In this document: positions 1-64,000 of the stretch, piece after piece
How the letters are laid out: every line of letters starts with the position of its first letter
Position numbering within the stretch: position 1 is the stretch's first letter
Assembly (NCBI GenBank): GCA_037042915.1
Contig: CM073193.1
Span: 4,712,001-4,776,000, forward strand
Direction: 5' to 3'
DNA: 64,000 nucleotides
Origin: Auricularia sp. M13
Lineage: Eukaryota; Basidiomycota; Agaricomycetes; Auriculariales; Auriculariaceae
Notes under the pieces: generated by a model
Database searches by the model: none
Told to the model about the DNA's origin: nothing
What the model saw: only the letters and a program-made list of their open reading frames with translations
Program-made: the position numbers and the translations under genes

Positions 1-60
1 CTGTGACAGCTACAGGTAAGCCATCACATTGCGTGCTTACACTCATTGGCACCGGTGGAT

Positions 61-366
61 CTAAGCGTTCTCAAGCGATCCTAAGCGGTTTTAAGCGGTC
101 TCCTCGATTAATAGAAAGTTCAACCACAACTTCTCAGCGGTCTTAAGCGGTTGCGAGTGTGTCTCAGCGGTTTGTACACAAGTTGGTCGTCAGCGGTTAC
201 AAGCGGTGCTAAGCGAACTCAAGCGGTCCTAAGCGAACTCAAGCGGTTCAAATAATATTGCTGGACTACTAGATACATTCCGCTTTCGTCCGCTTAGCCC
301 TCGATTTTGTCCAAAAGTGCGGGTTCCGCTTAGAACGATTTTGTCGCGAAGTCCGGGTTCCGCTTA
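61..366. repeat. 10-bp-phased AAGCGG array with inverted CCGCTT arm
   Basis: The left half carries AAGCG(G/A) or CAGCGG cores starting at 63, 73, 83, 93, 135, 145, 165, 191, 201, 211, 221, 231 and 241. Their register is exactly 10 bp or a multiple of it. The right half carries the reverse complement CCGCTT at about 280, 290, 326 and 360. A 10-bp register puts every core on one face of the helix, and the change of orientation around position 265 gives an imperfect inverted arrangement. This is unlike the palindrome array that begins at 410. It may be the end of another element or a protein-binding array. It encodes no recognisable gene. Confidence 0.75.
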
Positions 367-390
367 AGCTAAAAGCCCCGGTACTGCTGC

Positions 391-547
391 GAGACACTGA
401 AACAGCTCAAGTCGTGACTAGAGACGGGAAATCGGTCAGCAGTCGTGACTAGTATCGCGGAAAAGCCGGGCAAGTCGTGACTATCGAGACGGTGAAACAG
501 CTCAAGTCGTGACTAGAGACGGGGAAATCGGTCAGCAGTCGTGACTA
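391..547. repeat. Tandem duplication with 95-bp period
   Basis: Segments of about 60 bp at 391-451 and 486-547 are nearly identical. Each holds two AGTCGTGACT palindromes in the same order and spacing. The palindrome array therefore grew at least partly by local tandem duplication. Confidence 0.7.
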
Positions 548-676
548 GCACTACGGGGAAAACGCTCAAGTCGTGACTTCTGAGAGCTGTCGAAGTCGCG
601 ACTGGCGGCATGCGAAGTGCGCCAAGTCGTGACTGTAAGCTGTGCCAGTCGTAACTTGAGTCTTGTAGTCGCGACT
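410..676. repeat. Palindrome array 1a (AGTCGTGACT family)
   Basis: Nine cores match AGTC(G/A)(C/T)GACT, at 410, 441, 473, 505, 537, 569, 593, 625 and 667, plus a variant at 647. Most steps are 31-32 bp, about three helical turns. Every asymmetric copy reads AGTCGTGACT on the plus strand. The array ends about 80 bp before the small ORF at 757 and lies beyond the 3' end of the minus-strand gene 1382-5072. Confidence 0.85.
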
Positions 677-756
677 CTACTGTGGACCAAGTCCGACTCC
701 GGCCTCCTCTTTTTAAGTAACACGCCCGCCCTTCCAGATGTTCTTTCCATCTCACC

Positions 757-924
757 ATGTCCTCAATGCGCTGTCTAATTGCGCAGCAAAACCAGCATCC
801 CACACCGAACGGGGTGCCGCAGGCCTTCCTCAGTGCTCACGATGTTCGCGCACACCTCGCCTCACAGCACGTGACCATCAGAGATCTCATTGACGAGCTC
901 AACACGCTCGCTGGCGGCCGCTGA
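757..924 (+). CDS. Small ORF, 55 residues, unknown
   Basis: An ATG at 757 opens a 55-residue frame ending in TGA at 922-924 (begins MSSMRCLIAQQNQHP, ends NTLAGGR). A TTTTTAAGTA stretch (about 709-720) could serve as a TATA-like element, and the palindrome array ends just upstream. The predicted product is soluble, with a helical, mildly acidic second half (SQHVTIRDLIDELNTL). I do not recognise it. It could be a first exon or chance. The support is its position, which matches that of the other island genes relative to the palindromes. Confidence 0.3.
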   Translation: MSSMRCLIAQQNQHPTPNGVPQAFLSAHDVRAHLASQHVTIRDLIDELNTLAGGR

Positions 925-1205
925 TTGCACTTTCAGGTAAAGTTTGAGACGATACTGCCAGCCGCATACTCATAGTATTTCATCGGTAGAATCACCCTCC
1001 TTTACCTCTTCGCGTTCGAACCTGTCGCCTTGGATGTACCTCATTCTCAATCCCGCATCTGCTTGTCGTTCTCCGTGTGACGCGTGCAATAAATGCTGTT
1101 GTCGCACTAGTTCTAAAGCCGCGCGAGTTTGTGCGAGACGCGCGATTTTTAGCGCCGGTCTCGCCGCTGGCACAAAGATTCAATCCGACCATTATTTTCC
1201 GCGAT

Positions 1206-1323
1206 AGTCGCGACTAACGAGAAGCATATCTCGCGAGAGTCGTGACTATCATTAGTTGCATCTCGCGAGAGTCGTGACTATGATTATTCGCAGTCGTTAC
1301 TGTGGTCATAAGTAGTCGGGACT
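1206..1323. repeat. Palindrome array 1b
   Basis: AGTCGCGACT at 1206, then AGTCGTGACT at 1238 and 1270 (32-bp steps), then degenerate copies at about 1292 and 1314 (22-bp steps). The stretch 925-1205 between arrays 1a and 1b has only short overlapping ORFs on both strands, none of them convincing. Confidence 0.8.
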
Positions 1324-1381
1324 ACCGCACTGGCGCATTCACTGCATTATATTGTCAAAGACACGACGTTGGACGCAGTCA

Positions 1382-4300
1382 CTACAGCGGACGCATCCCG
1401 CTCCCATTGGCAAAGTTCTCGAACTGGAGGAACAGCTCAAATCTGCGCATGAGCTCAGGATCTACCGGCGTGGCGCCCACTGTTCCTGCAGCCATCGGCG
1501 CCCATGGTTCTTGCGCAAGGTGCGAGGCAGGCGCAGTCGGAGGGGGCAAAGGTGGGAGTGGCTGGCCTTGCCCCGCACCGGAAGTGGATGGCAACAATGC
1601 GCTCCCCGCGTCAAAATGCGTAACGGCCGGAATACGCGAGTCGGGAACTGGCAGGGATGACTGGAGATGCGGCTGCGCGCGGTCGCCGATGGGGCCAGCC
1701 ATCGGCGCCCTGTTTGCCTGCGCAGCAGGCACAGACTGAGCGGGAAACGGTGCGAGCCCTGCGGACGGCGTGGCGGCGGAGGCGGAGAACACGCTCGCGG
1801 GGTCGATAGTCCCGGGTTCCGACGGCGTCAGCAGCAGGTTCGTCGTGTCGACATATCCGCCTTGCACCGGCTGCTGCAGATCGAACGCCTGTGCCTCATG
1901 CTCATCGTAGTCCAAAAGAGTGGCCCCTTTCCAGTCCCGTCTAGCGCGCAAGCGTTGTCGCCCTTGGGAAATATCCCCGGGTTTTCCCTCTCCAGTTGGT
2001 CGAAGATACTCTCCGAGGGCTCACGGTTGTGTTCGCGCAACAGTTCTGCATTCTATGGTCATGTGCGCGTCAGTTCTGAGTGACGTATTTCTGTTGCTCT
2101 GTGCGTACCGTTGCCACGCTCTCCTCCTCCTCCTCCTCCATCGCGTCCTCGATCGCACCGCCGCCTCCACGCTGAGTGTTCCGCGGCTCCGCCTGGCGAC
2201 CCGCCGCCGGTGCCGCGCGGCGCTTCTTCTGCGGCGCGTCCGTCTCCTCTGTCGCCTTCTTGCGCTTCCTTGCCGGCTCTTCGCGCGCGGCCTTCGCCTT
2301 CGACGAACTCGCGCCAGGCTTGTCGTTGACCTGGTCGGCTTCGTCATCCGCCTTCGCCTTCTTAGCGACACCTGTCGCCTTGGACGATTTTGCGCCAGAC
2401 TTGCTGTCGACCTGCCCGCTGCCGGTTGCCGCGTCCTGCGCTCTCATGACATCGGCGATGCGCAGCAACACGGTGCCTTGATCTGTCGTCCAGAAAGGCA
2501 GGTTCTTCCAGTCGCTATACGAGCCTGGCTCATAGCGCGCAGCTGACGTTCCTCTGGGTGTCATCAGCTTCGACTTGTCGCGCGGTCTCTGTGATCCACT
2601 AACCTTCAGTGTACGGCACCAAGCGCAGTCCGATGACGCTGTCCGTCGGCGAGCGCAATAAAGGCCACAGAGCGTCGATGAGCTTGATCATTTCCGACCG
2701 GCTGTAGTGAGTCTGAACGATGTCCATCGGCAGCCTGACGCCGTCCGGCCAGCCCTCGACGTGGTGATCGTTTTCGTGGACCTTGGTGCCGAACTTCGCA
2801 TACGTTCCCTTTGAGCTGTCCGCAACGTCTGCGTCGATGGTACCTTTCTGCGCATCAGCATTCATCGCCGTCGTGAATGGAAAAACCATACCGAGCCACC
2901 TCTGGAGTGCCTTGCGGAGTGCACTGCGAACCATGCCCTGGTCCTTTTTCTCGCTTCAATTTCGCCTGCATGTCCTCGCTGTAATCTTCAAACGCCTGCT
3001 CCTTCAAATTGAGCGCGCTAATTAACAATACACAGTCAAGTCAGCGACGTTCTCGACGCTCGCGCCGCCGTTACACGCACCCTTGCAGGAGCACCTGCTC
3101 GTTGGCTGCCGTCGCGAGGGCTACTCCGTTTGAGGCCGCCATCTTGCGCGCTATCCGATTGTTCGCGAAGCAGCAACTTGCCTGCTGTGCCAGCGTTTGC
3201 CCCGGGCGAACGCAGATCATCCACCCGAAGACCGAGATGCCGAAGTTGTAGTAGTACGGCTCCATCTGCGAGTCCAGGTTAGACAGGTTCAAGTGTCGGG
3301 CAGTAGCAAGCTATTGAGCTTACTTCCGACTCGATGTGATTTGTGAGGCGACGCATGACCTTCGCCGTGTTGCCCAGGCTCACTTCTGTCGTCGCCAGCT
3401 CAGCATCCAGGCGCTTGTTCCATACCAGGAGCTTCTTGTGGAAAGCGTCGCGTTCGGGCTGCGTCTTCAGTTTGGCCATTTCCGCCTCGTATTCTTCGCG
3501 GCATCTTCTCGCGAAGACAATTTTCTTGTCGGGGTCTGCGGGTTTGTTAGTCGCGTCCAAGGACACTGCAAATTACCAGGTCCGCTCACCTTCACTCGCT
3601 TCGAACGCCTTGCGAACTTCTGCCCAGAACTTTGTCTGCCAGAGGTTCCATGTCGTCGGACCCTTGGACTGCAGCGCGTGGAGCACCACGCCGAGCCGCT
3701 TGATGAGGGACTGCGGCGAAACACCATACTCCTTGGCCTTGTCCTCGACCCACTTCAGGAACTTCTTCCCGCCTGCATCGAACTCGTCCGCGTACGCCTT
3801 GGGGAGAGGACCTGGCTTATATGCACCCGCAGGTCGATGAGCGCCGTCGCTGTCGTCGTCGCTTTCTTCGCTCTCGTAGCCCTCCACCGCCCTCGGGTCG
3901 AACCTGAGGCCATCGTCCTCGTCGTTGATGTCGCTAAAAGTAGCGGCCTACAATTCGCCGCCGCGGTCTTGAGTCAGTATTAACTCATGAACTACATAGC
4001 GGGCAAACGCACCTGCGCGCCATCTGCGGTCGCCGTGACCTTGTCCTCGTCGCCAGCGGCGTTAGGAGCCGGTTGTAGTGGTTCGGACGGTACAAGGTGT
4101 CCGCCGCCTCGTGCACCACGACCTCGAGCCCGACCGCGTCCACGCCCGCGACCACGCCCGCGCGCCGAGGCAGGCGCGCCGTCGTCAAGGACCCCGTGCT
4201 CCTCCGTATCCGCCTCCTCGCCATCCAATGGCCGCTCTGACGTGTCGTGCTTCGACGCGCCGAGAGCACGAGTCGCAGCGCCGTCGTCTGACTCCGCCTG

Positions 4301-5072
4301 GTCGGGCGCGCGCGCGTTGGACTTTGCCTGCTTGGCCGACTTTGGCACCAGCGGGCGCGCGTGTTGGAGGTGGGCTGCGGCTTCGCCTTCGTCGACGAGG
4401 CCTGTCCACCCGCCTTCACCTGCGCGGTCGCGTTGACGCCGCCTGCGCGGCTGTCTTCTGCGCAGGCGGCTTGAGCGGGTCCGGCGGTACCGTCTGATGA
4501 AGGACGTCCGCATTTTGCGCCTCCCAGCGGGCGGCCTGCACAAACGGGTGGTGCTCGTCAGATGCGGCCGACCTTCAGGCAAACGCTGACCGCGTACCCT
4601 TTCTGCCTCTTTTTCCGCTTCAAGTTCCTGTCTCGTCTTTCTTTTCGGACGAGCAGACCGCGACTCCTAAGCAATGTGAGGAATCGTGAGCACCATGTAT
4701 AACAGACTGAATCAATGACATACCGTGGCGAGCATAACGTCAGAGACCGCGGGCCGTGCAACGGGGTTCGACTCCTCGCGGTCGGCATGCGTGCCCACCG
4801 AAGGCGGCTGGTGGACGCATAAGCCTGACATCACCATGAGTCGCAATCACAAGAGGCTTACCTGTGCTTCACGCGCGATGACAGAGGTACCCCGTTGTCC
4901 CTGCAATTGTGTTTCTACGTCGCGAGTCAGTAACGGAAAGTTATTATGTTCAAGCAGACGACGTACCATCCGCGAGCACTGAAGGCGCGTTGTCCGGAGC
5001 CTCGGGTCCTGGCGTAATTTTGCGCGGCTCGGAGACGGTGGAATCCTTAAGCTGCGCGCGCGTGAGAGGCAT
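1382..5072 (-). pseudogene. Large multi-exon island gene with acidic and basic low-complexity regions (unrecognised, broken)
   Basis: Modelled from ATG 5072 (MPLTRAQLKDSTVSEPRK) to a stop at 1382. It has about nine exons; clear phase-matched introns lie near 3991-3961, 3586-3567, 3331-3273, 3077-3020, 2607-2559 and 2095-2042. The order of segments is: a charged N-terminus, a GRGRGRGR run (about 4130-4180), an acidic stretch, a compact block with FLKWVEDKAKEYGVSPQSL and TTWNLWQTKFWAEV (about 3600-3790, loosely HMG-box-like), a helical K/E-rich part, a tyrosine-rich MEPYYYNF segment, then a lysine/glutamate tail. By eye the best coding frame changes several times (around 4570, 4430-4350, 2950 and 1950), so it is probably decayed, although sequence error cannot be excluded. 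Palindromes at 5140 and 5171 lie just upstream of the start. I do not recognise the family. The compact block hints at DNA binding, which is inference. Confidence 0.5.
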
Positions 5073-5131
5073 GGCGTGAGTACGACGTCGGGAGAGTCAG
5101 GACAAGGCGCGACTGATGCTGGGCGCGACTG

Positions 5132-5149
5132 ACCTTTTAAGTCACGACT
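5132..5149 (-). promoter_or_regulatory. TATA-like TTAAAA next to a palindrome, upstream of the 5072 gene
   Basis: On the minus strand AGTCGTGACT runs straight into TTAAAAGG, about 65 nt upstream of ATG 5072. The palindrome therefore sits in a core-promoter position for this gene. Confidence 0.4.
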
Positions 5150-5575
5150 GCAGCTGCGCCACCCGATCGTAGTCGCGACTACACGCCCGCGCTGGGCTGC
5201 CGCCAGCGCGGGCGTGATACGGTGCCTTGCGCGCGTGGGAGGTGAGCAAGAGGGATCCGGCGAATCCCGCAGAACGGTCATCACACACCCTATTTTGCAC
5301 GCAATCTAGCCGAGCTAGTCACGACTACGATGGGACTGCTGCGGACGATCATGAATTCCATCTCCAATCAGATATCAGTCGCGACTTACGCATATGCGGT
5401 CAAATTTCAGTCGCGACTTCTCCCGCTCCAATCGACCTTAGTCACGACTTTTGGCTCTGCAATGATGTCCCAGTCGCGACTGCAGTATCATTGACTTCCT
5501 CGGACGACGCGTTGCTCTGCATCATGCAGTACTCAGTCGCGACTGAGCGGTGCGGCGCGTGGTCTAGTCGCGACT
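5140..5575. repeat. Palindrome array 2, between divergent genes
   Basis: Nine cores start at 5140, 5171, 5317, 5377, 5409, 5440, 5472, 5535 and 5566. Steps of 31, 32, 31, 32, 63 and 31 bp equal three or six DNA turns. All asymmetric copies read AGTCACGACT, the opposite orientation to array 1a, so the two arrays flank the 1382-5072 gene as inverted sets. The array fills the gap between the minus-strand gene starting at 5072 and the plus-strand acidic gene. Confidence 0.85.
5182..5216. repeat. 14-bp perfect inverted repeat (hairpin)
   Basis: The arms CACGCCCGCGCTGG (5182-5195) and CCAGCGCGGGCGTG (5203-5216) are perfect reverse complements separated by 7 nt. They lie just beyond the palindrome at 5171-5180, inside the divergent promoter region. 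Confidence 0.7.
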
Positions 5576-5929
5576 TTACCCTTCCCGCGTCGCTTACATA
5601 CCCTAGAGGTCTGCGCGCATTTCAGAGACCTGCCCTCTTTCTCTCGCTGGTTCACACTGCAGATGTCGCACTCACCTCAACTTCCGTGAGCTCGTCCTCG
5701 CATCCGCACTCTCATGACTGACAAACCTCTCTGAAGTTCTGAAGCACCGGTGCAGGAGCCTCCCGACGACGTTGGTAGCCACAGGTGTGTAGGCACACAT
5801 TCTATATTGGGTATTCCTCATCGTGCGCATTAGACTCCGGCCGACGGCGGATGCTCAGACGCGCCCGGTTAACGGTGCCTCTCAGACGGTCTCCAGTTGG
5901 TCATCAACATGGGACGACGACCAGACCGA

Positions 5930-6501
5930 CGAGGTTCAGCATGGGTCCGGCTGGCCCGAACCTGTATTCCGCCGCATCAGGGGCTGGGGTCTCCCGCCCC
6001 GCCCGGTGGCACCGACGCGAAATGGTACCACGACAGCGACGGCAGCGACAGCGACCGCGAGTTGCCCCCGGACGACGAGTTTCCCGACCCCCAGGAGGAC
6101 CGCGCCTACCTCGAGTTTGTCTTGCACCAGCGGGACTGCGCGACTCGCCGCCGAAATGCTGGGCTGCAGCCGCGGACTTGCACCAGACTGGACCCCTGCG
6201 ACGACTGTGCCGAGCACGACGGCGCGTACTTTCCTAGCACGTTCTGGCAGACCATCAGCGGCGCCAGCCTGCAGGCGCACGTCGCGGAGTATCTCGCGCG
6301 CCGGCCTTCGCTTCCCATCTGGCGCTCGACGCGGCTCCCCAACTTGCATGCTCCTCGTCTCATCTTTGGTCCGCCGCAGCATTCGGCCGCAACGCCCGTG
6401 GTCGCGGACCGATCGTCTCCGCGCAGGAGGAGGGGACTAGCCGTCCTGTTTTTGGTCCTGAACGCCCGGTCACGGAGAGCGACATCGAGCTGAGCGACTG
6501 A
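5930..6501 (+). pseudogene. Small acidic island protein (unrecognised, frame-broken)
   Basis: The clearest coding stretch (about 6020-6420) gives KWYHDSDGSDSDRELPPDDE, then FVLHQRDCATRRRN, TRLDPCDDCAEHDG and HVAEYLARRP. The best C-terminus, in another frame, is RPVFGPERPVTESDIELSD with a stop at 6499-6501. The N-terminus also reads best in a third frame from about 5940 (MGPAGPNLYSAASGAG). By eye there are at least two frame changes, so it is probably decayed. It is acidic with a few cysteines (CDDC) and no recognised domain. It is divergent from the 5072 gene across palindrome array 2. Confidence 0.4.
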
Positions 6502-6608
6502 GAGGTGAGTGATTAAGTGCTATCCTCGTTTCTCATCCTCACACTTTGCCAATCAGACGACCAGCGCACGGGAGAGGAGATGGGAGCCAAGGCATGTATA
6601 CCGTGATG

Positions 6609-7335
6609 CTAAATACACTGCCACGCCAACTTTTCCGAGTCGTACATTTCTTGAAGCAAGGACTCCCCAGCCTCATGAAGCGTGAGCAGCTCTCTGAGCC
6701 CGTGAGCAATATCATGAGCACGCTGCGCGAGTTCGTCCAGCTCGCTCTCCTCCGACTTGATGCGCCGACGCCACGCTTCGTGCCAGCCTGCCTGCGCTAT
6801 GTCGAGAACCTGCTGGGCCAAATTGGCCTTTTTGCGTAGTTCCAAATGAACTTTTGCCTGCTTCTTGCTGTTGAGCATCGTTTTGAGAAGGCGGGTCGTG
6901 TATTCCGTCCATGCGGCGTCATCATCGACGTCGTGGGCCTTCCACCGCGCCAAGTCGGCGCGGAGAGCCGCGACCGCTGCTTGCAAGGGCGTCGAATCCT
7001 GGATCTTTGCAGGACTGCCAAGTAGCTGCAAAACATCGGTGCATTTAGGCAATGGGTGGTCTGCAGGGAGCGAACGAGAACGTACCGATGTAGTGCATGG
7101 CAGTGGATCCAGCTCTCCGTGACGTTGTCTCCTGCGTTGTTTCTGCGTGTCTTTGCGAGAGTGCCAGCGTTTCAAGGCTGACAGTCTCTCCTGCTCCGCA
7201 TGGCTGCGAGGACTTCGGCTGAGAGAAACACGAGCAGGAGCGCCGGACGACGCACCTTGCGTAGTACTTGCGGCGGGCGCGCCTGCGCGCCTCTTGGCGC
7301 TCCTCCTCGGTGAGGTACTTCGGCGGTCGTCCCAT
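6609..7335 (-). CDS. GRPPKY-type putative DNA-binding protein, intact
   Basis: Three exons: 7335-7256, 7218-7086 and 7025-6609. The introns are 37 and 60 nt, and the junctions keep frame. The N-terminus MGRPPKYLTEEERQEARRRA has an AT-hook-like GRPPK followed by a strongly basic helix (residues 10-75), like the basic region of a DNA-binding factor. The C-terminal 140 residues are predicted alpha-helical and charged (RLLKTMLNSKKQAKVHLEL, then ELDELAQRAHDIAHGLREL), suggesting a coiled coil. I recall similar GRPP(K/L)Y-starting small proteins in many mushroom genomes, function unknown. It is divergent from the transposase gene, with two palindromes in the shared 624-bp promoter, and its frame is unbroken. 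It is the natural candidate for the factor that binds the palindromes, but that is inference only. Confidence 0.6.
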
Positions 7336-7849
7336 GAGCTGAAGGAGAGCCTAAAAGACCACTTGACAGTCGATTCCCGAGCGGTCAGTTCACAAGTGTG
7401 AATGGAATGGAAGAGAGGAGTCGCCGGCTTTCTCCCGCAACTATGAACTGCATGGCCTCCAGCCGCACTGTTGGAAGATATGCAACAGAAAATTAGTGCA
7501 CACTGAAGGGCATATACACTCGATTTGTTTCCCTTCATTATCGCGTGCTGAGGGGCGCGGGACGGACTACAGGAGAACATCCCAGACCTTCTGGATCGAA
7601 ATCCGGCTTTTGGCTTCTGGATCGAAAACGCGCCACTTCGCGCGCATTTCGAAACTGGTTCAGAGGTAGCATGTGGAGTGCAATTGCACGATGTTATGAG
7701 GATGGTGTACATTCATTCAGCCATACTGTAATGTCTTGGGGACTTCAGCAGACCACTGGCCAAAAGAAACGCTTTCCGGCTTCGGGATAAAAACCTGCTC
7801 AGGCTTCTGGAGAGAAACCATTTCTCATTTCGGGACAGAAACACAGTTC

Positions 7850-7888
7850 AGTCGCGACTCGGGACAGAAACACAGTTCAGTCGCGACT
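7850..7888. promoter_or_regulatory. Two AGTCGCGACT palindromes in the divergent promoter
   Basis: Perfect copies at 7850-7859 and 7879-7888 belong to a 29-bp directly repeated unit (GGGACAGAAACACAGTTC before each). They lie 72-110 bp upstream of the transposase ATG at 7960 and upstream of the divergent gene starting at 7335. The rest of 7336-7849 shows no gene. It contains 'TTCTGGATCGAAA' and 'GGCTTCTGGA' type near-repeats at about 7580-7640 and 7800-7820. Confidence 0.7.
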
Positions 7889-7959
7889 AATTTGGATGGC
7901 GATGTGTTCATCCGAGACGCGTTTCTAGACTCCGACCCGTCGTTCTATTCGCCGTCACG

Positions 7960-10900
7960 ATGAGCGCCCGCGTTCCGCACAGGCACAGGGACCAAGCGCC
8001 GGCGGGCGCGCGTGCAGACGCAGCGGAGCGCGTTAATGCAGCGCTCGCGGATCCCGACCGACCGCCCCCGCCCGTGAACCTGGACGACTACAAGTTGGTG
8101 ACCAAGTCACAACTACCCGCCGCCGCCGATTGCCCGGTGAACCCAAGCTACCGCGCGGTATTCATCGTGACGTCGCGCTCTCTCTCCCTGGCGGCAAGAA
8201 ACTGTTCCAGAAACCCGGGATCCCGCCATCTGCCGTGCCGCCGGGCGATCGGCCACAGCGGCGCTCTTCGCAGCTCGCCAGGAGGCCCCCGCCCTGAATG
8301 GTTCGACGTGGACGCTGCGCTCGGTGTCGACCAGGACGACTCCGACGACTGGGACCGCGATCACGGGTTCCATGTGCATATACCGAAGGAGTCGAACAAA
8401 TCGAGGCACCGTCGGCGACGCGTGGCGCAGAACCTGCGTTGGCGGGAAATGGCGGCTGAACGGCTCCCTCGACTGTACCTGGACCTCAAGCACGGGCAGG
8501 GCGTCGAGGATATCGCGATGTGCGGCTGCGGGAAAAGCAGGGCGCTGAAAGTGATGTGTGCGGACTGGGCAGGTGCTTGAAACCCGTGCGGCTCGTGTCG
8601 TCCGTGCAGATGCTAATTGAACTGCTGCAGGCTCGCACAGCTTATTCATAACGATTTGCGACTGTCGCCCCGCAGCAGAGCAGCTCATCGCGCGCGGATA
8701 TTTCCCTTGCGCTCCGATCTGCCCGTCCATGGCGTTCCACTTGGATCTCCTGCATTTCATCTCCATCCATTCCCTCCTCGTTGCCCCGAACGTGACGGCC
8801 TGGGCAGAGACCCTCGAGACTTTCTGGACGCGCGACGCGCCGCAGGAAAAACTTACGGTATTTGCAACGTGATCGCATTTCGCCAGCGACTGACGGATCG
8901 ACCGCTGCTTTCAGGGACGGCTGCGCAAGCGTCTAGGGATGGCGCTTACCTGGTACCAGGTCGTTCTGAACAAGGCGGACCTTCTTGTCGAGTCGGAACT
9001 GCACAGTGAGCACCGCGGTTGCGTTTGAGGAATGTGCGCCGCCGACAGCTGATGACAGCGTGATTTCCCCTGCTACAGAACATCGCCCAGCTCACGGGAA
9101 CAGCGTGCCGCCCGAGCGCGACGACGACGGGGCAGCAGATCGCGCGCAGCAAGACGACGACGGGGCAGCAGATCGCGCGCAGCAAGACGACGGGCACGCC
9201 GCGGCTGTCAATCGCCGCGCCGTCGTGCGCGGCGAGGGCGATGGGGTGCAGGCAGTCGCCGCCGGCGTCGGCGTCGGCGACGGCGACGGCGACAGCGACG
9301 GCGTGGAGGCGACTGCGCAGCGCCGTCCGTCCGCATCTCTGAGACAGAAGTGCGCGTTATGCTTCGGCGGCGAAAGACCTGCGCTTGTGCATTCAAAGTG
9401 CGTCGCGGTATCGCTCAATTTTGTACAGGGCTGACGCTGTGCACAGAGCGCACGTCATAGTCTGTCTCGATGCCAATTTTGCGCAGAAGCAGACGCAAAT
9501 GCGCGGATGGCGACCCACCCTCGAGTTTCTTCCGTCGCGCTTTGCGACGGAGGCTGAGGCGTCCTCGATGGCCGCCGAGATGGAGACTTTGCAGAAACGA
9601 CCAGTCCGGCGGCGCAGGAAGGGCAAGGCCGCGCGCGTGAACGATGAGGTCCTCGACCAGTGCGAGCAGTCGTTCATCGCCGCGCAGGAGAAGGTCACAA
9701 AGGCCTCTAAGAATTATTTTGCGGACACTGGCCTGATGGCCTTGCTCTGCCGTCACGACCGCGTCCTCTGGGTCGTCAGTATATCCACACCGGGCGAGCG
9801 GCAGTTCTACGCGCTCACGCTTCTGCGCAAGCTCGGCGAGGAGATCCCCGGCACTGGAGGGTCGGTTTGCTCTACGACATCGCGTGTCAGCTGAGTCGTG
9901 GCATAGAAAAGGTCTGTGACAGTTGTGCTCTCCCGAAGATGATGTGCGCTAACAGGACATTCAGTGGGGTTATCTTCCAGAATTTGCGGATCGATTCGAG
10001 TTCGCTGTTTCGGTCTTTCACGCGTACGGGCATCAGTGGGAATGCCAAGTCGTGTTCCACCCCCGCAAATGCGAAGGCTTTGGCTTGAGCGACGGCGAAG
10101 GGTGTGAACGGTTCTGGAGCTCTATTCGACACCTGATATCCGGGCCGGCGTCTCTGGGGTGCGTGTACAATCCCGCACAGTATGAGGCAAATTAACTGAC
10201 GCGTGCAGTTCTACCGCCGCTTGTTTGTGCTGAACCGTCAGATGGATGCGCTGAGCAAGAGCGCTGTGGAAAATAGGCACGTGGTTGCGACGGAAGTACC
10301 TCGAGGCCCAGAGGCGTCTTGGTGAGGCGCGGGCGATCCTGTTGGGCACGGGCGTGCCGCGCGTCGAGCTGCGCGCTCAGTGGAAGCTGCAAGTGGATGC
10401 ACAGCTGGCGAAAAACACTCGTATGCTCACTTCACGGCACCCGAAGCATATGTACACGCTGACCGCATTTCAGGACTTTCGGCCAATGCGGGCGACAAGG
10501 CGATCGACGAGATCCTTGTCGCCCTCGCGACAGTGCAGGACTACAAGGACGAAATCCGCGACCTGCGCAAGGAGCTACGGAAGGCGCACGCGCTCACCGC
10601 TGGCCAGTTGCAAAAGACCACCGCGGCGCTGGAAGCCGCGCGACGAAACCTCGAGACGACGGGAGCGCGTCGTTGCATTACACGCGACGTTGGGCACCGA
10701 GCGCTGTCGCCGCCTGGAGGAGATGCGCGGCAATGCATACGTGTGCGCGCGCGTCAATGCACGCGCTATGCGTGCGGCCATTCGGGCTAATCTCGTCAAG
10801 CACAAGTTCGAACATCGCAAGGTGGAACGCGCGTACAGGCACCAAGTTCTCGGTGAGTTGCATTGCAGTGCAATACGCCGGCACGCATACTAACGCCAGG

Positions 10901-12677
10901 TCCAGAGGCCCGCGAGCACAGCCAAACGAAAGACGCAATCCAGCGTCGCGAGCAAACCCTAACGGCACAGGTCAAGAAGTACAACGCCTTGGTCGACAAC
11001 ATGAGACGGCTCGCGCGGCAGGGTCTAAAGCCTCCTGGGCGGTCACCACTGCCCAAGACGTTGGAGGCGAAGAAGCTGTTCAAGCTGGACGTAGACGACG
11101 AAATCTGGCAGGAAGACCCAGGCCTCGGGCCACAGGACGAAGGCGACATCCCGCGCTGGCAGGCCGACGACAACGTCAAGCGTGGCATACTCGCATTGCT
11201 GGAGGAAGATCGGTGTCTGGAGGAGATGGAGCGGCTCGACGCCGAGCAAGCCGCGTTGGCGCAGTGGTGGAAGGAAGAAGACAGTGCCATGCGCGCGTTC
11301 TGCGCAGAGGCTTCGGGTACGCGCTGCGTGATAGCTGCCAGAGCATCGCTGACATCACTATTAGGGGGTAGCAGTGTTCTGGGCGCGATAGAGCGTCGAT
11401 TGGAGACTCACCGACGTATGCTGCAGGTCTGGCAGCACGATCTCAGGTCCTGCGCGCTTGGGCTCCGCCGCAGCCGCTACAGATACAACAGCCCGAGAAG
11501 AAGAAGCGCGGAGTTTCTCAATGTCGCCGCCGCCGTCGCCGCGCGAGGTCGACTCGGATGACGCGTCAGACGCATATTCCGATATCCAGGAAGATGACGA
11601 CCCATTCCTCGTGGATATCCTCGATGCGATGGTGCTGAAGGATGAAGGAGAGGGAGAGGGGGGGGGGGAGGAGGTGAACGCGATGGCGTCGCAGCTGCAA
11701 GATGCTGCGGATATACGGGCAGACGCTCAGGTGAGCACTTCGAGTTGGAGGAAGGTGCTACTGATACAGACCTCGTCGACGCAGCAGGACGTCATGGAGG
11801 ACTCTGAACCTGAGTCTATACGCGACGCGACGCGACCGAAGAGAACGCGGGCGGTCCGCTGGGTATATCAGGCTGGCGACTTCAGGTGCTGGGACGAAGA
11901 CGTCGACCGTATGGCCCAGCGTACCGCCTGGTTATCGGGACCGGGCCTTACGGTTTTCTTGCAGCACTCACTGGAGCAATCGGGCCAGCAGAACATCAGC
12001 GTCTTGCACTCGGTCATTCTGGCCGACATCGAGTCGTATGCAAATTTCAGTACGGACGGCAACGCGGCGGGAGCCGAGACCAGCAAGAAGCATGTGGTTC
12101 TGGCTCTCAAAAGGGTTCGCACATTCAATTCACGTATGATTGCGGCTCCAAGTTGACTTTGCAGGCCGTTGCGCCGTCTCGGGCTCGGAAATGGTTGATG
12201 CTAGGCCATGTACCGAACCCGGGACACTGGACGCTTCTGGAAATCCGGTGGCCGCAGCGAGCGATCCACTTCTACGACAGCTTCTCGCGTCGGGGGTACG
12301 CAAACCGTCTAGAAAAACTGACGCGCATGCTCTTGGACATATGCGGCGAGGTTTTTGGTGACGACGTCAGCGGCAAAGACTTCCAGTGGCATGGGGAACA
12401 GGTACGCGATCCGTGCTTTGCTATATGACCGGGGAGGGAATGACACCATTACAGCGTGAGAGCAGGCAGACCAACGGCTGGGACTGCGGTCCGTTCGCGG
12501 CGGCCGATGCGGTGAATCTGATGACCGCCGATATTCGAGTTCATTGACGAGAGCGACATGATGAACTGGCGGGAACGTATGGTTGCTGCGGTGCGTCCAC
12601 TCAGGGTCATAGACAGTGAAAAGGCTCGCAGTGCCGCGACGGGTGTAGCGATCGAGGTTATAGAGATATCTGACTAG
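7960..12677 (+). pseudogene. KDZ-superfamily transposase with C-terminal Ulp1/C48 SUMO-protease domain (degenerate)
   Basis: A DNA transposase of the Kyakuja-Dileera-Zisupton superfamily. Visible parts in order: N-terminal region with basic KESNKSRHRRRRVAQNLRWR (about 8390-8450); Cys-rich CGCGKS followed by GYFPCAPICPSMAFHLDLL (the cysteine cluster known next to KDZ cores); a variable D/A-rich insert with two DDDGAADRAQQ repeats; CALCFGG; VIVCLDANF with the first catalytic Asp; FADTGLMALLCRHDRV; LLYDIACQLSRGIEKW; FHAYGHQWECQVVFHPR; GFGLSDGEGCERFWSS; then a long helical region with KLFKLDVDDEIWQEDPGLG. The Ulp1 part (about 11,850-12,540) shows LSGPGLTVFLQHS, PGHWTLLEIRW (His), HFYDSF (Asp) and TNGWDCGPFAAADAV (Cys). 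The end reads EVIEISD, like a SUMO-interaction motif. About nine short introns fit. The best frame changes at around 8150-8290, 9860, 10250 and 12530, so the copy looks inactive unless these are sequencing errors. Confidence 0.8.
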
Positions 12678-12770
12678 GCGTGCTTGATGAAGATTGGTGC
12701 AGGCGTCCGTACATAAACTGCTGAACGAATATAGGCTTTTGATAGCATGCTAGCACTCTCCTGTGGCTGT

Positions 12771-13434
12771 AGTCACGACTAGGCGCGACACTGCTAGCAG
12801 GATACCCGGCGATGAGACAGTCACGACTGCAAAATCATCATAGTCGTGCTTTTTTGCAAGAGAACAGTCGCGACTAGGCAGAGGGGCAAAATGAACGGAT
12901 TCTTTGCAAGAGCTCATCGATCTTATGCGCCCTTTCAGGATCCATTTGCTGAGTGTGGCGCCCTTACGCGATGTGCTTTATAGTCATAACTGCTCGACTC
13001 ACAGGAATCCGGGATTTGCCGCAGTGCGACCGTCGGCCACATCGTCTCGACAGAAGCAATGCAAAGGTACGTGGGTGAGGTGGTATACTGATTGACAGTC
13101 GTATTGGTTCACTCCGGCTGCATAAACATGAGATAGTCGCGACTGAAACAGCGACTGGGCAGCCATAGTCGTGACTGATTCTCAGGTGCGCTGCGTGTAG
13201 TCGTGACTACGATGGATTTCAGACAAGACCCGTAGTCGTGGATATGCTACCTGCAAAGCACGAGAGACAAAACAAAATGGGTATCTCCGAGAAAGTCGGG
13301 ACTGAGATTGGATCGTGGCGAACGAGTCACGACTGAAAGAGCTCTGGCTAACCATAGTCGTGACTGTCCGTTCAGTGAATTGCAGCTAGTCACGACTACG
13401 CAGAATTCCCGCACGAGATCACATAGTCGTGCCT
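12771..13434. repeat. Palindrome array 4, downstream of the transposase gene
   Basis: Nine exact cores at 12771, 12819, 12866, 13135, 13167, 13199, 13325, 13356 and 13388, with decayed copies at about 12842, 13234, 13294 and 13425. Steps of 32, 32, 31, 31 and 32 bp recur. Both asymmetric orientations are present. No coding sequence is convincing in 12,678-14,081. Confidence 0.8.
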
Positions 13435-14081
13435 ATCCGCTCCGAGCAGACATAAGCAAGACCAACTTCATTAAGGACAACTTCAAGCGCGCTCCATGTC
13501 GCGAGTACAAGTACTGTAATGAATTGACCACGCAGCCAGCTGGATGCGCATGACCTGACGTTGAGCACGAGATGTGCCGGCGATGGCGGCGCGATAATCG
13601 CGAATGGCCCGCTGCCTGAAGTTGGAGGTCGTCTCTACGTGTTGTGCGGCTCTCAGAGAAGTCCAATGAAGGGATTCAAGCCTTGACTCACCATCTAGCC
13701 TGGTGTGGACTGCATACCAGCGGTGAATGAAGAGGTGGTAGACAGTGCAGCGGCTCAGCCGGATTGAGAGAGCCGCCCTGCATTCGTAGTATGCAGCACC
13801 AGCGCGTCGCCGGTATTCCGAGGGGGACTCTGGGTATTTATTTCATGAACGAAATACGTTGTGCGGATGCGGCAGACGTGCCGTTCACAGAAATCGGGTT
13901 GGACTGCACCCAATGGTCAAGGAAGGCGCTGAACACGGTGCAGCGTCTGAAGCCCGTCCGCGGCGCAGTCTCGCGGTAGGTCCTAGAAACTGCTCCGGAT
14001 GTGGGTAGCATCGGGGAGATGAGGGGAAGAGGAAGGATGGGATGATAGGACCGCGAAAGAAAGGACAAGATGATTGACTCT
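13435..14081. other. Interval with no supported gene
   Basis: Only short, unconvincing ORFs occur on both strands. There are no palindromes and no recognised motif. Confidence 0.5.
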
Positions 14082-14256
14082 AGTCACGACTAATCAAGTG
14101 CGGAGCAAAGCAAAGTCGTGACTAGCGCGCGCTAAAGTCGTTGGCGCGCCAAAGTCGTGACTGGCGCGCGCCAAAGTCGTGACTGCCGCGTCAGCCAAAG
14201 TCGCGACTTTGGCTCGCGCTGCTCCGCGACTTTGGCTGACGCGGGCAGTCACGACT
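14082..14256. repeat. Palindrome array 5 upstream of the orphan gene
   Basis: Cores at 14082, 14114, 14153, 14175, 14199 and 14247, with a variant at 14136. Steps are 32, 22, 17, 22, 24 and 48 bp. GGCGCGC runs separate several copies. The array ends 88 bp before ATG 14344. Confidence 0.8.
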
Positions 14257-14258
14257 TT
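14173..14258. repeat. Long hairpin (33-34 bp arms) built from palindromes
   Basis: The left arm 14173-14205 and right arm 14225-14258 are reverse complements, differing by one extra G in the right arm. Each arm carries one full palindrome at its outer end, and the left arm's inner end lies in another. The loop is about 19 nt. The structure is centred about 130 bp upstream of ATG 14344. Confidence 0.8.
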
Positions 14259-14343
14259 CTGGATCCTGGGGCTGCGCTCGCAGCTGCAGAGAGTAAGTTT
14301 GAGGCGAACCGCCGCGGAGGCGCGCCGCCATAGAAAGTGAAGA

Positions 14344-15887
14344 ATGGAAGGCGCACAGCCACCTGTTCAAAACAGGCTTGCACGGCCCCGAGCACTGCCA
14401 CAAGCGCGTTGGGTCAAATACTGGGAGCCCTCGCGCGTCGACCGTGTTTGTCTGATTATCCCCACCATGGTCCGCGCTGCCTACGTTATGCCGACAAACG
14501 CTGCCGACGAGGTCGCGCAGTTCGGCTATGTGCTCGAGTCTGTGGACACCCTGGCGGACCTGCCAGAGGACTTTGTGTGTTGCAACGACGACCACCGCGA
14601 CGAACTGCTGTCGGAGAACACTGAGTGTCTCAACTGCGTTGGACGCCTGCCGAAGGCCTGTGAGCCTGTGAGATACCCTCGTGACCTCTTTGTAAGCTGC
14701 CCGCAGCCTGGTTCGCTGTTCAATGCTAACGCACGCCACAGCCGGTAGTCTTCGTGAACGGCGACGGTATCATCTGCTGCTATCTTCTGGCTGCGTACGC
14801 CCCCATCGCCGCCGACCTGCTGAACACTGGGCCTCGTTCACCTGACTGGATGAAGCGGCTGTTCGAGTTGCTCGTTCGCATCTTCCTCACGTATAGACTC
14901 GTCACAGCAGCGTTCAAAGGGCGCCCGAGGGCTGTCATTATACGTTCCAAGAAGCACTGGGCAGATCGCGCGTCTAGACTGATCGAGCCTGCGCTCGCTG
15001 ACCATGTGATCGACGAGGGCTCAAAGCTGTGGAACATCTCGCTGGCTCTTGGGGCTGCTTTCGTGGAGATGCTCGATGATCCGTCCCTCATGCCTGCTGC
15101 GCTCGGAGTCCCACTCGAGAAGGCCCAAGTTGCCTTCGATTACTACCAGCACGGTCTCTCGAACTCTCTGCCGGCGTTCAAGGCTTGCATATACTGCCAC
15201 AACGACCCGAACGCGAAGGGAAAGGCCCGCAAAAACCGCATCCTACGCGTGTGCATGGTGTTTTCGAACCGCCGGTGCTGCCTGGGCTGTGACATACAGA
15301 GTCGGCGGTTTCGCATTTGCTTCGACCCGGACGCCGAAGTCGACTCGGACGCAACCATGAGCGCGGCCGGCGACACGGACGGCGACGCGGACCGCGGCGC
15401 GGACGGTGCCGCGCACGGCAGCGCAACCGAGGTGAGTCTGAGAACGTTCTCATGGATTTGCCGCTGACGAACTGCATAGCTTGACCTGCCAACCGTGTCA
15501 GCAAAGCGGCGGAGGCCGGCGGCGTCGGGCCCCGCGTCAAGCACTCGATCCGCCCAGAAGCGACCGCGCCGGGCGCGGAAAGCAAAGCCCAAGGCGTCCC
15601 GCGCGACTCGTCGCGGAAACCACGTCGATTCCGATGGCGACAATGAGGGCAAGGACGCGACGGTCACGAAGGCAATGAAAAGCATTCGGCGCAAGCTGAC
15701 AAAACTCGAGAAGGGGCAGAAGGAAACCCAGGAGAGCATCAACGAACTCCGTGGGGAGCTGCGCAGGTTGGTAAAGGCCGTAGCACCTCGTGCCGCGTCC
15801 ACCGACGTCGAGGCTGAATCCTCTGATGACTCGTCTGCTGTTGTAATCGCTTCTGTACCGCCTGGAGTTATGTCCCCGGAGCTGTAG
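14344..15887 (+). CDS. Orphan island protein with Cys clusters and C-terminal coiled coil, intact
   Basis: Three exons keep one frame: 14344-14667, 14742-15431 and 15480-15887, about 473 residues. The order is: an N-terminal soluble region with CCNDDHRDELLSENTECLNC (four cysteines and a histidine); a mostly hydrophobic helical middle (FVNGDGIICCYLLAAYAPIA to about residue 250); a second cysteine cluster (CIYCHNDPNAKGKARKN ... CCLGC); an acidic D/G-rich linker; a basic nuclear-localisation-like stretch (KRPRRARKAKPKASRATRR); and a coiled coil with TKAMKSIRRKLTKLEKGQKE. The pattern suggests a nuclear, zinc-binding, self-associating protein, which is inference. I do not recognise the family. Palindrome arrays lie on both sides, and unlike the transposase its frame is unbroken. 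That suggests youth or selection. Confidence 0.6.
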
Positions 15888-15963
15888 TCTCGGTTTCGTG
15901 TAATAGATAACTTTCGCCTTGAAGTGACTGAGCCAATCAACCGTCGCGAGCACGATAAAAGCC

Positions 15964-16141
15964 AGTCACGACTTTGTACAGGCTGTGGTGCGGCTCAGTC
16001 ACGACTTTGTACAGGCTGTGGTGCGGCTCAGTCACGACTTTGTACAGGCTGTGGTGCGGCTCAGTCGCGACTATGGCTGCAGTTCAGTCGCGACTGATGT
16101 GCGGATTCAGTCACGACTAATGCTTCAGTGTAGTTGCGACC
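15964..16141. repeat. Palindrome array 6 with 33-bp tandem unit
   Basis: A 33-bp unit beginning AGTCACGACTTTGTACAGGC is repeated three times from 15964, 15997 and 16030. AGTCGCGACT follows at 16063 and 16086, AGTCACGACT at 16109 and a decayed copy at 16132. The step changes from 33 to 23 bp, that is from three to two helical turns. All asymmetric copies read AGTCACGACT. Confidence 0.85.
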
Positions 16142-17140
16142 GACGGTGTTGTTCAGACGAGGCGCGCTTATGTAGAGACTGAGACAACGCAAGCCTAGGG
16201 AGATGAAGACATCGATAAGAGACGGAGGCGAGTAAACAACATCTGTTGTGCGTGATCGAGCACGTCAAGCTGAGGGCGAGTCGACCGTGGAGTCCCGCGG
16301 CAGCGAATCTCGGTGGCTGGTGAGGACGGACGGCCTCCGTCTTGGAGGGGGGGGAGGACATGAGTGCGGTCAGAAAGGAAGGCTGGGAAGCCCGCGTAGG
16401 CCAATTGCAGTTATAATATGACGGAAACCGAGAAAGTCGTGACTACCAGGTAGGCCGCGCTGGGGGACTCTGATGGAAGTCGCGACTTTGCGAAGGGGCT
16501 GAGGGATCTGGTCTAGATTACCACAGCTGTAGCAGCTCATACAGTGCTCTGAAAACCATGTGTAGCCGCTCGTGCTGCTGTGGTGTTAACCCCTGCGCGA
16601 ACGAGGTATATGCCGTCATAGCCCTATCAGCGTGTTGTTGAACAGACTCTTGATTAATCCGGTTATGAGAATTGGAATACGACCACCAAAGTCTGTATCA
16701 GCGCACCGTTCGCACGAATGGGATGTACGCGAAACCACAAGTAGTAGTAGAGAAGCATCAGGTCACTGCTCTCACGCTCGGGTACGAGACTTAGGCTGTC
16801 ACTGCGGGCTCTAGGCATGGCTCTTGAACACGGAGACGACTGCTGTGCTCAAATAGGCAACGTTTACGGAGTTGCGCCTCTTATAGCCAGGGATGGAGAT
16901 CTTGATCGGGGTCTAGTCAAGACTGGTGCGTCATGGCCAGGGTGCAGTCGCCAGCTCAGTCGCGACTGAGGTAAACCCACAGGCAACGAGGGTACGAGGG
17001 GAGAAAGTCCCGGCTAGTCAGGACTGTATCCTGCACCACCGGCAGGGACCATCTTATACACGGAAGGGATACGCCTACTTAGGTCTATAGAAGGGAGGCC
17101 TGAGCTGGTTTGTTCTGCGAGAGCTTAAACTTCCCAACGA
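16142..17140. other. Right edge of the island, sparse palindromes, no supported gene
   Basis: Isolated palindromes lie at 16435, 16478 and 16958, and decayed forms such as AGTCCCGGCT near 17005. A run of nine G occurs near 16350. I see no convincing coding exon. The last exact palindrome, ending at 16967, marks the end of the island. Confidence 0.5.
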
Positions 17141-17357
17141 GTTGAACGACGCGTGCGGGCGGACCGCGACGCAACTGAGCCAGTGGATGGCCGCATTGCA
17201 TGGGGTAGTTGTCGCCTATGAGAGCTGGCTTTCTACAAGCGCTACCACTGGTGCTTATCCAGTAAGTCAAATGCTTTTCGAGTGGCCATTCAATGTGATA
17301 ACGACTGTTGTCAGGGAGTTCAATTGCCGATGAAGGTTCGCTGCTTGATAGCTGCGA

Positions 17358-18652
17358 TTGGAAGCGCTCATTTCGGGCAGCTCGAAACCAAGCCGTGGAC
17401 GTTGGATAATAAACCATGTGGGCGATGATTTCACGCCTTCCAAGTCTTCGTGCTACTCAAAGCCGAAAATTTCAGATAGAGATCTGTCCTCGTTAATCAC
17501 CGACGTCGAGAAGAGGAAGGCGGTCCCTGAGACGGGATGGGCAAAAGTCATGAGAGGCAAACTAGCCCACAAAAGCCGCACGAAGCCTCGCGAAGTCAGT
17601 GAAAAGAATGGAGCCTGTTCAATGGAGGTTCACCTACCGCATTTTCACAGGTCGTTGCGATCAAATCCTTCATATGGGAGACGATTGGTGACAATGTGAT
17701 CAATCCTGTATGTTTGCATAACATGTTCCACGATATAGTGGATTATTAATCTCATTTGCAGCGTTTCCTTAGAGATCTCAAGGCTCGGACCTCCCCGAAG
17801 CATCCCAACATCCTTCCTGTGTATGGTGTGTATGGTGAGGTCACAGCTCTGGGCAGATTCCCCGCGTTGGTCTCCCCGTGGTGTACGACCGTCAACAAGT
17901 ACATCGCATCACGGCGCTCTCAAGTACATGCCGAACTGCGTGTGATTACCATTGTACTGGATCTGGTCAGCAGCCTTATTCCAAGTTGCAGACGCCCATG
18001 CTGATTCCGCATTTCCCGTGGAAGTCTGAGCAACTGCTCAGTGCGCTCAAATACAGTGCGTTTCCTAGCCGGAACTGAGTGGCCTCACTCACATAATGCA
18101 GTCCATGGCCAAAGCAAGGAGGGATGTCATGGGAACTTGAAAGCTGTATAGAATTTCAGCTTCATCTTCCATCACTACACTGACAGTCTCTCGCAGACAA
18201 ACTTGCTGGTCTCGCAAGACGGACGGCTCCAGCTGACCGATTTCGGGATCGGATTACCGCAGATCGGGACGGATCGTCACCTGGAACAAGCATCATTGGC
18301 ATACCTCAGTCCAGAGCTCACAACGAGGATCAGTGGACCTACGCCAGAGAGTGATATGTGGGCTGCAAGCTGCGCCTTCGTCGAGGCAAGTGTGCTGAAC
18401 TGCGATTTTGCGTCCGAGTCGATGACCGGCATACTACAGATGCTCACTGGCCAAGTCCCATGCCACAAGCTACAGAACGGCGAGATCAAGTTGGGCAGAG
18501 CTCCGACCAATCGGAAGCCAAGCGGGGTCACGGTAAACCTCTGGAACCTCATCTGGGAGAACTTCCGCGACCCAAAGAAGCGTTTATCTGCATCCTTCAT
18601 GCTTACTCGTTTGTGGATCCTGCGCTATCAGGACAACCTTTTGGGGGAGTGA
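17358..18652 (+). pseudogene. TKL-like protein kinase homologue, catalytic Asp replaced (pseudokinase or decayed)
   Basis: The N-lobe includes KAVPETGWAKVMRGKL, then after an intron VVAIKSFIWETIGDNVIN with the beta-3 lysine (about 17,652-17,705). Next come HPNILPVYGVYGEV and ALVSPWCTTVNKYIASR. The catalytic loop reads HGNLKATNLLVSQDG once a short intron (about 18,150-18,198) is removed; the usual HGDLKxxN Asp is Asn. LTDFGIG keeps the DFG motif, and YLSPEL plus SDMWAASCAFVEA follow. The stop is at 18650-18652. The middle (17,990-18,140) is hard to splice into one frame, so the gene may be broken. Two relatives lie at 45.6-46.8 kb and 47.3-48.1 kb. Such TKL-like kinases are expanded in Agaricomycetes. 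The 5' end is uncertain. Confidence 0.6.
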
Positions 18653-19054
18653 CGAATCCATCGAGTTTTAAAAACATTTCAACCCACGCTGTATTTGTAG
18701 CCTGGCGGATTTAACAAATCCCACGCCTTCTTCGTACTCACCAATGCGGCCCTGACTCTGCCCTGACAATTGACTAATAGACCTCAATCTGCCGTGTCCG
18801 TCTCCGAGTAGATATCATCTTCGGAAATCCAAACGGCCACAAACAATGAAACATTGCTGCAATCGCGGCGATCGGCGCTCTGCAGCCGTGTGTGGGATAC
18901 GGACATCGCCACGAGGCTCCCGTCGAGCGCGACCGGAGAGCTGCGGGGGAGCCTTGTCCGTAACAGCTTGACATCACCGGAACCCATTCCCCGGAGTGCT
19001 TGAAACAGACGCGGCTCGGAGTTCGTCCTCTTCTCCTTCTCGCCCCCCAACACC
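18653..19054. other. Intergenic, upstream of the LINE-split gene
   Basis: No gene seen. A CT-rich stretch (TCCTCTTCTCCTTCTCGCCC) lies just before ATG 19055, as is common in fungal 5' leaders. Confidence 0.4.
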
Positions 19055-19738
19055 ATGGCCCTAGTACCGCGCCCTGAAGGCCAGCTAGTCGTTGCAGCGG
19101 CGCCCGTGCCGAGCGTTCATCGACTGCCCGTGGCTCTGAGGCGCGAAATCCCGCTGCAGCCGGTGACGATCGAGAAAGTCAACGATAACTCGCACTTAGT
19201 CGTCAACGCCGTGCGCAACGACGGAGGCGCGATATGGACGGATCGCAATGTTGAGGTACGCCGCCGGTCCTCGTGCATTTCGTCCGCCTCCGGCGTGATG
19301 GTGGCTACTTACTACTACTTACGCCGCGCTGCAAGGTGGCGTTCTGGAACGTTGTTCACGCTTATAAGACGGAAATGAAGAAGAATACCGACGCGGAGAC
19401 CCTGCGCTGGTTCAGTCAATTGTTCTTGTCTCTCAGGGCGCCGGTCTGGTTCACCGAGCCGCTCGGGCTCGACTTTCGGGAAATGCTCACCCATTTTCTC
19501 TCGATGCGCGTCGTGGAACACGTCGAGCTGCTCCGGGAGGCCATTACGTCCAATGATGCTCTCACTATAGCGGTGAGCCTGAAAATCAAGGGCATGGCAT
19601 ACCGATCGTCTAACAATAACCTGTGTCGCAGACATTCGGACCAAGATGCATCGAGTATCGCCGGCTTGCGCACCAAGCCCTCGAGCAGGTCAAAGTCTGG
19701 CTTCATCGGCAACTGGTTTTGCGGGAGCTGGCTCTTCC
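19055..19738 (+). pseudogene. Host gene of unknown function, 5' part, split by the LINE
   Basis: Exons 19055-19255, 19336-19572 and 19632-19738 join in frame. The protein begins MALVPRPEGQLVVAAAPVPS and continues through KVNDNSHLVVNAVRNDGGAI, VAFWNVVHAYKTEMKKN, SLRAPVWFTEPLGLDFREML and VKVWLHRQLVLRELALP, where the LINE interrupts it. Reading resumes at 31,034. No conserved domain is recognised. The W/F-rich, helical composition fits a soluble basidiomycete orphan. Splice signals are sound and both halves are open, so the insertion looks recent. The current product would be truncated in the antisense LINE tail. Confidence 0.7.
19724..19738. repeat. Target-site duplication, left copy
   Basis: GGAGCTGGCTCTTCC, identical to 31019-31033, directly abuts the poly(T) that marks the LINE's poly(A) end. 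Confidence 0.95.
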
Positions 19739-19757
19739 TTTTTTTTTTTTTTTTTTT
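19739..19757 (-). repeat. Poly(A) tail of the LINE
   Basis: Nineteen T on the plus strand, between the target duplication and the LINE 3' UTR. Confidence 0.95.
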
Positions 19758-19935
19758 GTGGAGCGTCAGGAGGGGCTCGAACACATAGTGATCAGAGCTG
19801 GCCTCCTTTGTCCCGTTAGGGACGCTAAATGCGTAACCGGTCGGTTACGCTGTAGGGAAGTTGTACAGGAGGGGACGTCTCCGCCCGGAGAAATGGCCGT
19901 TAGCACACCTGGTAGGGTAGTGTGGGGCTTGGGGA

Positions 19936-22900
19936 TCAACCTACACCGTCGCGGTTTCTTTCCCCCGTACCCACTAAAACTCCGGGGTTATCTGGAAGTG
20001 TATAGTTGTGTAATGGGAAATTTTTGGGATCCCGGAAATCCTGCCATGTTTTCCGGATCATCCATATGTGACGGCTTCGGCGAGGGCCGCGCCGTCGACT
20101 CGCAAGCAGCTTGTCCTGCGCGATTCGGAGTTTGATCATCTTCTTCCATCGCGCGCATACTTCTTCCCTAGTGAGCTCCCAGTTCGGGTCATCTGCATGC
20201 TCTATACGTCTTTCGCAGCGTATCTTCCAGGCCAGGAACGCGGATTCCGATACGACAATCCGAAAAGCTCGTTCGACGCTTTTGTCCCTGGCCGATCCCA
20301 TATATCCTAACTTAACATTAGAGCATCCGAGGATCGTGCCGAAGTTCAGGTCGATTTCGACCCGCTTACCACGGAGGAAGAGGCGTACTAAGCCCCAAAT
20401 CGTACTCTGGCCGGAGTCTGGACATTCGAGCAAGATATGTTCCAGGGATTCTATAGTCCCGCAGGTTGGGCACATCTCGTATGATTTCCAAGGTTCAGGC
20501 ATCTTACTGAAATACTCGCCTATCTTATGAGCACCATGCAGGCTCTTCCATAGGAAATTTCGAACGTTCCTCGACAGGTCCCTTGATTTTAGGCCGTCCC
20601 AGATCTGCGCAGAGGTTGGTGCGCTCCCGCATTGGTTACGGATGCCCTGTTTAACAGCACGCAGCCGCTCTTCAGTGGCCCGTCGCGACGTGGCTGATGA
20701 TAACTTGGATGCTTTGATGGCACGGTGTGCCAAGTTCTGTTTAATCAATTTCAGTTTGAGGCCGGGCTTATCGAAGGCGGCCGTCGTCAGCATATCTATC
20801 TCGAAATCCGGACCAAGTTCGGCTGCTATTGTGGCCATTTTCTTCGTCTCCATAATCTCGCCCCAGCGTCTGGCCCTTTTTTTGCCCACGTAGGTGAACG
20901 TCGTCTCTGCACTTCGTGCGCGGAGCGTTGACACTGCCGCTCGCAGTGCGGTCGCATCTGCCGGCATGTCCAGCCATCCCCGAGATTCATGGTATGCCAG
21001 CCTCGTTGTCAACACTATGACCACTTGTTGGTTAATCAGCACTAGGTGTAGCGGTACATCGCTTGGTACAGCCCTGGCGGCCATGACAATCGCAATGGCC
21101 GTACTACTTATGTAGGTATGATATTCTTCTGGACATCTCCCCACCGCGTCCGTGGCGTCCGCATCTTGAAAATGCACCGCGAAACCTCCTCGCGCTTCAT
21201 CTGTGTCACCTCCGTGCAAGGCGCCGCAAACTATCGCGTGGATCGGCTGCTTATCTTGTTCAGATTGCGGGCGGGCCGGTTGTTCTTGGAGAGGTACGCT
21301 CGCTGCATCCTGGCCTTTGAGCGCCAGTGTGCTTACAAAGGCCCTGTAGTAATCGGAGATGTTGGTGCCATCATGCAGTACTGGGTCAAAAACGATCAGT
21401 TCTTCGTTCGCCACCGCTTGTGCCCTTTCCGGCTCAAAGGAAATCCATAGAGCGTCATCTACCTGCTGCGCGGCCGACGATATGTTCCACTTTCCGGCAA
21501 TGTCGCTGAGCACGTCACTCGCGAACTCCCTGCATCTGTAAGGCTTGGGGCACCCTTCTACTCTGTCGTTGAGACAATCGTCACACGCACATATAGTTAC
21601 GTCGTCGTGGTCCAGATCATCTGGTTCTGCTAACTCTTCAAGATCTTCCAGCGAGCGTATAGCGTGAGAGTATTTGAGGCACCGAATCCTCGGCGTGTTT
21701 TTCCACAGCATCTCCGGGTGCATCATTGCTGGATGACCCCATAGTGGCATCGTCTCTCTCACCTTTGGGTGAATCTCTGGCGCATCTGCGACAATTTGGT
21801 ATTTACGGGCCACTTTAAGCATCTGCTGTAGGATGAACGGCAGCTTGTTTTTGTTCGGTGTCCAGCTTTGGCAGAAGGGGTTCACACGGGCTTCTACGGG
21901 AATCCTCTTCTTGTCCTTTACTGTCATGGCCGCTCGGAAAAGATGGTCCGCGATGTACGTCCATATTGGGCGTTCTCCGCTCGGCGCTAAATACATGCCC
22001 AGCCAAGTAAAGTACTGTGCTTCGTTGCGCTCCTCGATGTGCAACAGATTTGCGCCACCGACTGACTTGGCTCGCCGTAAGGTCTCCATATTAATTGGGT
22101 GCCGCCGTGTTGAGCCCCAGAAGAAACGCACCGCCATTTTGTCTAGTAACTTTTCAATTCGCGTGGGCATTCCTTGGGCCGCTGTCAAATATTGTGTGAG
22201 GCCGCCGATTATGACATTCGATAGGATACTTTTGCCATTTAGAGACGGCCGTTTCATTTCCCACCTATCCAGGCGTTCTTGTACGCGGTCGGTTATCTGA
22301 GTCCATGCCGACGCAGTTTTGACGCCATTCCCAGGCCAGGTACCCAAGATACGTGTCGCTTCGCCGTCGGGGGCAATGCGCGCACCTATAGGGAGAGCGC
22401 GGTCACCAGGGCATAAGGCTCTTGTCGCTATAACCTGTTGCCTGTATTCCTTGACCCCCAATGGTATAATTTCTGTTTTAGTGACATTAAATTTGGCTCC
22501 CGCTGCCAGGCACCATTTATTTAAAATGTCTTCAAGCACACCAAAGGAATCGCCTTCTGAGAGATACACTGTGGTATCGTCTGCGTACAAAGTTGCTATT
22601 AATTTATGTTCTAGTCCCGGGATCTTAAAACCTTTAAGTGCTGAGTTTCTCAGCATCGCTGGCAAAGGTTCTATGGCGAGATTGAAAAGCAGACAAGATA
22701 GGGGGTCTCCCTGTCGAACTCCTCTAGTTACGGCGAACTTAGGGCTCAGAAACCCGTTGATCATGACCGCTGTGCTGGCCCCGGTATACAGTGATTTGAT
22801 TATCCTTACAAAGTGTTCAGGGAATCCGTATTTGCGGAGGACTGCAAGGAGGTAGTCATGACGGATACGGTCGTACGCCTTCTCCTGATCCAGAGCAATG

Positions 22901-25314
22901 ATCGCACCGTTCTCTTCCCGTGCCTCTGCATAGTCAATAATCAGGGATGAAATCTTTGTATGATTCGTTATACTTCTCCCTCGTACAAAACCTGCCTGGG
23001 ACTCGTGTACGAGGCTGGGGGCGACTTTGGCAAGCCGATTGGCGAGTATCTTCGTGAATAGCTTATAGTCAGTGTTCAGAAGGGTGATAGGCCTATAATT
23101 TGCAATTTCGGTGCGATCCCCTTTCTTGTACAGAGGGCATAGCCACCCTTCTGTGAAAGTTGATTCTGCAATAAGGCCGTGAGATTCTATATCGTTAAAC
23201 ACGTCCTTGAGCACTTCAGCAATATTAAACCATTTGGCTTTCTGATTGCGGGACATTACATGGAATGAGTGCAATGTCTTCCACAGTTCATATGGTAGCC
23301 CGTCCAGGCCTGTTGCGCGGCCGTTGAGCGCAAAACGGATTGCGTCTGACACTTCATCGGCTTTAATCGCGGTTTCAAAGTCCGCTCGCTCCGAGCGGGT
23401 TAGCTCCGGTCCTATATTCGTAAGTACTTCTTCGACCGCTGCAGGCCGAGCATCTTCGTGGTCCAGCAGGCCCCGCATCTGGATACCATCGTGATAGCTT
23501 CCCGCCAGTTTTGCCATCCGTTTCGAGACGTGTTCATAGACCGGAGGATCAGATTCTGGGATGCGTAACTGGAGCATTGTGTCTCTTGGGCTACTCTGCT
23601 TTGTCCATTTAAACCACGATTTTGACATTGTTTCTGCCTCAGCCCAGGTTCTCGCTGCCCGCGTGGCAAAGGATTTTTCGTGCGCAGTGTCCTTATGCTG
23701 GAATATGGCGTTTTCGGCGTTCGCAATATTTGCCCGCGCTGACGCATGGGCAGCATCAGTGGTAGCACAGCGTAGCTGTTCGATCGCGTCTCGTCGTTCA
23801 GTATACCGGTCGGCTAGCGAGGCTCTACTGATACCGGCGAGTTTTTTGGATCTTTGTCTCGCTGCAGCCGCAATTTCAGATTTTAGCTGTGCCCATACAA
23901 GTTGCGGGTTCGAGGCCTCAGTTCTACCAAACTCCCGTATGGATTCCATTTTCTGGACGGCCTCGAAGCCGAGTTTGTTCACTCGGTTCATGAATTTACC
24001 TTCCCTCACGAGCGATTCGGCCATGGTCCAACGTCCACGTCCGACCTCTGGCATCTTTGGGTTCGTAATTTCGACTTGGATTCTGCTGTGGTCGTCTCGG
24101 TTGAGGTCAGTGATAGATATCATCCAGTTCCTGCTAGTCTGGACTAATGCCCGCGTCAAGTATATCCGATCGATCCTCGACATGGCCGTTCTTGCGGTGT
24201 TACGCCAGGTCCATTCGATTTTCTCAGGGTACGTCTCACGCCAGCCGTCGATAAGTTTGAGGTGCCTCTTGAGGTCTGCAAAACTCTCAGGCGAGTCAAG
24301 GCGCGAGGTTTTCGCTGGAAAACGATCTATTGAGTCTTCTACGAAGTTCATGTCGCCGAGCATAACATCAGGGCGTGGAATGCTGCCTCTGGACTGCCGG
24401 AGTTTGTTTAAGATGGCCCTCCACATTCCTGAATTCTCAGACTGAGTAGTGGGGGCATATACAGCTAAAATGCATAGCCTGTCGATCTTATTCCATTCCA
24501 GTGAACATATGAGGGCGCGGCCCGGGACTAGTACATGGGTCTGTATAGTCTTATAATTTGTGAGTAGCTTGTTGAATACTAATGCCACCCCCCCCGCGCC
24601 CGTGGGATTTTCCGGGAGGGTCGTATTGATGACATGTAAATTATCGTAGAACATGTTTAGGTTCTCGACGTGATCCTCTGAAAGATGTGTTTCCTGCACC
24701 GCCATAATGCTGATTTTCTGCGAGCGCATGTCTTGGGCTATTTTTTTCCATTTGAGACTTCCTGAGACATTCTGGGCGCCTCTCCCTTTCATATTCTCCG
24801 ACGCTATACGCAAATACGCTCGAGTATTTTTTTTGGATCGTTGACCGATGCTCGTACTGGTAGAGGGCTCGCTTTCGCTCGTATTGGTGTGCGGCGTAGT
24901 CGAGCCTGTTCGAGCCGCAGAGCTGGTGGAAGGCTCTTGGGACGACCAATGCCATTCGCTCCGGGCATCTGGGATACGGCCTTCATCATCGTCAGAATGG
25001 CCAAACTCTGGGCCAAGATCCCAGTCAAAGTCTTCCTGTAGCGGCGTACCGCTACCGGCCTCTTGCGTCGCGGCGTTATCGGGCGAACGCACGAGCTCGC
25101 GGGCAAGAGGTGAGGAGAATAAGTTATTCCCGTTGCCTGGAACCTCTGCACCGTCATCCGCTAGCCGAGTAACGGGATAAAGCCCGGCTGCTCTGGAGGC
25201 AGAGGGCGTGGAATCCTGCCGGTCAGTCGTCACCGATGGTAAATGTCTTATTGTCTGTGAGATTGGTTGCACTGTAAGTCTCGCGGTCACGGGCCAGTGC
25301 GCCCAGTGCCGCAC
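19936..25314 (-). CDS. LINE ORF2: APE endonuclease, reverse transcriptase, zinc-knuckle C-terminus
   Basis: An open frame of about 1,790 codons. Residues 1-165 are a charged serine-rich leader. The endonuclease (about 168-400) shows LRIASENMKGRG, MAVQETHLSEDH, LAVYAPTTQ, DVMLGDMNFV, RIDRIYLTRA and DDHSRI. The reverse transcriptase (about 690-1000) shows GWLCPLYKKGDRTEIANYRP, AGFVRGRSITNHTK, ALDQEKAYDRI, VTRGVRQGDPLSCLLF and the catalytic LYADDTTVYL. A weakly RNase-H-like region follows (AIVCGALHGGDTDEARGGFA), then CPTCGTIESLEHILLECP, the Cys/His knuckle seen in Tad1-type elements. The frame has no ATG near its open start (position 25,314 is GTG); the first in-frame ATG is within the endonuclease start (ENMKGRG). 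Initiation therefore needs coupling, a non-ATG start or splicing. A small ORF (about 25,549-25,223, starting MMSLTGSHNDE) overlaps its beginning. Confidence 0.9.
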   Translation of the reverse strand: MRHWAHWPVTARLTVQPISQTIRHLPSVTTDRQDSTPSASRAAGLYPVTRLADDGAEVPGNGNNLFSSPLARELVRSPDNAATQEAGSGTPLQEDFDWDLGPEFGHSDDDEGRIPDARSEWHWSSQEPSTSSAARTGSTTPHTNTSESEPSTSTSIGQRSKKNTRAYLRIASENMKGRGAQNVSGSLKWKKIAQDMRSQKISIMAVQETHLSEDHVENLNMFYDNLHVINTTLPENPTGAGGVALVFNKLLTNYKTIQTHVLVPGRALICSLEWNKIDRLCILAVYAPTTQSENSGMWRAILNKLRQSRGSIPRPDVMLGDMNFVEDSIDRFPAKTSRLDSPESFADLKRHLKLIDGWRETYPEKIEWTWRNTARTAMSRIDRIYLTRALVQTSRNWMISITDLNRDDHSRIQVEITNPKMPEVGRGRWTMAESLVREGKFMNRVNKLGFEAVQKMESIREFGRTEASNPQLVWAQLKSEIAAAARQRSKKLAGISRASLADRYTERRDAIEQLRCATTDAAHASARANIANAENAIFQHKDTAHEKSFATRAARTWAEAETMSKSWFKWTKQSSPRDTMLQLRIPESDPPVYEHVSKRMAKLAGSYHDGIQMRGLLDHEDARPAAVEEVLTNIGPELTRSERADFETAIKADEVSDAIRFALNGRATGLDGLPYELWKTLHSFHVMSRNQKAKWFNIAEVLKDVFNDIESHGLIAESTFTEGWLCPLYKKGDRTEIANYRPITLLNTDYKLFTKILANRLAKVAPSLVHESQAGFVRGRSITNHTKISSLIIDYAEAREENGAIIALDQEKAYDRIRHDYLLAVLRKYGFPEHFVRIIKSLYTGASTAVMINGFLSPKFAVTRGVRQGDPLSCLLFNLAIEPLPAMLRNSALKGFKIPGLEHKLIATLYADDTTVYLSEGDSFGVLEDILNKWCLAAGAKFNVTKTEIIPLGVKEYRQQVIATRALCPGDRALPIGARIAPDGEATRILGTWPGNGVKTASAWTQITDRVQERLDRWEMKRPSLNGKSILSNVIIGGLTQYLTAAQGMPTRIEKLLDKMAVRFFWGSTRRHPINMETLRRAKSVGGANLLHIEERNEAQYFTWLGMYLAPSGERPIWTYIADHLFRAAMTVKDKKRIPVEARVNPFCQSWTPNKNKLPFILQQMLKVARKYQIVADAPEIHPKVRETMPLWGHPAMMHPEMLWKNTPRIRCLKYSHAIRSLEDLEELAEPDDLDHDDVTICACDDCLNDRVEGCPKPYRCREFASDVLSDIAGKWNISSAAQQVDDALWISFEPERAQAVANEELIVFDPVLHDGTNISDYYRAFVSTLALKGQDAASVPLQEQPARPQSEQDKQPIHAIVCGALHGGDTDEARGGFAVHFQDADATDAVGRCPEEYHTYISSTAIAIVMAARAVPSDVPLHLVLINQQVVIVLTTRLAYHESRGWLDMPADATALRAAVSTLRARSAETTFTYVGKKRARRWGEIMETKKMATIAAELGPDFEIDMLTTAAFDKPGLKLKLIKQNLAHRAIKASKLSSATSRRATEERLRAVKQGIRNQCGSAPTSAQIWDGLKSRDLSRNVRNFLWKSLHGAHKIGEYFSKMPEPWKSYEMCPTCGTIESLEHILLECPDSGQSTIWGLVRLFLRGKRVEIDLNFGTILGCSNVKLGYMGSARDKSVERAFRIVVSESAFLAWKIRCERRIEHADDPNWELTREEVCARWKKMIKLRIAQDKLLASRRRGPRRSRHIWMIRKTWQDFRDPKNFPLHNYTLPDNPGVLVGTGERNRDGVG

Positions 25315-25860
25315 AGCCTGGTATTCCGCCAGGCACGGTGGGATATGCGTTCGGGTACTTCACGAGAGTCCGGACTGTCGTTGTTCCCCTTGGCTTGAGC
25401 ATCTCTGCACGGCACTCCCATGGCCTCAATAGGCCGCCGTATAATTGGAAGCACTTTCCTGCTGAAGAGTAAATTAAGGCGCTTCCAAGCGCTTGCTTAA
25501 ATGAGTTTGCGCGTAGCTCGTCGTTGTGGCTTCCGGTTAAGCTCATCATATCGTGCAGCAAAGAGGGCTAGGATTGCGGGCACATTCTAGCTGCGGGCGG
25601 GGGATGGTGCGGATTTGGGGAGCGAGGCGGGCGGACGGGAGGGGGTCGCAACGGCGATTGGAGCAAGAATGGGTGCGGGATCTCGTGCGTCTAGGAGATG
25701 GCAAGAAGAGTCCCAAAAAAAGCGGCGGTGTTGATATACATGCGCGACGAGGAGGGGTCAAAAAAAACGGCGGCGTGGACGCGTGTATGCGGACTGCGTT
25801 TCAAGAAATGTGGGGGGGGAGGCAAGAAGTTGAGGAGGGGGTTGGCGTGGTGGCGTCAGC

Positions 25861-27953
25861 TCAAAGCCCGCGGCCGCGTCCTCGGTACCCGCCTCGCGCA
25901 GCACCGAAACCGCGAGGAGCAGGTGCTCCGCGCCCGGCAGGCGTCTTGGGCTCCTCAAAGGATGCTTGCGGCGGGGGCGGCAGCGCGTGCCAGCCCTCCA
26001 TGTCCTTCGTCTTGCAGTGGCCCTTGGTGTGTCCTGAGCTTGAGCAATGCTGGCATAAGTATGGGGGCGCGCGTATGTTGCCGCGACCGGCGAAATGGTC
26101 AGTGAGCGGGATGGCGCGTAGGGCGTGGCGAAGTTCGGCCTGGACAGTCGGCGGCAGCACATGCATGTCGAGGTATAAGTTATACTCGGGAATGTCTTCT
26201 TCCTTGTCCATGGTTTGGCTGAGCGTCGTGATTTTCAGGGAGTTGAAAATCTGATCGCGTAAAGGGCCCGCGGGCTGCTTCGTCTTGCGCGCGTGCTTCT
26301 CGATAACCGCGTTCGCGCCAGAGCTCGCACGCCATTTCGCCAGCGCGTTGTTGCGGACTCCGTTTGCGGACTGATCGGTGTTGACGACCGTGCCAATGAA
26401 CTTTGAGCCGCGTATTTTGAACTTGAAAACGGTCATCTTCGCCGTGCCGATGATGATATGACGACGGCGGCGTAGCGCTCGGATCTGCGCGCTGGTGAGG
26501 TTCTTGATGAGGAACGTGTTCTTGCGCATCTTGACCGATGTCGCCTTGTCCTGGTCGGCCATGGCGACTTCTGGGTTACTGCCTGGGAACGCAAGGCGGA
26601 TATTCTTCGCAATCTTCCTCTTGGCCGCCACTTCATTCATTGCTGAAGGATCCTTGCCGTCCACCTCGTCGCAGATGACAATGGCCTTGGGGCCACGGTG
26701 CTTTCGCCATGCGAGTCGCTGATTGGGGCAGATGCCGGCCAGATGTCCATTCGCTGGCATGCCTTCAATGCTGTGGTTGTTGCAGCTCTGGACGATAGGC
26801 GTCTCGCTCTCAGCGAAAGCCGGGTCTGGCTGCGTATTTTCATCGTCCTCGGATTCCGGGTCGCTCTCGCTGCCGCTGCTGATGTACGGCCCTGGCGTGT
26901 CGCTGGCGTACTCCAGCTCGTCGTCGTCCTCGACGGACTCTGCTCGACGTGGTTGTGCTGGAGGGATGCTGAAGATCTCCTCGAAGTCCCTGTCGATTTC
27001 CATGTCGTCCTCAGCTGGCGGCGGGGCAGTGTCATGCGTTCCAGACGCATGGGGCATAGCTGGGCGATGGTTATCTGACTGCAGGGGCAGGGCTGGACGG
27101 GCGGCGGTGTCCGTGCGGCCGACGAGATTGTCTATTGATAGGTGTAGCGCGCGTCGCGACGATGCCTGCGTTGCCCCGCTGGCTGCCCGCCGTGCTTCCG
27201 GAGACGGCGATGGTGCGCGGTCTGGGCGCTCGTAGATACTGCGCGACGTGTCCTTCGCCTCATGTTGCCCGTCCGGCTTGGGCGAGAAGAGGTCGTTTAG
27301 CATGGCTGGGGTGGCAGCCAAGGGCGCCGCCTAGGGAATAGTGTTAGTAGATTTCGGATATCCGTGTCTGAAAGACTCACCCCTCCGCGAAAATGGCGCG
27401 GGCGTCCAGCCACCGGACGCTGCTCGTGCAACTTGCTGCGGTCGAGCAGCACGTACTCCCACGGGGATGAGTTTGCCTGCGTGTCCGACAGGCGCCTTCG
27501 CGTCACGACCACTTGCTCAATCAGCTCGTCGTCCGGGACTGTGTGATGCGCGGCAGAGGTTGATGGGCGAGGGTCAGCCTGTGGAGTCGGCGCCGACGCG
27601 TGTTCGCCCATAGCGTGGTTTACGATCGAGGCCCGGCGTCGTGCCCAACGGTCCTGCTGCTGGGCGTGCTGGCGAGCCCTGTCACCGGGCGTGGCCGCAT
27701 CTTCCGCCGTTCGCGTCGTAGCTGGCCTGGCCGGCGAGAAATTCGAGCTTGTATTGGCGGCGGTCGTGGGAGAGCCTGGGACGATGGACGCGCCAGTCGT
27801 AGGTTCGAGGGACAGTTGGGCCTGTCCTTGGTCGAACTCCGGGGCTGGGCCCGGGTCTGTGGGCGAATACTGGCCGCGGTCCTCGTCGTCTACTTCGTCC
27901 GCGTAAGACACGAGCGGCTGGAATCGGTTGTGAAACTGCGCACCCAAGGCCAT
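25861..27953 (-). CDS. LINE ORF1: nucleic-acid-binding protein with CCHC knuckle and one intron
   Basis: Exon 1 27953-27381 starts MALGAQFHNRFQPLVSYADE. Exon 2 27330-25861 ends GGYRGRGRGL. The 50-nt intron (27380-27331) has GTGAGT, ACTAAC and TAG, in phase 0, so the spliced product is about 680 residues. The N-terminal half is low-complexity and acidic (DDDELEYASDTPGPYISS). The conserved part runs from CNNHSIEGMPANGHLAGICP through MRKNTFLIKNLTSAQIRALR (RRM-like) to the zinc knuckle CQHCSSSGHTKGHC near the C-terminus. Such proteins coat the LINE RNA. Without splicing, exon 1 runs to a stop in ATGCTAA, which overlaps the first ATG of exon 2, so stop-start coupling is an alternative way to make the second part. 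Confidence 0.8.
27331..27380 (-). other. Intron inside LINE ORF1
   Basis: Donor GTGAGT (27380-27375), branch-like ACTAAC about 14 nt before the acceptor, and acceptor TAG at 27331. Exons meet in phase 0 (…RGG | AAPLAATPAM…). All three signals match fungal consensus. Confidence 0.7.
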
Positions 27954-28013
27954 CGCGTACGTGATGCAAGTTGGCGGATGGGCGGTACTTGGCTGGTCCC
28001 CAGCATGGAGCTC

Positions 28014-28020
28014 TTAAATA
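28014..28020 (-). promoter_or_regulatory. TATA-like box upstream of ORF1
   Basis: TATTTAA on the minus strand lies 61-67 nt before ATG 27953, a normal core-promoter distance. ORF1 may therefore have its own promoter, internal to the 11-kb element. Confidence 0.4.
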
Positions 28021-28584
28021 GCGGCGAACACAGGCAGACGATCGCTGCGTGTCTGGACTGTGTCAGAGGGTAGGGGCATAGGTGCTGGCGGGGGCGAAAG
28101 GCGCACGTACTCATATTGGATGAGCGCGTAGCGAGCCGTCCATCGCGGTCAGCGTGCGGCGCGGTGAGGCTGTAGTTTTGTCGTCGCCTTCAGAACGACT
28201 TCTAAGAAGTCACTCAAAGGTCTTGTCGTGTATGTACTTACGCGTCACCGTAAACGCCCGCTCAGGGCAATGCAGCGCCCGCCCTGGGCGATCTTTTCGC
28301 TGTGGTGATCGAGCGGAGGGGAGGGACGTGTGACATTAACACTCCGCTTCGGCCCCGTCTCGGCCCTCCAGGCGCCGATATTCTATTGGCGCCGAAGCTT
28401 CATTAGCGCCTGCCGGCGATGACTCAGTGTCGTGTCGTCATCCAAGGGAGATTATCACGTGATACTCGGTACCGGGGCCCGGGTGGCGCCGTTTTAAGGT
28501 GCCTACCGGCAGTCGGCGACTTCTACAGGGACAGAGTGAATGTATTACTAGCGGGCTGACGTGTTTGGGCATGATGCCGGGATA
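28021..28584. other. LINE interval between the upstream ORF and ORF1
   Basis: No coding exon is evident. GC-rich with a few short inverted motifs (GCGCCCGCCCTGGGC near 28,275). Confidence 0.4.
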
Positions 28585-29241
28585 CTACAGACAGTCCTTG
28601 CCCTGCATTCGGGACAGCCGCTCCTGCGCCAGGACGCGGAATTTGATGGCTTGGTTATACTCCACAACGTGGTGCGTGCCGGCGATGGCTTGGCGGTGCC
28701 TGTCCTCACACTGCGGAAAACGCCCCCAGTGTTGCTCTCTACCTGTTCCGGCGGTCCAGCTTTTGCCGCAGCCGCCGTAACAGTATGCCTTCTTCCTGCC
28801 GGAATCGGTGACTGAGTCTAGTGACAGTGATCGCATGACCGTGTCTATTTGAGCCGGCATAAAATCAGTGCGAGTGGCACGTGGTCGCGCCGGCGCATGA
28901 GTTGTGGACGGCGGCATCAGCTGGCTATCTCCTCCCTCGTTGCGCTTGCCTAGTCGGACTCGGCGTGACGGTGATGCACTCCTAAAATCACGAGCTGGCG
29001 TGGATCGTGCGAGTGGGCGCGAGCGAAGTGGACGTGCAGGACGGTTCGGTGTTGGAGGCAGCACTACCGAATCCAGTTGCTGCTGGCCCAGGGGGACTCG
29101 GAGAGCTCTCAGTAGTTCCTCCTGCGTCAAGGGAGTGTATGGGACGATGTAGTACCCATCGTCGGAGATAGGGATGCCAGGTGCTGGGGCTTGGCAGATG
29201 CTGCTGCCTGGCGAGGGCGAAGCGGTCTTCTCCCCCTTCAT
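28585..29241 (-). CDS. Extra ORF in the LINE 5' region, Cys/His-rich, unrecognised
   Basis: Uninterrupted 218-residue frame from ATG 29241 (MKGEKTASPSPGSS). The N-terminal half is proline/arginine/serine-rich (VVLPPTPNRPARPLRSRPLA). The C-terminal 80 residues hold a possible zinc-binding cluster, KKAYCYGGCGKSWTAGTGR then EQHWGRFPQCEDRHRQA, with Cys-x3-Cys, a His, a Cys and a further His. Its strand matches the LINE. It could be an additional LINE protein (an 'ORF0'), a captured host exon or part of a nested insertion. No family is recognised. Confidence 0.5.
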   Translation of the reverse strand: MKGEKTASPSPGSSICQAPAPGIPISDDGYYIVPYTPLTQEELLRALRVPLGQQQLDSVVLPPTPNRPARPLRSRPLARSTPARDFRSASPSRRVRLGKRNEGGDSQLMPPSTTHAPARPRATRTDFMPAQIDTVMRSLSLDSVTDSGRKKAYCYGGCGKSWTAGTGREQHWGRFPQCEDRHRQAIAGTHHVVEYNQAIKFRVLAQERLSRMQGKDCL

Positions 29242-29868
29242 CTCCTGAGCTGGTCGTGCAGGTCGCAGTGTGCTGTGGGCGTCGGCGGGCGCCGTTTGAA
29301 AGTCCCAACTGGGTGAGGCGAACGGTTTACGTCGATCACTGGGCGCCTTTGACTGAGGCGTCTTTCAGCAGGTGCGGCGTTTTCTGGATAAGTGTGCCAT
29401 TCCCTGAGCATGCAGGTATTGCTGGTGGACGTTGTATTGCTATTGGCAGTGCCTGGGTGTTCAGGGGCTGGCTATCTTTTCGGGGACTGGCGTTGCACAT
29501 CGACTTCGACGTCCGGTAGTATTTTGGGCATATAAGACCTTCGTGGGTGGCAGAGGCTGCTGTGTTACTGTCTCAGAATTATGTGCCGCCTCGTACCGTA
29601 CGTATGCCATCACTACATGGTGTTGGCGCTCACGGTGTGTACGCAGAGTATCCGAGATCGATAACTGCGGGGTACGGCGGTCATTTCCATCATTCCATGC
29701 TGAGATTTATTACAGCACTCGCCGTCTCGTTACACCAGGCGTGTGCGGCTCGTCAAGTGCTGTTCCGACCTATGTATGCGACTGGGAGTCCCAAATTTGG
29801 CCTGTGGTTGTGATTTCTGCGTCGTGGTAAGCAAGGGGACCCAGCCGGCAAAATCCGGAGCATCAGGT

Positions 29869-30320
29869 TAGGATGGATGGGTCGCCCGACCTTCCGCTAC
29901 AGAGGTTCGGGACCCCGGCCCATTTGGCTCCGGAGAGTGCCAAATGAACCCATTTTAACTTGAGATTGACTTAGAAAACGGGTTCTGCAGTATTTCAAGT
30001 AGTTTCAGGCCCTCTGAGCCACCCTGAATGACTACAAAGGTACTGATCCAGGAAGCTTCGGATGTATATTGTCTGCTGATGTAATGCATCAATGTTCTGA
30101 GATGGGACCCTTGGGCAACCTGCTGCATGCACACGGAGTCTGGGACCCCATGTGGCTGATCAAATATATTTTTCGGAGTAAAAAGCTGTCATATACCAGA
30201 AAAATAGGTGGGTTGCGCATTTCCGGAAGCAAACCGGAGGTATATCCGCGGAAATAGGATGGATGGGTCGGACCTCGGTGGCTTGCAGAGGTTACCAACC
30301 CGGTGCCGTTGAATTTGCTT
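29869..30320. repeat. Diverged direct repeat, period 386 bp, in the LINE 5' region
   Basis: TAGGATGGATGGGTCG occurs at 29869-29884 and 30255-30270. About 45 bp after each copy are similar (CAGAGGTT, then a CCCGG run, TTTG/TTGA and CTCCGG/CTTCCGG). This could be two tandem promoter-like monomers or a small insertion flanked by duplicated sequence. The surrounding 29,242-31,018 holds no supported gene. Confidence 0.6.
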
Positions 30321-31018
30321 CCGGTGTCCCCTTGGTGGTAAGGTCGGTATCCCTGCAGCCATTAAATCACGCAGTTCCTTTCAGTTTTTGCCGATATATT
30401 ATGTGTCGACATCGTAGGGAGCTCTTGCGGTCGCTGCACGGGCGCTTGAGGAAGAGGAGAGATAGTGTTCTGATTTGTAACGTTCCAAGTTCGGTCGGGA
30501 GCAATTGACGGGTGTCGGTCCGATGTTGAGCGGAACGAGCTGACGCGTCGCTCACTACCACCTTCGTGCCATTGCCAAGCGTACAGCAGTATACAGAGGA
30601 GGCAACGTCTTCGTCGTCTGGCCTGAGCTCCAGAGTCTCAATGCAGCTGCTGTGCCGCATGCAAGGACTGTACCGTTTCCTGGGTGTAGCCGATTTTTCT
30701 CGCGCGTCCACCCCCGCCTACGCACCCATTGGGTCAAGGGGACGCACAGTCAGACCCCATGCCCTATCGCTCTCGTCACCAGCTCTGGAGCCGCTGGACT
30801 TTAGAAAAGAGGCCTGCGTGCTTGGGTATCTCGTATTCCTTAGAGAAAGGAGCCAGTACGACGGTTGTCCCGTCTTGCTGGCCTGATTATTGCTTTGTTG
30901 CTCTCAGGGAGCTTTCTGGCCAATTTGGTCGTGTGCTGCATCATCTGTGCGTGCGTGGGGGGCTATATTTCGCGATTTGCAAAATAGATCATGATGGATC
31001 CGGAACAAGCCTCCCCCC

Positions 31019-31033
31019 GGAGCTGGCTCTTCC
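31019..31033. repeat. Target-site duplication, right copy
   Basis: GGAGCTGGCTCTTCC, identical to 19724-19738, at the 5' end of the LINE. Confidence 0.95.
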
Positions 31034-31331
31034 GCACAGGCTGGACGACTGGAACGGCCGCCAGGCGACCAAGATCACCGAGCGGCTGGCTGCGCTGGAC
31101 GACATCGTTCATGCTTACTACGAGTGGATGCGTTCCCCGAGGAAGCCCGAGACGCCGGACCCCGTCATTCCTGAGCCAACACCTCAAGGCCTTTACTATG
31201 TGACCATGGGTCCGTATCGCATGCAGGACGCCTCCGACGGCCGCCCTGTTCTTGTCGAGGCGAACGATCCGGCTCATCCATTCCGTATTGTGACTCACGT
31301 GAACGAGCCAGTGCATCTGCTGCTGCAGTAG
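31019..31331 (+). pseudogene. Host gene of unknown function, 3' part, after the LINE
   Basis: Continues the frame of 19632-19738 through the duplicated ELALP codons: HRLDDWNGRQATKITERLAA, YYEWMRSPRKPETPDPVIPE, GLYYVTMGPYRMQDASDGRP, then EPVHLLLQ and TAG at 31329-31331. With the 5' part it makes an orphan protein of about 280 residues. The perfect frame match across the duplication shows what the site was before insertion. Confidence 0.75.
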
Positions 31332-31455
31332 TGCAGCAGCAAGGTCCGTGTTACGCAAACCCGCTGTACTAATCTTGTCACAAATAGTCTGTTCCATCAG
31401 TTGAGTGCGCTGAGGTCGCAGCGTCTGCAGTTCGGGACCGAGGCGCACTGTAACA

Positions 31456-32508
31456 TCATACAAGGATGACTTTGTCTTCGACGAATCCGATGCGGTGAGA
31501 CTCAAAGGCCTCGTAGCCGCGTTGGTTGGCAACAACGCGTATGCCGTCGCGGACGAAATCGCAGTTGAAATGAGTATGGCCGAACGCCCACGTCGTCACC
31601 GGGCGATCCCACAGGTCCTTCTCGGCGCTGAGGGGCGTTACGAACGCGTGAGACGGGAGATTGCCTTCATGCTCGAAGCGCGGCTCGCTCGTGCCCGGCG
31701 TCGTGGGCGCATGGTGTGTCAGCACCAGGACGCGCTTCCCAGAATCACGTAGCGAAGCCAGCTGCCGGGAGAGCCATCTGCGGTCAGCCTCATGGGAGGC
31801 GTTATGCGACCTGACCGTCCACTGCTCGATATGCCGGAAATCATTCAGGACCCGGAAGACGGTGTCCTCCGCGAAGGATGGTATAAACGACCATAGGGTG
31901 CACCCGAGGATGGTTACGTTTTGCGAGAGATCGTAGCGCGTGCGATGGAGGAGGATGAATTCTCCAAAGGTTTCGCTACGTTTTGAAGACATCTTGTCCG
32001 CAAATGACTGCAATTGAGAGATAGCGCTGCTCTTTGTGCCATCTGAGCATGAGACCACGCACATAAAGTTGAACTCACCGGGGACGAGCCATAGAATTCG
32101 TGGTTGCCTGGAACGAAGAACACACGCTTGAATCGCCGGAGCTGCTTCTCGATGAATCTGTGAAGTCCCTCGTGTTTTGCCAAACCAATATCGCCGAGGA
32201 GAGCGAGGTTCGGGGCTGCGACTGGAAAATTAAAGACTTCGTAACCGGGCTTGGGATCGTCTGCTGTCCCGCCCTTGACGCGAAACATGAACTCGAGGTG
32301 CAGATCGCTCATGACTGCTGCAATCAGCCGCAATCTTCGCGCTTCCCCAGCACGCACCCTGGATGGCCTGGGGATCATCCAAATCTGCGCATGAGACCAT
32401 AAGCATACGAGTATCGAGCGGCGCTTGCTCGGCGCAGAACGCACCCGTGGCCTCCGGCCCCGCCGCAACCGGGGGCGGGTAGGTCTGCACGTCGTTGATG
32501 TAGGCCAT
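31456..32508 (-). CDS. Calcineurin-like metallophosphoesterase
   Basis: Starts at ATG 32508 (MAYINDVQTYPPPVAAG). A 40-nt intron gives …DDPQAIQ | AVMSDLHLEF in frame, a second intron lies at about 32,080-31,990, and the stop is at 31456. The metal-binding motifs of the family are in order: SDLHLEF, LALLGDIG, VPGNHEFYG, LTHHAPTTPGTSEP and FGHTHFNCDF. The family hydrolyses phosphomono- or diesters at a two-metal centre. The single-domain layout (about 310 residues) resembles fungal Ser/Thr-phosphatase-superfamily proteins of unknown substrate. No signal peptide is seen. It is convergent with the LINE-split gene. Confidence 0.85.
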
Positions 32509-33431
32509 GCTGGTTGCGAGCACAGGGGCGCTTATCGACAGTTTTCGCTCCTTGGCAAGCTCTGGTAGCAGTCGTGGTCAACAATCGAATACTGTTGCAC
32601 GCCGGCGCTAAAGCAATGGAAGCAGCGTCATCCGCATCCGGTCTACGCACTTTTCTTCGCTCTGTACGCGTTATTGTTAACGACCGAACTACCGTCAGAA
32701 CCCGCAACACGTACTGCCAGATACGAAATTGATTTAAAGGCGACATGGAACAGGACGAGTCGACGGAGACCGGGCCTTGGTTGGCAGTTGGGAACACATG
32801 CGACCTGAGGAAAGGCTGGAGCGGCGTTCTCTACAGTATGCCCTGCGTCGCGTGATTCGGCACAAGTTCTTCATGAATTTCACCTGGACGGCAAACTCGC
32901 TGCCGAACGAGGCGCTTGCTCGGGGAGGCTCGGGGTGAGTAGTATTGGGCTGTGAGTTGCGAATCGTTGACGCGCATTGGCGGGGCGGGCGTAGTCACAG
33001 CGTACACACTTGATAGCCACGACGACAAGCGTGTTCGCAGTATTCTGCGTCTCTCATCCCGGAAAAACTCCGCAAGTTGTCTTCGTGTCCCTGGCTATCG
33101 TCACTCACTCACACGATCAGCTGAGGGAGCCAACATAAATATAATATACGATAAAAACGATGACCGCGGCGCACATCCTGTGGGAGTGCAAAGCCGACGG
33201 CCACAAGTAAGAAAGTACTAAGGTGAGCAAAAGGCCATGAGTCTATCAACGAGCGTTCCTCAAAAAGTCCACGGCGAGCGAAGTCCATCCAGGCTCCCTG
33301 ACCAGCGTTTGTCGAACCTGCGCAACGAACCAACGGCACGGCCGCGTCGGCCCGGCGACACGGCCCCCCTCCCCTCGGGCTGAAAGGTGCCAGTGTAATG
33401 TGGGGGGAGACGAAGCGTCATGTCGCGTGGA
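32509..33431. other. Intergenic, no supported gene
   Basis: Short ORFs only, on both strands. A TATAAATATAATATACG-like A/T stretch lies near 33,135-33,155. Confidence 0.5.
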
Positions 33432-34957
33432 TCACGCAAGGAACGCAATCGCGAGGGCGGCGGCGGCAGCGAGGACGGCGCTCGGGCGCGCCGTGGCGAA
33501 TGCCGCGTTGTCCGGGTCTTCCTCGAGCGTGCCCTGGTTGGACTCGCTGCTGTTCGGGTAAGACGTGTCGGGCGGGCTGCCGCTCGAGCTGTCGCCGCCG
33601 GCCGGGCCAGGGTTGACAGCGCCTCCGCCAGCGCCGCCCGGAACTTCAGTGCTGGCCGGCACCTCTGTCGACACGGAAGTCGGGGCGGGCGTGCTGGTGG
33701 ACACGGTCTGGCTGTACCATGTCGGGAGCGTCTGGCTGCCGGTGACGATCTCCGAGGACACGATGTTGGGCAACTGCGTGACGGGCGAGAGGTTGTCCTT
33801 CGCGTTCGCGTAGGCCATCATCTCCTTGCCGCCGAAGAGCTGCGCGATGCTGAGCGGGCGCCAGTGGTACTTCTGCACGGCCGGCCACGTCGTGTTGATG
33901 AACACGTTGGCGGTGTCGGGCGTCAGCTCGTGCTCGAGGATGATCAGGCCGGTCGTCTTGTCGCCCGAGGTCCATGTCTCCATGTCCTCCGCAATCTTCG
34001 CGGGCGTCTGGTCGGTCGGCATGGCCCAGTCGTTGGTGTCCTTGTTCCACATGACGGGCGTGAGGCCGAAGACTTCGTGTGCGATGGCGCGCACGCGGTT
34101 GTCCATGTCGCCGTACGGCGGGCGCCAGAAGCGGGGGATGCGGCCGCCAGTAGCGTCAGCAATAATCTGCATCGTCCAGCCGAGCTCAGCAATGACACCA
34201 AGGTCGCTCTGCGCGGTCATGTACGGGTGCGAGAACGTGTGGACGGCCATGTCGCCGTTCATCCTGAACGCGCGCAGGAACTCCTGCGGGTTCTCCAGGA
34301 TGTTGCCGCCGATCATGAAGTGCGTCGCCTTGACGTGGTTGGACGACAGCCAGTCGTTGAGCACGGGGCTGCCCTCCGCCGGGCCGTCGTCGAACGAGAT
34401 GGCGATGAAGCCGGCCGGCGCGTCCCACACGTCGCCCTCCGCGCGGCACTGCACAGTCGCCGAGCAGACGTCCTTAGAGTCCGCGTGGAAGCCCTCGGCG
34501 TAGACGGGGTCGAGGCCCTCGACGATGTACGTCGGCGGGATGGCCGGAATCTTGCCGTTGGCGACGGCGGCCTTGTACGCAGCCACCCACGCCTCCGGGA
34601 GATCCTTCTCGTCAAAGGACGGCGTGCTGCCCGGCGTCGGGTAGAGGGCCTTCCATGCTGCGAGGATGCGATGCCAAGGGTCAGCGCATCGCCAAGCCCG
34701 CAATGCAAAGCATGCTGACCGTCAGAGCCCACAGGCGGCAAGTGCGCCGCAGGGGCAGCCGTAGTCGCCGGCGCATCCTCAGCAGGCACGTCGCGGCGGA
34801 ACAGCGCGTTCACGGGGTGCGCCTCGTCGTGGAACCACTCGCCGGGGAGCGCGCGCGCCTCGACGTGTTCTCCGTCTCCATGCGCAATGGGGTGGGCGCT
34901 AGCAACGGCAGCAAAAGCCGCAGCAGCGAAAAGAACGCTCGAAACAGAAGAACGCAT
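33432..34957 (-). CDS. Chitin deacetylase, secreted and GPI-anchored (CE4)
   Basis: Starts at ATG 34957 with the signal peptide MRSSVSSVLFAAAAFAAVAS. One intron at about 34,727-34,664 joins VGSD to AWKALYPTPG in frame. The polysaccharide deacetylase motifs are present in order: SFDDGPAEG (catalytic Asp, metal Asp), HTFSHPYM (metal histidines), RFWRPPYGDMDNR and IILEHEL. The C-terminus is a Thr/Ser/Pro-rich spacer, then a hydrophobic tail ending LAAAAALAIAFLA, as in GPI-anchored members. It removes acetyl groups from chitin in the cell wall to make chitosan. Length (about 485 residues) fits basidiomycete CDAs. A TATAAAAG box lies 100 bp upstream, with a pyrimidine-rich leader. Confidence 0.93.
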
Positions 34958-35422
34958 ATTGCTCAAAGAAAAAAAGGACGACCGAAACGGCGAAGAAAGG
35001 AAGAAAAAAGAAAAAGGAAGGAGGGGAACGGGGAAACGACGCTCGACGGCGCGTCCTTTTATATCAGCGCTGCGTATCAACGGCACCAGCACAGCCTCGG
35101 ATACCTATCATGATGAGTGCGTTGCTGCGATGACGCCGGATCCCCAGGTGCCGTACAGCGGAACGGTGAGTTTTGTGCACTTACAATCAATGAAGTACAG
35201 CAGACCAAGTTCAATGTGCTTCAAAGCAATAGCTAAAAAGATATACACGACAGCAGTTTACAATTACACCAACCCTCCAGCGCTGTGCAGGGTGCAACGG
35301 GTCCTCCCAAACAAACGAGCATTGATCTTGTCGGAAAGCGCACCGACAGATGAGTCCTGTGCGCGCCGCGCTCGGCACACACACCGACACACAGATCCCA
35401 AAATAACGCAACACCGACTCCC
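34958..35422 (-). promoter_or_regulatory. Chitin deacetylase promoter with TATAAAAG and CT-rich leader
   Basis: TATAAAAG on the minus strand at 35063-35056 lies about 100 nt before ATG 34957. It is followed by a strongly pyrimidine-biased leader (34,960-35,045), typical of highly expressed fungal genes. The rest, up to the TFIIF alpha 3' end, shows no gene. Confidence 0.6.
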
Positions 35423-37607
35423 TCAAAAGCCGGGGCGCAGCGTGAGCACGCCGCCCTTGAGCTCGGCGACCTTCTTGATGATATTGGTGAGGACGGTCTT
35501 GGAGTTCTTGTCGACGAGGTAAGGCCTGAACTGGCCGATGCACTGCATCGTCGTCGGCGGCTCGGGCTGCGCGCGCAGCCACTCCACCACGAAGCCCTCG
35601 TCGATTTTGCGGTCCGGCGCCGGCGCCGCCGGCGTCGCGCCCGGCGGCACGGCCTTCTTCACCTTCTTGACCGCCGGCGCTGACGGCGAGCTCAAGTCCT
35701 CCGCCTTGCGCTTCTTGATGTTCGCCGGCGCAGGCGGGCTCGTCGCGCGGCTGCCGCTGCCGCCCGCGAGCGGCGACGTCGCGCGCGCGCTGTTCCCCGC
35801 GTGCTGCGGTGCGCCGACCTTGGGGCTCGTCGCGCGCGATGGACCCGCGGCGCTCTTGCCTTTCGGACTGGTCGCGCGTTGCGCGAGGAGCGAGCTTCCT
35901 GAACCAGGCGGTATACTGGGCGAGGTCGTGCGAGGTACAGTGGGAGAGGTCGCGCGAGATGGCGTCTTCGACTGCGCCTTGGCCGTCGGCGCAGACTTCT
36001 GCTGCTGCGACGGCGTGCTGGGCTTCGGTGGACGCGAGCCAGACGGTGTGGGTGTGGCAGTCGGTTCGACTCCTGTCGCCTGGGTAGTGGGCGGCTCTTC
36101 CTCTTCCTCGTCCTCCTGTATAGACTTATTAGCCAATGTGCGAATGGGCAGAAAAAACCAGCTAACCGAGGTCAAGTATGGGTTCTTCTCGTCATCGCTA
36201 TCGTACAATGCGTTCTTCTCGTGTGTGCGCAACGCCTTCTTGACCTCCTTGCCCGCGCCGGTCAGATTTTTTAAGAAATCTTCGTCCTCATCGGACTCGT
36301 CCTCTTCGACGCCGGCCTGACGCAGCTTGTTCGCAGCACGGGTCTCGCGTTTGATGCGTTCCTAGGACGATGTCAGAGTGAGGACGCACGATGCTACGAG
36401 CGACGAACCTCCAATTCCTTCGCCTCCTCATCGTCGTCCTCATCGACGTTCATCTTCTCGTCGTCATCGGCGAATTCTTCCTCGTACTCGATCTCGTCCA
36501 AATCGCCCTCCTCGCCGAGTTCCTTCTCGCGGCGTTTGCGGAGGGTGTCTTTCAACTCGTCGTCATCGTCATCCCCGAACAAGCTCGAGTCGCCTTTGAT
36601 GACGGTACGCAGCCGCCGTCCGCCAGCAGCAAGACTCTGGCCTCCGGAAGAACGCACGAGCGAGGGCTGGTGGACGATGTGGCCGAGGTTAATGGGGCGG
36701 CCCTGGGCCTCGGCGGCAGCGACCGCCTCCTGGGACTGCTGCTGCCGCTTCTTCCAGAATTCGAGAGTATGATTCTTCTGCAGGCGGGCGTACTACTGGA
36801 TGTTAGACAATGCTGCTGGCAAGATGAACAGCAGCGTAGTACCTGAGCCTCCACCTCCTCCATGGTCGCCGTCTTGAAGTTTGGCCGCTTCTGCATCTTG
36901 TACCAGCGATGTGCGGGGACAAAATAGAAGTCGGAGCCCGTGCCGGTGAGGAAGAGGCCGTGGTAGGAGGCCTTGTCGGCGTTCTCGATGCGGCCTATCC
37001 ATGTCTCCTGGCCGGACTGGTCCTCGAGCACCCAGGGATAGCGTTCCTCCCGCTGGAGCTGGCGCTGCTCCTCGGGAATAGTGAAAATCTGACGAGTCTT
37101 CTTCTGGAACGGCTTGCGTTTCTTCGCGGGCTCTTTGGGCTTGGGCACCTCGTCATCATCGCCGTCTTCCTCCTTCTTGGCTTTGGCGAGCGGGCGGCCG
37201 TCCTGCATGAGAACAATCTCGCCATCTGGGCCGATGACAGGCTTCCCGTCCAAGCCGAGCATGGGGGTGATGGGCCCCTTGCTGACGGTCTCATCACCCT
37301 CACGCGCTGGCGGGTTCTTGCGGTTCAGCTTCAGCGGCTGGGCCCACGCGTCGAGGTCGACGGGCTTGCGCGAGTCGAATTTGAAGACGTCGTGCTTCCA
37401 GTTGTCGCGGGACGTGGACATGAGCTTGAACTCGCGGTAGGTCCCCTGGGGCCGCGGACGCGCCAGGTCGTCGTCGTCGTCCTTCTTGGGCGGCGGGCGC
37501 GGACGCTTGGCGGGTGCCTTGGGCGGCGTGGCGGGCGCGCTGGGCTTCTTGCCGGGGATATCGCGCTTGTACGGCCTCAGAAAGGCCATCGCGTCGACCG
37601 GCGGCAT
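35423..37607 (-). CDS. TFG1: Transcription initiation factor IIF, alpha subunit (RAP74/Tfg1)
   Basis: Starts at ATG 37607 (MPPVDAMAFLRPYKRDIPGK). Exons are about 37607-36843, 36795-36405, 36362-36171 and 36114-35423. The N-terminal part holds the dimerisation region: TYREFKLMSTSRDNWKHDVF, FPVD-like RKPVDLDAW, YPWVLEDQSGQETWIGRIEN and FYFVPAHRWYKMQKRPNF. An acidic middle (LFGDDDDDELKD, EIEYEEEFADDDEKMNVDED) and a low-complexity tract with repeated RATSP follow. The C-terminal winged helix is VVEWLRAQPEPPTTMQCIGQ and VLTNIIKKVAELKGGVLTLR. It binds RNA polymerase II with TFIIF beta during initiation in the nucleus. The ATG is 111 bp from the divergent KRI1 ATG. Confidence 0.92.
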
Positions 37608-37718
37608 GGTGGCGACTGAATCAAGGGGACAAGTGGCGGGTCCGGTTTCGGGCTCCGATGTCCCGCGCTATGACTGCTGTCCGCGGCGCCGGCCTTCCCT
37701 GAAATTAAAACAACAAAC
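37608..37718. promoter_or_regulatory. 111-bp bidirectional promoter between TFIIF alpha and KRI1
   Basis: The two start codons face away from each other with only 111 bp between them, so both core promoters and leaders must fit there. GC-rich with an AAATTAAAACAACAAAC stretch just before the KRI1 ATG. Confidence 0.7.
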
Positions 37719-40390
37719 ATGCTCGGCGACAGCGACGCAGAGTCGAGCTCGTCGGCGGGCTCGTCGCTCAACGCGCTCAAGGTCAACGAGGACTACGCCA
37801 AGGCCTACGCGCGCCGCAAGGAGCGCGAGGAGCTGCAGAAGCGTGCGCTGCCGTGGTCCGGCCGCGCCGCCGTCTAACTCACTGTACAGTCAAGGACAAG
37901 TACGGCTCGGACGCGGACGAGGACGCGCTCTCGTCGGACGAGTCGAGCAGCGAGACCGAGGACGAGGACGGCGAGGAGCTCACGCCGCAGGTCGACGCCG
38001 CCATCCTCCGCACCCTCGCCCGCATCCGCAAGAAGGACCCAGCCATATACGACAGCGCCAAGCATGTATTCCAGGAGGAGCAGCAGAAGACGGCTGCGTC
38101 GCGGCCGCTCACCAAGGAGACGGGCAAGGGCAAAAATTCAAAGGATAAGGTGCGCCGTATCCAATAATTCACTTCATTTCACTACTGATACTGACTGTGC
38201 TTTCTACTAGCCTCTGACGATCAAGCAACACGCGCTGAACGCCGTCCTGGCCGGCTCGCGCTCTCCGTCGCCGTCTTTACAACCCACGCATGTCGAGGAG
38301 CAGCGCGCGCTGCGCGACGAGACGATCAAAGCGTTCACAGCGGCCGCAGAGGCCGAGGACGATGACTTCCTCGTGCCTCGAGAAAAGACGAAGGACGAGA
38401 TCGAGCGCGAGGAAGAAGAGTACCGCGCCTTCCTCGAGCGCGAGGTCGGCGAGGATATTGCCGGCCTCGTCGAGGTCGAAACCGAAGAGCAGTGGCGGCA
38501 GCAGCAGCAGCACGCTGAGGACGAGGACGCAAAGCAGGACAAGGACAAGAAAAAGTCGAAGAAGAGTAAAGGGAAGGAGAAGGAGAAAGCGCGCGATCCG
38601 GATGAGGACCAGAAATTCTTGCTCGAGTGCGTGCGCATTTCGGCTCCCAATCGCCATGGACTCGTTCTCATTCTATTTTCATTGCTTTCCCAGTTATATC
38701 CTTAACCGCGGCTGGATCGACAAGTCCGCAAAACGCGTGCCGACGTACAGCGAGGTGACCTCGTCGAAACGCAAGTCCAAGTCCAAATCGAAAAAGAAAA
38801 ACGAGGAAGCGTCTTCCTCGGACGAAAAATCCAGCTCAGATTCGGATGGCCAAGCCGAGGAGGAGGAGGAGGACGAGGTATTCGAAGCCGCCGCCGAGCA
38901 CTTCGAAGAGGACTACATGTACCGCTTCCAAGAACCGTGCGTCTTTCCTTTGCCCGAATCCCATCCCGCGCCTTGCCTTGTTCCCACTCAACCGCGCGTG
39001 GGAGCCTCGCTAACGTTCTGTGTAGAGGCGCAGCGACGATCAACGCGCACCCGCGCAAGATCCCGACGCTCGTGCGGCGCGAGGACACGCGGCGCAAGGA
39101 GGCGCGCGAGCGGCGCAAGGCGCGCAAGGAGGAGGAGCTGCTGCGCAAGCGCGAGGAGGTGAAGCGGCTCAAGGCCCTGAAAGTCAAGGAGCTGCGCCGC
39201 AAGCTCGAGCGCATCGGCCGCGAGGGCGGCGCGGCGCTCGAGCGCGAAGGTACATCGCGTTCTTTCTTTCTTCTTTTTCAGTTCTCATCCACCCGACGTC
39301 CTGCCCCCCTTCACTTCCTGCATTTCATTTTTTTCTCTCTTTTGCTGATGAATTCTTTGGGTCGATAACAGCGCTGGCCGCGCTCGACCTCGAGTCCGAA
39401 TGGGACCCTGCGAAGCACGATGCGCAGATGGCAGACATCTACGCCGGCGACCCAGACGCCCCCGACGCCGACGCCGATGCGGAGGACATGGAGAAGCCCA
39501 CATGGGACGACGACATCGACATCGGCGACATCGCTCCGGAGTCCGAGCCCAACACGAGCACGAAGAAGGACAAGAAGAAGAAAAAGAAGAAGCGGAAACA
39601 CGGGGAAGGGGAGGAGGACGGGGAAGCGGTGGACGAGGCCGCGATGGATGCCGAGTGGCAAGGCGATGCGGGAGGGGGTGAGGAGGAGGAGTGGGATGGG
39701 ACGGAGGCGATGCGGAAGAGGAAGTTGGAGGAGTATATGGCGTCGCTGGATACGCTCGAGTTTAACGACATCGTGCGTCTCTTCCCCTCCCTCTGCCCGA
39801 TCCCCCGCGCTCCATTTCCCCTGTTCTCTCCACACGTCCTCTTCGCGCGTGCACAGTCCCTCACCTTATTCCTGACTCACACATTTCGTTCGCTCAACTC
39901 GCCGCGTTTCATTTTCGTTCTTCATTTCTCATGGTCCAATATGCTCACAACCCCTCCTGCACAGGTCGGCGGCCTCCCAACGCGGTTCAAATACACCCAA
40001 GTCGCCGCGGACGACTTCGGGCTGACGCCCGCGGAGATCCTCATGGCGACCGACGCGGAGCTCAACTCGTACGTCGGCGTGAAGCGCTACGCGCCGTACC
40101 GCAAGGACCGCGGCCGGCGCTGGGGCCCGCAGCACGGCGAGAAGCTCCGCGAGCTGCGCGAGAAGCTCCGCGAGCGCGGCGCCGTCCCCGTGGCTGGTGC
40201 AGGCGAGGGAGAGGGAGCGGGAGAGGTGAAGAAGAAGCGGAAGGGTAAGAAGGAGCGTATGAAGGAGAAGCTCGCTGGTGCGACGGGTGAGCAAGGGGAT
40301 GGGGATGGGGGTGGGGATGGGGATGGGGATGGGGAGCCGAAGAAGAAGAAAAAAAAGAAGCGCCATTCTGCGGTGGAGGGCGATGCGTGA
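37719..40390 (+). CDS. KRI1: KRI1-like ribosome biogenesis protein
   Basis: Seven exons keep frame: 37719-37842, 37890-38149, 38211-38626, 38694-38936, 39026-39249, 39372-39772 and 39965-40390. Kri1 is a nucleolar factor that works with Krr1 in 40S subunit assembly. The protein is strongly charged, starting MLGDSDAESSSSAGSSLNAL. Conserved blocks include DEDQKFLLDYILNRGWIDK, EEDYMYRFQEPGAATINAHP, RKIPTLVRREDTRRKEARE and the C-terminal Kri1 domain GLPTRFKYTQVAADDFGLTP followed by EILMATDAELNSYVGVKRYA. It ends in lysine runs (KKKKKKKRHS), as expected for nucleolar targeting. Large acidic stretches (QAEEEEEDEVFEAAAEHFEE) are normal for the family. Confidence 0.92.
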
Positions 40391-40681
40391 GCTTGGTGGG
40401 CCTATTAGTATTATTATTCGTAGTGGCAAGTCATGGCTGACATTGAGTAGAAATTCAGATAGGCGTTTTATCCTTATTTTACTGTTGCCACATACACCTT
40501 GACACTCCAATCATTCGGACTTTGCATGGCTCGAATGCGCACGTATGGGCTGACGGGCTCATTCCTATGTGAGTACCAGATGCACTCATGCCGGAGTGCG
40601 CGAAACGTTACGACACGATCAATATATACTAGCTGCGTATGGTGACAGCATTCTTAAGTTACATTGTCCATTCGTCTGAAG

Positions 40682-42229
40682 TTACACTGTGTTCTTGATC
40701 TGAACGTTCTCGTAGAACTTCGTGAGGTTCATATTGAGCTGGTCGAGCGTAGAGGCCGGCTTGGCGTCGTTGCGCAAGTATATGTTAGTGAACGTGACGC
40801 CACTGATCTTGGAAGCCTCGCTCTGGCCCTGGATAAGCCCCTTGAGCGAGCCGAGCACGCGTGCACGGATGTTCTTGACTACGAGGTTCTGGATGGGCCC
40901 GACGCCCTGGCTGACGTCGTTGACGTAGAACGTGCCCCACGCAGCCTGGCCGGCGGGCGCGCCACTCAGGCGCTCGATGTCGATGTTGTCGAACGTGATG
41001 TTGCGCAGCGCGGCACTGCCGAACTTGTGGTGGATGCCGATGCCGACGCCGGCGTGGTACACGTAGCTGTTCTTGAACGTGATGGACGCCTGGTCCTCCC
41101 ACGCGCCCTCGCCGACCTTGTAGCCCCAGCACAGCGTCCACGCGAGGCAGTCGTCGAACACGATGTCAGACGAGGCGCGCGGCGGGTAGGGGTACGGCAC
41201 GGTCGTGCCCGTGTTCTCCGGCCACGTCTTCGCGGAGAAGCTGTCGTCGTTCGCGATGGCGAGCACGCGCCGCACGCGCACCGTGCGCGACTCGTTGATG
41301 TCGATCCCGTCGTTCTGCGTGACCTCGAAGCGGTCGAGGATCTTGAGGTTCGTGAACTCGGCGTTGGTGACCTGCACGACGTTCACCGCCCAGAACGAGC
41401 TGTCGCGCACAAGCACGCCGTCCATCTTGAAGTTCGTCGTACCCGCGGGCACGACGAGCGACGCCATGAACTTGTTGTTGCGTGTGTTGAACCCATTGCC
41501 GTCGATCGTGCCGCGCCCGAAGAGCTTGATGTCCGTCGAGTCCTTCGCCGTGCGAATCCACCAGGTGCCCTCGAACAGGTCCGACTTCTTGTACATGACC
41601 TCGTAGTCGGCCTTGTTACCCGTAAAGCGTAGCACCGCACCGCCGGCAATGTACAGCTTGGTCTTGGTGGGGATGACGATGTTGCCGACGAGGTAGAGCC
41701 CGGGCGGGACGTAGACCGTGCTACCGGGCGTCTTGCCGGCAGCATCGAGGGCAGCCTGGATGCCTTTGGTGATGGCCGCGCCGGTGTTGTCCGCGCCGTA
41801 GTTTGCAACGTTGAAGACGCCACTCGCGCCGAGCGTAGGGGCGTCAGTCTCGAGCGGGTCGGCCATGGCGACGAACTCCTTCATGTCGTTAATCTTGATA
41901 ATGAGGTAGTGCGCCTTCTTCATGCTGAAGATGAGCTCGTTGCCCTGGACGGTGGCCTGGATAGGCAATGCAGCGGGCGAGATGGCATAGGACGTGATCG
42001 CGCTCTGGTCCATGGCCTTGATACGAATTTCGGTGGGCGGGCCCTCGCTCATCGACCACTGCACATAATCGTACTTGGCGTAGCTGACCGTGTACATGTC
42101 GGTACCATTGACCTTGAGCGAGAAATGTGCCGACTTGTTGTAGATCGACGGGCGCGGGTAGCGAACGAAGGCACCGCTGACCGACGCAGTCAGCAGCGAC
42201 ACCAAAGTGAATACGGTCTTGAACGCCAT
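40682..42229 (-). CDS. Secreted parallel-beta-helix glycoside hydrolase (GH28-like)
   Basis: Single exon of 515 residues. Signal peptide MAFKTVFTLVSLLTASVSGA. Residues 21-130 form a non-helical N-terminal module. From about residue 135 the pectin-lyase-like fold starts with GVFNVANYGADNTGAAITKG, then STVYVPPGLYLVGNIVIPTK and LFGRGTIDGNGFNTRNNKF. Putative active-site motifs are VTQNDGIDINESR, AIANDDSFSAK and GVGIGIHHKFG, which echo the NxD, DD and GH-type motifs of GH28; a clear RIK was not found. The N-terminal module plus helix also resembles GH49-like enzymes, so the substrate (pectin, dextran or another glycan) is open. It probably acts outside the cell on plant or fungal polysaccharide. 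Confidence 0.75.
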   Translation of the reverse strand: MAFKTVFTLVSLLTASVSGAFVRYPRPSIYNKSAHFSLKVNGTDMYTVSYAKYDYVQWSMSEGPPTEIRIKAMDQSAITSYAISPAALPIQATVQGNELIFSMKKAHYLIIKINDMKEFVAMADPLETDAPTLGASGVFNVANYGADNTGAAITKGIQAALDAAGKTPGSTVYVPPGLYLVGNIVIPTKTKLYIAGGAVLRFTGNKADYEVMYKKSDLFEGTWWIRTAKDSTDIKLFGRGTIDGNGFNTRNNKFMASLVVPAGTTNFKMDGVLVRDSSFWAVNVVQVTNAEFTNLKILDRFEVTQNDGIDINESRTVRVRRVLAIANDDSFSAKTWPENTGTTVPYPYPPRASSDIVFDDCLAWTLCWGYKVGEGAWEDQASITFKNSYVYHAGVGIGIHHKFGSAALRNITFDNIDIERLSGAPAGQAAWGTFYVNDVSQGVGPIQNLVVKNIRARVLGSLKGLIQGQSEASKISGVTFTNIYLRNDAKPASTLDQLNMNLTKFYENVQIKNTV

Positions 42230-43156
42230 CGAATTCCTGTATAAGTCGTCGCTGCGGACTGGAGGGCACTGTACCCAGCGGATAGTGCGACACAGAATAC
42301 GGCAATGAGAACAGGCTCATCGCTGGCAAGACTAGCGACAGACTCACCTTGACGGAGAATCAAAAAGACGAACAGAACGTCGCCTTGCTGCAAGAGATAC
42401 TTATGAATGCTAGGAAGCACATCAGGATTGGTGCTGTGCACGCTTGACCGCGCGCGCGGGAGGGTTCGTGAGCATGCTTGAGGATCGCCGCGTCCGAACA
42501 CCGCATCAGTACGCCAGCGTTTTGTACGCTTGCCACGTGGATGATTGCCAGTCACGATCACTTACCGAACTGATCATGAGTAAAACGAACCAACTATGTA
42601 ATTCGAAGCCTGGCTCTCGGAACTGAGCGCATGCGCACATCGCGGCTTCACGGCTTGTAGGTAGTGACGCAACAATACGTGTGTCGAAGGTCCACGATCG
42701 GTGAGTCCGAAGCCTCTTGAGAGGTGTGGTCAGCTTGGCGCTGTGCGCATGCATGCGGGACCGCCTGTTCGCCTTTCCGATGCAGCCCATTTTCCGTCTG
42801 CGCACAGCCAGGACATGCAAGCATAGTCGCATGATGAGTCGGAGCAACCACGGTGTGAATAGGTCATCAACTTGAGGCAAGAGGCAAACCCAGCATAGAT
42901 CACACAGACGTGGAAAGCGGGTGGGAGGAGTAACCGAGTCATGTCCATGGCGGGGATATGCAATCTACTGTACCTACGGTATGCGAGGGAGTGTCAAGAA
43001 ATAAAAGGGGGAAAACATCGAGCGATGAGCAAGTGGACGCGTGCAACCAGGAGTGGACGAGAAGGCAAAGGCGCGGAGGATGTCAAGGATGGGAGGGAGG
43101 GAGTGGAGGCGGAAAGCGAGCGACGGAGGTCAGACGCGAGAGCAAGAGCGAGGCGA
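42230..43156. other. Intergenic, no supported gene
   Basis: Short ORFs only. Contains the upstream region of the glycoside hydrolase (GTATAAGT near 42,238-42,245 on the plus strand) and the 3' flank of the aspartic protease. Confidence 0.5.
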
Positions 43157-45328
43157 TCAGAACGCAGTCGAGTGCCGCATGTCGTCGTTCGCGAATGGCA
43201 TGGGCGGCCGCAGTCCGCGGCGCAGAGGCAATGACGCAGAGTCATATTGAGGTGCTGGTGCTATGGCGGGCTGCTGCTGCTGCTCAATAACATGCTGAGG
43301 GAAACCAGGGGTCATAGGTGACGGCGGCAGCGGCGTCCTAGAGCGCTGGCGCATGCTGCCATTGTCCTCGCTCGTGCTGACGGCCTTGTACTCGCCGCTG
43401 AGAGGCGACGGGCGGCCCTTCGTCTTGCGTTTGCGCAGGAACCAGATCATGCCGCCAACGAAGAGCACAGCGAAGATCGCGACGTTCACGCCGAGCACGC
43501 CGAGCATGGCGGGCATGTAATCCACGAGCTTGCCGATGCTCTCGCGCACGCTCGCGCTGATGTTGTCAAACGTGCCACCGCTACTGCCGGTGCCACCCGT
43601 GCTGCCGTCGCCGCTCTGGTGAGGCGTCACCGTCGACCCGCCGTCCGTCGGCGCCGAGTTTGCTGTGCCATCCGCCGGCTCGCCGCCGCGCACTTTGTGG
43701 AAGTCGACGCTGGCTTCCGCGGCCGTGCGCAGCTGCAGCAGCTGCACGAAGGGCTGCACGGCGCCGCCGTGAACGGGGTCGCCGAAATCATACAGCGAAT
43801 AGAATGAGCGCAGGATGTTGACGCCGACCAGCCAGTCACTGAACACGTTAGCGCGGCTCCGTGGGAGAGACAAGCCGCTCACAATTCGCCTTCCGCGATG
43901 GGCAGGCTCATCGGGATAAAGCTGCCCACACAGACCTTGGGGTCCGACGTGCTGGGAACGACCATGTCGAGAGGGTGCAGATCGTACTGTTTTCCACTGC
44001 GACATGTAAGGACGTTGTCGCTCCGCGTGTCACAAGACGCACGCAATGTAGAGCGATACCTGCACTTCGGTATCACAGGGAACGACCCATTGGCCGAGGT
44101 CACTGCTAAACAACGCGCCCTCGAGCTCAGAGTAGATGGCATCGACAACAGAGTCGGGAGCATAGCTGCGCGGGGAGGTGAGCTACGTACATCAAGCCAG
44201 CGCGAACTCACGTGAACGTCGTGCCACTGTCGAGGAGGATGACGGCCTTGCCGCTCTGGACCTTGGGCACAGTTGTGCCGACGGCGAACCTTTTCCCGCC
44301 CGCCGCGAAGCCGTCGAGCAGGACGTTCCACCGTATGGGCGAGTCGACGGGCCATGTGGAGATCTTTGGCGCGCTCGTGATGGAGGTGTAATCGTCGTCC
44401 GTCTCGCTGATGGTGAAGCTGCCCTCCACCGGTGCGGATGGGTCGTTGCTGCGGGAGAGCAGGAAGGTGATGAAGTTGGGCACAGACGCATCCTGGGCGA
44501 AGATGTTGTACAGCAGCGAGCGGCCGTACGCCTCGCCCGTGCCGTTCACCGTCGAGTCGATGGCAGACAGGCCGGTAAAGCCCAGTCCGAGGACACCGAC
44601 GGCGCCGAGATTGAGCACGGGGTTGGACGCGTCGACGGCGTCGATCAGTGCTTGGCGAGGCAATGTGAATCCAGCAAACTCGACTGGCGCGGTCACAATG
44701 TTGCCGTAGGCGTAGCCAATTCCGTACTGCACGTTGTCAGTAGATGAAACCCCGTGAACGCGGTCGCCTCACGGTCATGTTGTACGTTAAACCCTGCTCA
44801 CTAAAGTCAGCGATAACCGAACAACCTTGGTGCTACTAACCGTCGTATGAGCATTGGCAATTCCCCGATTTGTATGTACCCAGAGGTCAGACGAACCGGT
44901 GTCCAGTTGTACAGGATAGTCTGGCAGGGATCAGCTGTGTTAACCACCTGAATTAACCGCCATACCTGTGCCCGAGACCGTTACCTGGATTTCTCGGTCA
45001 GTATACCAAGCATACAGTCATCATGAGGAAGCGAGGGCAATATTCGACTTACATCCGCGATGTAAATGAGGTCTCGACTTGTCCTGCAGCCAACTGTAAG
45101 TCAGAGCGACAACAACGTGGGAACGGCGCACCGGAGGCCAATATCAGTTGGTCCTGTGGCTGCAAGGATACGCCATGTGTTGGCTGGGCTCCAGTTTGTT
45201 GCTGCGCGGGCACCGTGGAACGAAACCGAGCTATGTGGCCTGCGCTTTTGGTACTGGCGCACAGGAATGTGGACCGCAGCAACGGACGAGAGCCACGCAG
45301 TGGCCAGTAATAATTCCAGGGACCACAT
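43157..45328 (-). CDS. Pepsin-type aspartic protease with C-terminal membrane anchor
   Basis: Starts at ATG 45328 with signal peptide MWSLELLLATAWLSSVAAVH. Several introns follow. The first active-site motif is VQLDTGSSDLWVHTNRG (about 44,915-44,865) and the second is AVILLDSGTTFT (about 44,245-44,210). The flap region may lie near IVTAPVEFAGFTLPRQAL. LGVNILRSFYSLYDFGD (about 43,825-43,775) is the usual C-terminal strand. An added stalk rich in Ser/Thr/Gly leads to one membrane segment, MLGVLGVNVAIFAVLFVGGM, and a basic cytosolic tail starting RKRKTKGRPSP and ending in a Gln/Pro-rich stretch. The family (A1) cleaves peptides at acidic pH. This one should sit in the plasma membrane or vacuole with its catalytic part outside. 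Both catalytic aspartates are kept. Confidence 0.88.
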
Positions 45329-45653
45329 ACAGGCACAAAATAACGAGCGGCGACCTAACGAGCGAGGTTGGACGCCGTGCCGGTAAGTGCGGTCACGGTA
45401 GGAAGCAAGAGCCGTCGAACGGACTCGGGGCCAAGCGGATCCAAGAGACCGCCGAAGCTGATCATCTTCTCACGCTTGCAACCCTTCGGAATTTTGCTCA
45501 GAATCGTGTGATATGCAAGGAAAAATTGATTCAGATATCAGGACTATTAGTATGTATAGGTCAAAGGCGGACAATAAAAAGCACGGGCAGACTGCACAAG
45601 AACATTGCGTTCGCTTGAACGCGACGTCCGTCGGTCAGTCTGAATTCAGAGTC
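45329..45653. other. Intergenic, no supported gene
   Basis: Contains the upstream region of the aspartic protease and the 3' flank of a kinase-like gene. No exon is convincing. Confidence 0.5.
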
Positions 45654-46810
45654 TCACAGCTCAGGCCGCACTGAGCTTCTGTCCTGCTCGGGTTCTCTAG
45701 CTAGCCGTTGTGCACGCAAGGTGTGAATGCGGCCGAGCATCGTACGGGCCGACAATCGTTGCACAGGTTTGTTGTTCCAATTCGTGGCAATGAGACGCCA
45801 CAGCTCCTCGGACAGCCCATCAGGACGCTTGGGGAACTCTCCCGAGACGATGGCCATAATTACCCCCGCAGCGTTTGGTTTATCGTGGTACGGTAGGAAA
45901 CCCGAGACCATCTGCATGACTTGTCAGCTGCGTGACTTGTCGCAGGAAGGAATCTGCGTCGGCAGTACCTCGACGAATACGCAGCTCACGGCCAACATGT
46001 CACTATGAACTGTCGGCCTTGCTATGCAGAGGTCTGGGCTCATAAATGGAATAGTCCCACGGGCAGTGGCGTCTGTGGACTGCAAGGATAGACTCCCATA
46101 CTCGGCGTGGACTATTGAGAGCCCAAAATCGCACAATTGAAGCCTCCCATCGCTTGCGACTAATATATTCCCCTAGATCAAGCAAGCGTATTGAATAAAC
46201 TGGCAGAATATTATGTATAGCTGAGGACTTACACCCTTCAGGTCGCCGTGGATAATGGGGGGCTTCTGCTCGTGCACTTGGACGAGGATCGTGATCAGCG
46301 AAGAGTAGCGAAGGCATCTCAGAAATAAGAACTCACAATATTTTGCTGCGCTGAGCACTTGTTCAAGCTAAGAGCTGTCACTGAGTTGTTCCAAGAGTCG
46401 GTGAGGGACGGCTTACAAGGTCGAGGCACAGGCTAATGACAGGAACGTCACCATTCCTTCGTGTGTTAACGTAGGTAGTGAGACTCCCATCGCTACACCA
46501 AGGAGATACAGTCAACGTCTCCTCCGAGTCAGCAGCGTGCGGCGGGGTTGGGCCAGTGTCCTTGAGAGCGGGCGACGGAATGATCGTGGCTAGGACAGGA
46601 TACGTTCGAGAACAAGAGCACTATAAAACCCGCGAATCCCGTCCAGCGAGACATCCAGCTCTTTACCCGCACCTGATTATGAGATCACCAACACACGGAG
46701 AAGTGGAATGTTGGAGCAACGCTTGCTTTGAATGTCCTTGTTGACCTTGCAGGGCTTACAGGGACGCTCGGAGATGTCGGGTTTGTCCCAGGACAATTTC
46801 ATTGTTGCGC
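45654..46810 (-). CDS. TKL-like protein kinase, catalytic motifs present
   Basis: The readable parts, 5' to 3', are: ATMKLSWDKPDISE (possible beta-3 lysine region), SNIPLLRVL, TLTVSPWCSDGSLTTYVNTR (hinge and after), EQKPPIIHGDLKG (catalytic loop with Asp), ASDGRLQLCDFGLSIVHAEY (DFG intact), GTIPFMSPDL (in place of APE), SDMLAVSCVFVEV, then after an intron MVSGFLPYHDKPNAAGVIMA, a TKL-type C-lobe, and RPEL with a stop at 45654. Four or five introns of about 50 nt are needed. The N-terminus and true start were not found. The class is expanded in Agaricomycetes. The Asp and DFG are kept here, unlike its two relatives in the window. Confidence 0.6.
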
Positions 46811-47264
46811 GGCGCGACAGTGCGGCGGCTAAAGCGAAGGGCAGTCGGCAGAGTGCATGATCGATTGGGAGCGGGTTCGATAAGAGCTTGCAGAAGTGAA
46901 AGCACATCAAACCCTTGATGGGCCAAGTTCCCACGGCCGGCAGGGCGTCCAGTTGCAGCCAGTTGGTACAGTCGAGAGCCGGTCACGTGCAATGTCGGCT
47001 ATTTCCAGGAAAACTTGCCTCCGATTAAATTCCGGATCATGGCGTGTACCAGTACATGCTGAAAGCTAGCTGAAGGTGAAACACAATATATTTGAGATTT
47101 CCGAGGTTCTGCGGATCGTAGTACAGAAATCAGGCATAGTAGTAATAGTAAGTAAGTACGTCGGGACGGAACCAGCCTGATAGGGCAACGCTCCGGGATG
47201 TGACTGGCGGAAGCCCAGCTTTGCGCATAATAGAGCCCTATTTCTCCAATAGTGAAACGAACAC
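46811..47264. other. Between two kinase-like genes
   Basis: May hold the 5' exons of the kinase-like gene at 45.6-46.8 kb (an open minus-strand stretch continues to about 46,990). Nothing else is recognised. Confidence 0.4.
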
Positions 47265-48147
47265 CTACGTTCGACTCGACGTGGGACCGGACCGAAGTGC
47301 CATCAAGTGAACATACATGGTCTGCGCCGAAAGTCGCTGGCTCGGTACCAGCGACCAGTTGATCTCAAGCAGATCCCAGACATGTTGTGGAACGGATAAG
47401 TTGATGTGTGGGCGAGCTTCTTCGGAAAGCGTCATCAGAGCTGCAGCATCCAGATATCCGTGACGCGCAAGATACATCTGGTCGCAGGAGCAATGAGACG
47501 CATGCAGCATGCATGAGAAAGCCAATGACGTACTTCGATGCATACGCAACTAACGGCCCACATGTCGCTCTCCATCGTGGGACACCCTGATTCGCGCAGC
47601 TCTGGGCTCATGAACATCTCGGATTTCTGGAGGACGATCGCGTGCTCGTCAGCCAGAACGACGCTGGAAACATTGCTTCGGTCCGTGCGGTAGGCACCAA
47701 AACCACACAGTCTCAGTTCCCCGCTTGCAGTGACTAGGACGTTGTTCTGAACGAGGTCGGTCTCTCTGCACAGAGTTCTAACGAAGATTTGCTCACCCCT
47801 TTGATGTTACCATGGACGATGCCAGCAGCATGCACTATAAGCCGTTTAGAAGAGGGCCGGATGGTATCTTTCTCGAGAATACATACCACCTGCTACAACG
47901 CGAAGAAGCTGGATCATCTAGTCCAAGAGTCAAAGACCGTTTCACAGCGTGCGGATATGCGCACCAGATCCAGAATGGCATCGAGATTGTCGAAAGAATC
48001 CTCGTTGGGTTGCTTCGCGATGTACTGGGTAATGTTGCCTGCCGAACTCCACGGCGATGCAAAGATGGGTAGCGCTTGCGGTCTCCTGTAGATCCCCAAG
48101 ACAGGGTATGCAATATCTTCGGCGACGGCACCAAGCTCTCGCCGCAC
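47265..48147 (-). pseudogene. TKL-like pseudokinase (HGN and CGFG in place of HGD and DFG)
   Basis: The order on the minus strand is: EDIAYPVLGIYRRPQALPIF and ASPWSSAGNITQYIAK (N-lobe and hinge), then IVHAAGIVHGNIKG (catalytic Asp changed to Asn), NNVLVTASGELRLCGFGAYR (DFG changed to GFG), MFMSPELRESGCPTMESDMW, AVSCVCIEV, and a C-lobe with HINLSVPQHVWDLLEINWS and a stop at 47265. Both metal-binding positions are altered, so phosphotransfer is unlikely, but the fold could be kept as a scaffold. The start and N-lobe lysine are not resolved. It is tandem with the kinase-like gene at 45.6-46.8 kb, in the same orientation, which suggests local duplication. Confidence 0.55.
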
Positions 48148-48738
48148 AGATATATCGCGTTTCCAGGCCTGTTGAGTGCAGATATAAAAGGCAGGCGGGA
48201 ACGACCGACAGCGAAACTTTACCTCCGACTCAATCCACGCATCGCTGCCTTCTGCAGTGATCTCCTTGATTGCTAACGGCTGTTATTGCACTTAGCAATG
48301 CCAAGGACATGGTATGGGTGGCATTATACGCGCCATGTAAGCCTCGTTCGCATTGGCGGGCAGCAAGAAGCCCTCATAGAGCCGGGTCAAGAGATTAATA
48401 GAATGCGGTCGAATAATCTCATAATAAATTTCAGCATCTTCACACATAATCAGTCTGAGAATTGCGGGTTGGGAACAGGGTCACATACTCAATGGGCGTT
48501 CGCAAATGCTGGACGGCGACAGCTGCGGCCAAATAAGATGCGACGCATCATTCGACTGAGATACTTGCCAAAATGCCATCCGCCGGTGCCGTACGTAGAA
48601 CTGGGCTGGAAGGAATTTCTGGGTTGTGTTCAGAGACGATGGCTCTAGCCCCTGTCCTCCTGCGCAATGGGCTGGGCGGCGGCGGGCCATTACGTTCGCC
48701 TGCGTGGTTGAGCGCTCTTAAATACGGTCTGAACGACT
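48148..48738. other. Interval with no resolved gene
   Basis: May include the missing 5' part of the pseudokinase (minus). Short ORFs on both strands are unconvincing. Confidence 0.4.
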
Positions 48739-50984
48739 TTACCCACCTGCGACCTCTTGCACGTACATAGTGGTCTGTGGGAAAGGCGACACTTGGATGA
48801 GCAATGACGATGTGAACGACCAAATTGATACACTTACCGCCCCCTCGCTCAACTCTGCCATATCTATTGTAAGGGTGGGTGATGCGAGCGGATGGCGCTC
48901 GGAGATGGATGGGCTAGTTGTTTGCCGTGCACGATATTGAGGTGGGGAAGCCGGTTGCTCGACTACTGCCAGTTCGTTAAATGATGAGCGCCGTCGTATG
49001 TCCTAGACATTACACACCTTCCACTTGCTGGGTATTCACCGGAGGCAGAGGCAACGACTGTCGAGTCTGAACTTCGTTTAGAAAATCCAGTAATGCCGTG
49101 CCTAATAACTCACGTTCACAGGTGGAGGAAGGTCGGAGATACTTGATGACTTAACAACCTTTGCGCTCGCTTGCAGCCTTTTGAAATCGTCTACAGCAAA
49201 TTCAAGGCGCTCCTGCCACTCGTTAAGCATGGAGTGCGTCCAAAGCACGGTGCCATCATCCATGTCGCCGTATAGTCCCAAAGCCTGTAAGACGACTTCG
49301 CGATGCATCCACTTGCAGAACTTGGCGTCATAGTCGTCGAGCATGGAGAAAAGATCGACGCAAATGGGACCGTATTTCTGAGGGGCTCGTCACGCAATTG
49401 ACTGTTGCAGCCCATTACGCACCAAGATGTCTTCAACGTTGCTGGCAGCCATAGCCTCAGACAGCCGGGTGATGACATGCTGACTCGGGATAGAAAATAT
49501 GATGTGCAGAAGGTGGACGAGTTCCGCGGCATCTGCAGAAGTGCCTCGCACATTTCGGCGAAGGCGAAGCAGGTCTCTGGCGGATGGCGGGTCCGAGTTG
49601 GTATAGTGCCTGTACCACAGCGTCCAAAAGCATGCCTGTGCAGAATCTGATTCAGCTCGCATAATAGGACTATCGCTAACCTGGCGCACCTCAGGGCAGT
49701 CCTTCTCCGGCGGTGTCGCAGAGTTGTCCGCCTCCTCACTGGTATGTCGCCAAATAGCGCAGCGGTCCTTCGTCGTGGCAATGTCCAGACGACGCACAAG
49801 TTCAGCCGTAGGAGTTTGGGGGGAAAAAAGATCTACATCGACTGCGAAGAGAGGTTGGGCAGCGCCGTCTACTCGGATGGACAGACCGATCTTGCCAAAT
49901 CGACCGCCGGGCAGCCCGGGCTCGAACGACCACCAAGAACGCGGCAGATCAAACATGTCGTCCATGCCGTCAGAAAATGGTTGGTTTCCATAGGTGTTGG
50001 AGGTCCAAGAACTCATCGAGGACGCCAGAAAAAGAGTCGACAATGTGGCTAAAGGGTGAAGGGACACAGCTCCCGGTCGGAATGCAGCACCTGGCTAGCG
50101 AGCGGCCTGGCCATTGGCATCGCGTACACGTTGTCCAGCGGAAAAGCTAATGCTGTACAGACGCTCCCGGAGAAGTCGTCAAAGAACCTGTCAAACGCAA
50201 CGAATCCACAGCGAGGGCTCCCACCTACCCATTCCGGCCCACGCAAACATACATCGATAGGGCACAGGGCAAAGGGCCGCGTCAGATGACCCCGTGATAA
50301 TGGCGTGTGGACTGGATTTCGTCCGCGCAATTCAGTGTCGGGGACGCTAGTCGACGAAATCTGCAGGACAGCACTTCAGATGCGCAACTGGATCTACTTC
50401 GCTGCAACGGTGCACGTTGTCCATTGATTCAAGAAAAGCACGCGCGCCGACGACGGCAGAATCATTCGGAGCTAGACGAGCACGTGGACGAGGCGCAACG
50501 GGTGCAGTGAGGAAGCTTTCTCGTAGCCGCGCACAGCACGGGCGCCGAGCAGGGAAACCTTGGGGGTTGATATGAGTATAGAAAGGAGGTAGACTGTACC
50601 CTCCCAAGAGAAAATTCCCTCCCAAGAGAAAATTATTGAGTGTCGAAAATCGACCGCTTTCAGCTCCAAGCACCTCCCAGTAGTTGCGGTTCTTCGATGC
50701 CACAGAGCGATATAATAATGCCTTCTCGGAAAACAGGTTAGAGAGACCGAGAAAGCGAGCACAGATGGATGCCATCAACTGGGACGGCGCAGAAGACGGT
50801 TTTCAGCCGTAGCAGAAGAATGACGGAGATATCGAAATAGCACATCGTACGACCTCCTGTAGCTTGCCCACAAGACGCCGGTGAAACATACAGACCATAG
50901 CAGTACGCTCAGTTTCCGTCCCACTAGCATATCTTCAGCGAGCCAACAGAGTCGCCCTTTTCTTAGGCTACACGCACAGAACAC
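48739..50984 (-). CDS. Hypothetical multi-exon locus, unresolved
   Basis: Minus-strand coding-like exons, probably of one gene: hydrophobic LLWSVCFTGVLWASYRRS (about 50,900), FSEKALLYRSVASKNRNYW (about 50,710), RCGFVAFDRFFDDFSGSVCT (about 50,180), SWWSFEPGLPGGRFGKIGLS and LFAVDVDLFSPQTPTAEL (about 49,940-49,800), LLRLRRNVRGTSADAAELVH (about 49,560), MLDDYDAKFCKWMHREVVL (about 49,340), SSFNELAVVEQPASPPQYRA (about 48,990) and a C-terminus TTMYVQEVAGG with TAA at 48739-48741. Phases do not all agree by eye, notably near 49,390 and 50,040, so there may be more than one gene or decay. An 18-bp tandem repeat within it would encode NFLLGG twice. No family is recognised. Confidence 0.35.
50599..50634. 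repeat. 18-bp tandem repeat, two copies
   Basis: CCCTCCCAAGAGAAAATT occurs at 50599 and 50617 with no gap. The length is a multiple of three, so the minus-strand frame is kept. Confidence 0.85.
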
Positions 50985-51525
50985 GTGCGGGACGACAGAG
51001 CGTTAAGCAGGCTCCACAGAACGAGCATGGGTCAGTGATGCAGACAGTAATGGCAGCGGTAGAGTGCGCTGGACTTCTAGATGGTGGACGATAGGTTCGA
51101 GATAAGAGGCGTGTGAGGACAAGGTGGGACGACGCGTTTTAAACTCAGGCCGCGGCGCGGCGCCGGGAGAATCCAACCGCGTTTCAGGGTCAACCCCAAC
51201 AGCACGCCCGTTCCCAGAGCACTATCAGGCAGCAGTAAAAGAACGTAGATTGCCGGAAGTACTCACATGCACCCCGCGTTGGCCACGGCGAGTCGTGGCT
51301 TCTCTGGTGAAAATGAACAATAAACGAGTCAATCAGCCACTGGCGGACCAGGCGGAGGAGCGCCCACGATCCTTCCACCGGTCCTGGTGGATGGCGACAT
51401 CAAGTGCGAGAGTCAGAGTACGCGGGGCGCAACTGACGTTTGCTGCGGTCCCGATCCTTTCCAAGTCAGGTTCAACGCGGCCGCGGAGAATCCCGGCACG
51501 CCTCTTGCCCTCGGGCTACATCGTC
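50985..51525. other. Intergenic region upstream of RAE1
   Basis: No gene recognised. It serves both the minus-strand hypothetical locus and RAE1, which are divergent. Confidence 0.5.
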
Positions 51526-52902
51526 ATGTCGCTCTTCTTACCCACGCGCGCTGCTGACCCAGCATCTGAAGATATTGAGGTCGCAAACCCGCCGCCTGAC
51601 TCAATTTCCGAGCTGTCTTGGTGCCCAGTTGCGGAGTACCTGGCCGTTTCCAGCTGGAATGGAGAGGTCAGCAACAGCTTGATACATATTTTCATATTAA
51701 ATTCTAAGATTAGATATCCATAGGTTAGGATATACGAGGTTGGACATGATGGAAAGGCTCAGGGAAAGGCGGCGTATAATCATGAAGCGCCGGCGCTGTG
51801 TGTAACTTGGAGCAAAGTGAGCATTTCTGTGTCGTTCTTGACGGTCTTGGTCCAATGATTTCTTTCAGGATGGCACAAAGGTTTTCTCCGGCGGCGCCGA
51901 TAAAGCAGGCCGCGCATTCGACGTCAACACCGGCCAGAGCACGCAGGTGGCACGACACGACGACGCGGTGAAATGCGTCAAGTACTTCGAATCCCCCCAA
52001 ACTGGAGGCGTCCTTGTCACGGGGAGCTGGGATCGCACCGTTAAGGTGCGCGCGAAGGCATATGCCACTTGCTATAGAAGCTTACTTGTGCTCCCTATGC
52101 CAGTATTGGGACCTGCGCTCGCCGAACCCCATAGCGAATCTCCCGCTTTCGGGGCGCTGCTACGCGCTCGACATCCAGTACCCTCTTATGGTCATTGGGG
52201 GCTCAGAGCGCGTCATTGAAATCGTCAACTTGAACGAGCCGACGAAGATTCACGAGGTGCGTGCAAAGCTTTTCGTTGCTTCGCAAGCCTTTGATTGACG
52301 TGGAATGCCAGAAACTAGAGTCGCCGCTCAGATGGCAGACGCGCACCGTCAGCTGCTTTCCATCTGCAGACGGGTACGCCGTGGGAAGCATCGAGGGCCG
52401 CGTGGCCATTCAGTGGGTTGACCAGAAGAAGAAAAGGTACGCCTCAGTCTTGTCGCCGTTCAAAACGTTCATTGGCCTCTTTCTCCGTTGCAGCGACAAC
52501 TACTCCTTCCGCTGCCACCGAAAGGAAGAGACAAAGACCCGGACGCTTGTCTACGCCGTCAACGATGTCATATTTCACCCTGTGCACGGCACGTTCGCAA
52601 CGGCTGGTTCGGACGGTACGATCTCTGTATGGGACAAAGATGCGCGCGCGCGGACAAAGAGTGCGTCGTACTCTTCTCGTTCCGCCTATTATATATTTAG
52701 ACGTTCTTTGCGTGCTACAGACTTCCCGCCTGCGCCAGGCCCCATCTCGTCAATGGCATTCAACAGGAACGGCAGCATCCTGGCATATGCTGTGTCGTAT
52801 GACTGGTCAAAGGGGCATAGTGGGATGACTGCGGGACATGTAAACAAGATAATGTTACATGCTTGCAAGGATGAGGAGGTCAAGCGTAAGCCTAAGAAGT
52901 AG
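51526..52902 (+). CDS. RAE1: mRNA export factor RAE1/Gle2, WD40 protein
   Basis: Seven exons keep frame: 51526-51666, 51724-51816, 51869-52045, 52104-52256, 52312-52436, 52494-52660 and 52721-52902, about 345 residues as usual. Starts MSLFLPTRAADPASEDIEVA. WD-type blades are visible: SISELSWCPVAEYLAVSSW, CVTWSKDGTKVFSGGADKAG, GVLVTGSWDRTVKYWDLRSP, VSCFPSADGYAVGSIEGRVA, DVIFHPVHGTFATAGSDGTI and SMAFNRNGSILAYAVSYDWS. The family-specific NPPPDSISEL near the N-terminus and SYDWSKGHSGM near the end identify RAE1. It acts at the nuclear pore with Nup98-type GLEBS motifs in mRNA export and mitosis. It ends in a basic KRKPKK tail. Confidence 0.95.
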
Positions 52903-52931
52903 CGCTGCATCCGACATTGTCGGGCACCAGT

Positions 52932-53093
52932 GATGCAAATTATTTTCTGTTTAGCATATAATATATCCGTAGTATGACGAATACATCGACGCATAACATT
53001 GAGGACGAGGGGGATGCAAATTATTTTCTGTTTAGCATATAATATATCCGTAGTATGACGAATACATCGACGCATAACATTGAGGACGAGGGG
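52932..53093. repeat. 81-bp tandem duplication 3' of RAE1
   Basis: Two copies, 52932-53012 and 53013-53093, look identical by eye. Each holds an A/T-rich TTTAGCATATAATATATCC segment that could act in 3'-end formation. The identity implies a very recent event or an assembly artefact. Confidence 0.85.
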
Positions 53094-53273
53094 GCAGACT
53101 TGACTTGACCTGTGTGAATAATCTATTGGAGAGAGCTTGCAACCGCCCCTCTATCTATATTTCGGCTGAAGGCAAGGGCAGGCAGCTTCCACTTCGACTT
53201 TTCTGAGAGTATATGTGTGGAACAATTTCTCGACGCCAAGAACGCGCGATACTAGAGGTATTTATCCAGCGAA

Positions 53274-54647
53274 TCATACAGCCTGAGGACCAATCTCAAT
53301 TGCGTGCGGGTCATCTTCGACGTAAGCCTCTTCTTCGTTCTCTCCAAGGAGTTCAGCGCGCTCGAGAAATTCTACATTTCATGACATGAATTAGCGGTTC
53401 AGAAGGTCATCCGTCAATCAAACGATAGACTGACCTGGCATCCTGATCATTTCTCCGCGATCCCGCGTGAGCCACCCAGACTTCGATATCGCCAGGATGA
53501 AAAACAATGTGCGCCGAGCCGAGCCGCAGAGCAGCTTCCCAAGCTGATGTATGATTGGGGCCATTGCCGTCCGGACTGCGAGTGCGTTCCATACAGCCTG
53601 CGTGACGTGAGAGGTGCGCGTCACGTCCGCGCAGGCGTCTCCCCCGTACTCGCGTACAGCTTCGAGGTAGATGGTACGAAACTCGTGCAAGGCATCCGCG
53701 TGGTCGTAGCGATTCATCCTCTTGTAGCTTTCGTATGCCGGCGGGTCCCAGTCAACTGTGAGCCACGCGGGGTAGGCCAGCGCGCCGACCTGGCGGGGAA
53801 GGGCGGCTAAACCGTCGAAATCAATGAGCGCAGAAACTTCTCCCGTCGCTTCATCGACGAAAACGTTCTGCGAATCAAGATCGGGGTGTCCGACGGTGAA
53901 AGGAGCTGAGTCGAATCTGGGATCTGGGATCTCGTCGATGAAGAGCTGCAGAAGTACGTGGTATTCAGACGGAGCATCGGCCCTAAGGCTAGAGAGCAAG
54001 GCCTTCAAGCACGCTGTCTGTGTCTCGAATGGACCAAGAGCATAATCGGGGCCGTCGAAGTCTGGAGTGAGTTCGAAACGTGATGGAAACTCCCAGATGA
54101 AGTACGAGCCAGTAGCGTCGTCGCGGTCAAGCGCACCGATCTGGTCAAACTCGATGGATGCAAGTTGCACCATGTACTGAGCGAGTGAGACGAGAGTGCG
54201 CGTTTTCGATCGTGAGCCTGTCCACCAGGACCGATCATACCAAACATCGACGAGCCGCCTCCCTCGAGCAAAATCCATGATGATGTAGGGATGATGCAGG
54301 GCATTATTGGAGTCGAGCGAGTAAGCATGAATCTTGGGCACTGGAAGGGAGGTGCGTGTAGCGAGGAACTCGTGACATAATAGACTACGGCGCACTGCCT
54401 TGGAGTCAGCGTTGAACGGGATGCGAATGGCCCAGGAGCGTTGGTCCGAGAAGCGCAGCTCGTAAACAACATTATATGAGCCCATGCTATACGGCTGCAC
54501 AACACTGCAAGTGATGTCAGGTAGTGTGGCTACGGCCTGGTGAGTCTCGATGGCGATTGCGCGAATCGCATCGAGGTCGAGCGACTCGGCGAAGATGTCA
54601 TGTGAATCTCGAGAGGTGCCACTCTCCTGCGAACACCGAGTGCTCAT
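53274..54647 (-). CDS. Aminoglycoside-phosphotransferase-like (APH fold) protein
   Basis: Starts at ATG 54647 (MSTRCSQESGTSRDSHDIFA). The long first exon ends …EMIRMPG and an intron (about 53,434-53,371) joins it in frame to EFLERAELLGENEEEAYVED and …IGPQAV, stop at 53274-53276. The nucleotide-binding N-lobe has SMGSYNVVYELRFSDQRSWA and IRIPFNADSKAVRRSLLCHE. The catalytic loop is VGHPDLDSQNVFVDEATGE and the metal motif is ALIDFDGLAALPRQ. This fold phosphorylates small molecules or proteins. The family is highly expanded in fungi and the substrate cannot be told from sequence. No signal peptide or membrane segment is seen. About 435 residues. Confidence 0.85.
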
Positions 54648-54908
54648 AGCCGCAAGTGATAGTTTCGATGATAAGCTGCAACGAGCAGAAGCGAATGGCG
54701 AAAAAACTGTCCGCTTTTTACCGGATGTATGACTTGGACTCGTCGGAGCTCCGCGGTTGGCTGCAAATGGATGATTTAGGTGAAGGGATTTGATGTGTAT
54801 TCAGCATCTGCGGTAGCACATGCTCTGTGATTATAGGTATTCTATGATAAAATATCGGCGGTCGCAGAAAGAAAATTCGATGTTCCAACCACAAAAAGCT
54901 TCCAGCGA

Positions 54909-57075
54909 TCAGTTGCAAAGCGGAAAGTTGAACGGCAGGCGCTCGGCGGCGACATCAAAGAAGGCGCCGCTCGCGTCCTTCTCGAAGGACAAGGTAAAAG
55001 TCTGAAATACCTGGTCCTCGTTCAGCTCCACAGACCAGATTTCATATGGACCCGTTCCGGATGAGTTCGTAGGGGGTGGTATGTCGATAGTGAAGAAGCT
55101 AGGGAGACCATTCACAAAGCCGCCATCGCCCGTCAAGTACACGCGGTGCGGGCGGGTATCACGGCGGACCTGAATTATGTGAGAGGCGAGCATCGAATGA
55201 CTTTGCGAAAGAGAAACTTACTGCAACACGATACCGACCTAGACTGGGCCATCCATCCGATGTCTTGCACGACGTCTCTGAGAACACAACGGTGTCGCTG
55301 ACAGGGAACCCGAGTCCCTGCTGATTCTCTATCTTGACAGTGCCGCCGTTACTCTCGTCGACCTCGAAATGCAGCCCAGTGATTCCAAGCTGCTCTGTGA
55401 TACGGCCCGCGGTGGAGTTGCCCGTTGGGACGATGTTCCACGAGTACCACTCAGAGCGGTACCTGCCGCCCGCCGCGCTGCCGACCATTTCGGGAAGATG
55501 TGCCAGTGGAACGGAGGTCTGAGCGCCGGTGCGATCTGACCACACCATGCGTACTCTGCGGGAGGGATTGACGGAGGGATTCCACAGCTGAGGACGATTC
55601 AGACGACGCAAGGCTATGGGACTTGTAAACATGCTTACCCGCACTTCTCCCGTGAATGAGAGTGCCCCTGTACCCCTGTAGACGAGCTCAAGACCATGCG
55701 GCTTGACCGCTAGAGGCTTTACGACTTCTGTCAGTTGCACACCCCGCGGCACAACATCGATCATGCGCGAGAGCAGAGCGGCACAGGTCTGCGCAAAGTG
55801 AGCGGCATCCCGGGAGAAGCTGGTGTTAACGACTGGTTAGGAGAAAGGCATCCACGTCTCAGGTGTACAACTCACGCGAGCATCGTCTGGTTTCCATCAC
55901 TTCCGAATATTCTCTTGTCCGAGTTGAATTCATCCAGCGGATTCACGACAAGTGGGTTCGTAGTTGTTCCAGCGACATACTCCTTTGCGCTGGAGTCAGG
56001 TTCAGTATGCAAAGCGATGCATCGTCAGGGAAAGGAAGGTGCTCACATATCGTTATCGAAATGGACGACAGTGCTGTCGAACGGAGCGTTGTTTTCCTCA
56101 TTAGTCGGGTCATGGAGATCCTGAACGAGATCGGGAAAGGCAGTCTTCTGTACGCCTCTAATTCTGCGTTAGCATTTGGACTTGGGTAATGTCTGTACTT
56201 GAGGACTCACCCTAAGCAGGCGTGAGCATACCACTGACATGCAGTGGAACGAACAGACCAATAGTGTGTCCGCAAGCCACAAGACCAATCATCTCGGACT
56301 GATTAAATCCCATCCGGGCGAACGCAGCGATATGGTCCGGGAGGCTGCCCTGAGGCTCTGGTACGCCGGGATCATTCGCTACGGCTGCGTCAATGCGTCC
56401 TCCGCGAAAATCGACCTCGGGACCGCCGCTAGATGCAGCGAGCGTGTAAAACTTCTTATAGAATAATGATAAGGGCTACACAACATACCAGTTCTCAACA
56501 GAGTAGACCATGGCAAGTCCAAGAACGTCCGCCACTGCGATCAGGGTGAGGTCTCGGCAAAATCATCAATATTCAGTGGGGGCGCACTGGAAAGATAGCG
56601 CCCGGGATCTCCGCGGAAGAAGGAAAGGGTATTGGAGAAGCCAGTACCGGCGTTCTAGCAAGTCTCGTCAGCCGTTGTGTCATTTATCCTTGTGACCACC
56701 AGCGTACCTCTGCGCGAGAGGTCTCAAATCGAATAGAAGCGTCCATACCACCAGTGCCAGTGACAGTGTCATGTGTAGCCATGTCATGGAAAGCCTGGAC
56801 AGACACCCAGAGCTCCTCAGCACAACATAGCAGGACACAGGCAAAAGGCTGACGGTGCGTATCCAATCTGCAGCATTCGACCTGCCCTTGTTCGGTCCGC
56901 GAAAGAAAAAGTCGCAGGGCTTGAGGCCGCTCATAATCGACGTGCGGACGTTCCACCCGTCGGCATCCCAGCGCGCGCTCTCAATGTCGTCCAGACGCGG
57001 GTTCGGCCAGATATACGCGTTCGCATTCGCCGCTGCGATGAGGACGATGGCGAGGCGCCCGCATGAGGGAACCAT
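54909..57075 (-). CDS. Secreted heme peroxidase with long C-terminal extension
   Basis: Starts at ATG 57075 with a signal-peptide-like VPSCGRLAIVLIAAANANAY. About ten short introns. An exon ending in ADWIRT joins AFHDMATHDTVTGTGGMDAS, giving the distal Arg, Phe and His of plant-type (class II-like) peroxidases. GGPEVDFRGGRIDA-like text, FARMGFNQSEMIGLVACGHT and IG follow, with the proximal His in CGHTIG. Next come PFDSTVVHFDNDM and AHFAQTCAALLSRM. The catalytic part ends near 55,760. It is followed by about 280 more residues, predicted beta-rich (RYRSEWYSWNIVPTGNSTAG, GLHFEVDESNGGTVKIENQQ, VYLTGDGGFVNGLPSFFTID) to LPFNFPLCN and a stop at 54909. Usual fungal class II enzymes are about 340-370 residues, so the extension is notable. 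It oxidises substrates with hydrogen peroxide outside the cell; ligninolytic residues were not checked. Confidence 0.82.
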
Positions 57076-57641
57076 AGTGAGGGAAGAGGATGATGGAAGG
57101 GCCCAATAGGAGTGTCTGCATTTGTGAGTCGTCGGGTGCGCCGCGTTATGGCCGCAGGATCACCAGGGCCAGACGCCAAGCCAGGTCCACTGCACACATT
57201 TTTGTGCGCAGCAGAGCCCGCGACCCACTCAGCAGCCGCACAAGGTACACTTCATGGCGTTTCAGCATGGAGGTTCCCATCACCAGGAATGCCTGAGCCA
57301 GAGTTGGGGACGCGCAAGACCATACGCACGTCGCACGAGACCATCAACGAGCGAAAAAGGAAATGAATGGCCGCACGCCCGCAAGAGAAACCACGTAAAA
57401 GGCACATATAAGCGGCATATAGAGGAACCGCGTCGTCGGGTCGTAGTCAGCGCAAACACCGGCACGGCTCTCGATGCAACGAAGGCAAGTTGAACCAAAT
57501 CAGCGGACTTTGAACACGCGTCACAACGGCCCAAGAAAAAAAAATTCCATTTATGCACTGCAATCAACATTTGCTATTGCCTCAGGAGAGAATGACACGT
57601 TTCTCCTCTCCACCTTACCTCGACTACCACAGGAATTCCGC
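57076..57641. other. Intergenic between heme peroxidase start and ADHFE1 end
   Basis: No supported gene. Minus-strand CTTATATGTG and CTCTATATGC motifs near 57,400-57,425 could act as TATA elements about 330 bp upstream of the peroxidase ATG. Confidence 0.45.
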
Positions 57642-60412
57642 CTAATAAGCCAACGAAGCCGTGACGATCTCCGTCAAATGCTCCTCCCCATCCGCGCCAG
57701 CTACATCCCCGATGCCCGGCGCAAGGTCCAGCACGCGGCGCTGCGGAATGGCGCCCTTGACGAGGCGCGGCACGTCAGCCTCGGTATACCCGACCGCCTT
57801 GAGGCCGCGCGGCACGCCGAGGTTATCGAGGAAGCGCGCGACGGCGTCGTAAAGCGCGGGGCCGAGGTCCTCATCCGCGAGCCGGTCAATCGGCACCGTC
57901 GGCGGGACGTAGTCCGCGAAGACGGAGATGAGTTCGCGGTGGCGCGAGGGCGAGGACGGCGCCGTGAAGCGGAAGACTGTTGTGCATGTCAGATTTGACA
58001 ACGAGGCGCGGGAGAATTGTGGATGGCATACCAGCGGGTCCGGTCAGCGCGACGGAGACGCCGTGCGGGATGATGGGCTTGTCGACTTTGTAGCCCGCGT
58101 GTTTGTACTTGGGCCCGGTCTTGTTGAGGCCGGAGATCTACAACGCTCTTGGTCGGTCGCAGGGAATAAAGATTCGGTTTAGAACGTACAGGGTACGAAA
58201 TACCATGGCACAAGTGCACGCCGGCGTTACCAAACGCGATGCCCGCGAACGTCGCGGCCAGCCTGCCCAAGACACACGAAAGTCAGAACCAGCGCGCGGT
58301 GTTTCAGATACGACAGACAGCATCTGGTGGCGCGACTCGTGCGCGTCTGGGTTCTTAGCAATGCGCGGCAGGTGCTCGACGGCCTGTCGGACCGCCCACA
58401 AGCTGAAGATATCGGCAATGGGGTTGCTGCCTTGGTACGCTGCACGACATCAGCTCAGCACAACCCTACCGTGCGCACGAGCTTACCAGGACGCAGAATG
58501 GGGTTGGACGGGCGGGGCATGCGCTCGGTGTACGGAATGGCGGTGTACGACTCCATAGCATGGAACAGCTGAAAATACACATGAGCAATACGATACTAGC
58601 CAAGACCACGAGACGCACAACATCCAGCCCAGAGCTGATGTGGACGGCAGTAGGGCACGACTCCGTGTTGCGCGTGTCGACGATGCCGAGCGTCGGCCGC
58701 AGCGCGCGGTTCGCGATGCCCGTCTTGAAGTTTTTAGACGGGATGTCGAGGATGGCCGTGCCGGTGGTCTCGCTGCCCGTTCCGGCCGTGGTAGGCACTG
58801 CGCAATGGACAAACCTGCTCAGCGCCTCATCGTCGCAGGAAATGTGCGCGGCACTGTACCTGCTATCAGAGGGCGCAATGTTTTCGAGATGGGAAGACCC
58901 TTTCCGACCGGCGCGTTGATGAAGTCAAAAAGATCGGCCTCTGGGTAGGCAGTGAACCTGTGAACTTGGTGAGCCAATTGACTTGCAGTAGGCGCGTCAC
59001 AGCGAGCTCGCAACATTTCGCGACAGCGCTCCCATGAAATCCGCAACAAGTGCTATTGCGCGCAAGTTGCGTAGGGGCGTTGCGAGCTATGCAAGGCATG
59101 GAAACACGCTTGACAACGTCGCAGCAGGCTAGATCGAGCGGTGGCGATATGTCCTAGCTATCGCCGTGCGAAACGTTGCGAGCACTGTGATACCCTCCGA
59201 TGTGTGCCTCGCTTACAGGTTCGCTGCCTTTGCCGTATCCATAACGCTCCCGCCACCCACACTGCACAAAGTCAGACGCAGCGATACCATAAATGCATAC
59301 GCTTACGCAAGGAAGTGGCTGAAGTCATGCTTACGCGCGAACTCAATGGCTTCGCGGAAGCTGTCCTCGGTCGGCTCGACGGAGACGTTCTGGAAGACCT
59401 CGAATGGCGCTCCCGCGTATTGCTCGAGCGAATCAACGGCCTGCAAACGGAGGGAGTGGTCAGCACTTTGTAAGACAGTAAACAAGCGCCTGGGAGCAGA
59501 GAGATAGCATCCAGAACCGTGCATGTCTTGCCAGAACCCATTGAGACGATCCAACGGAGCATGGTCAGATCCAATGAACATGCAGCGAGCAGGGTTCTGA
59601 CAATGTCATGGCACCCTGAGCACACAGGGCGTCGCCGGTGCGGGCCGTCTGCAGAGCCCGCACGTCCTGTAGATAGTTGCCTCCAGCGTAAACGCGATGT
59701 AGGCTTTTGCGGAGAACAATTCCCAGGTGAAGGAAGACGTCTGAAGTGGAAAATTCTTCTCACCATGCGCATCGGCAACAGCTTTGCCACGTTCTGGTCC
59801 GTGAACACACCAATCTGCAGAACATTCAGTACTCCGTTCGTGAGACCTGCATTGGGGGTATCACAACGCTCGCAGCAATTGCAAGACGAGATGGCAGCAA
59901 GAGTCCCAACACCAGCTCGAGAAGAGTCATACGGTCATGAACTATCTTGATAGCTATATGCCTCAGCGGCTGAGACAGCGCTGCCGACATCGTTCGCAAT
60001 GTCACCAACGTTGTCACCGCAGCATGTCGCTGCTAGCATCGTTGCGAGCTCGCGAGATCGCTGTGAGACCCCCAGCATACAGTCGACAAACCTTGGTAGC
60101 ACCCTGGTTCTTGAAGTCCATGCCGACTTCGCTGGTCACGCCGTCACCGAAGCGCAAGTTGGCCGCCGCAACCTACAGCGCCGGCAGCCGCTCTCAGCCT
60201 GTTAGCCGTAGCATCCAGCGTCGTAAACGCACCTCGAAGGCATATTCCTTCTGCGGCATATCCACGGGCGTCGCAAACTTGCGGTGCAGCAAGCCCTGGA
60301 CAGCATGCGCACCGGCCGAGCCAGAGCGGCAACCATGGCACGGGCAGGCACCGTGCTGCGTCGCGTTCATGAGCCTGAAGATGGCGTTGCGCGTCGGGAG
60401 TCTGGGCGGCAT
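57642..60412 (-). CDS. ADHFE1: Iron-containing alcohol dehydrogenase, hydroxyacid-oxoacid transhydrogenase type
   Basis: Starts at ATG 60412 (MPPRLPTRNAIFRLMNATQH). The basic, Ser/Ala-rich first 50 residues with LLHRKFATP look like a mitochondrial presequence. About ten introns. Motifs in order: VAAANLRFGDGVTSEVGMDF, GLTNGVLNVLQIGVFTDQNV, SVEPTEDSFREAIEFARKHD, VGGGSVMDTAKAANL (nucleotide binding), FINAPVGKGLPI, VPTTAGTGSETTGTAIL, FHAMESYTAIPYTERMPRPS, AGIAFGNAGVHLCHG, ISYPISGLNK and PHGVSVALTGPAVFRFTAP. The histidine-rich segments supply iron ligands. Members convert 4-hydroxybutyrate with 2-oxoglutarate to succinate semialdehyde in mitochondria. The stop is at 57642. Length (about 480 residues) matches the family. 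Confidence 0.9.
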
Positions 60413-60669
60413 GGTGGAGGGTGCTGGTTAAGAGCAAGCGAGCGAGCTGATACTTATAGACTTCCGGGCGTCGGGTGACATAGTAGCTTGCTCAAGCGAG
60501 GTCATGAGGACGGCTGTCCGAGCGCTCCGAATAGCCTCCGTTACATACAACCCGCAACAACTCTGTGGGTCAGAGCAACAGGACGCCGAGGTTTGCATTT
60601 GAAAAGCACAACTATAGAGCTAGGAGTTCGGGATACAACGAGGGACAATTGACACAGCGTTACCTATAG
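60413..60669. other. Intergenic between ADHFE1 start and NKAP end
   Basis: Upstream region of ADHFE1. 'ACTTATAGAC' near 60,451-60,460 is a possible but weak AT-rich core element. No gene. Confidence 0.4.
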
Positions 60670-62108
60670 CTATTGCCTCGGGCCCGCAACAGCATTCTTC
60701 AACTTGTCCTGCACAAGCTCCTTGAACTCCTCGCGCAGCAGCGCCTCGCGCCGCTCGCGCTCGTCCTTTTGGAGCTTGAGCACGGCGCGCTTCTCCTCGG
60801 CGCTGATGACCTGGTTCTCCTTGCGCATGCGCACGGCGTTCATGCGCCGGTGCCTCGAGCCGCTCATCACGTACCCGACGCTCTCGTACTGCTCAATCTG
60901 CTCGGGCAGCAACCCAATCTCGCCACGCCGCGGGATGCGCGTCTTGATCCCGTCGTCGCCCTGCAGGAAGGCCGCCATAGCGGAGCCCTCGCCGCGCAGC
61001 AGCTGCCCGCCGTACGCCCGCTCGTTCAGCGTCGTGGGACCGCCGCCGTCCGAGGGCGGTACGGGGCCGACCTCAACGTCATCATCGTTATCGTCGGCAG
61101 CAGCAGCAGAAGATGTTTGCGCAGGTGCAGGGCGACGCTCAGGCGAAGCTGAGGCTGCCGCGACGACCAAAGGCGCTGTAACAGGTTTCTCAACCCATTC
61201 ATCGTCTTCGTCGCGTCCATCATGGGGACGCGAGCGAGAGCGGTGGCTGCGACTACGAGTGCGGCTGCGGCTGCGCGTACGCGAGCGGTGGCGATGGCGT
61301 CTGTGCCGGTCGCGGTCCTCGTCGTCCGAGTCATCGTGTCGGCGCTTGCTCCGGTGGCTCTTGCGCTTGGACTCGCTGTGCCGAGAACGTTTCTTATCTT
61401 TGCGGCGCCGGCGGTCGTCCTCAGAGCTCGACGTCGCGTCGGTCGATGGCGAACGGCGCCGTTTGCCGTGCTTTCTGGACGATTTACGGCGGTCATCGTC
61501 TGAACTGCAGATTAAAAAAGTGAGAACTAGACATCCCAAGGCAGATCAACAGGAACTTACTCGTCGTCACGATGGGGATTAGGACTCTTGGGCCAGATGC
61601 TGAACGTCATTGCTGCGCGCTGTTCGCGTCGACTGGAATGCAATAAGCCTGACTATCACCGAACTGCGTTTACCGCAAGTACTGACCTTTCAAGGAATCC
61701 GGACCCCCCACCACCACCAGGAGCCAGATTGGGTGGAGGGCGCGGCATACCGCCAGGCAGCATCCCGTTGTCCATATGCAGCGGTCCGTTCCGCGGCGGG
61801 TACATTGAACGCGGCGGCGGCGCAGTAGCTTCGTCGCGGTTAGGCGGCTGCCCGCGCCCGCGGTAAGAGTCGTACGACGGGCTCGGCCTGCGGCCACGTC
61901 CATCGTAAGACGGGCTCTGTCTGCGCGGGCTTGGTCGGCGCGTGCGTTCGCGGCTCCTACTTCGCTCATCGCGGCGGTCGTGTCTGCGCTCGCGACTGCG
62001 GCTACGACTTCGGCTTCTGTCGTTGTCCCTGCCAGGCGCAGGGCCATCGTAACGGCGAGAGCTGTCCAGGGGCACAAGGCCCATGCGGCTGGGGTGCACC
62101 GTGGCCAT
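60670..62108 (-). CDS. NKAP: NKAP family protein (SynMuv C-like, RS-rich)
   Basis: Starts at ATG 62108 (MATVHPSRMGLVPLDSSRRY). Exons are about 62108-61685, 61634-61559 and 61506-60670, joined in frame as …GSGFLE, then SRREQRAAMTFSIWPKSPNP HRDDE, then SSDDDRR. The N-terminal half is rich in Arg-Ser/Arg-Asp repeats. FSIWPKSP is a family hallmark before the RS region. The C-terminal domain has RAYGGQLLRGEGSAMAAFLQ, IKTRIPRRGEIGLLPEQIEQ, YESVGYVMSGSRHRRMNAVR and MRKENQVISAEEKRAVLKLQ. Relatives are nuclear, bind RNA, and take part in splicing and repression. Length (about 445 residues) is normal. It is divergent from the small gene at 62337. Confidence 0.92.
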
Positions 62109-62336
62109 ACCGTAGGCTGGGAGAGAACAGAGATCGGAGCTTCAAACACAACAACGCCACTGAGCACAGTATCTCCGAGGATGCGGACATAGGAATGTAA
62201 AGCCGTGACCTAGCTCAGGTCGCCCAATATGTGAGATTCATAATCCTTTCCCTCATGGATACCGCTTGTAACCAAGGCGCCGGAGGAACGCTGGTTTAGT
62301 AAGTCGCAGCATACTTATATCAGCCATTGAGCCAGG
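62109..62336. promoter_or_regulatory. 228-bp divergent promoter between NKAP and the 62337 gene
   Basis: Start codons point apart across 228 bp. An ATACTTATATCAG segment lies about 25 bp before ATG 62337. There is no other gene. Confidence 0.5.
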
Positions 62337-62828
62337 ATGCAGCCTACAAGCATCTCCGCAGCACCCCAGACGATAATGGCAATACTGTCCTCCATCAACC
62401 TCCCGTGGCCAATACTCGTTCACGCGCTCGGGATAACAGCTCACGGGTTGTCTCTCATATTCAAGACACCAAAGGGGCCTGGTGGAGACAAGTCCATCCA
62501 GGGCATCGCACTCGCCGCGCTAGGGATGACATGTATGTCACACGCCAAGCGTGGCCTCGCAGAAATAGTGCTGAGTAAGCTGGCTTCAGATATCGCGACA
62601 TCGTATGTGCCGCTGGAGGAGAACCAGTTCCTCCACGCGGCCGTGCCCATCCGCCTGGCACTCGGCGTGCTCGCGACCGTGCGGTGGATAACGACTCGCG
62701 GGCGCGATCCGCGCCTATACGACAGCGCGACTGATCTCTTGCTTGTTGCGCTTTCTGATGGGCTTGGCAGTGTAGTGCTGGGCTGGTATCTCGGGTCGTA
62801 TAGCGGGAAGACTGTTGGGTTCCGATGA
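62337..62828 (+). CDS. Small hypothetical protein with hydrophobic segments
   Basis: Intronless, 163 residues, starting MQPTSISAAPQTIMAILSSI. Hydrophobic stretches LPWPILVHALGITAHGLSLI, IQGIALAALGMTCMS, AVPIRLALGVLATVRW and LLLVALSDGLGSVVLGWYLG suggest three or four membrane segments. No domain is recognised. The chain ends SYSGKTVGFR. The layout resembles small fungal membrane proteins of unknown function. It lies between NKAP and HIS6 and is convergent with HIS6 (49 bp apart). Confidence 0.65.
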   Translation: MQPTSISAAPQTIMAILSSINLPWPILVHALGITAHGLSLIFKTPKGPGGDKSIQGIALAALGMTCMSHAKRGLAEIVLSKLASDIATSYVPLEENQFLHAAVPIRLALGVLATVRWITTRGRDPRLYDSATDLLLVALSDGLGSVVLGWYLGSYSGKTVGFR

Positions 62829-62877
62829 AGCTGCCATAATTCGTTCAGAAGATGTATGATTGTTTAGATCGTCCGGA

Positions 62878-63988
62878 TTAGAGACTGCCGTTCGACCGGA
62901 GACGCTCCTCGCGGGCGCAAAGATCGCCAAAGTTGACCAACGTGCCGCCAAACAGGTCCAACGAGCTGACAACGGGTGAGGATCGCGTAAGGTGTTGAAT
63001 GGGATAAAAATGCATACCTTCCGTACGTCAGGTCCACTTTCCCATGACTGAGCCGTTCGACAAGCTCGATGTCTTCGATGCCTGAAGACACGATTGTCAG
63101 CTGAGATCAACAAGAAACAGAGACAGCAACGTCCTTTTTGCGCCGCCCGCATATGTTATGGGAATTGTGACCCACTCCCCAAGTTGTTCGACAAGCTCCG
63201 AATCTATGCCCTGGCACAAGCCTTCCACATCCGCAGCATGGACGAGGAACTCGCTGCAATACTGGGCGAGCAAATCAAGAGACTCTGCAACAAGGCATCA
63301 GATAGTTGCACCAGTACAATCTGTCACGCTGACCTTTGTTCACTTCCATCTCCGTTATACGCTGCCATTTGTCCATGGCGATGAACCACCTCTCGCCTTT
63401 ACGGCGGCACGAGACGTCCACGACGAGCCGTTCTCTGCCGACCAGAGAGCTCAGAGTTTGCAGCCGTTCAAGAGAAAATTTCCCGTCCGGAAACAGGTAG
63501 GAGGTCACAATGACTTTGGATGCGCCAGCGTCAAGCCATGTGCGGGCATTCGTCGCGTTGATGCCACCGCCAACCTGAAGACCGCCAGGCCAAGCGGACA
63601 ACGCCTCTCGTGCAGCCACATCATTATTGGGACCCAGCATGATGACATGACCTCCAGTTAGATTGTGCTGTTTGTAAAGAGCGGCAAAGTGGGCGGCTGA
63701 TGAGCTGCACAAGCCAGAGCAGAAGGAGGCCCGGTCCAGGTTTCGAGGTATGTTGCACAAGGAATGAAGTGTTTAGAAGATAAGAAATGGTTCGGAGGAT
63801 CGCATGAAAGCAGCCTCGTGTATGAGATTGGGGAGTGAAGTACCCAGTAGAGCGACGCACGAGGCGACAAAGTTCGTTTGCAGCAGCGAGGCATCGTCCG
63901 ACAAGGTGCCGCCAACGATTTGCTTAACTACGCCGCCATGAAGGTCGATGCACGGCCTGAAGTGTGTTCTGCGCGGATGATCTGGCAT
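62878..63988 (-). CDS. HIS6: Phosphoribosylformimino-AICAR ribotide isomerase (histidine biosynthesis)
   Basis: Starts at ATG 63988 ([20 protein letters not shown]), with about four or five introns and a stop at 62878. This is the fungal HisA-type TIM barrel that catalyses the fourth step of histidine synthesis, in the cytosol. Motifs in order: [20 protein letters not shown] (N-terminal catalytic Asp), [40 protein letters not shown] (phosphate-binding GGG), [60 protein letters not shown] (second catalytic Asp), TITYAGG-type [20 protein letters not shown] and [20 protein letters not shown]. The first 12 nt beyond the start and the promoter lie outside what can be judged at the window edge. Confidence 0.93.
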
Positions 63989-64000
63989 GGAAGGAGCAGA

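Follow-up and report, generated by a model that had tools for sequence, protein, structure and literature searches.

A transposon of 18,796 bp, element E, was delimited by comparing three copies in the 52-Mb genome of Auricularia sp. M13. The right part of one copy lies in the window, the whole stretch of 64,000 nucleotides that was analysed. The left 2,048 bp of this copy were located outside the window at C1:4675086-4677133, separated from the right part by a 35,256-bp insertion, K2. Genes and boundaries are given below, the target duplication without strand:

1..389, plus strand: K2 (right end), another KDZ element, which has inserted into array 1 of E; CA..TG ends, 7-bp duplication CGAGACA
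390..17107, plus strand: element E, right part of one copy (16,718 bp), from the three-copy comparison
1380..5070, minus strand: gene B, from open frames; extent estimated, many introns, unspliced
5785..6501, plus strand: putative gene C, weak, an open frame only
6600..7335, minus strand: gene D, with a basic start (MGRPPKYLTEEERQEARRRARRKYY) and long helices
7960..12690, plus strand: transposase gene, extent estimated; profile matches to CxC1, KDZ and, weakly, Ulp1-like
14344..15887, plus strand: gene F, extent estimated; the frame of its last exon has a basic part
17108..17115: target duplication GTTTGTTC flanking E on the right; its other copy lies immediately left of C1:4675086

All three copies of E had CA..TG termini and target duplications of 8, 7 and 7 bp, the 8-bp duplication being that of the window copy; the end sequence reads CACCA. 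With several copies flanked by target duplications E is mobile. The copies are young and very similar. They vary in the length of their arrays. A search for target duplications within the window alone had been abandoned, as it gave 15 chance 7-bp CA..TG pairs and the left end is outside.

The transposase gene contained a KDZ domain in 9385-9891 (PF18758, E 1.5e-19, 71 bits vs a cut-off of 26.6), a CxC1 match in 8636-8869 (PF18802, 31.9 bits vs 26.9) and a weak Ulp1-like match in 11886-12425; CxC2 scored below its cut-off. Gene D had no match in Pfam. Its single-sequence structure model was helical with a pLDDT of 73, whereas that of gene F, which has 28 distant relatives in the genome, was too low for use (pLDDT 40). 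One exon of gene B had 10 distant matches, all 10 upstream of a KDZ gene on the opposite strand, and the same position was found for 13 of the 15 distant matches of gene D. Because of this recurrent order B-D-KDZ is a conserved module. A search with bacterial settings found no tRNA genes in the window, and Rfam gave no matches in 1-20000.

Judged from its ends and domains E is a Kyakuja-type KDZ DNA transposon. Kyakuja elements have CA..TG termini, a 7-bp target duplication and no TIRs according to the available part of Kojima 2025 (PMC12730594). E shares with them the CA..TG ends, the 7-bp duplication in two of three copies, the KDZ transposase and the CxC1 cluster. It differs in the 8-bp duplication of the window copy, in an imperfect inverted repeat at its ends, in the lack of a TET/JBP match (0 of the 19 matches in the genome lie inside any E copy) and in its palindrome arrays, which that part of the paper does not describe. 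The elements KDZ1-KDZ3 of Cryptococcus neoformans likewise combine a KDZ transposase with CxC1 and target duplications, theirs being of 4-8 bp in elements of about 9-11 kb, but their TIRs are clear and measure 139-241 bp; neither 'subterminal' nor 'tandem repeat' occurs in the accessible text on them (PMC12810828).

The palindrome AGTCRYGACT occurred in 47 exact copies in the window, all within 410-16967, and in 60 at up to one mismatch, while each of five order-1 Markov sequences of window length had none. Per copy of E there were 55-57 exact sites. None of the 47 fell within the coding spans estimated for the window copy, which cover 11,419 of 16,718 bp. The sites are arranged as follows, without strand and with steps in bp:

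410..676: array 1, 9 exact sites and 1 mismatch site in tandem 32/96-bp units; interrupted by K2
1206..1323: array of 3 exact and 2 one-mismatch sites; steps 32, 32, 22, 22
5105..5575: arrays between gene B and putative gene C, 9 exact and 1 one-mismatch site; main steps 31, 32, 60, 63
7850..7888: two sites at a distance of 29 bp, products of a 29-bp tandem duplication; the pair ends 71 bp ahead of the transposase ATG
12771..13434: arrays that separate the transposase gene from gene F; steps 48, 47; 32, 32; 31, 31, 32, 37
14082..14256: array of 6 exact sites; steps 32, 39, 22, 24, 48
15964..16118: array 6; steps 33, 33, 33, 23, 23, with a 33-bp tandem unit
16435..16487: two exact sites, 43 bp apart
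16915..17025: right subterminal sites, 1 exact and 2 one-mismatch, at least 82 bp from the right end

The centres of the 57 RY-centred sites in the C6 copy were GC (22), GT (22) and AC (13), but never AT (Fisher p 0.0008; 0.005 once near-identical contexts were removed). Thus every RY-centred site retains one perfect half, AGTCG or CGACT. Lattice-spaced pairs numbered 77 genome-wide in the forward motif vs 14 in the reversed control. Among the matches listed these pairs were nearly confined to the E family: of 100 lattice places listed for both strands, 88 belonged to the C1 or C4 copy and 12 lay elsewhere, the C6 copy not being among them. The rest of the genome had about 226 exact sites, below the 341 of the reversed control. 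Since single sites are not enriched there, the privacy of the motif rests on arrays. Selection on sites vs spacers was not demonstrable between copies this similar (1,050 site bases had 0 substitutions and 1,892 spacer bases had 5, p 0.17; the comparison covered 8.8 kb of the 16.7-kb right part of the window copy).

A preliminary description had the palindromes spaced by whole helical turns, 31-33 and 22-24 bp, independently of sequence. Most of its quoted steps and both classes were confirmed, with differences in detail. The five steps of 32 bp in array 1 were wrong, as the positions give 31, 32, 32, 32, 32 and then 25. The array at 5317-5566 begins with 60 instead of 31 and continues as quoted with 32, 31, 32, 63 and 31. 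At 13135-13388, where one member has one mismatch, the quoted values are present, but 95 bp intervene: 32, 32, 95, 31, 31, 32. The first five steps of array 6 hold, while its alleged third 23 reaches a two-mismatch copy at about 16132, after the last member of the 15964-16109 run.

Arrays 1 and 6 turned out to be tandem duplications with conserved spacers; in the C6 copy, homologous spacers number ten in array 1, and array 6 has a pair of 33 bp and a pair of 23 bp. Without these two stretches (gaps starting at 2000-2300 and 17680-17760 of the C6 copy), 15 of 39 gaps up to 70 bp were 31-33 bp (binomial p 2e-9 vs uniform 20-70) and 10 were 20-25 bp. The spacers of the 15 gaps had a mean gapless identity of 0.303 vs 0.277 when shuffled (a value reached in 0 of 500 shuffles); for adjacent spacer pairs (n=6) it was 0.382 vs 0.275 (3 of 2000). 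Spacers of the 31-33 bp gaps are hence close to unrelated, not fully; those in 5105..5575 are nearly unrelated. Spacing independent of sequence was therefore borne out outside arrays 1 and 6. Tandem duplication, named beforehand as refuting it if it explained the spacing fully, accounts for these two arrays but leaves the 15 other gaps.

The expected 10.5-bp period was recovered from pairwise distances up to 250 bp, where it was the strongest among 8-40 bp (R 0.347 vs 0.090 for jittered gaps, 0 of 2000). This set comprised 92 pairs of 54 sites in 14 arrays, tandem copies being removed by omission of the C6-copy sites at 2000-2317 and 17685-17750. A 31.5-bp lattice would likewise give 10.5 bp, as its third harmonic. 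For adjacent gaps alone about 9 bp fitted better than 10.5 bp (R 0.616 vs 0.519; exact sites, 30 independent spacers), and the 14 gaps outside both classes had no 10.5-bp phase (Rayleigh p ~0.64). In turns, 31-33 bp correspond to 3.0-3.1, whereas 22-25 bp correspond to 2.1-2.4 and so only roughly to two, which puts the short step as much as 0.4 turn out of phase. Spacing by whole turns is supported only in part. Taken together, a step of about three turns does exist, though it arises in part from tandem duplication.

Sites were present at both ends of E, 82 and 139 bp from the left and 83 (one mismatch) and 141 bp from the right end, inside an inverted repeat that is imperfect and about 110 bp long. 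The repeat scored 79 vs a maximum of 46 in 1000 shuffles, and 53 vs 47 with the site removed; a strong TIR was not found. The earlier suggestion of a transposon was well founded, as the sites belong to a KDZ element whose ends are defined, which has target duplications and which carries sites at matching distances from both ends. Since the majority of sites lie well away from the ends, end complexes alone cannot account for them, and a regulatory role is also needed. Same-face cooperative binding at the putative sites is plausible.

We consider it rather probable that the palindromes of this 18.8-kb Kyakuja-type KDZ DNA transposon serve as docking sites for a protein that E itself encodes. The near confinement of lattice-spaced pairs to the E family, among the matches listed, suggests that the palindrome is bound by a dimer of the element's own making. 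Such dimers would line up along the AGTCRYGACT sites, with one dimer to each step and neighbours facing roughly the same side of the DNA. At both ends of E these dimers would recruit and pair the transposase, and in promoters they would regulate E's own genes. Tandem duplication in arrays 1 and 6 would have added sites while retaining the step. Because of its basic start and long helices, gene D is the leading candidate for encoding this protein; B or the CxC1 region of the transposase would come next.

Such a protein would have a counterpart in En/Spm-type CACTA elements, where short element-specific end repeats, with motifs that vary by family, are bound by the element-encoded accessory protein TnpA, also a regulator (PMC2613891, available part). 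E similarly has a family-specific repeated motif near both ends with putative binding, yet its transposase and ends are unrelated, and its arrays with the 32/22-bp step also occupy internal intergenic regions. Membership of E in CACTA/En-Spm was discarded, given the CACCA ends and KDZ transposase; the resemblance is in working only. In the hAT element Hermes short subterminal repeats, with a quasi-palindromic pair bound cooperatively by two BED domains, are required beyond the TIR; there the binder is a transposase domain (PMC10368747, available part).

The step might instead be inherited: a 32-bp unit of single origin would have been multiplied by tandem duplication and unequal exchange, its spacers drifting and its palindrome being kept, with no selection for helical phase. 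Tandem duplication is recognisable in arrays 1 and 6 and in the 29-bp promoter pair, array length differs among E copies, and the small excess of spacer identity elsewhere points the same way. We nevertheless find this doubtful, since most spacers outside arrays 1 and 6 are unrecognisable as related despite the recurrent 31-33 bp gaps, and since kept palindromes and matching end positions would go unexplained. Sites serving solely as operators of E promoters, with no part in end pairing, would suit their mostly internal, intergenic location and the pair just ahead of the transposase ATG. This is unlikely in view of the matching sites in the inverted repeat at both ends, and in En/Spm the single protein TnpA performs both roles (PMC2613891, available part).

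A host factor, e.g. a silencing or methylation-linked protein that recognises the sites and marks E, appears very improbable. The site centre is CpG-rich, every RY-centred site retaining at least one central CpG, and cytosine methylation silences many fungal transposons (PMC12730594, available part). A general host factor, however, would not be family-specific, whereas the lattice pairs are nearly limited to E copies among the matches listed, K2 has a different and private motif, and single sites are not enriched elsewhere.

K2, with a KDZ match at C1:4679312-4680094 in a frame that contains stops, carries the motif CGCTTRAG in 10-bp steps. The same design with another motif hints at family-private codes. 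The genome is rich in KDZ transposons, with 149 exon-level domain matches; AGTCNNGACT was found in 0 of 30 other KDZ loci (L010-L039, 3.35-3.75 kb, mostly coding sequence). The only array among these, GTTASTAAC at L020, proved to be a MITE-like insert of about 0.5 kb.

We tentatively propose that each Kyakuja-type family might mark both of its ends and most of its intergenic intervals with a private palindromic address, arranged on a helical lattice, and that a co-evolving protein of the B-D-KDZ module might assemble the ends and control the genes of its own family only. In the literature we found no account of how KDZ transposons recognise their own ends. A motif common to ends and promoters and, among the matches listed, nearly restricted to one family offers a direct handle on the binding protein, and a private motif could explain how many related families share one genome without moving each other.

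The site-bearing region codes for a KDZ transposase (PF18758, E-value 1.5e-19) with a CxC1 cluster (PF18802, E-value 1.6e-7) in profile searches, while a Ulp1-like match was weak (PF02902, E-value 0.013, below the cut-off). Array 1, the KDZ exon and one exon of gene F have close copies on both C4 and C6. Comparison of the three copies placed the ends of the transposon, element E, at CACCATAGG...GAGCTG; the C6 copy, free of large insertions, measures 18,796 bp. The target duplications were GTTTGTTC (C1), CAACTCG (C4) and TCCTCTC (C6); the window copy starts at C1:4675086, ~37 kb before the window (C1:4712001-4776000) begins. CA..TG ends and a 7-bp target duplication are the traits of Kyakuja in Kojima 2025 (PMC12730594), and E fits Kyakuja in both. 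Judging by where KDZ elements occur, the host is probably a basidiomycete fungus.

The C4 copy contains two young LTR retrotransposons at window-equivalents ~1470 and ~4479; one has 284-bp LTRs that are 99.6% alike, the other 855-bp LTRs at 99.8%, and both have duplicated target bases. In its flank are two tandem arrays (C4:3747106-3747217 and C4:3755427-3755580) whose units of 20 bp and 21 bp each span about two turns of the helix. In the window, an open frame of 1,792 aa with endonuclease and reverse transcriptase domains (19939-25314, minus strand) is probably a LINE-type retrotransposon, and 52932-53094 is an exact 81-bp tandem duplication.

A pattern count of the palindrome AGTCRYGACT gave 47 exact sites in the window, all within 410-16967, and 60 sites with up to one mismatch; five order-1 Markov sequences of window length yielded no exact site. 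The 52-Mb genome (14 contigs) has 395 exact sites, with 55, 57 and 57 in the regions around the three copies of E. This leaves ~226 sites elsewhere, whereas the reversed control gave 341; thus single sites are not enriched outside E.

Layout of element E in the window copy
Before gene B: array 1, then the second array
Between the second array and the next arrays, minus strand: gene B, estimated from open frames
Between gene B and putative gene C: arrays
Between these arrays and gene D: putative gene C
Between putative gene C and the site pair, minus strand: gene D
7850-7888: site pair, ending 71 bp before the transposase ATG
From 7960: transposase gene
Downstream of the transposase gene: arrays, then gene F
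Then: array 6 and further sites, and the right end of E at 17107

All 47 exact sites fall outside the coding spans, which are unspliced estimates from open frames (11,419 of 16,718 bp). The interval between genes C and D of the window copy likewise had no exact AGTCRYGACT.

The palindromes had been described as spaced by whole helical turns, with spacers that are mostly not conserved. Spacing was analyzed on 68 sites with up to one mismatch in the C6 copy, which gave 52 gaps of up to 70 bp and 37 independent spacers. The regular runs in arrays 1 and 6 are the product of tandem duplication. However, when two tandem stretches were left out, 15 of 39 gaps still measured 31-33 bp and 10 measured 20-25 bp, while the 14 gaps outside both classes were unphased. 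We take the step of about three turns as real and that of about two turns as approximate. Pairwise site distances peaked at 10.5 bp, the period for which the preliminary description had proposed a test. Yet a period of ~9 bp fitted the adjacent gaps alone better and 10.5 bp is a harmonic of the 31.5-bp lattice, which together with the unphased gaps weakens a strict helical reading. Outside the tandem stretches the spacers were nearly unrelated, with a slight excess of identity (0.303 vs 0.277; 0.382 vs 0.275 for six adjacent spacer pairs). Gaps of 41, 42, 47 and 50 bp had half-sites close to their middle, whereas those of 43, 48, 57, 60 and 63 bp had none there.

The centres of 61 AGTCNNGACT sites of the C6 copy were GC (22), GT (22), AC (13), GG (2), AA (1) and AG (1). 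Because AT was absent, every RY-centred site (57/57) keeps one perfect half, AGTCG or CGACT, as would be expected if a dimer needed one good half. Among near-matches close to full sites a perfect half was kept in 10 of 20. The outermost sites are 82 and 139 bp inward of the left end of E; their counterparts at the right end are at 83 bp (one mismatch) and 141 bp. These matching sites fall within an imperfect inverted repeat, while those further inward are unmatched in position (161 left vs 184 right).

Forward lattice pairs of 31-32 bp numbered 77 genome-wide vs 14 in the reversed control. Among 100 matches listed for both strands, the C1 and C4 copies accounted for 88 and other places for 12; this list stops short of the C6 copy. 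K2, a second KDZ element of 35,256 bp (C1:4677134-4712389), is nested in array 1 of E, its right end being window 1-389. It has CA..TG ends, a 7-bp target duplication (CGAGACA) and a KDZ match with a frame interrupted by stops. Its ends are 77% alike in inverted order over ~210 bp, and its right-end DNA matched only K2 itself in the genome. Its motif differs from that of E: CGCTTRAG, mostly in 10-bp steps, near both ends; all six genome matches of the doubled pattern are at the left end of K2. Because lattice pairs are mostly in copies of E and K2 has a motif of its own, these sequence data favour an element-encoded reader of the sites over a host factor, in a comparison of two KDZ elements in full.

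With E's own copies left out, distant matches of gene B (10/10) and gene D (13/15) lay up to 12 kb upstream of a KDZ relative on the opposite strand. Ten of the 21 KDZ relatives in the reference set had both; these ten loci, on C3, C4, C5, C6, C7, C9 and C11, belong to diverged KDZ elements within this genome. Judged by these matches, B and D are parts of a conserved KDZ module. Gene D starts with MGRPPKYLTEEERQEARRRARRKYY, and long helices were predicted for its second exon frame (single-sequence model, pLDDT 73); we infer that its product is a candidate dimeric DNA-binding protein. Adjoining a KDZ core on C11 is a MITE-like insert of ~0.5 kb (locus L020, 2077-2554) with GTTASTAAC arrays at both ends, in steps of 11, 16, 14, 12 and 11, 15, 12, 14.

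A full-text search of the available papers for Kyakuja, KDZ and Zisupton with subterminal repeats gave no description of such arrays. The mechanism proposed for E follows En/Spm TnpA (PMC2613891) and the BED domains of Hermes (PMC10368747). By this analogy, element-encoded dimers probably act on arrays, ends and promoters: they would occupy the site arrays, would bring both ends together for the transposase and would regulate the promoters of E, including via the pair just before the transposase gene.
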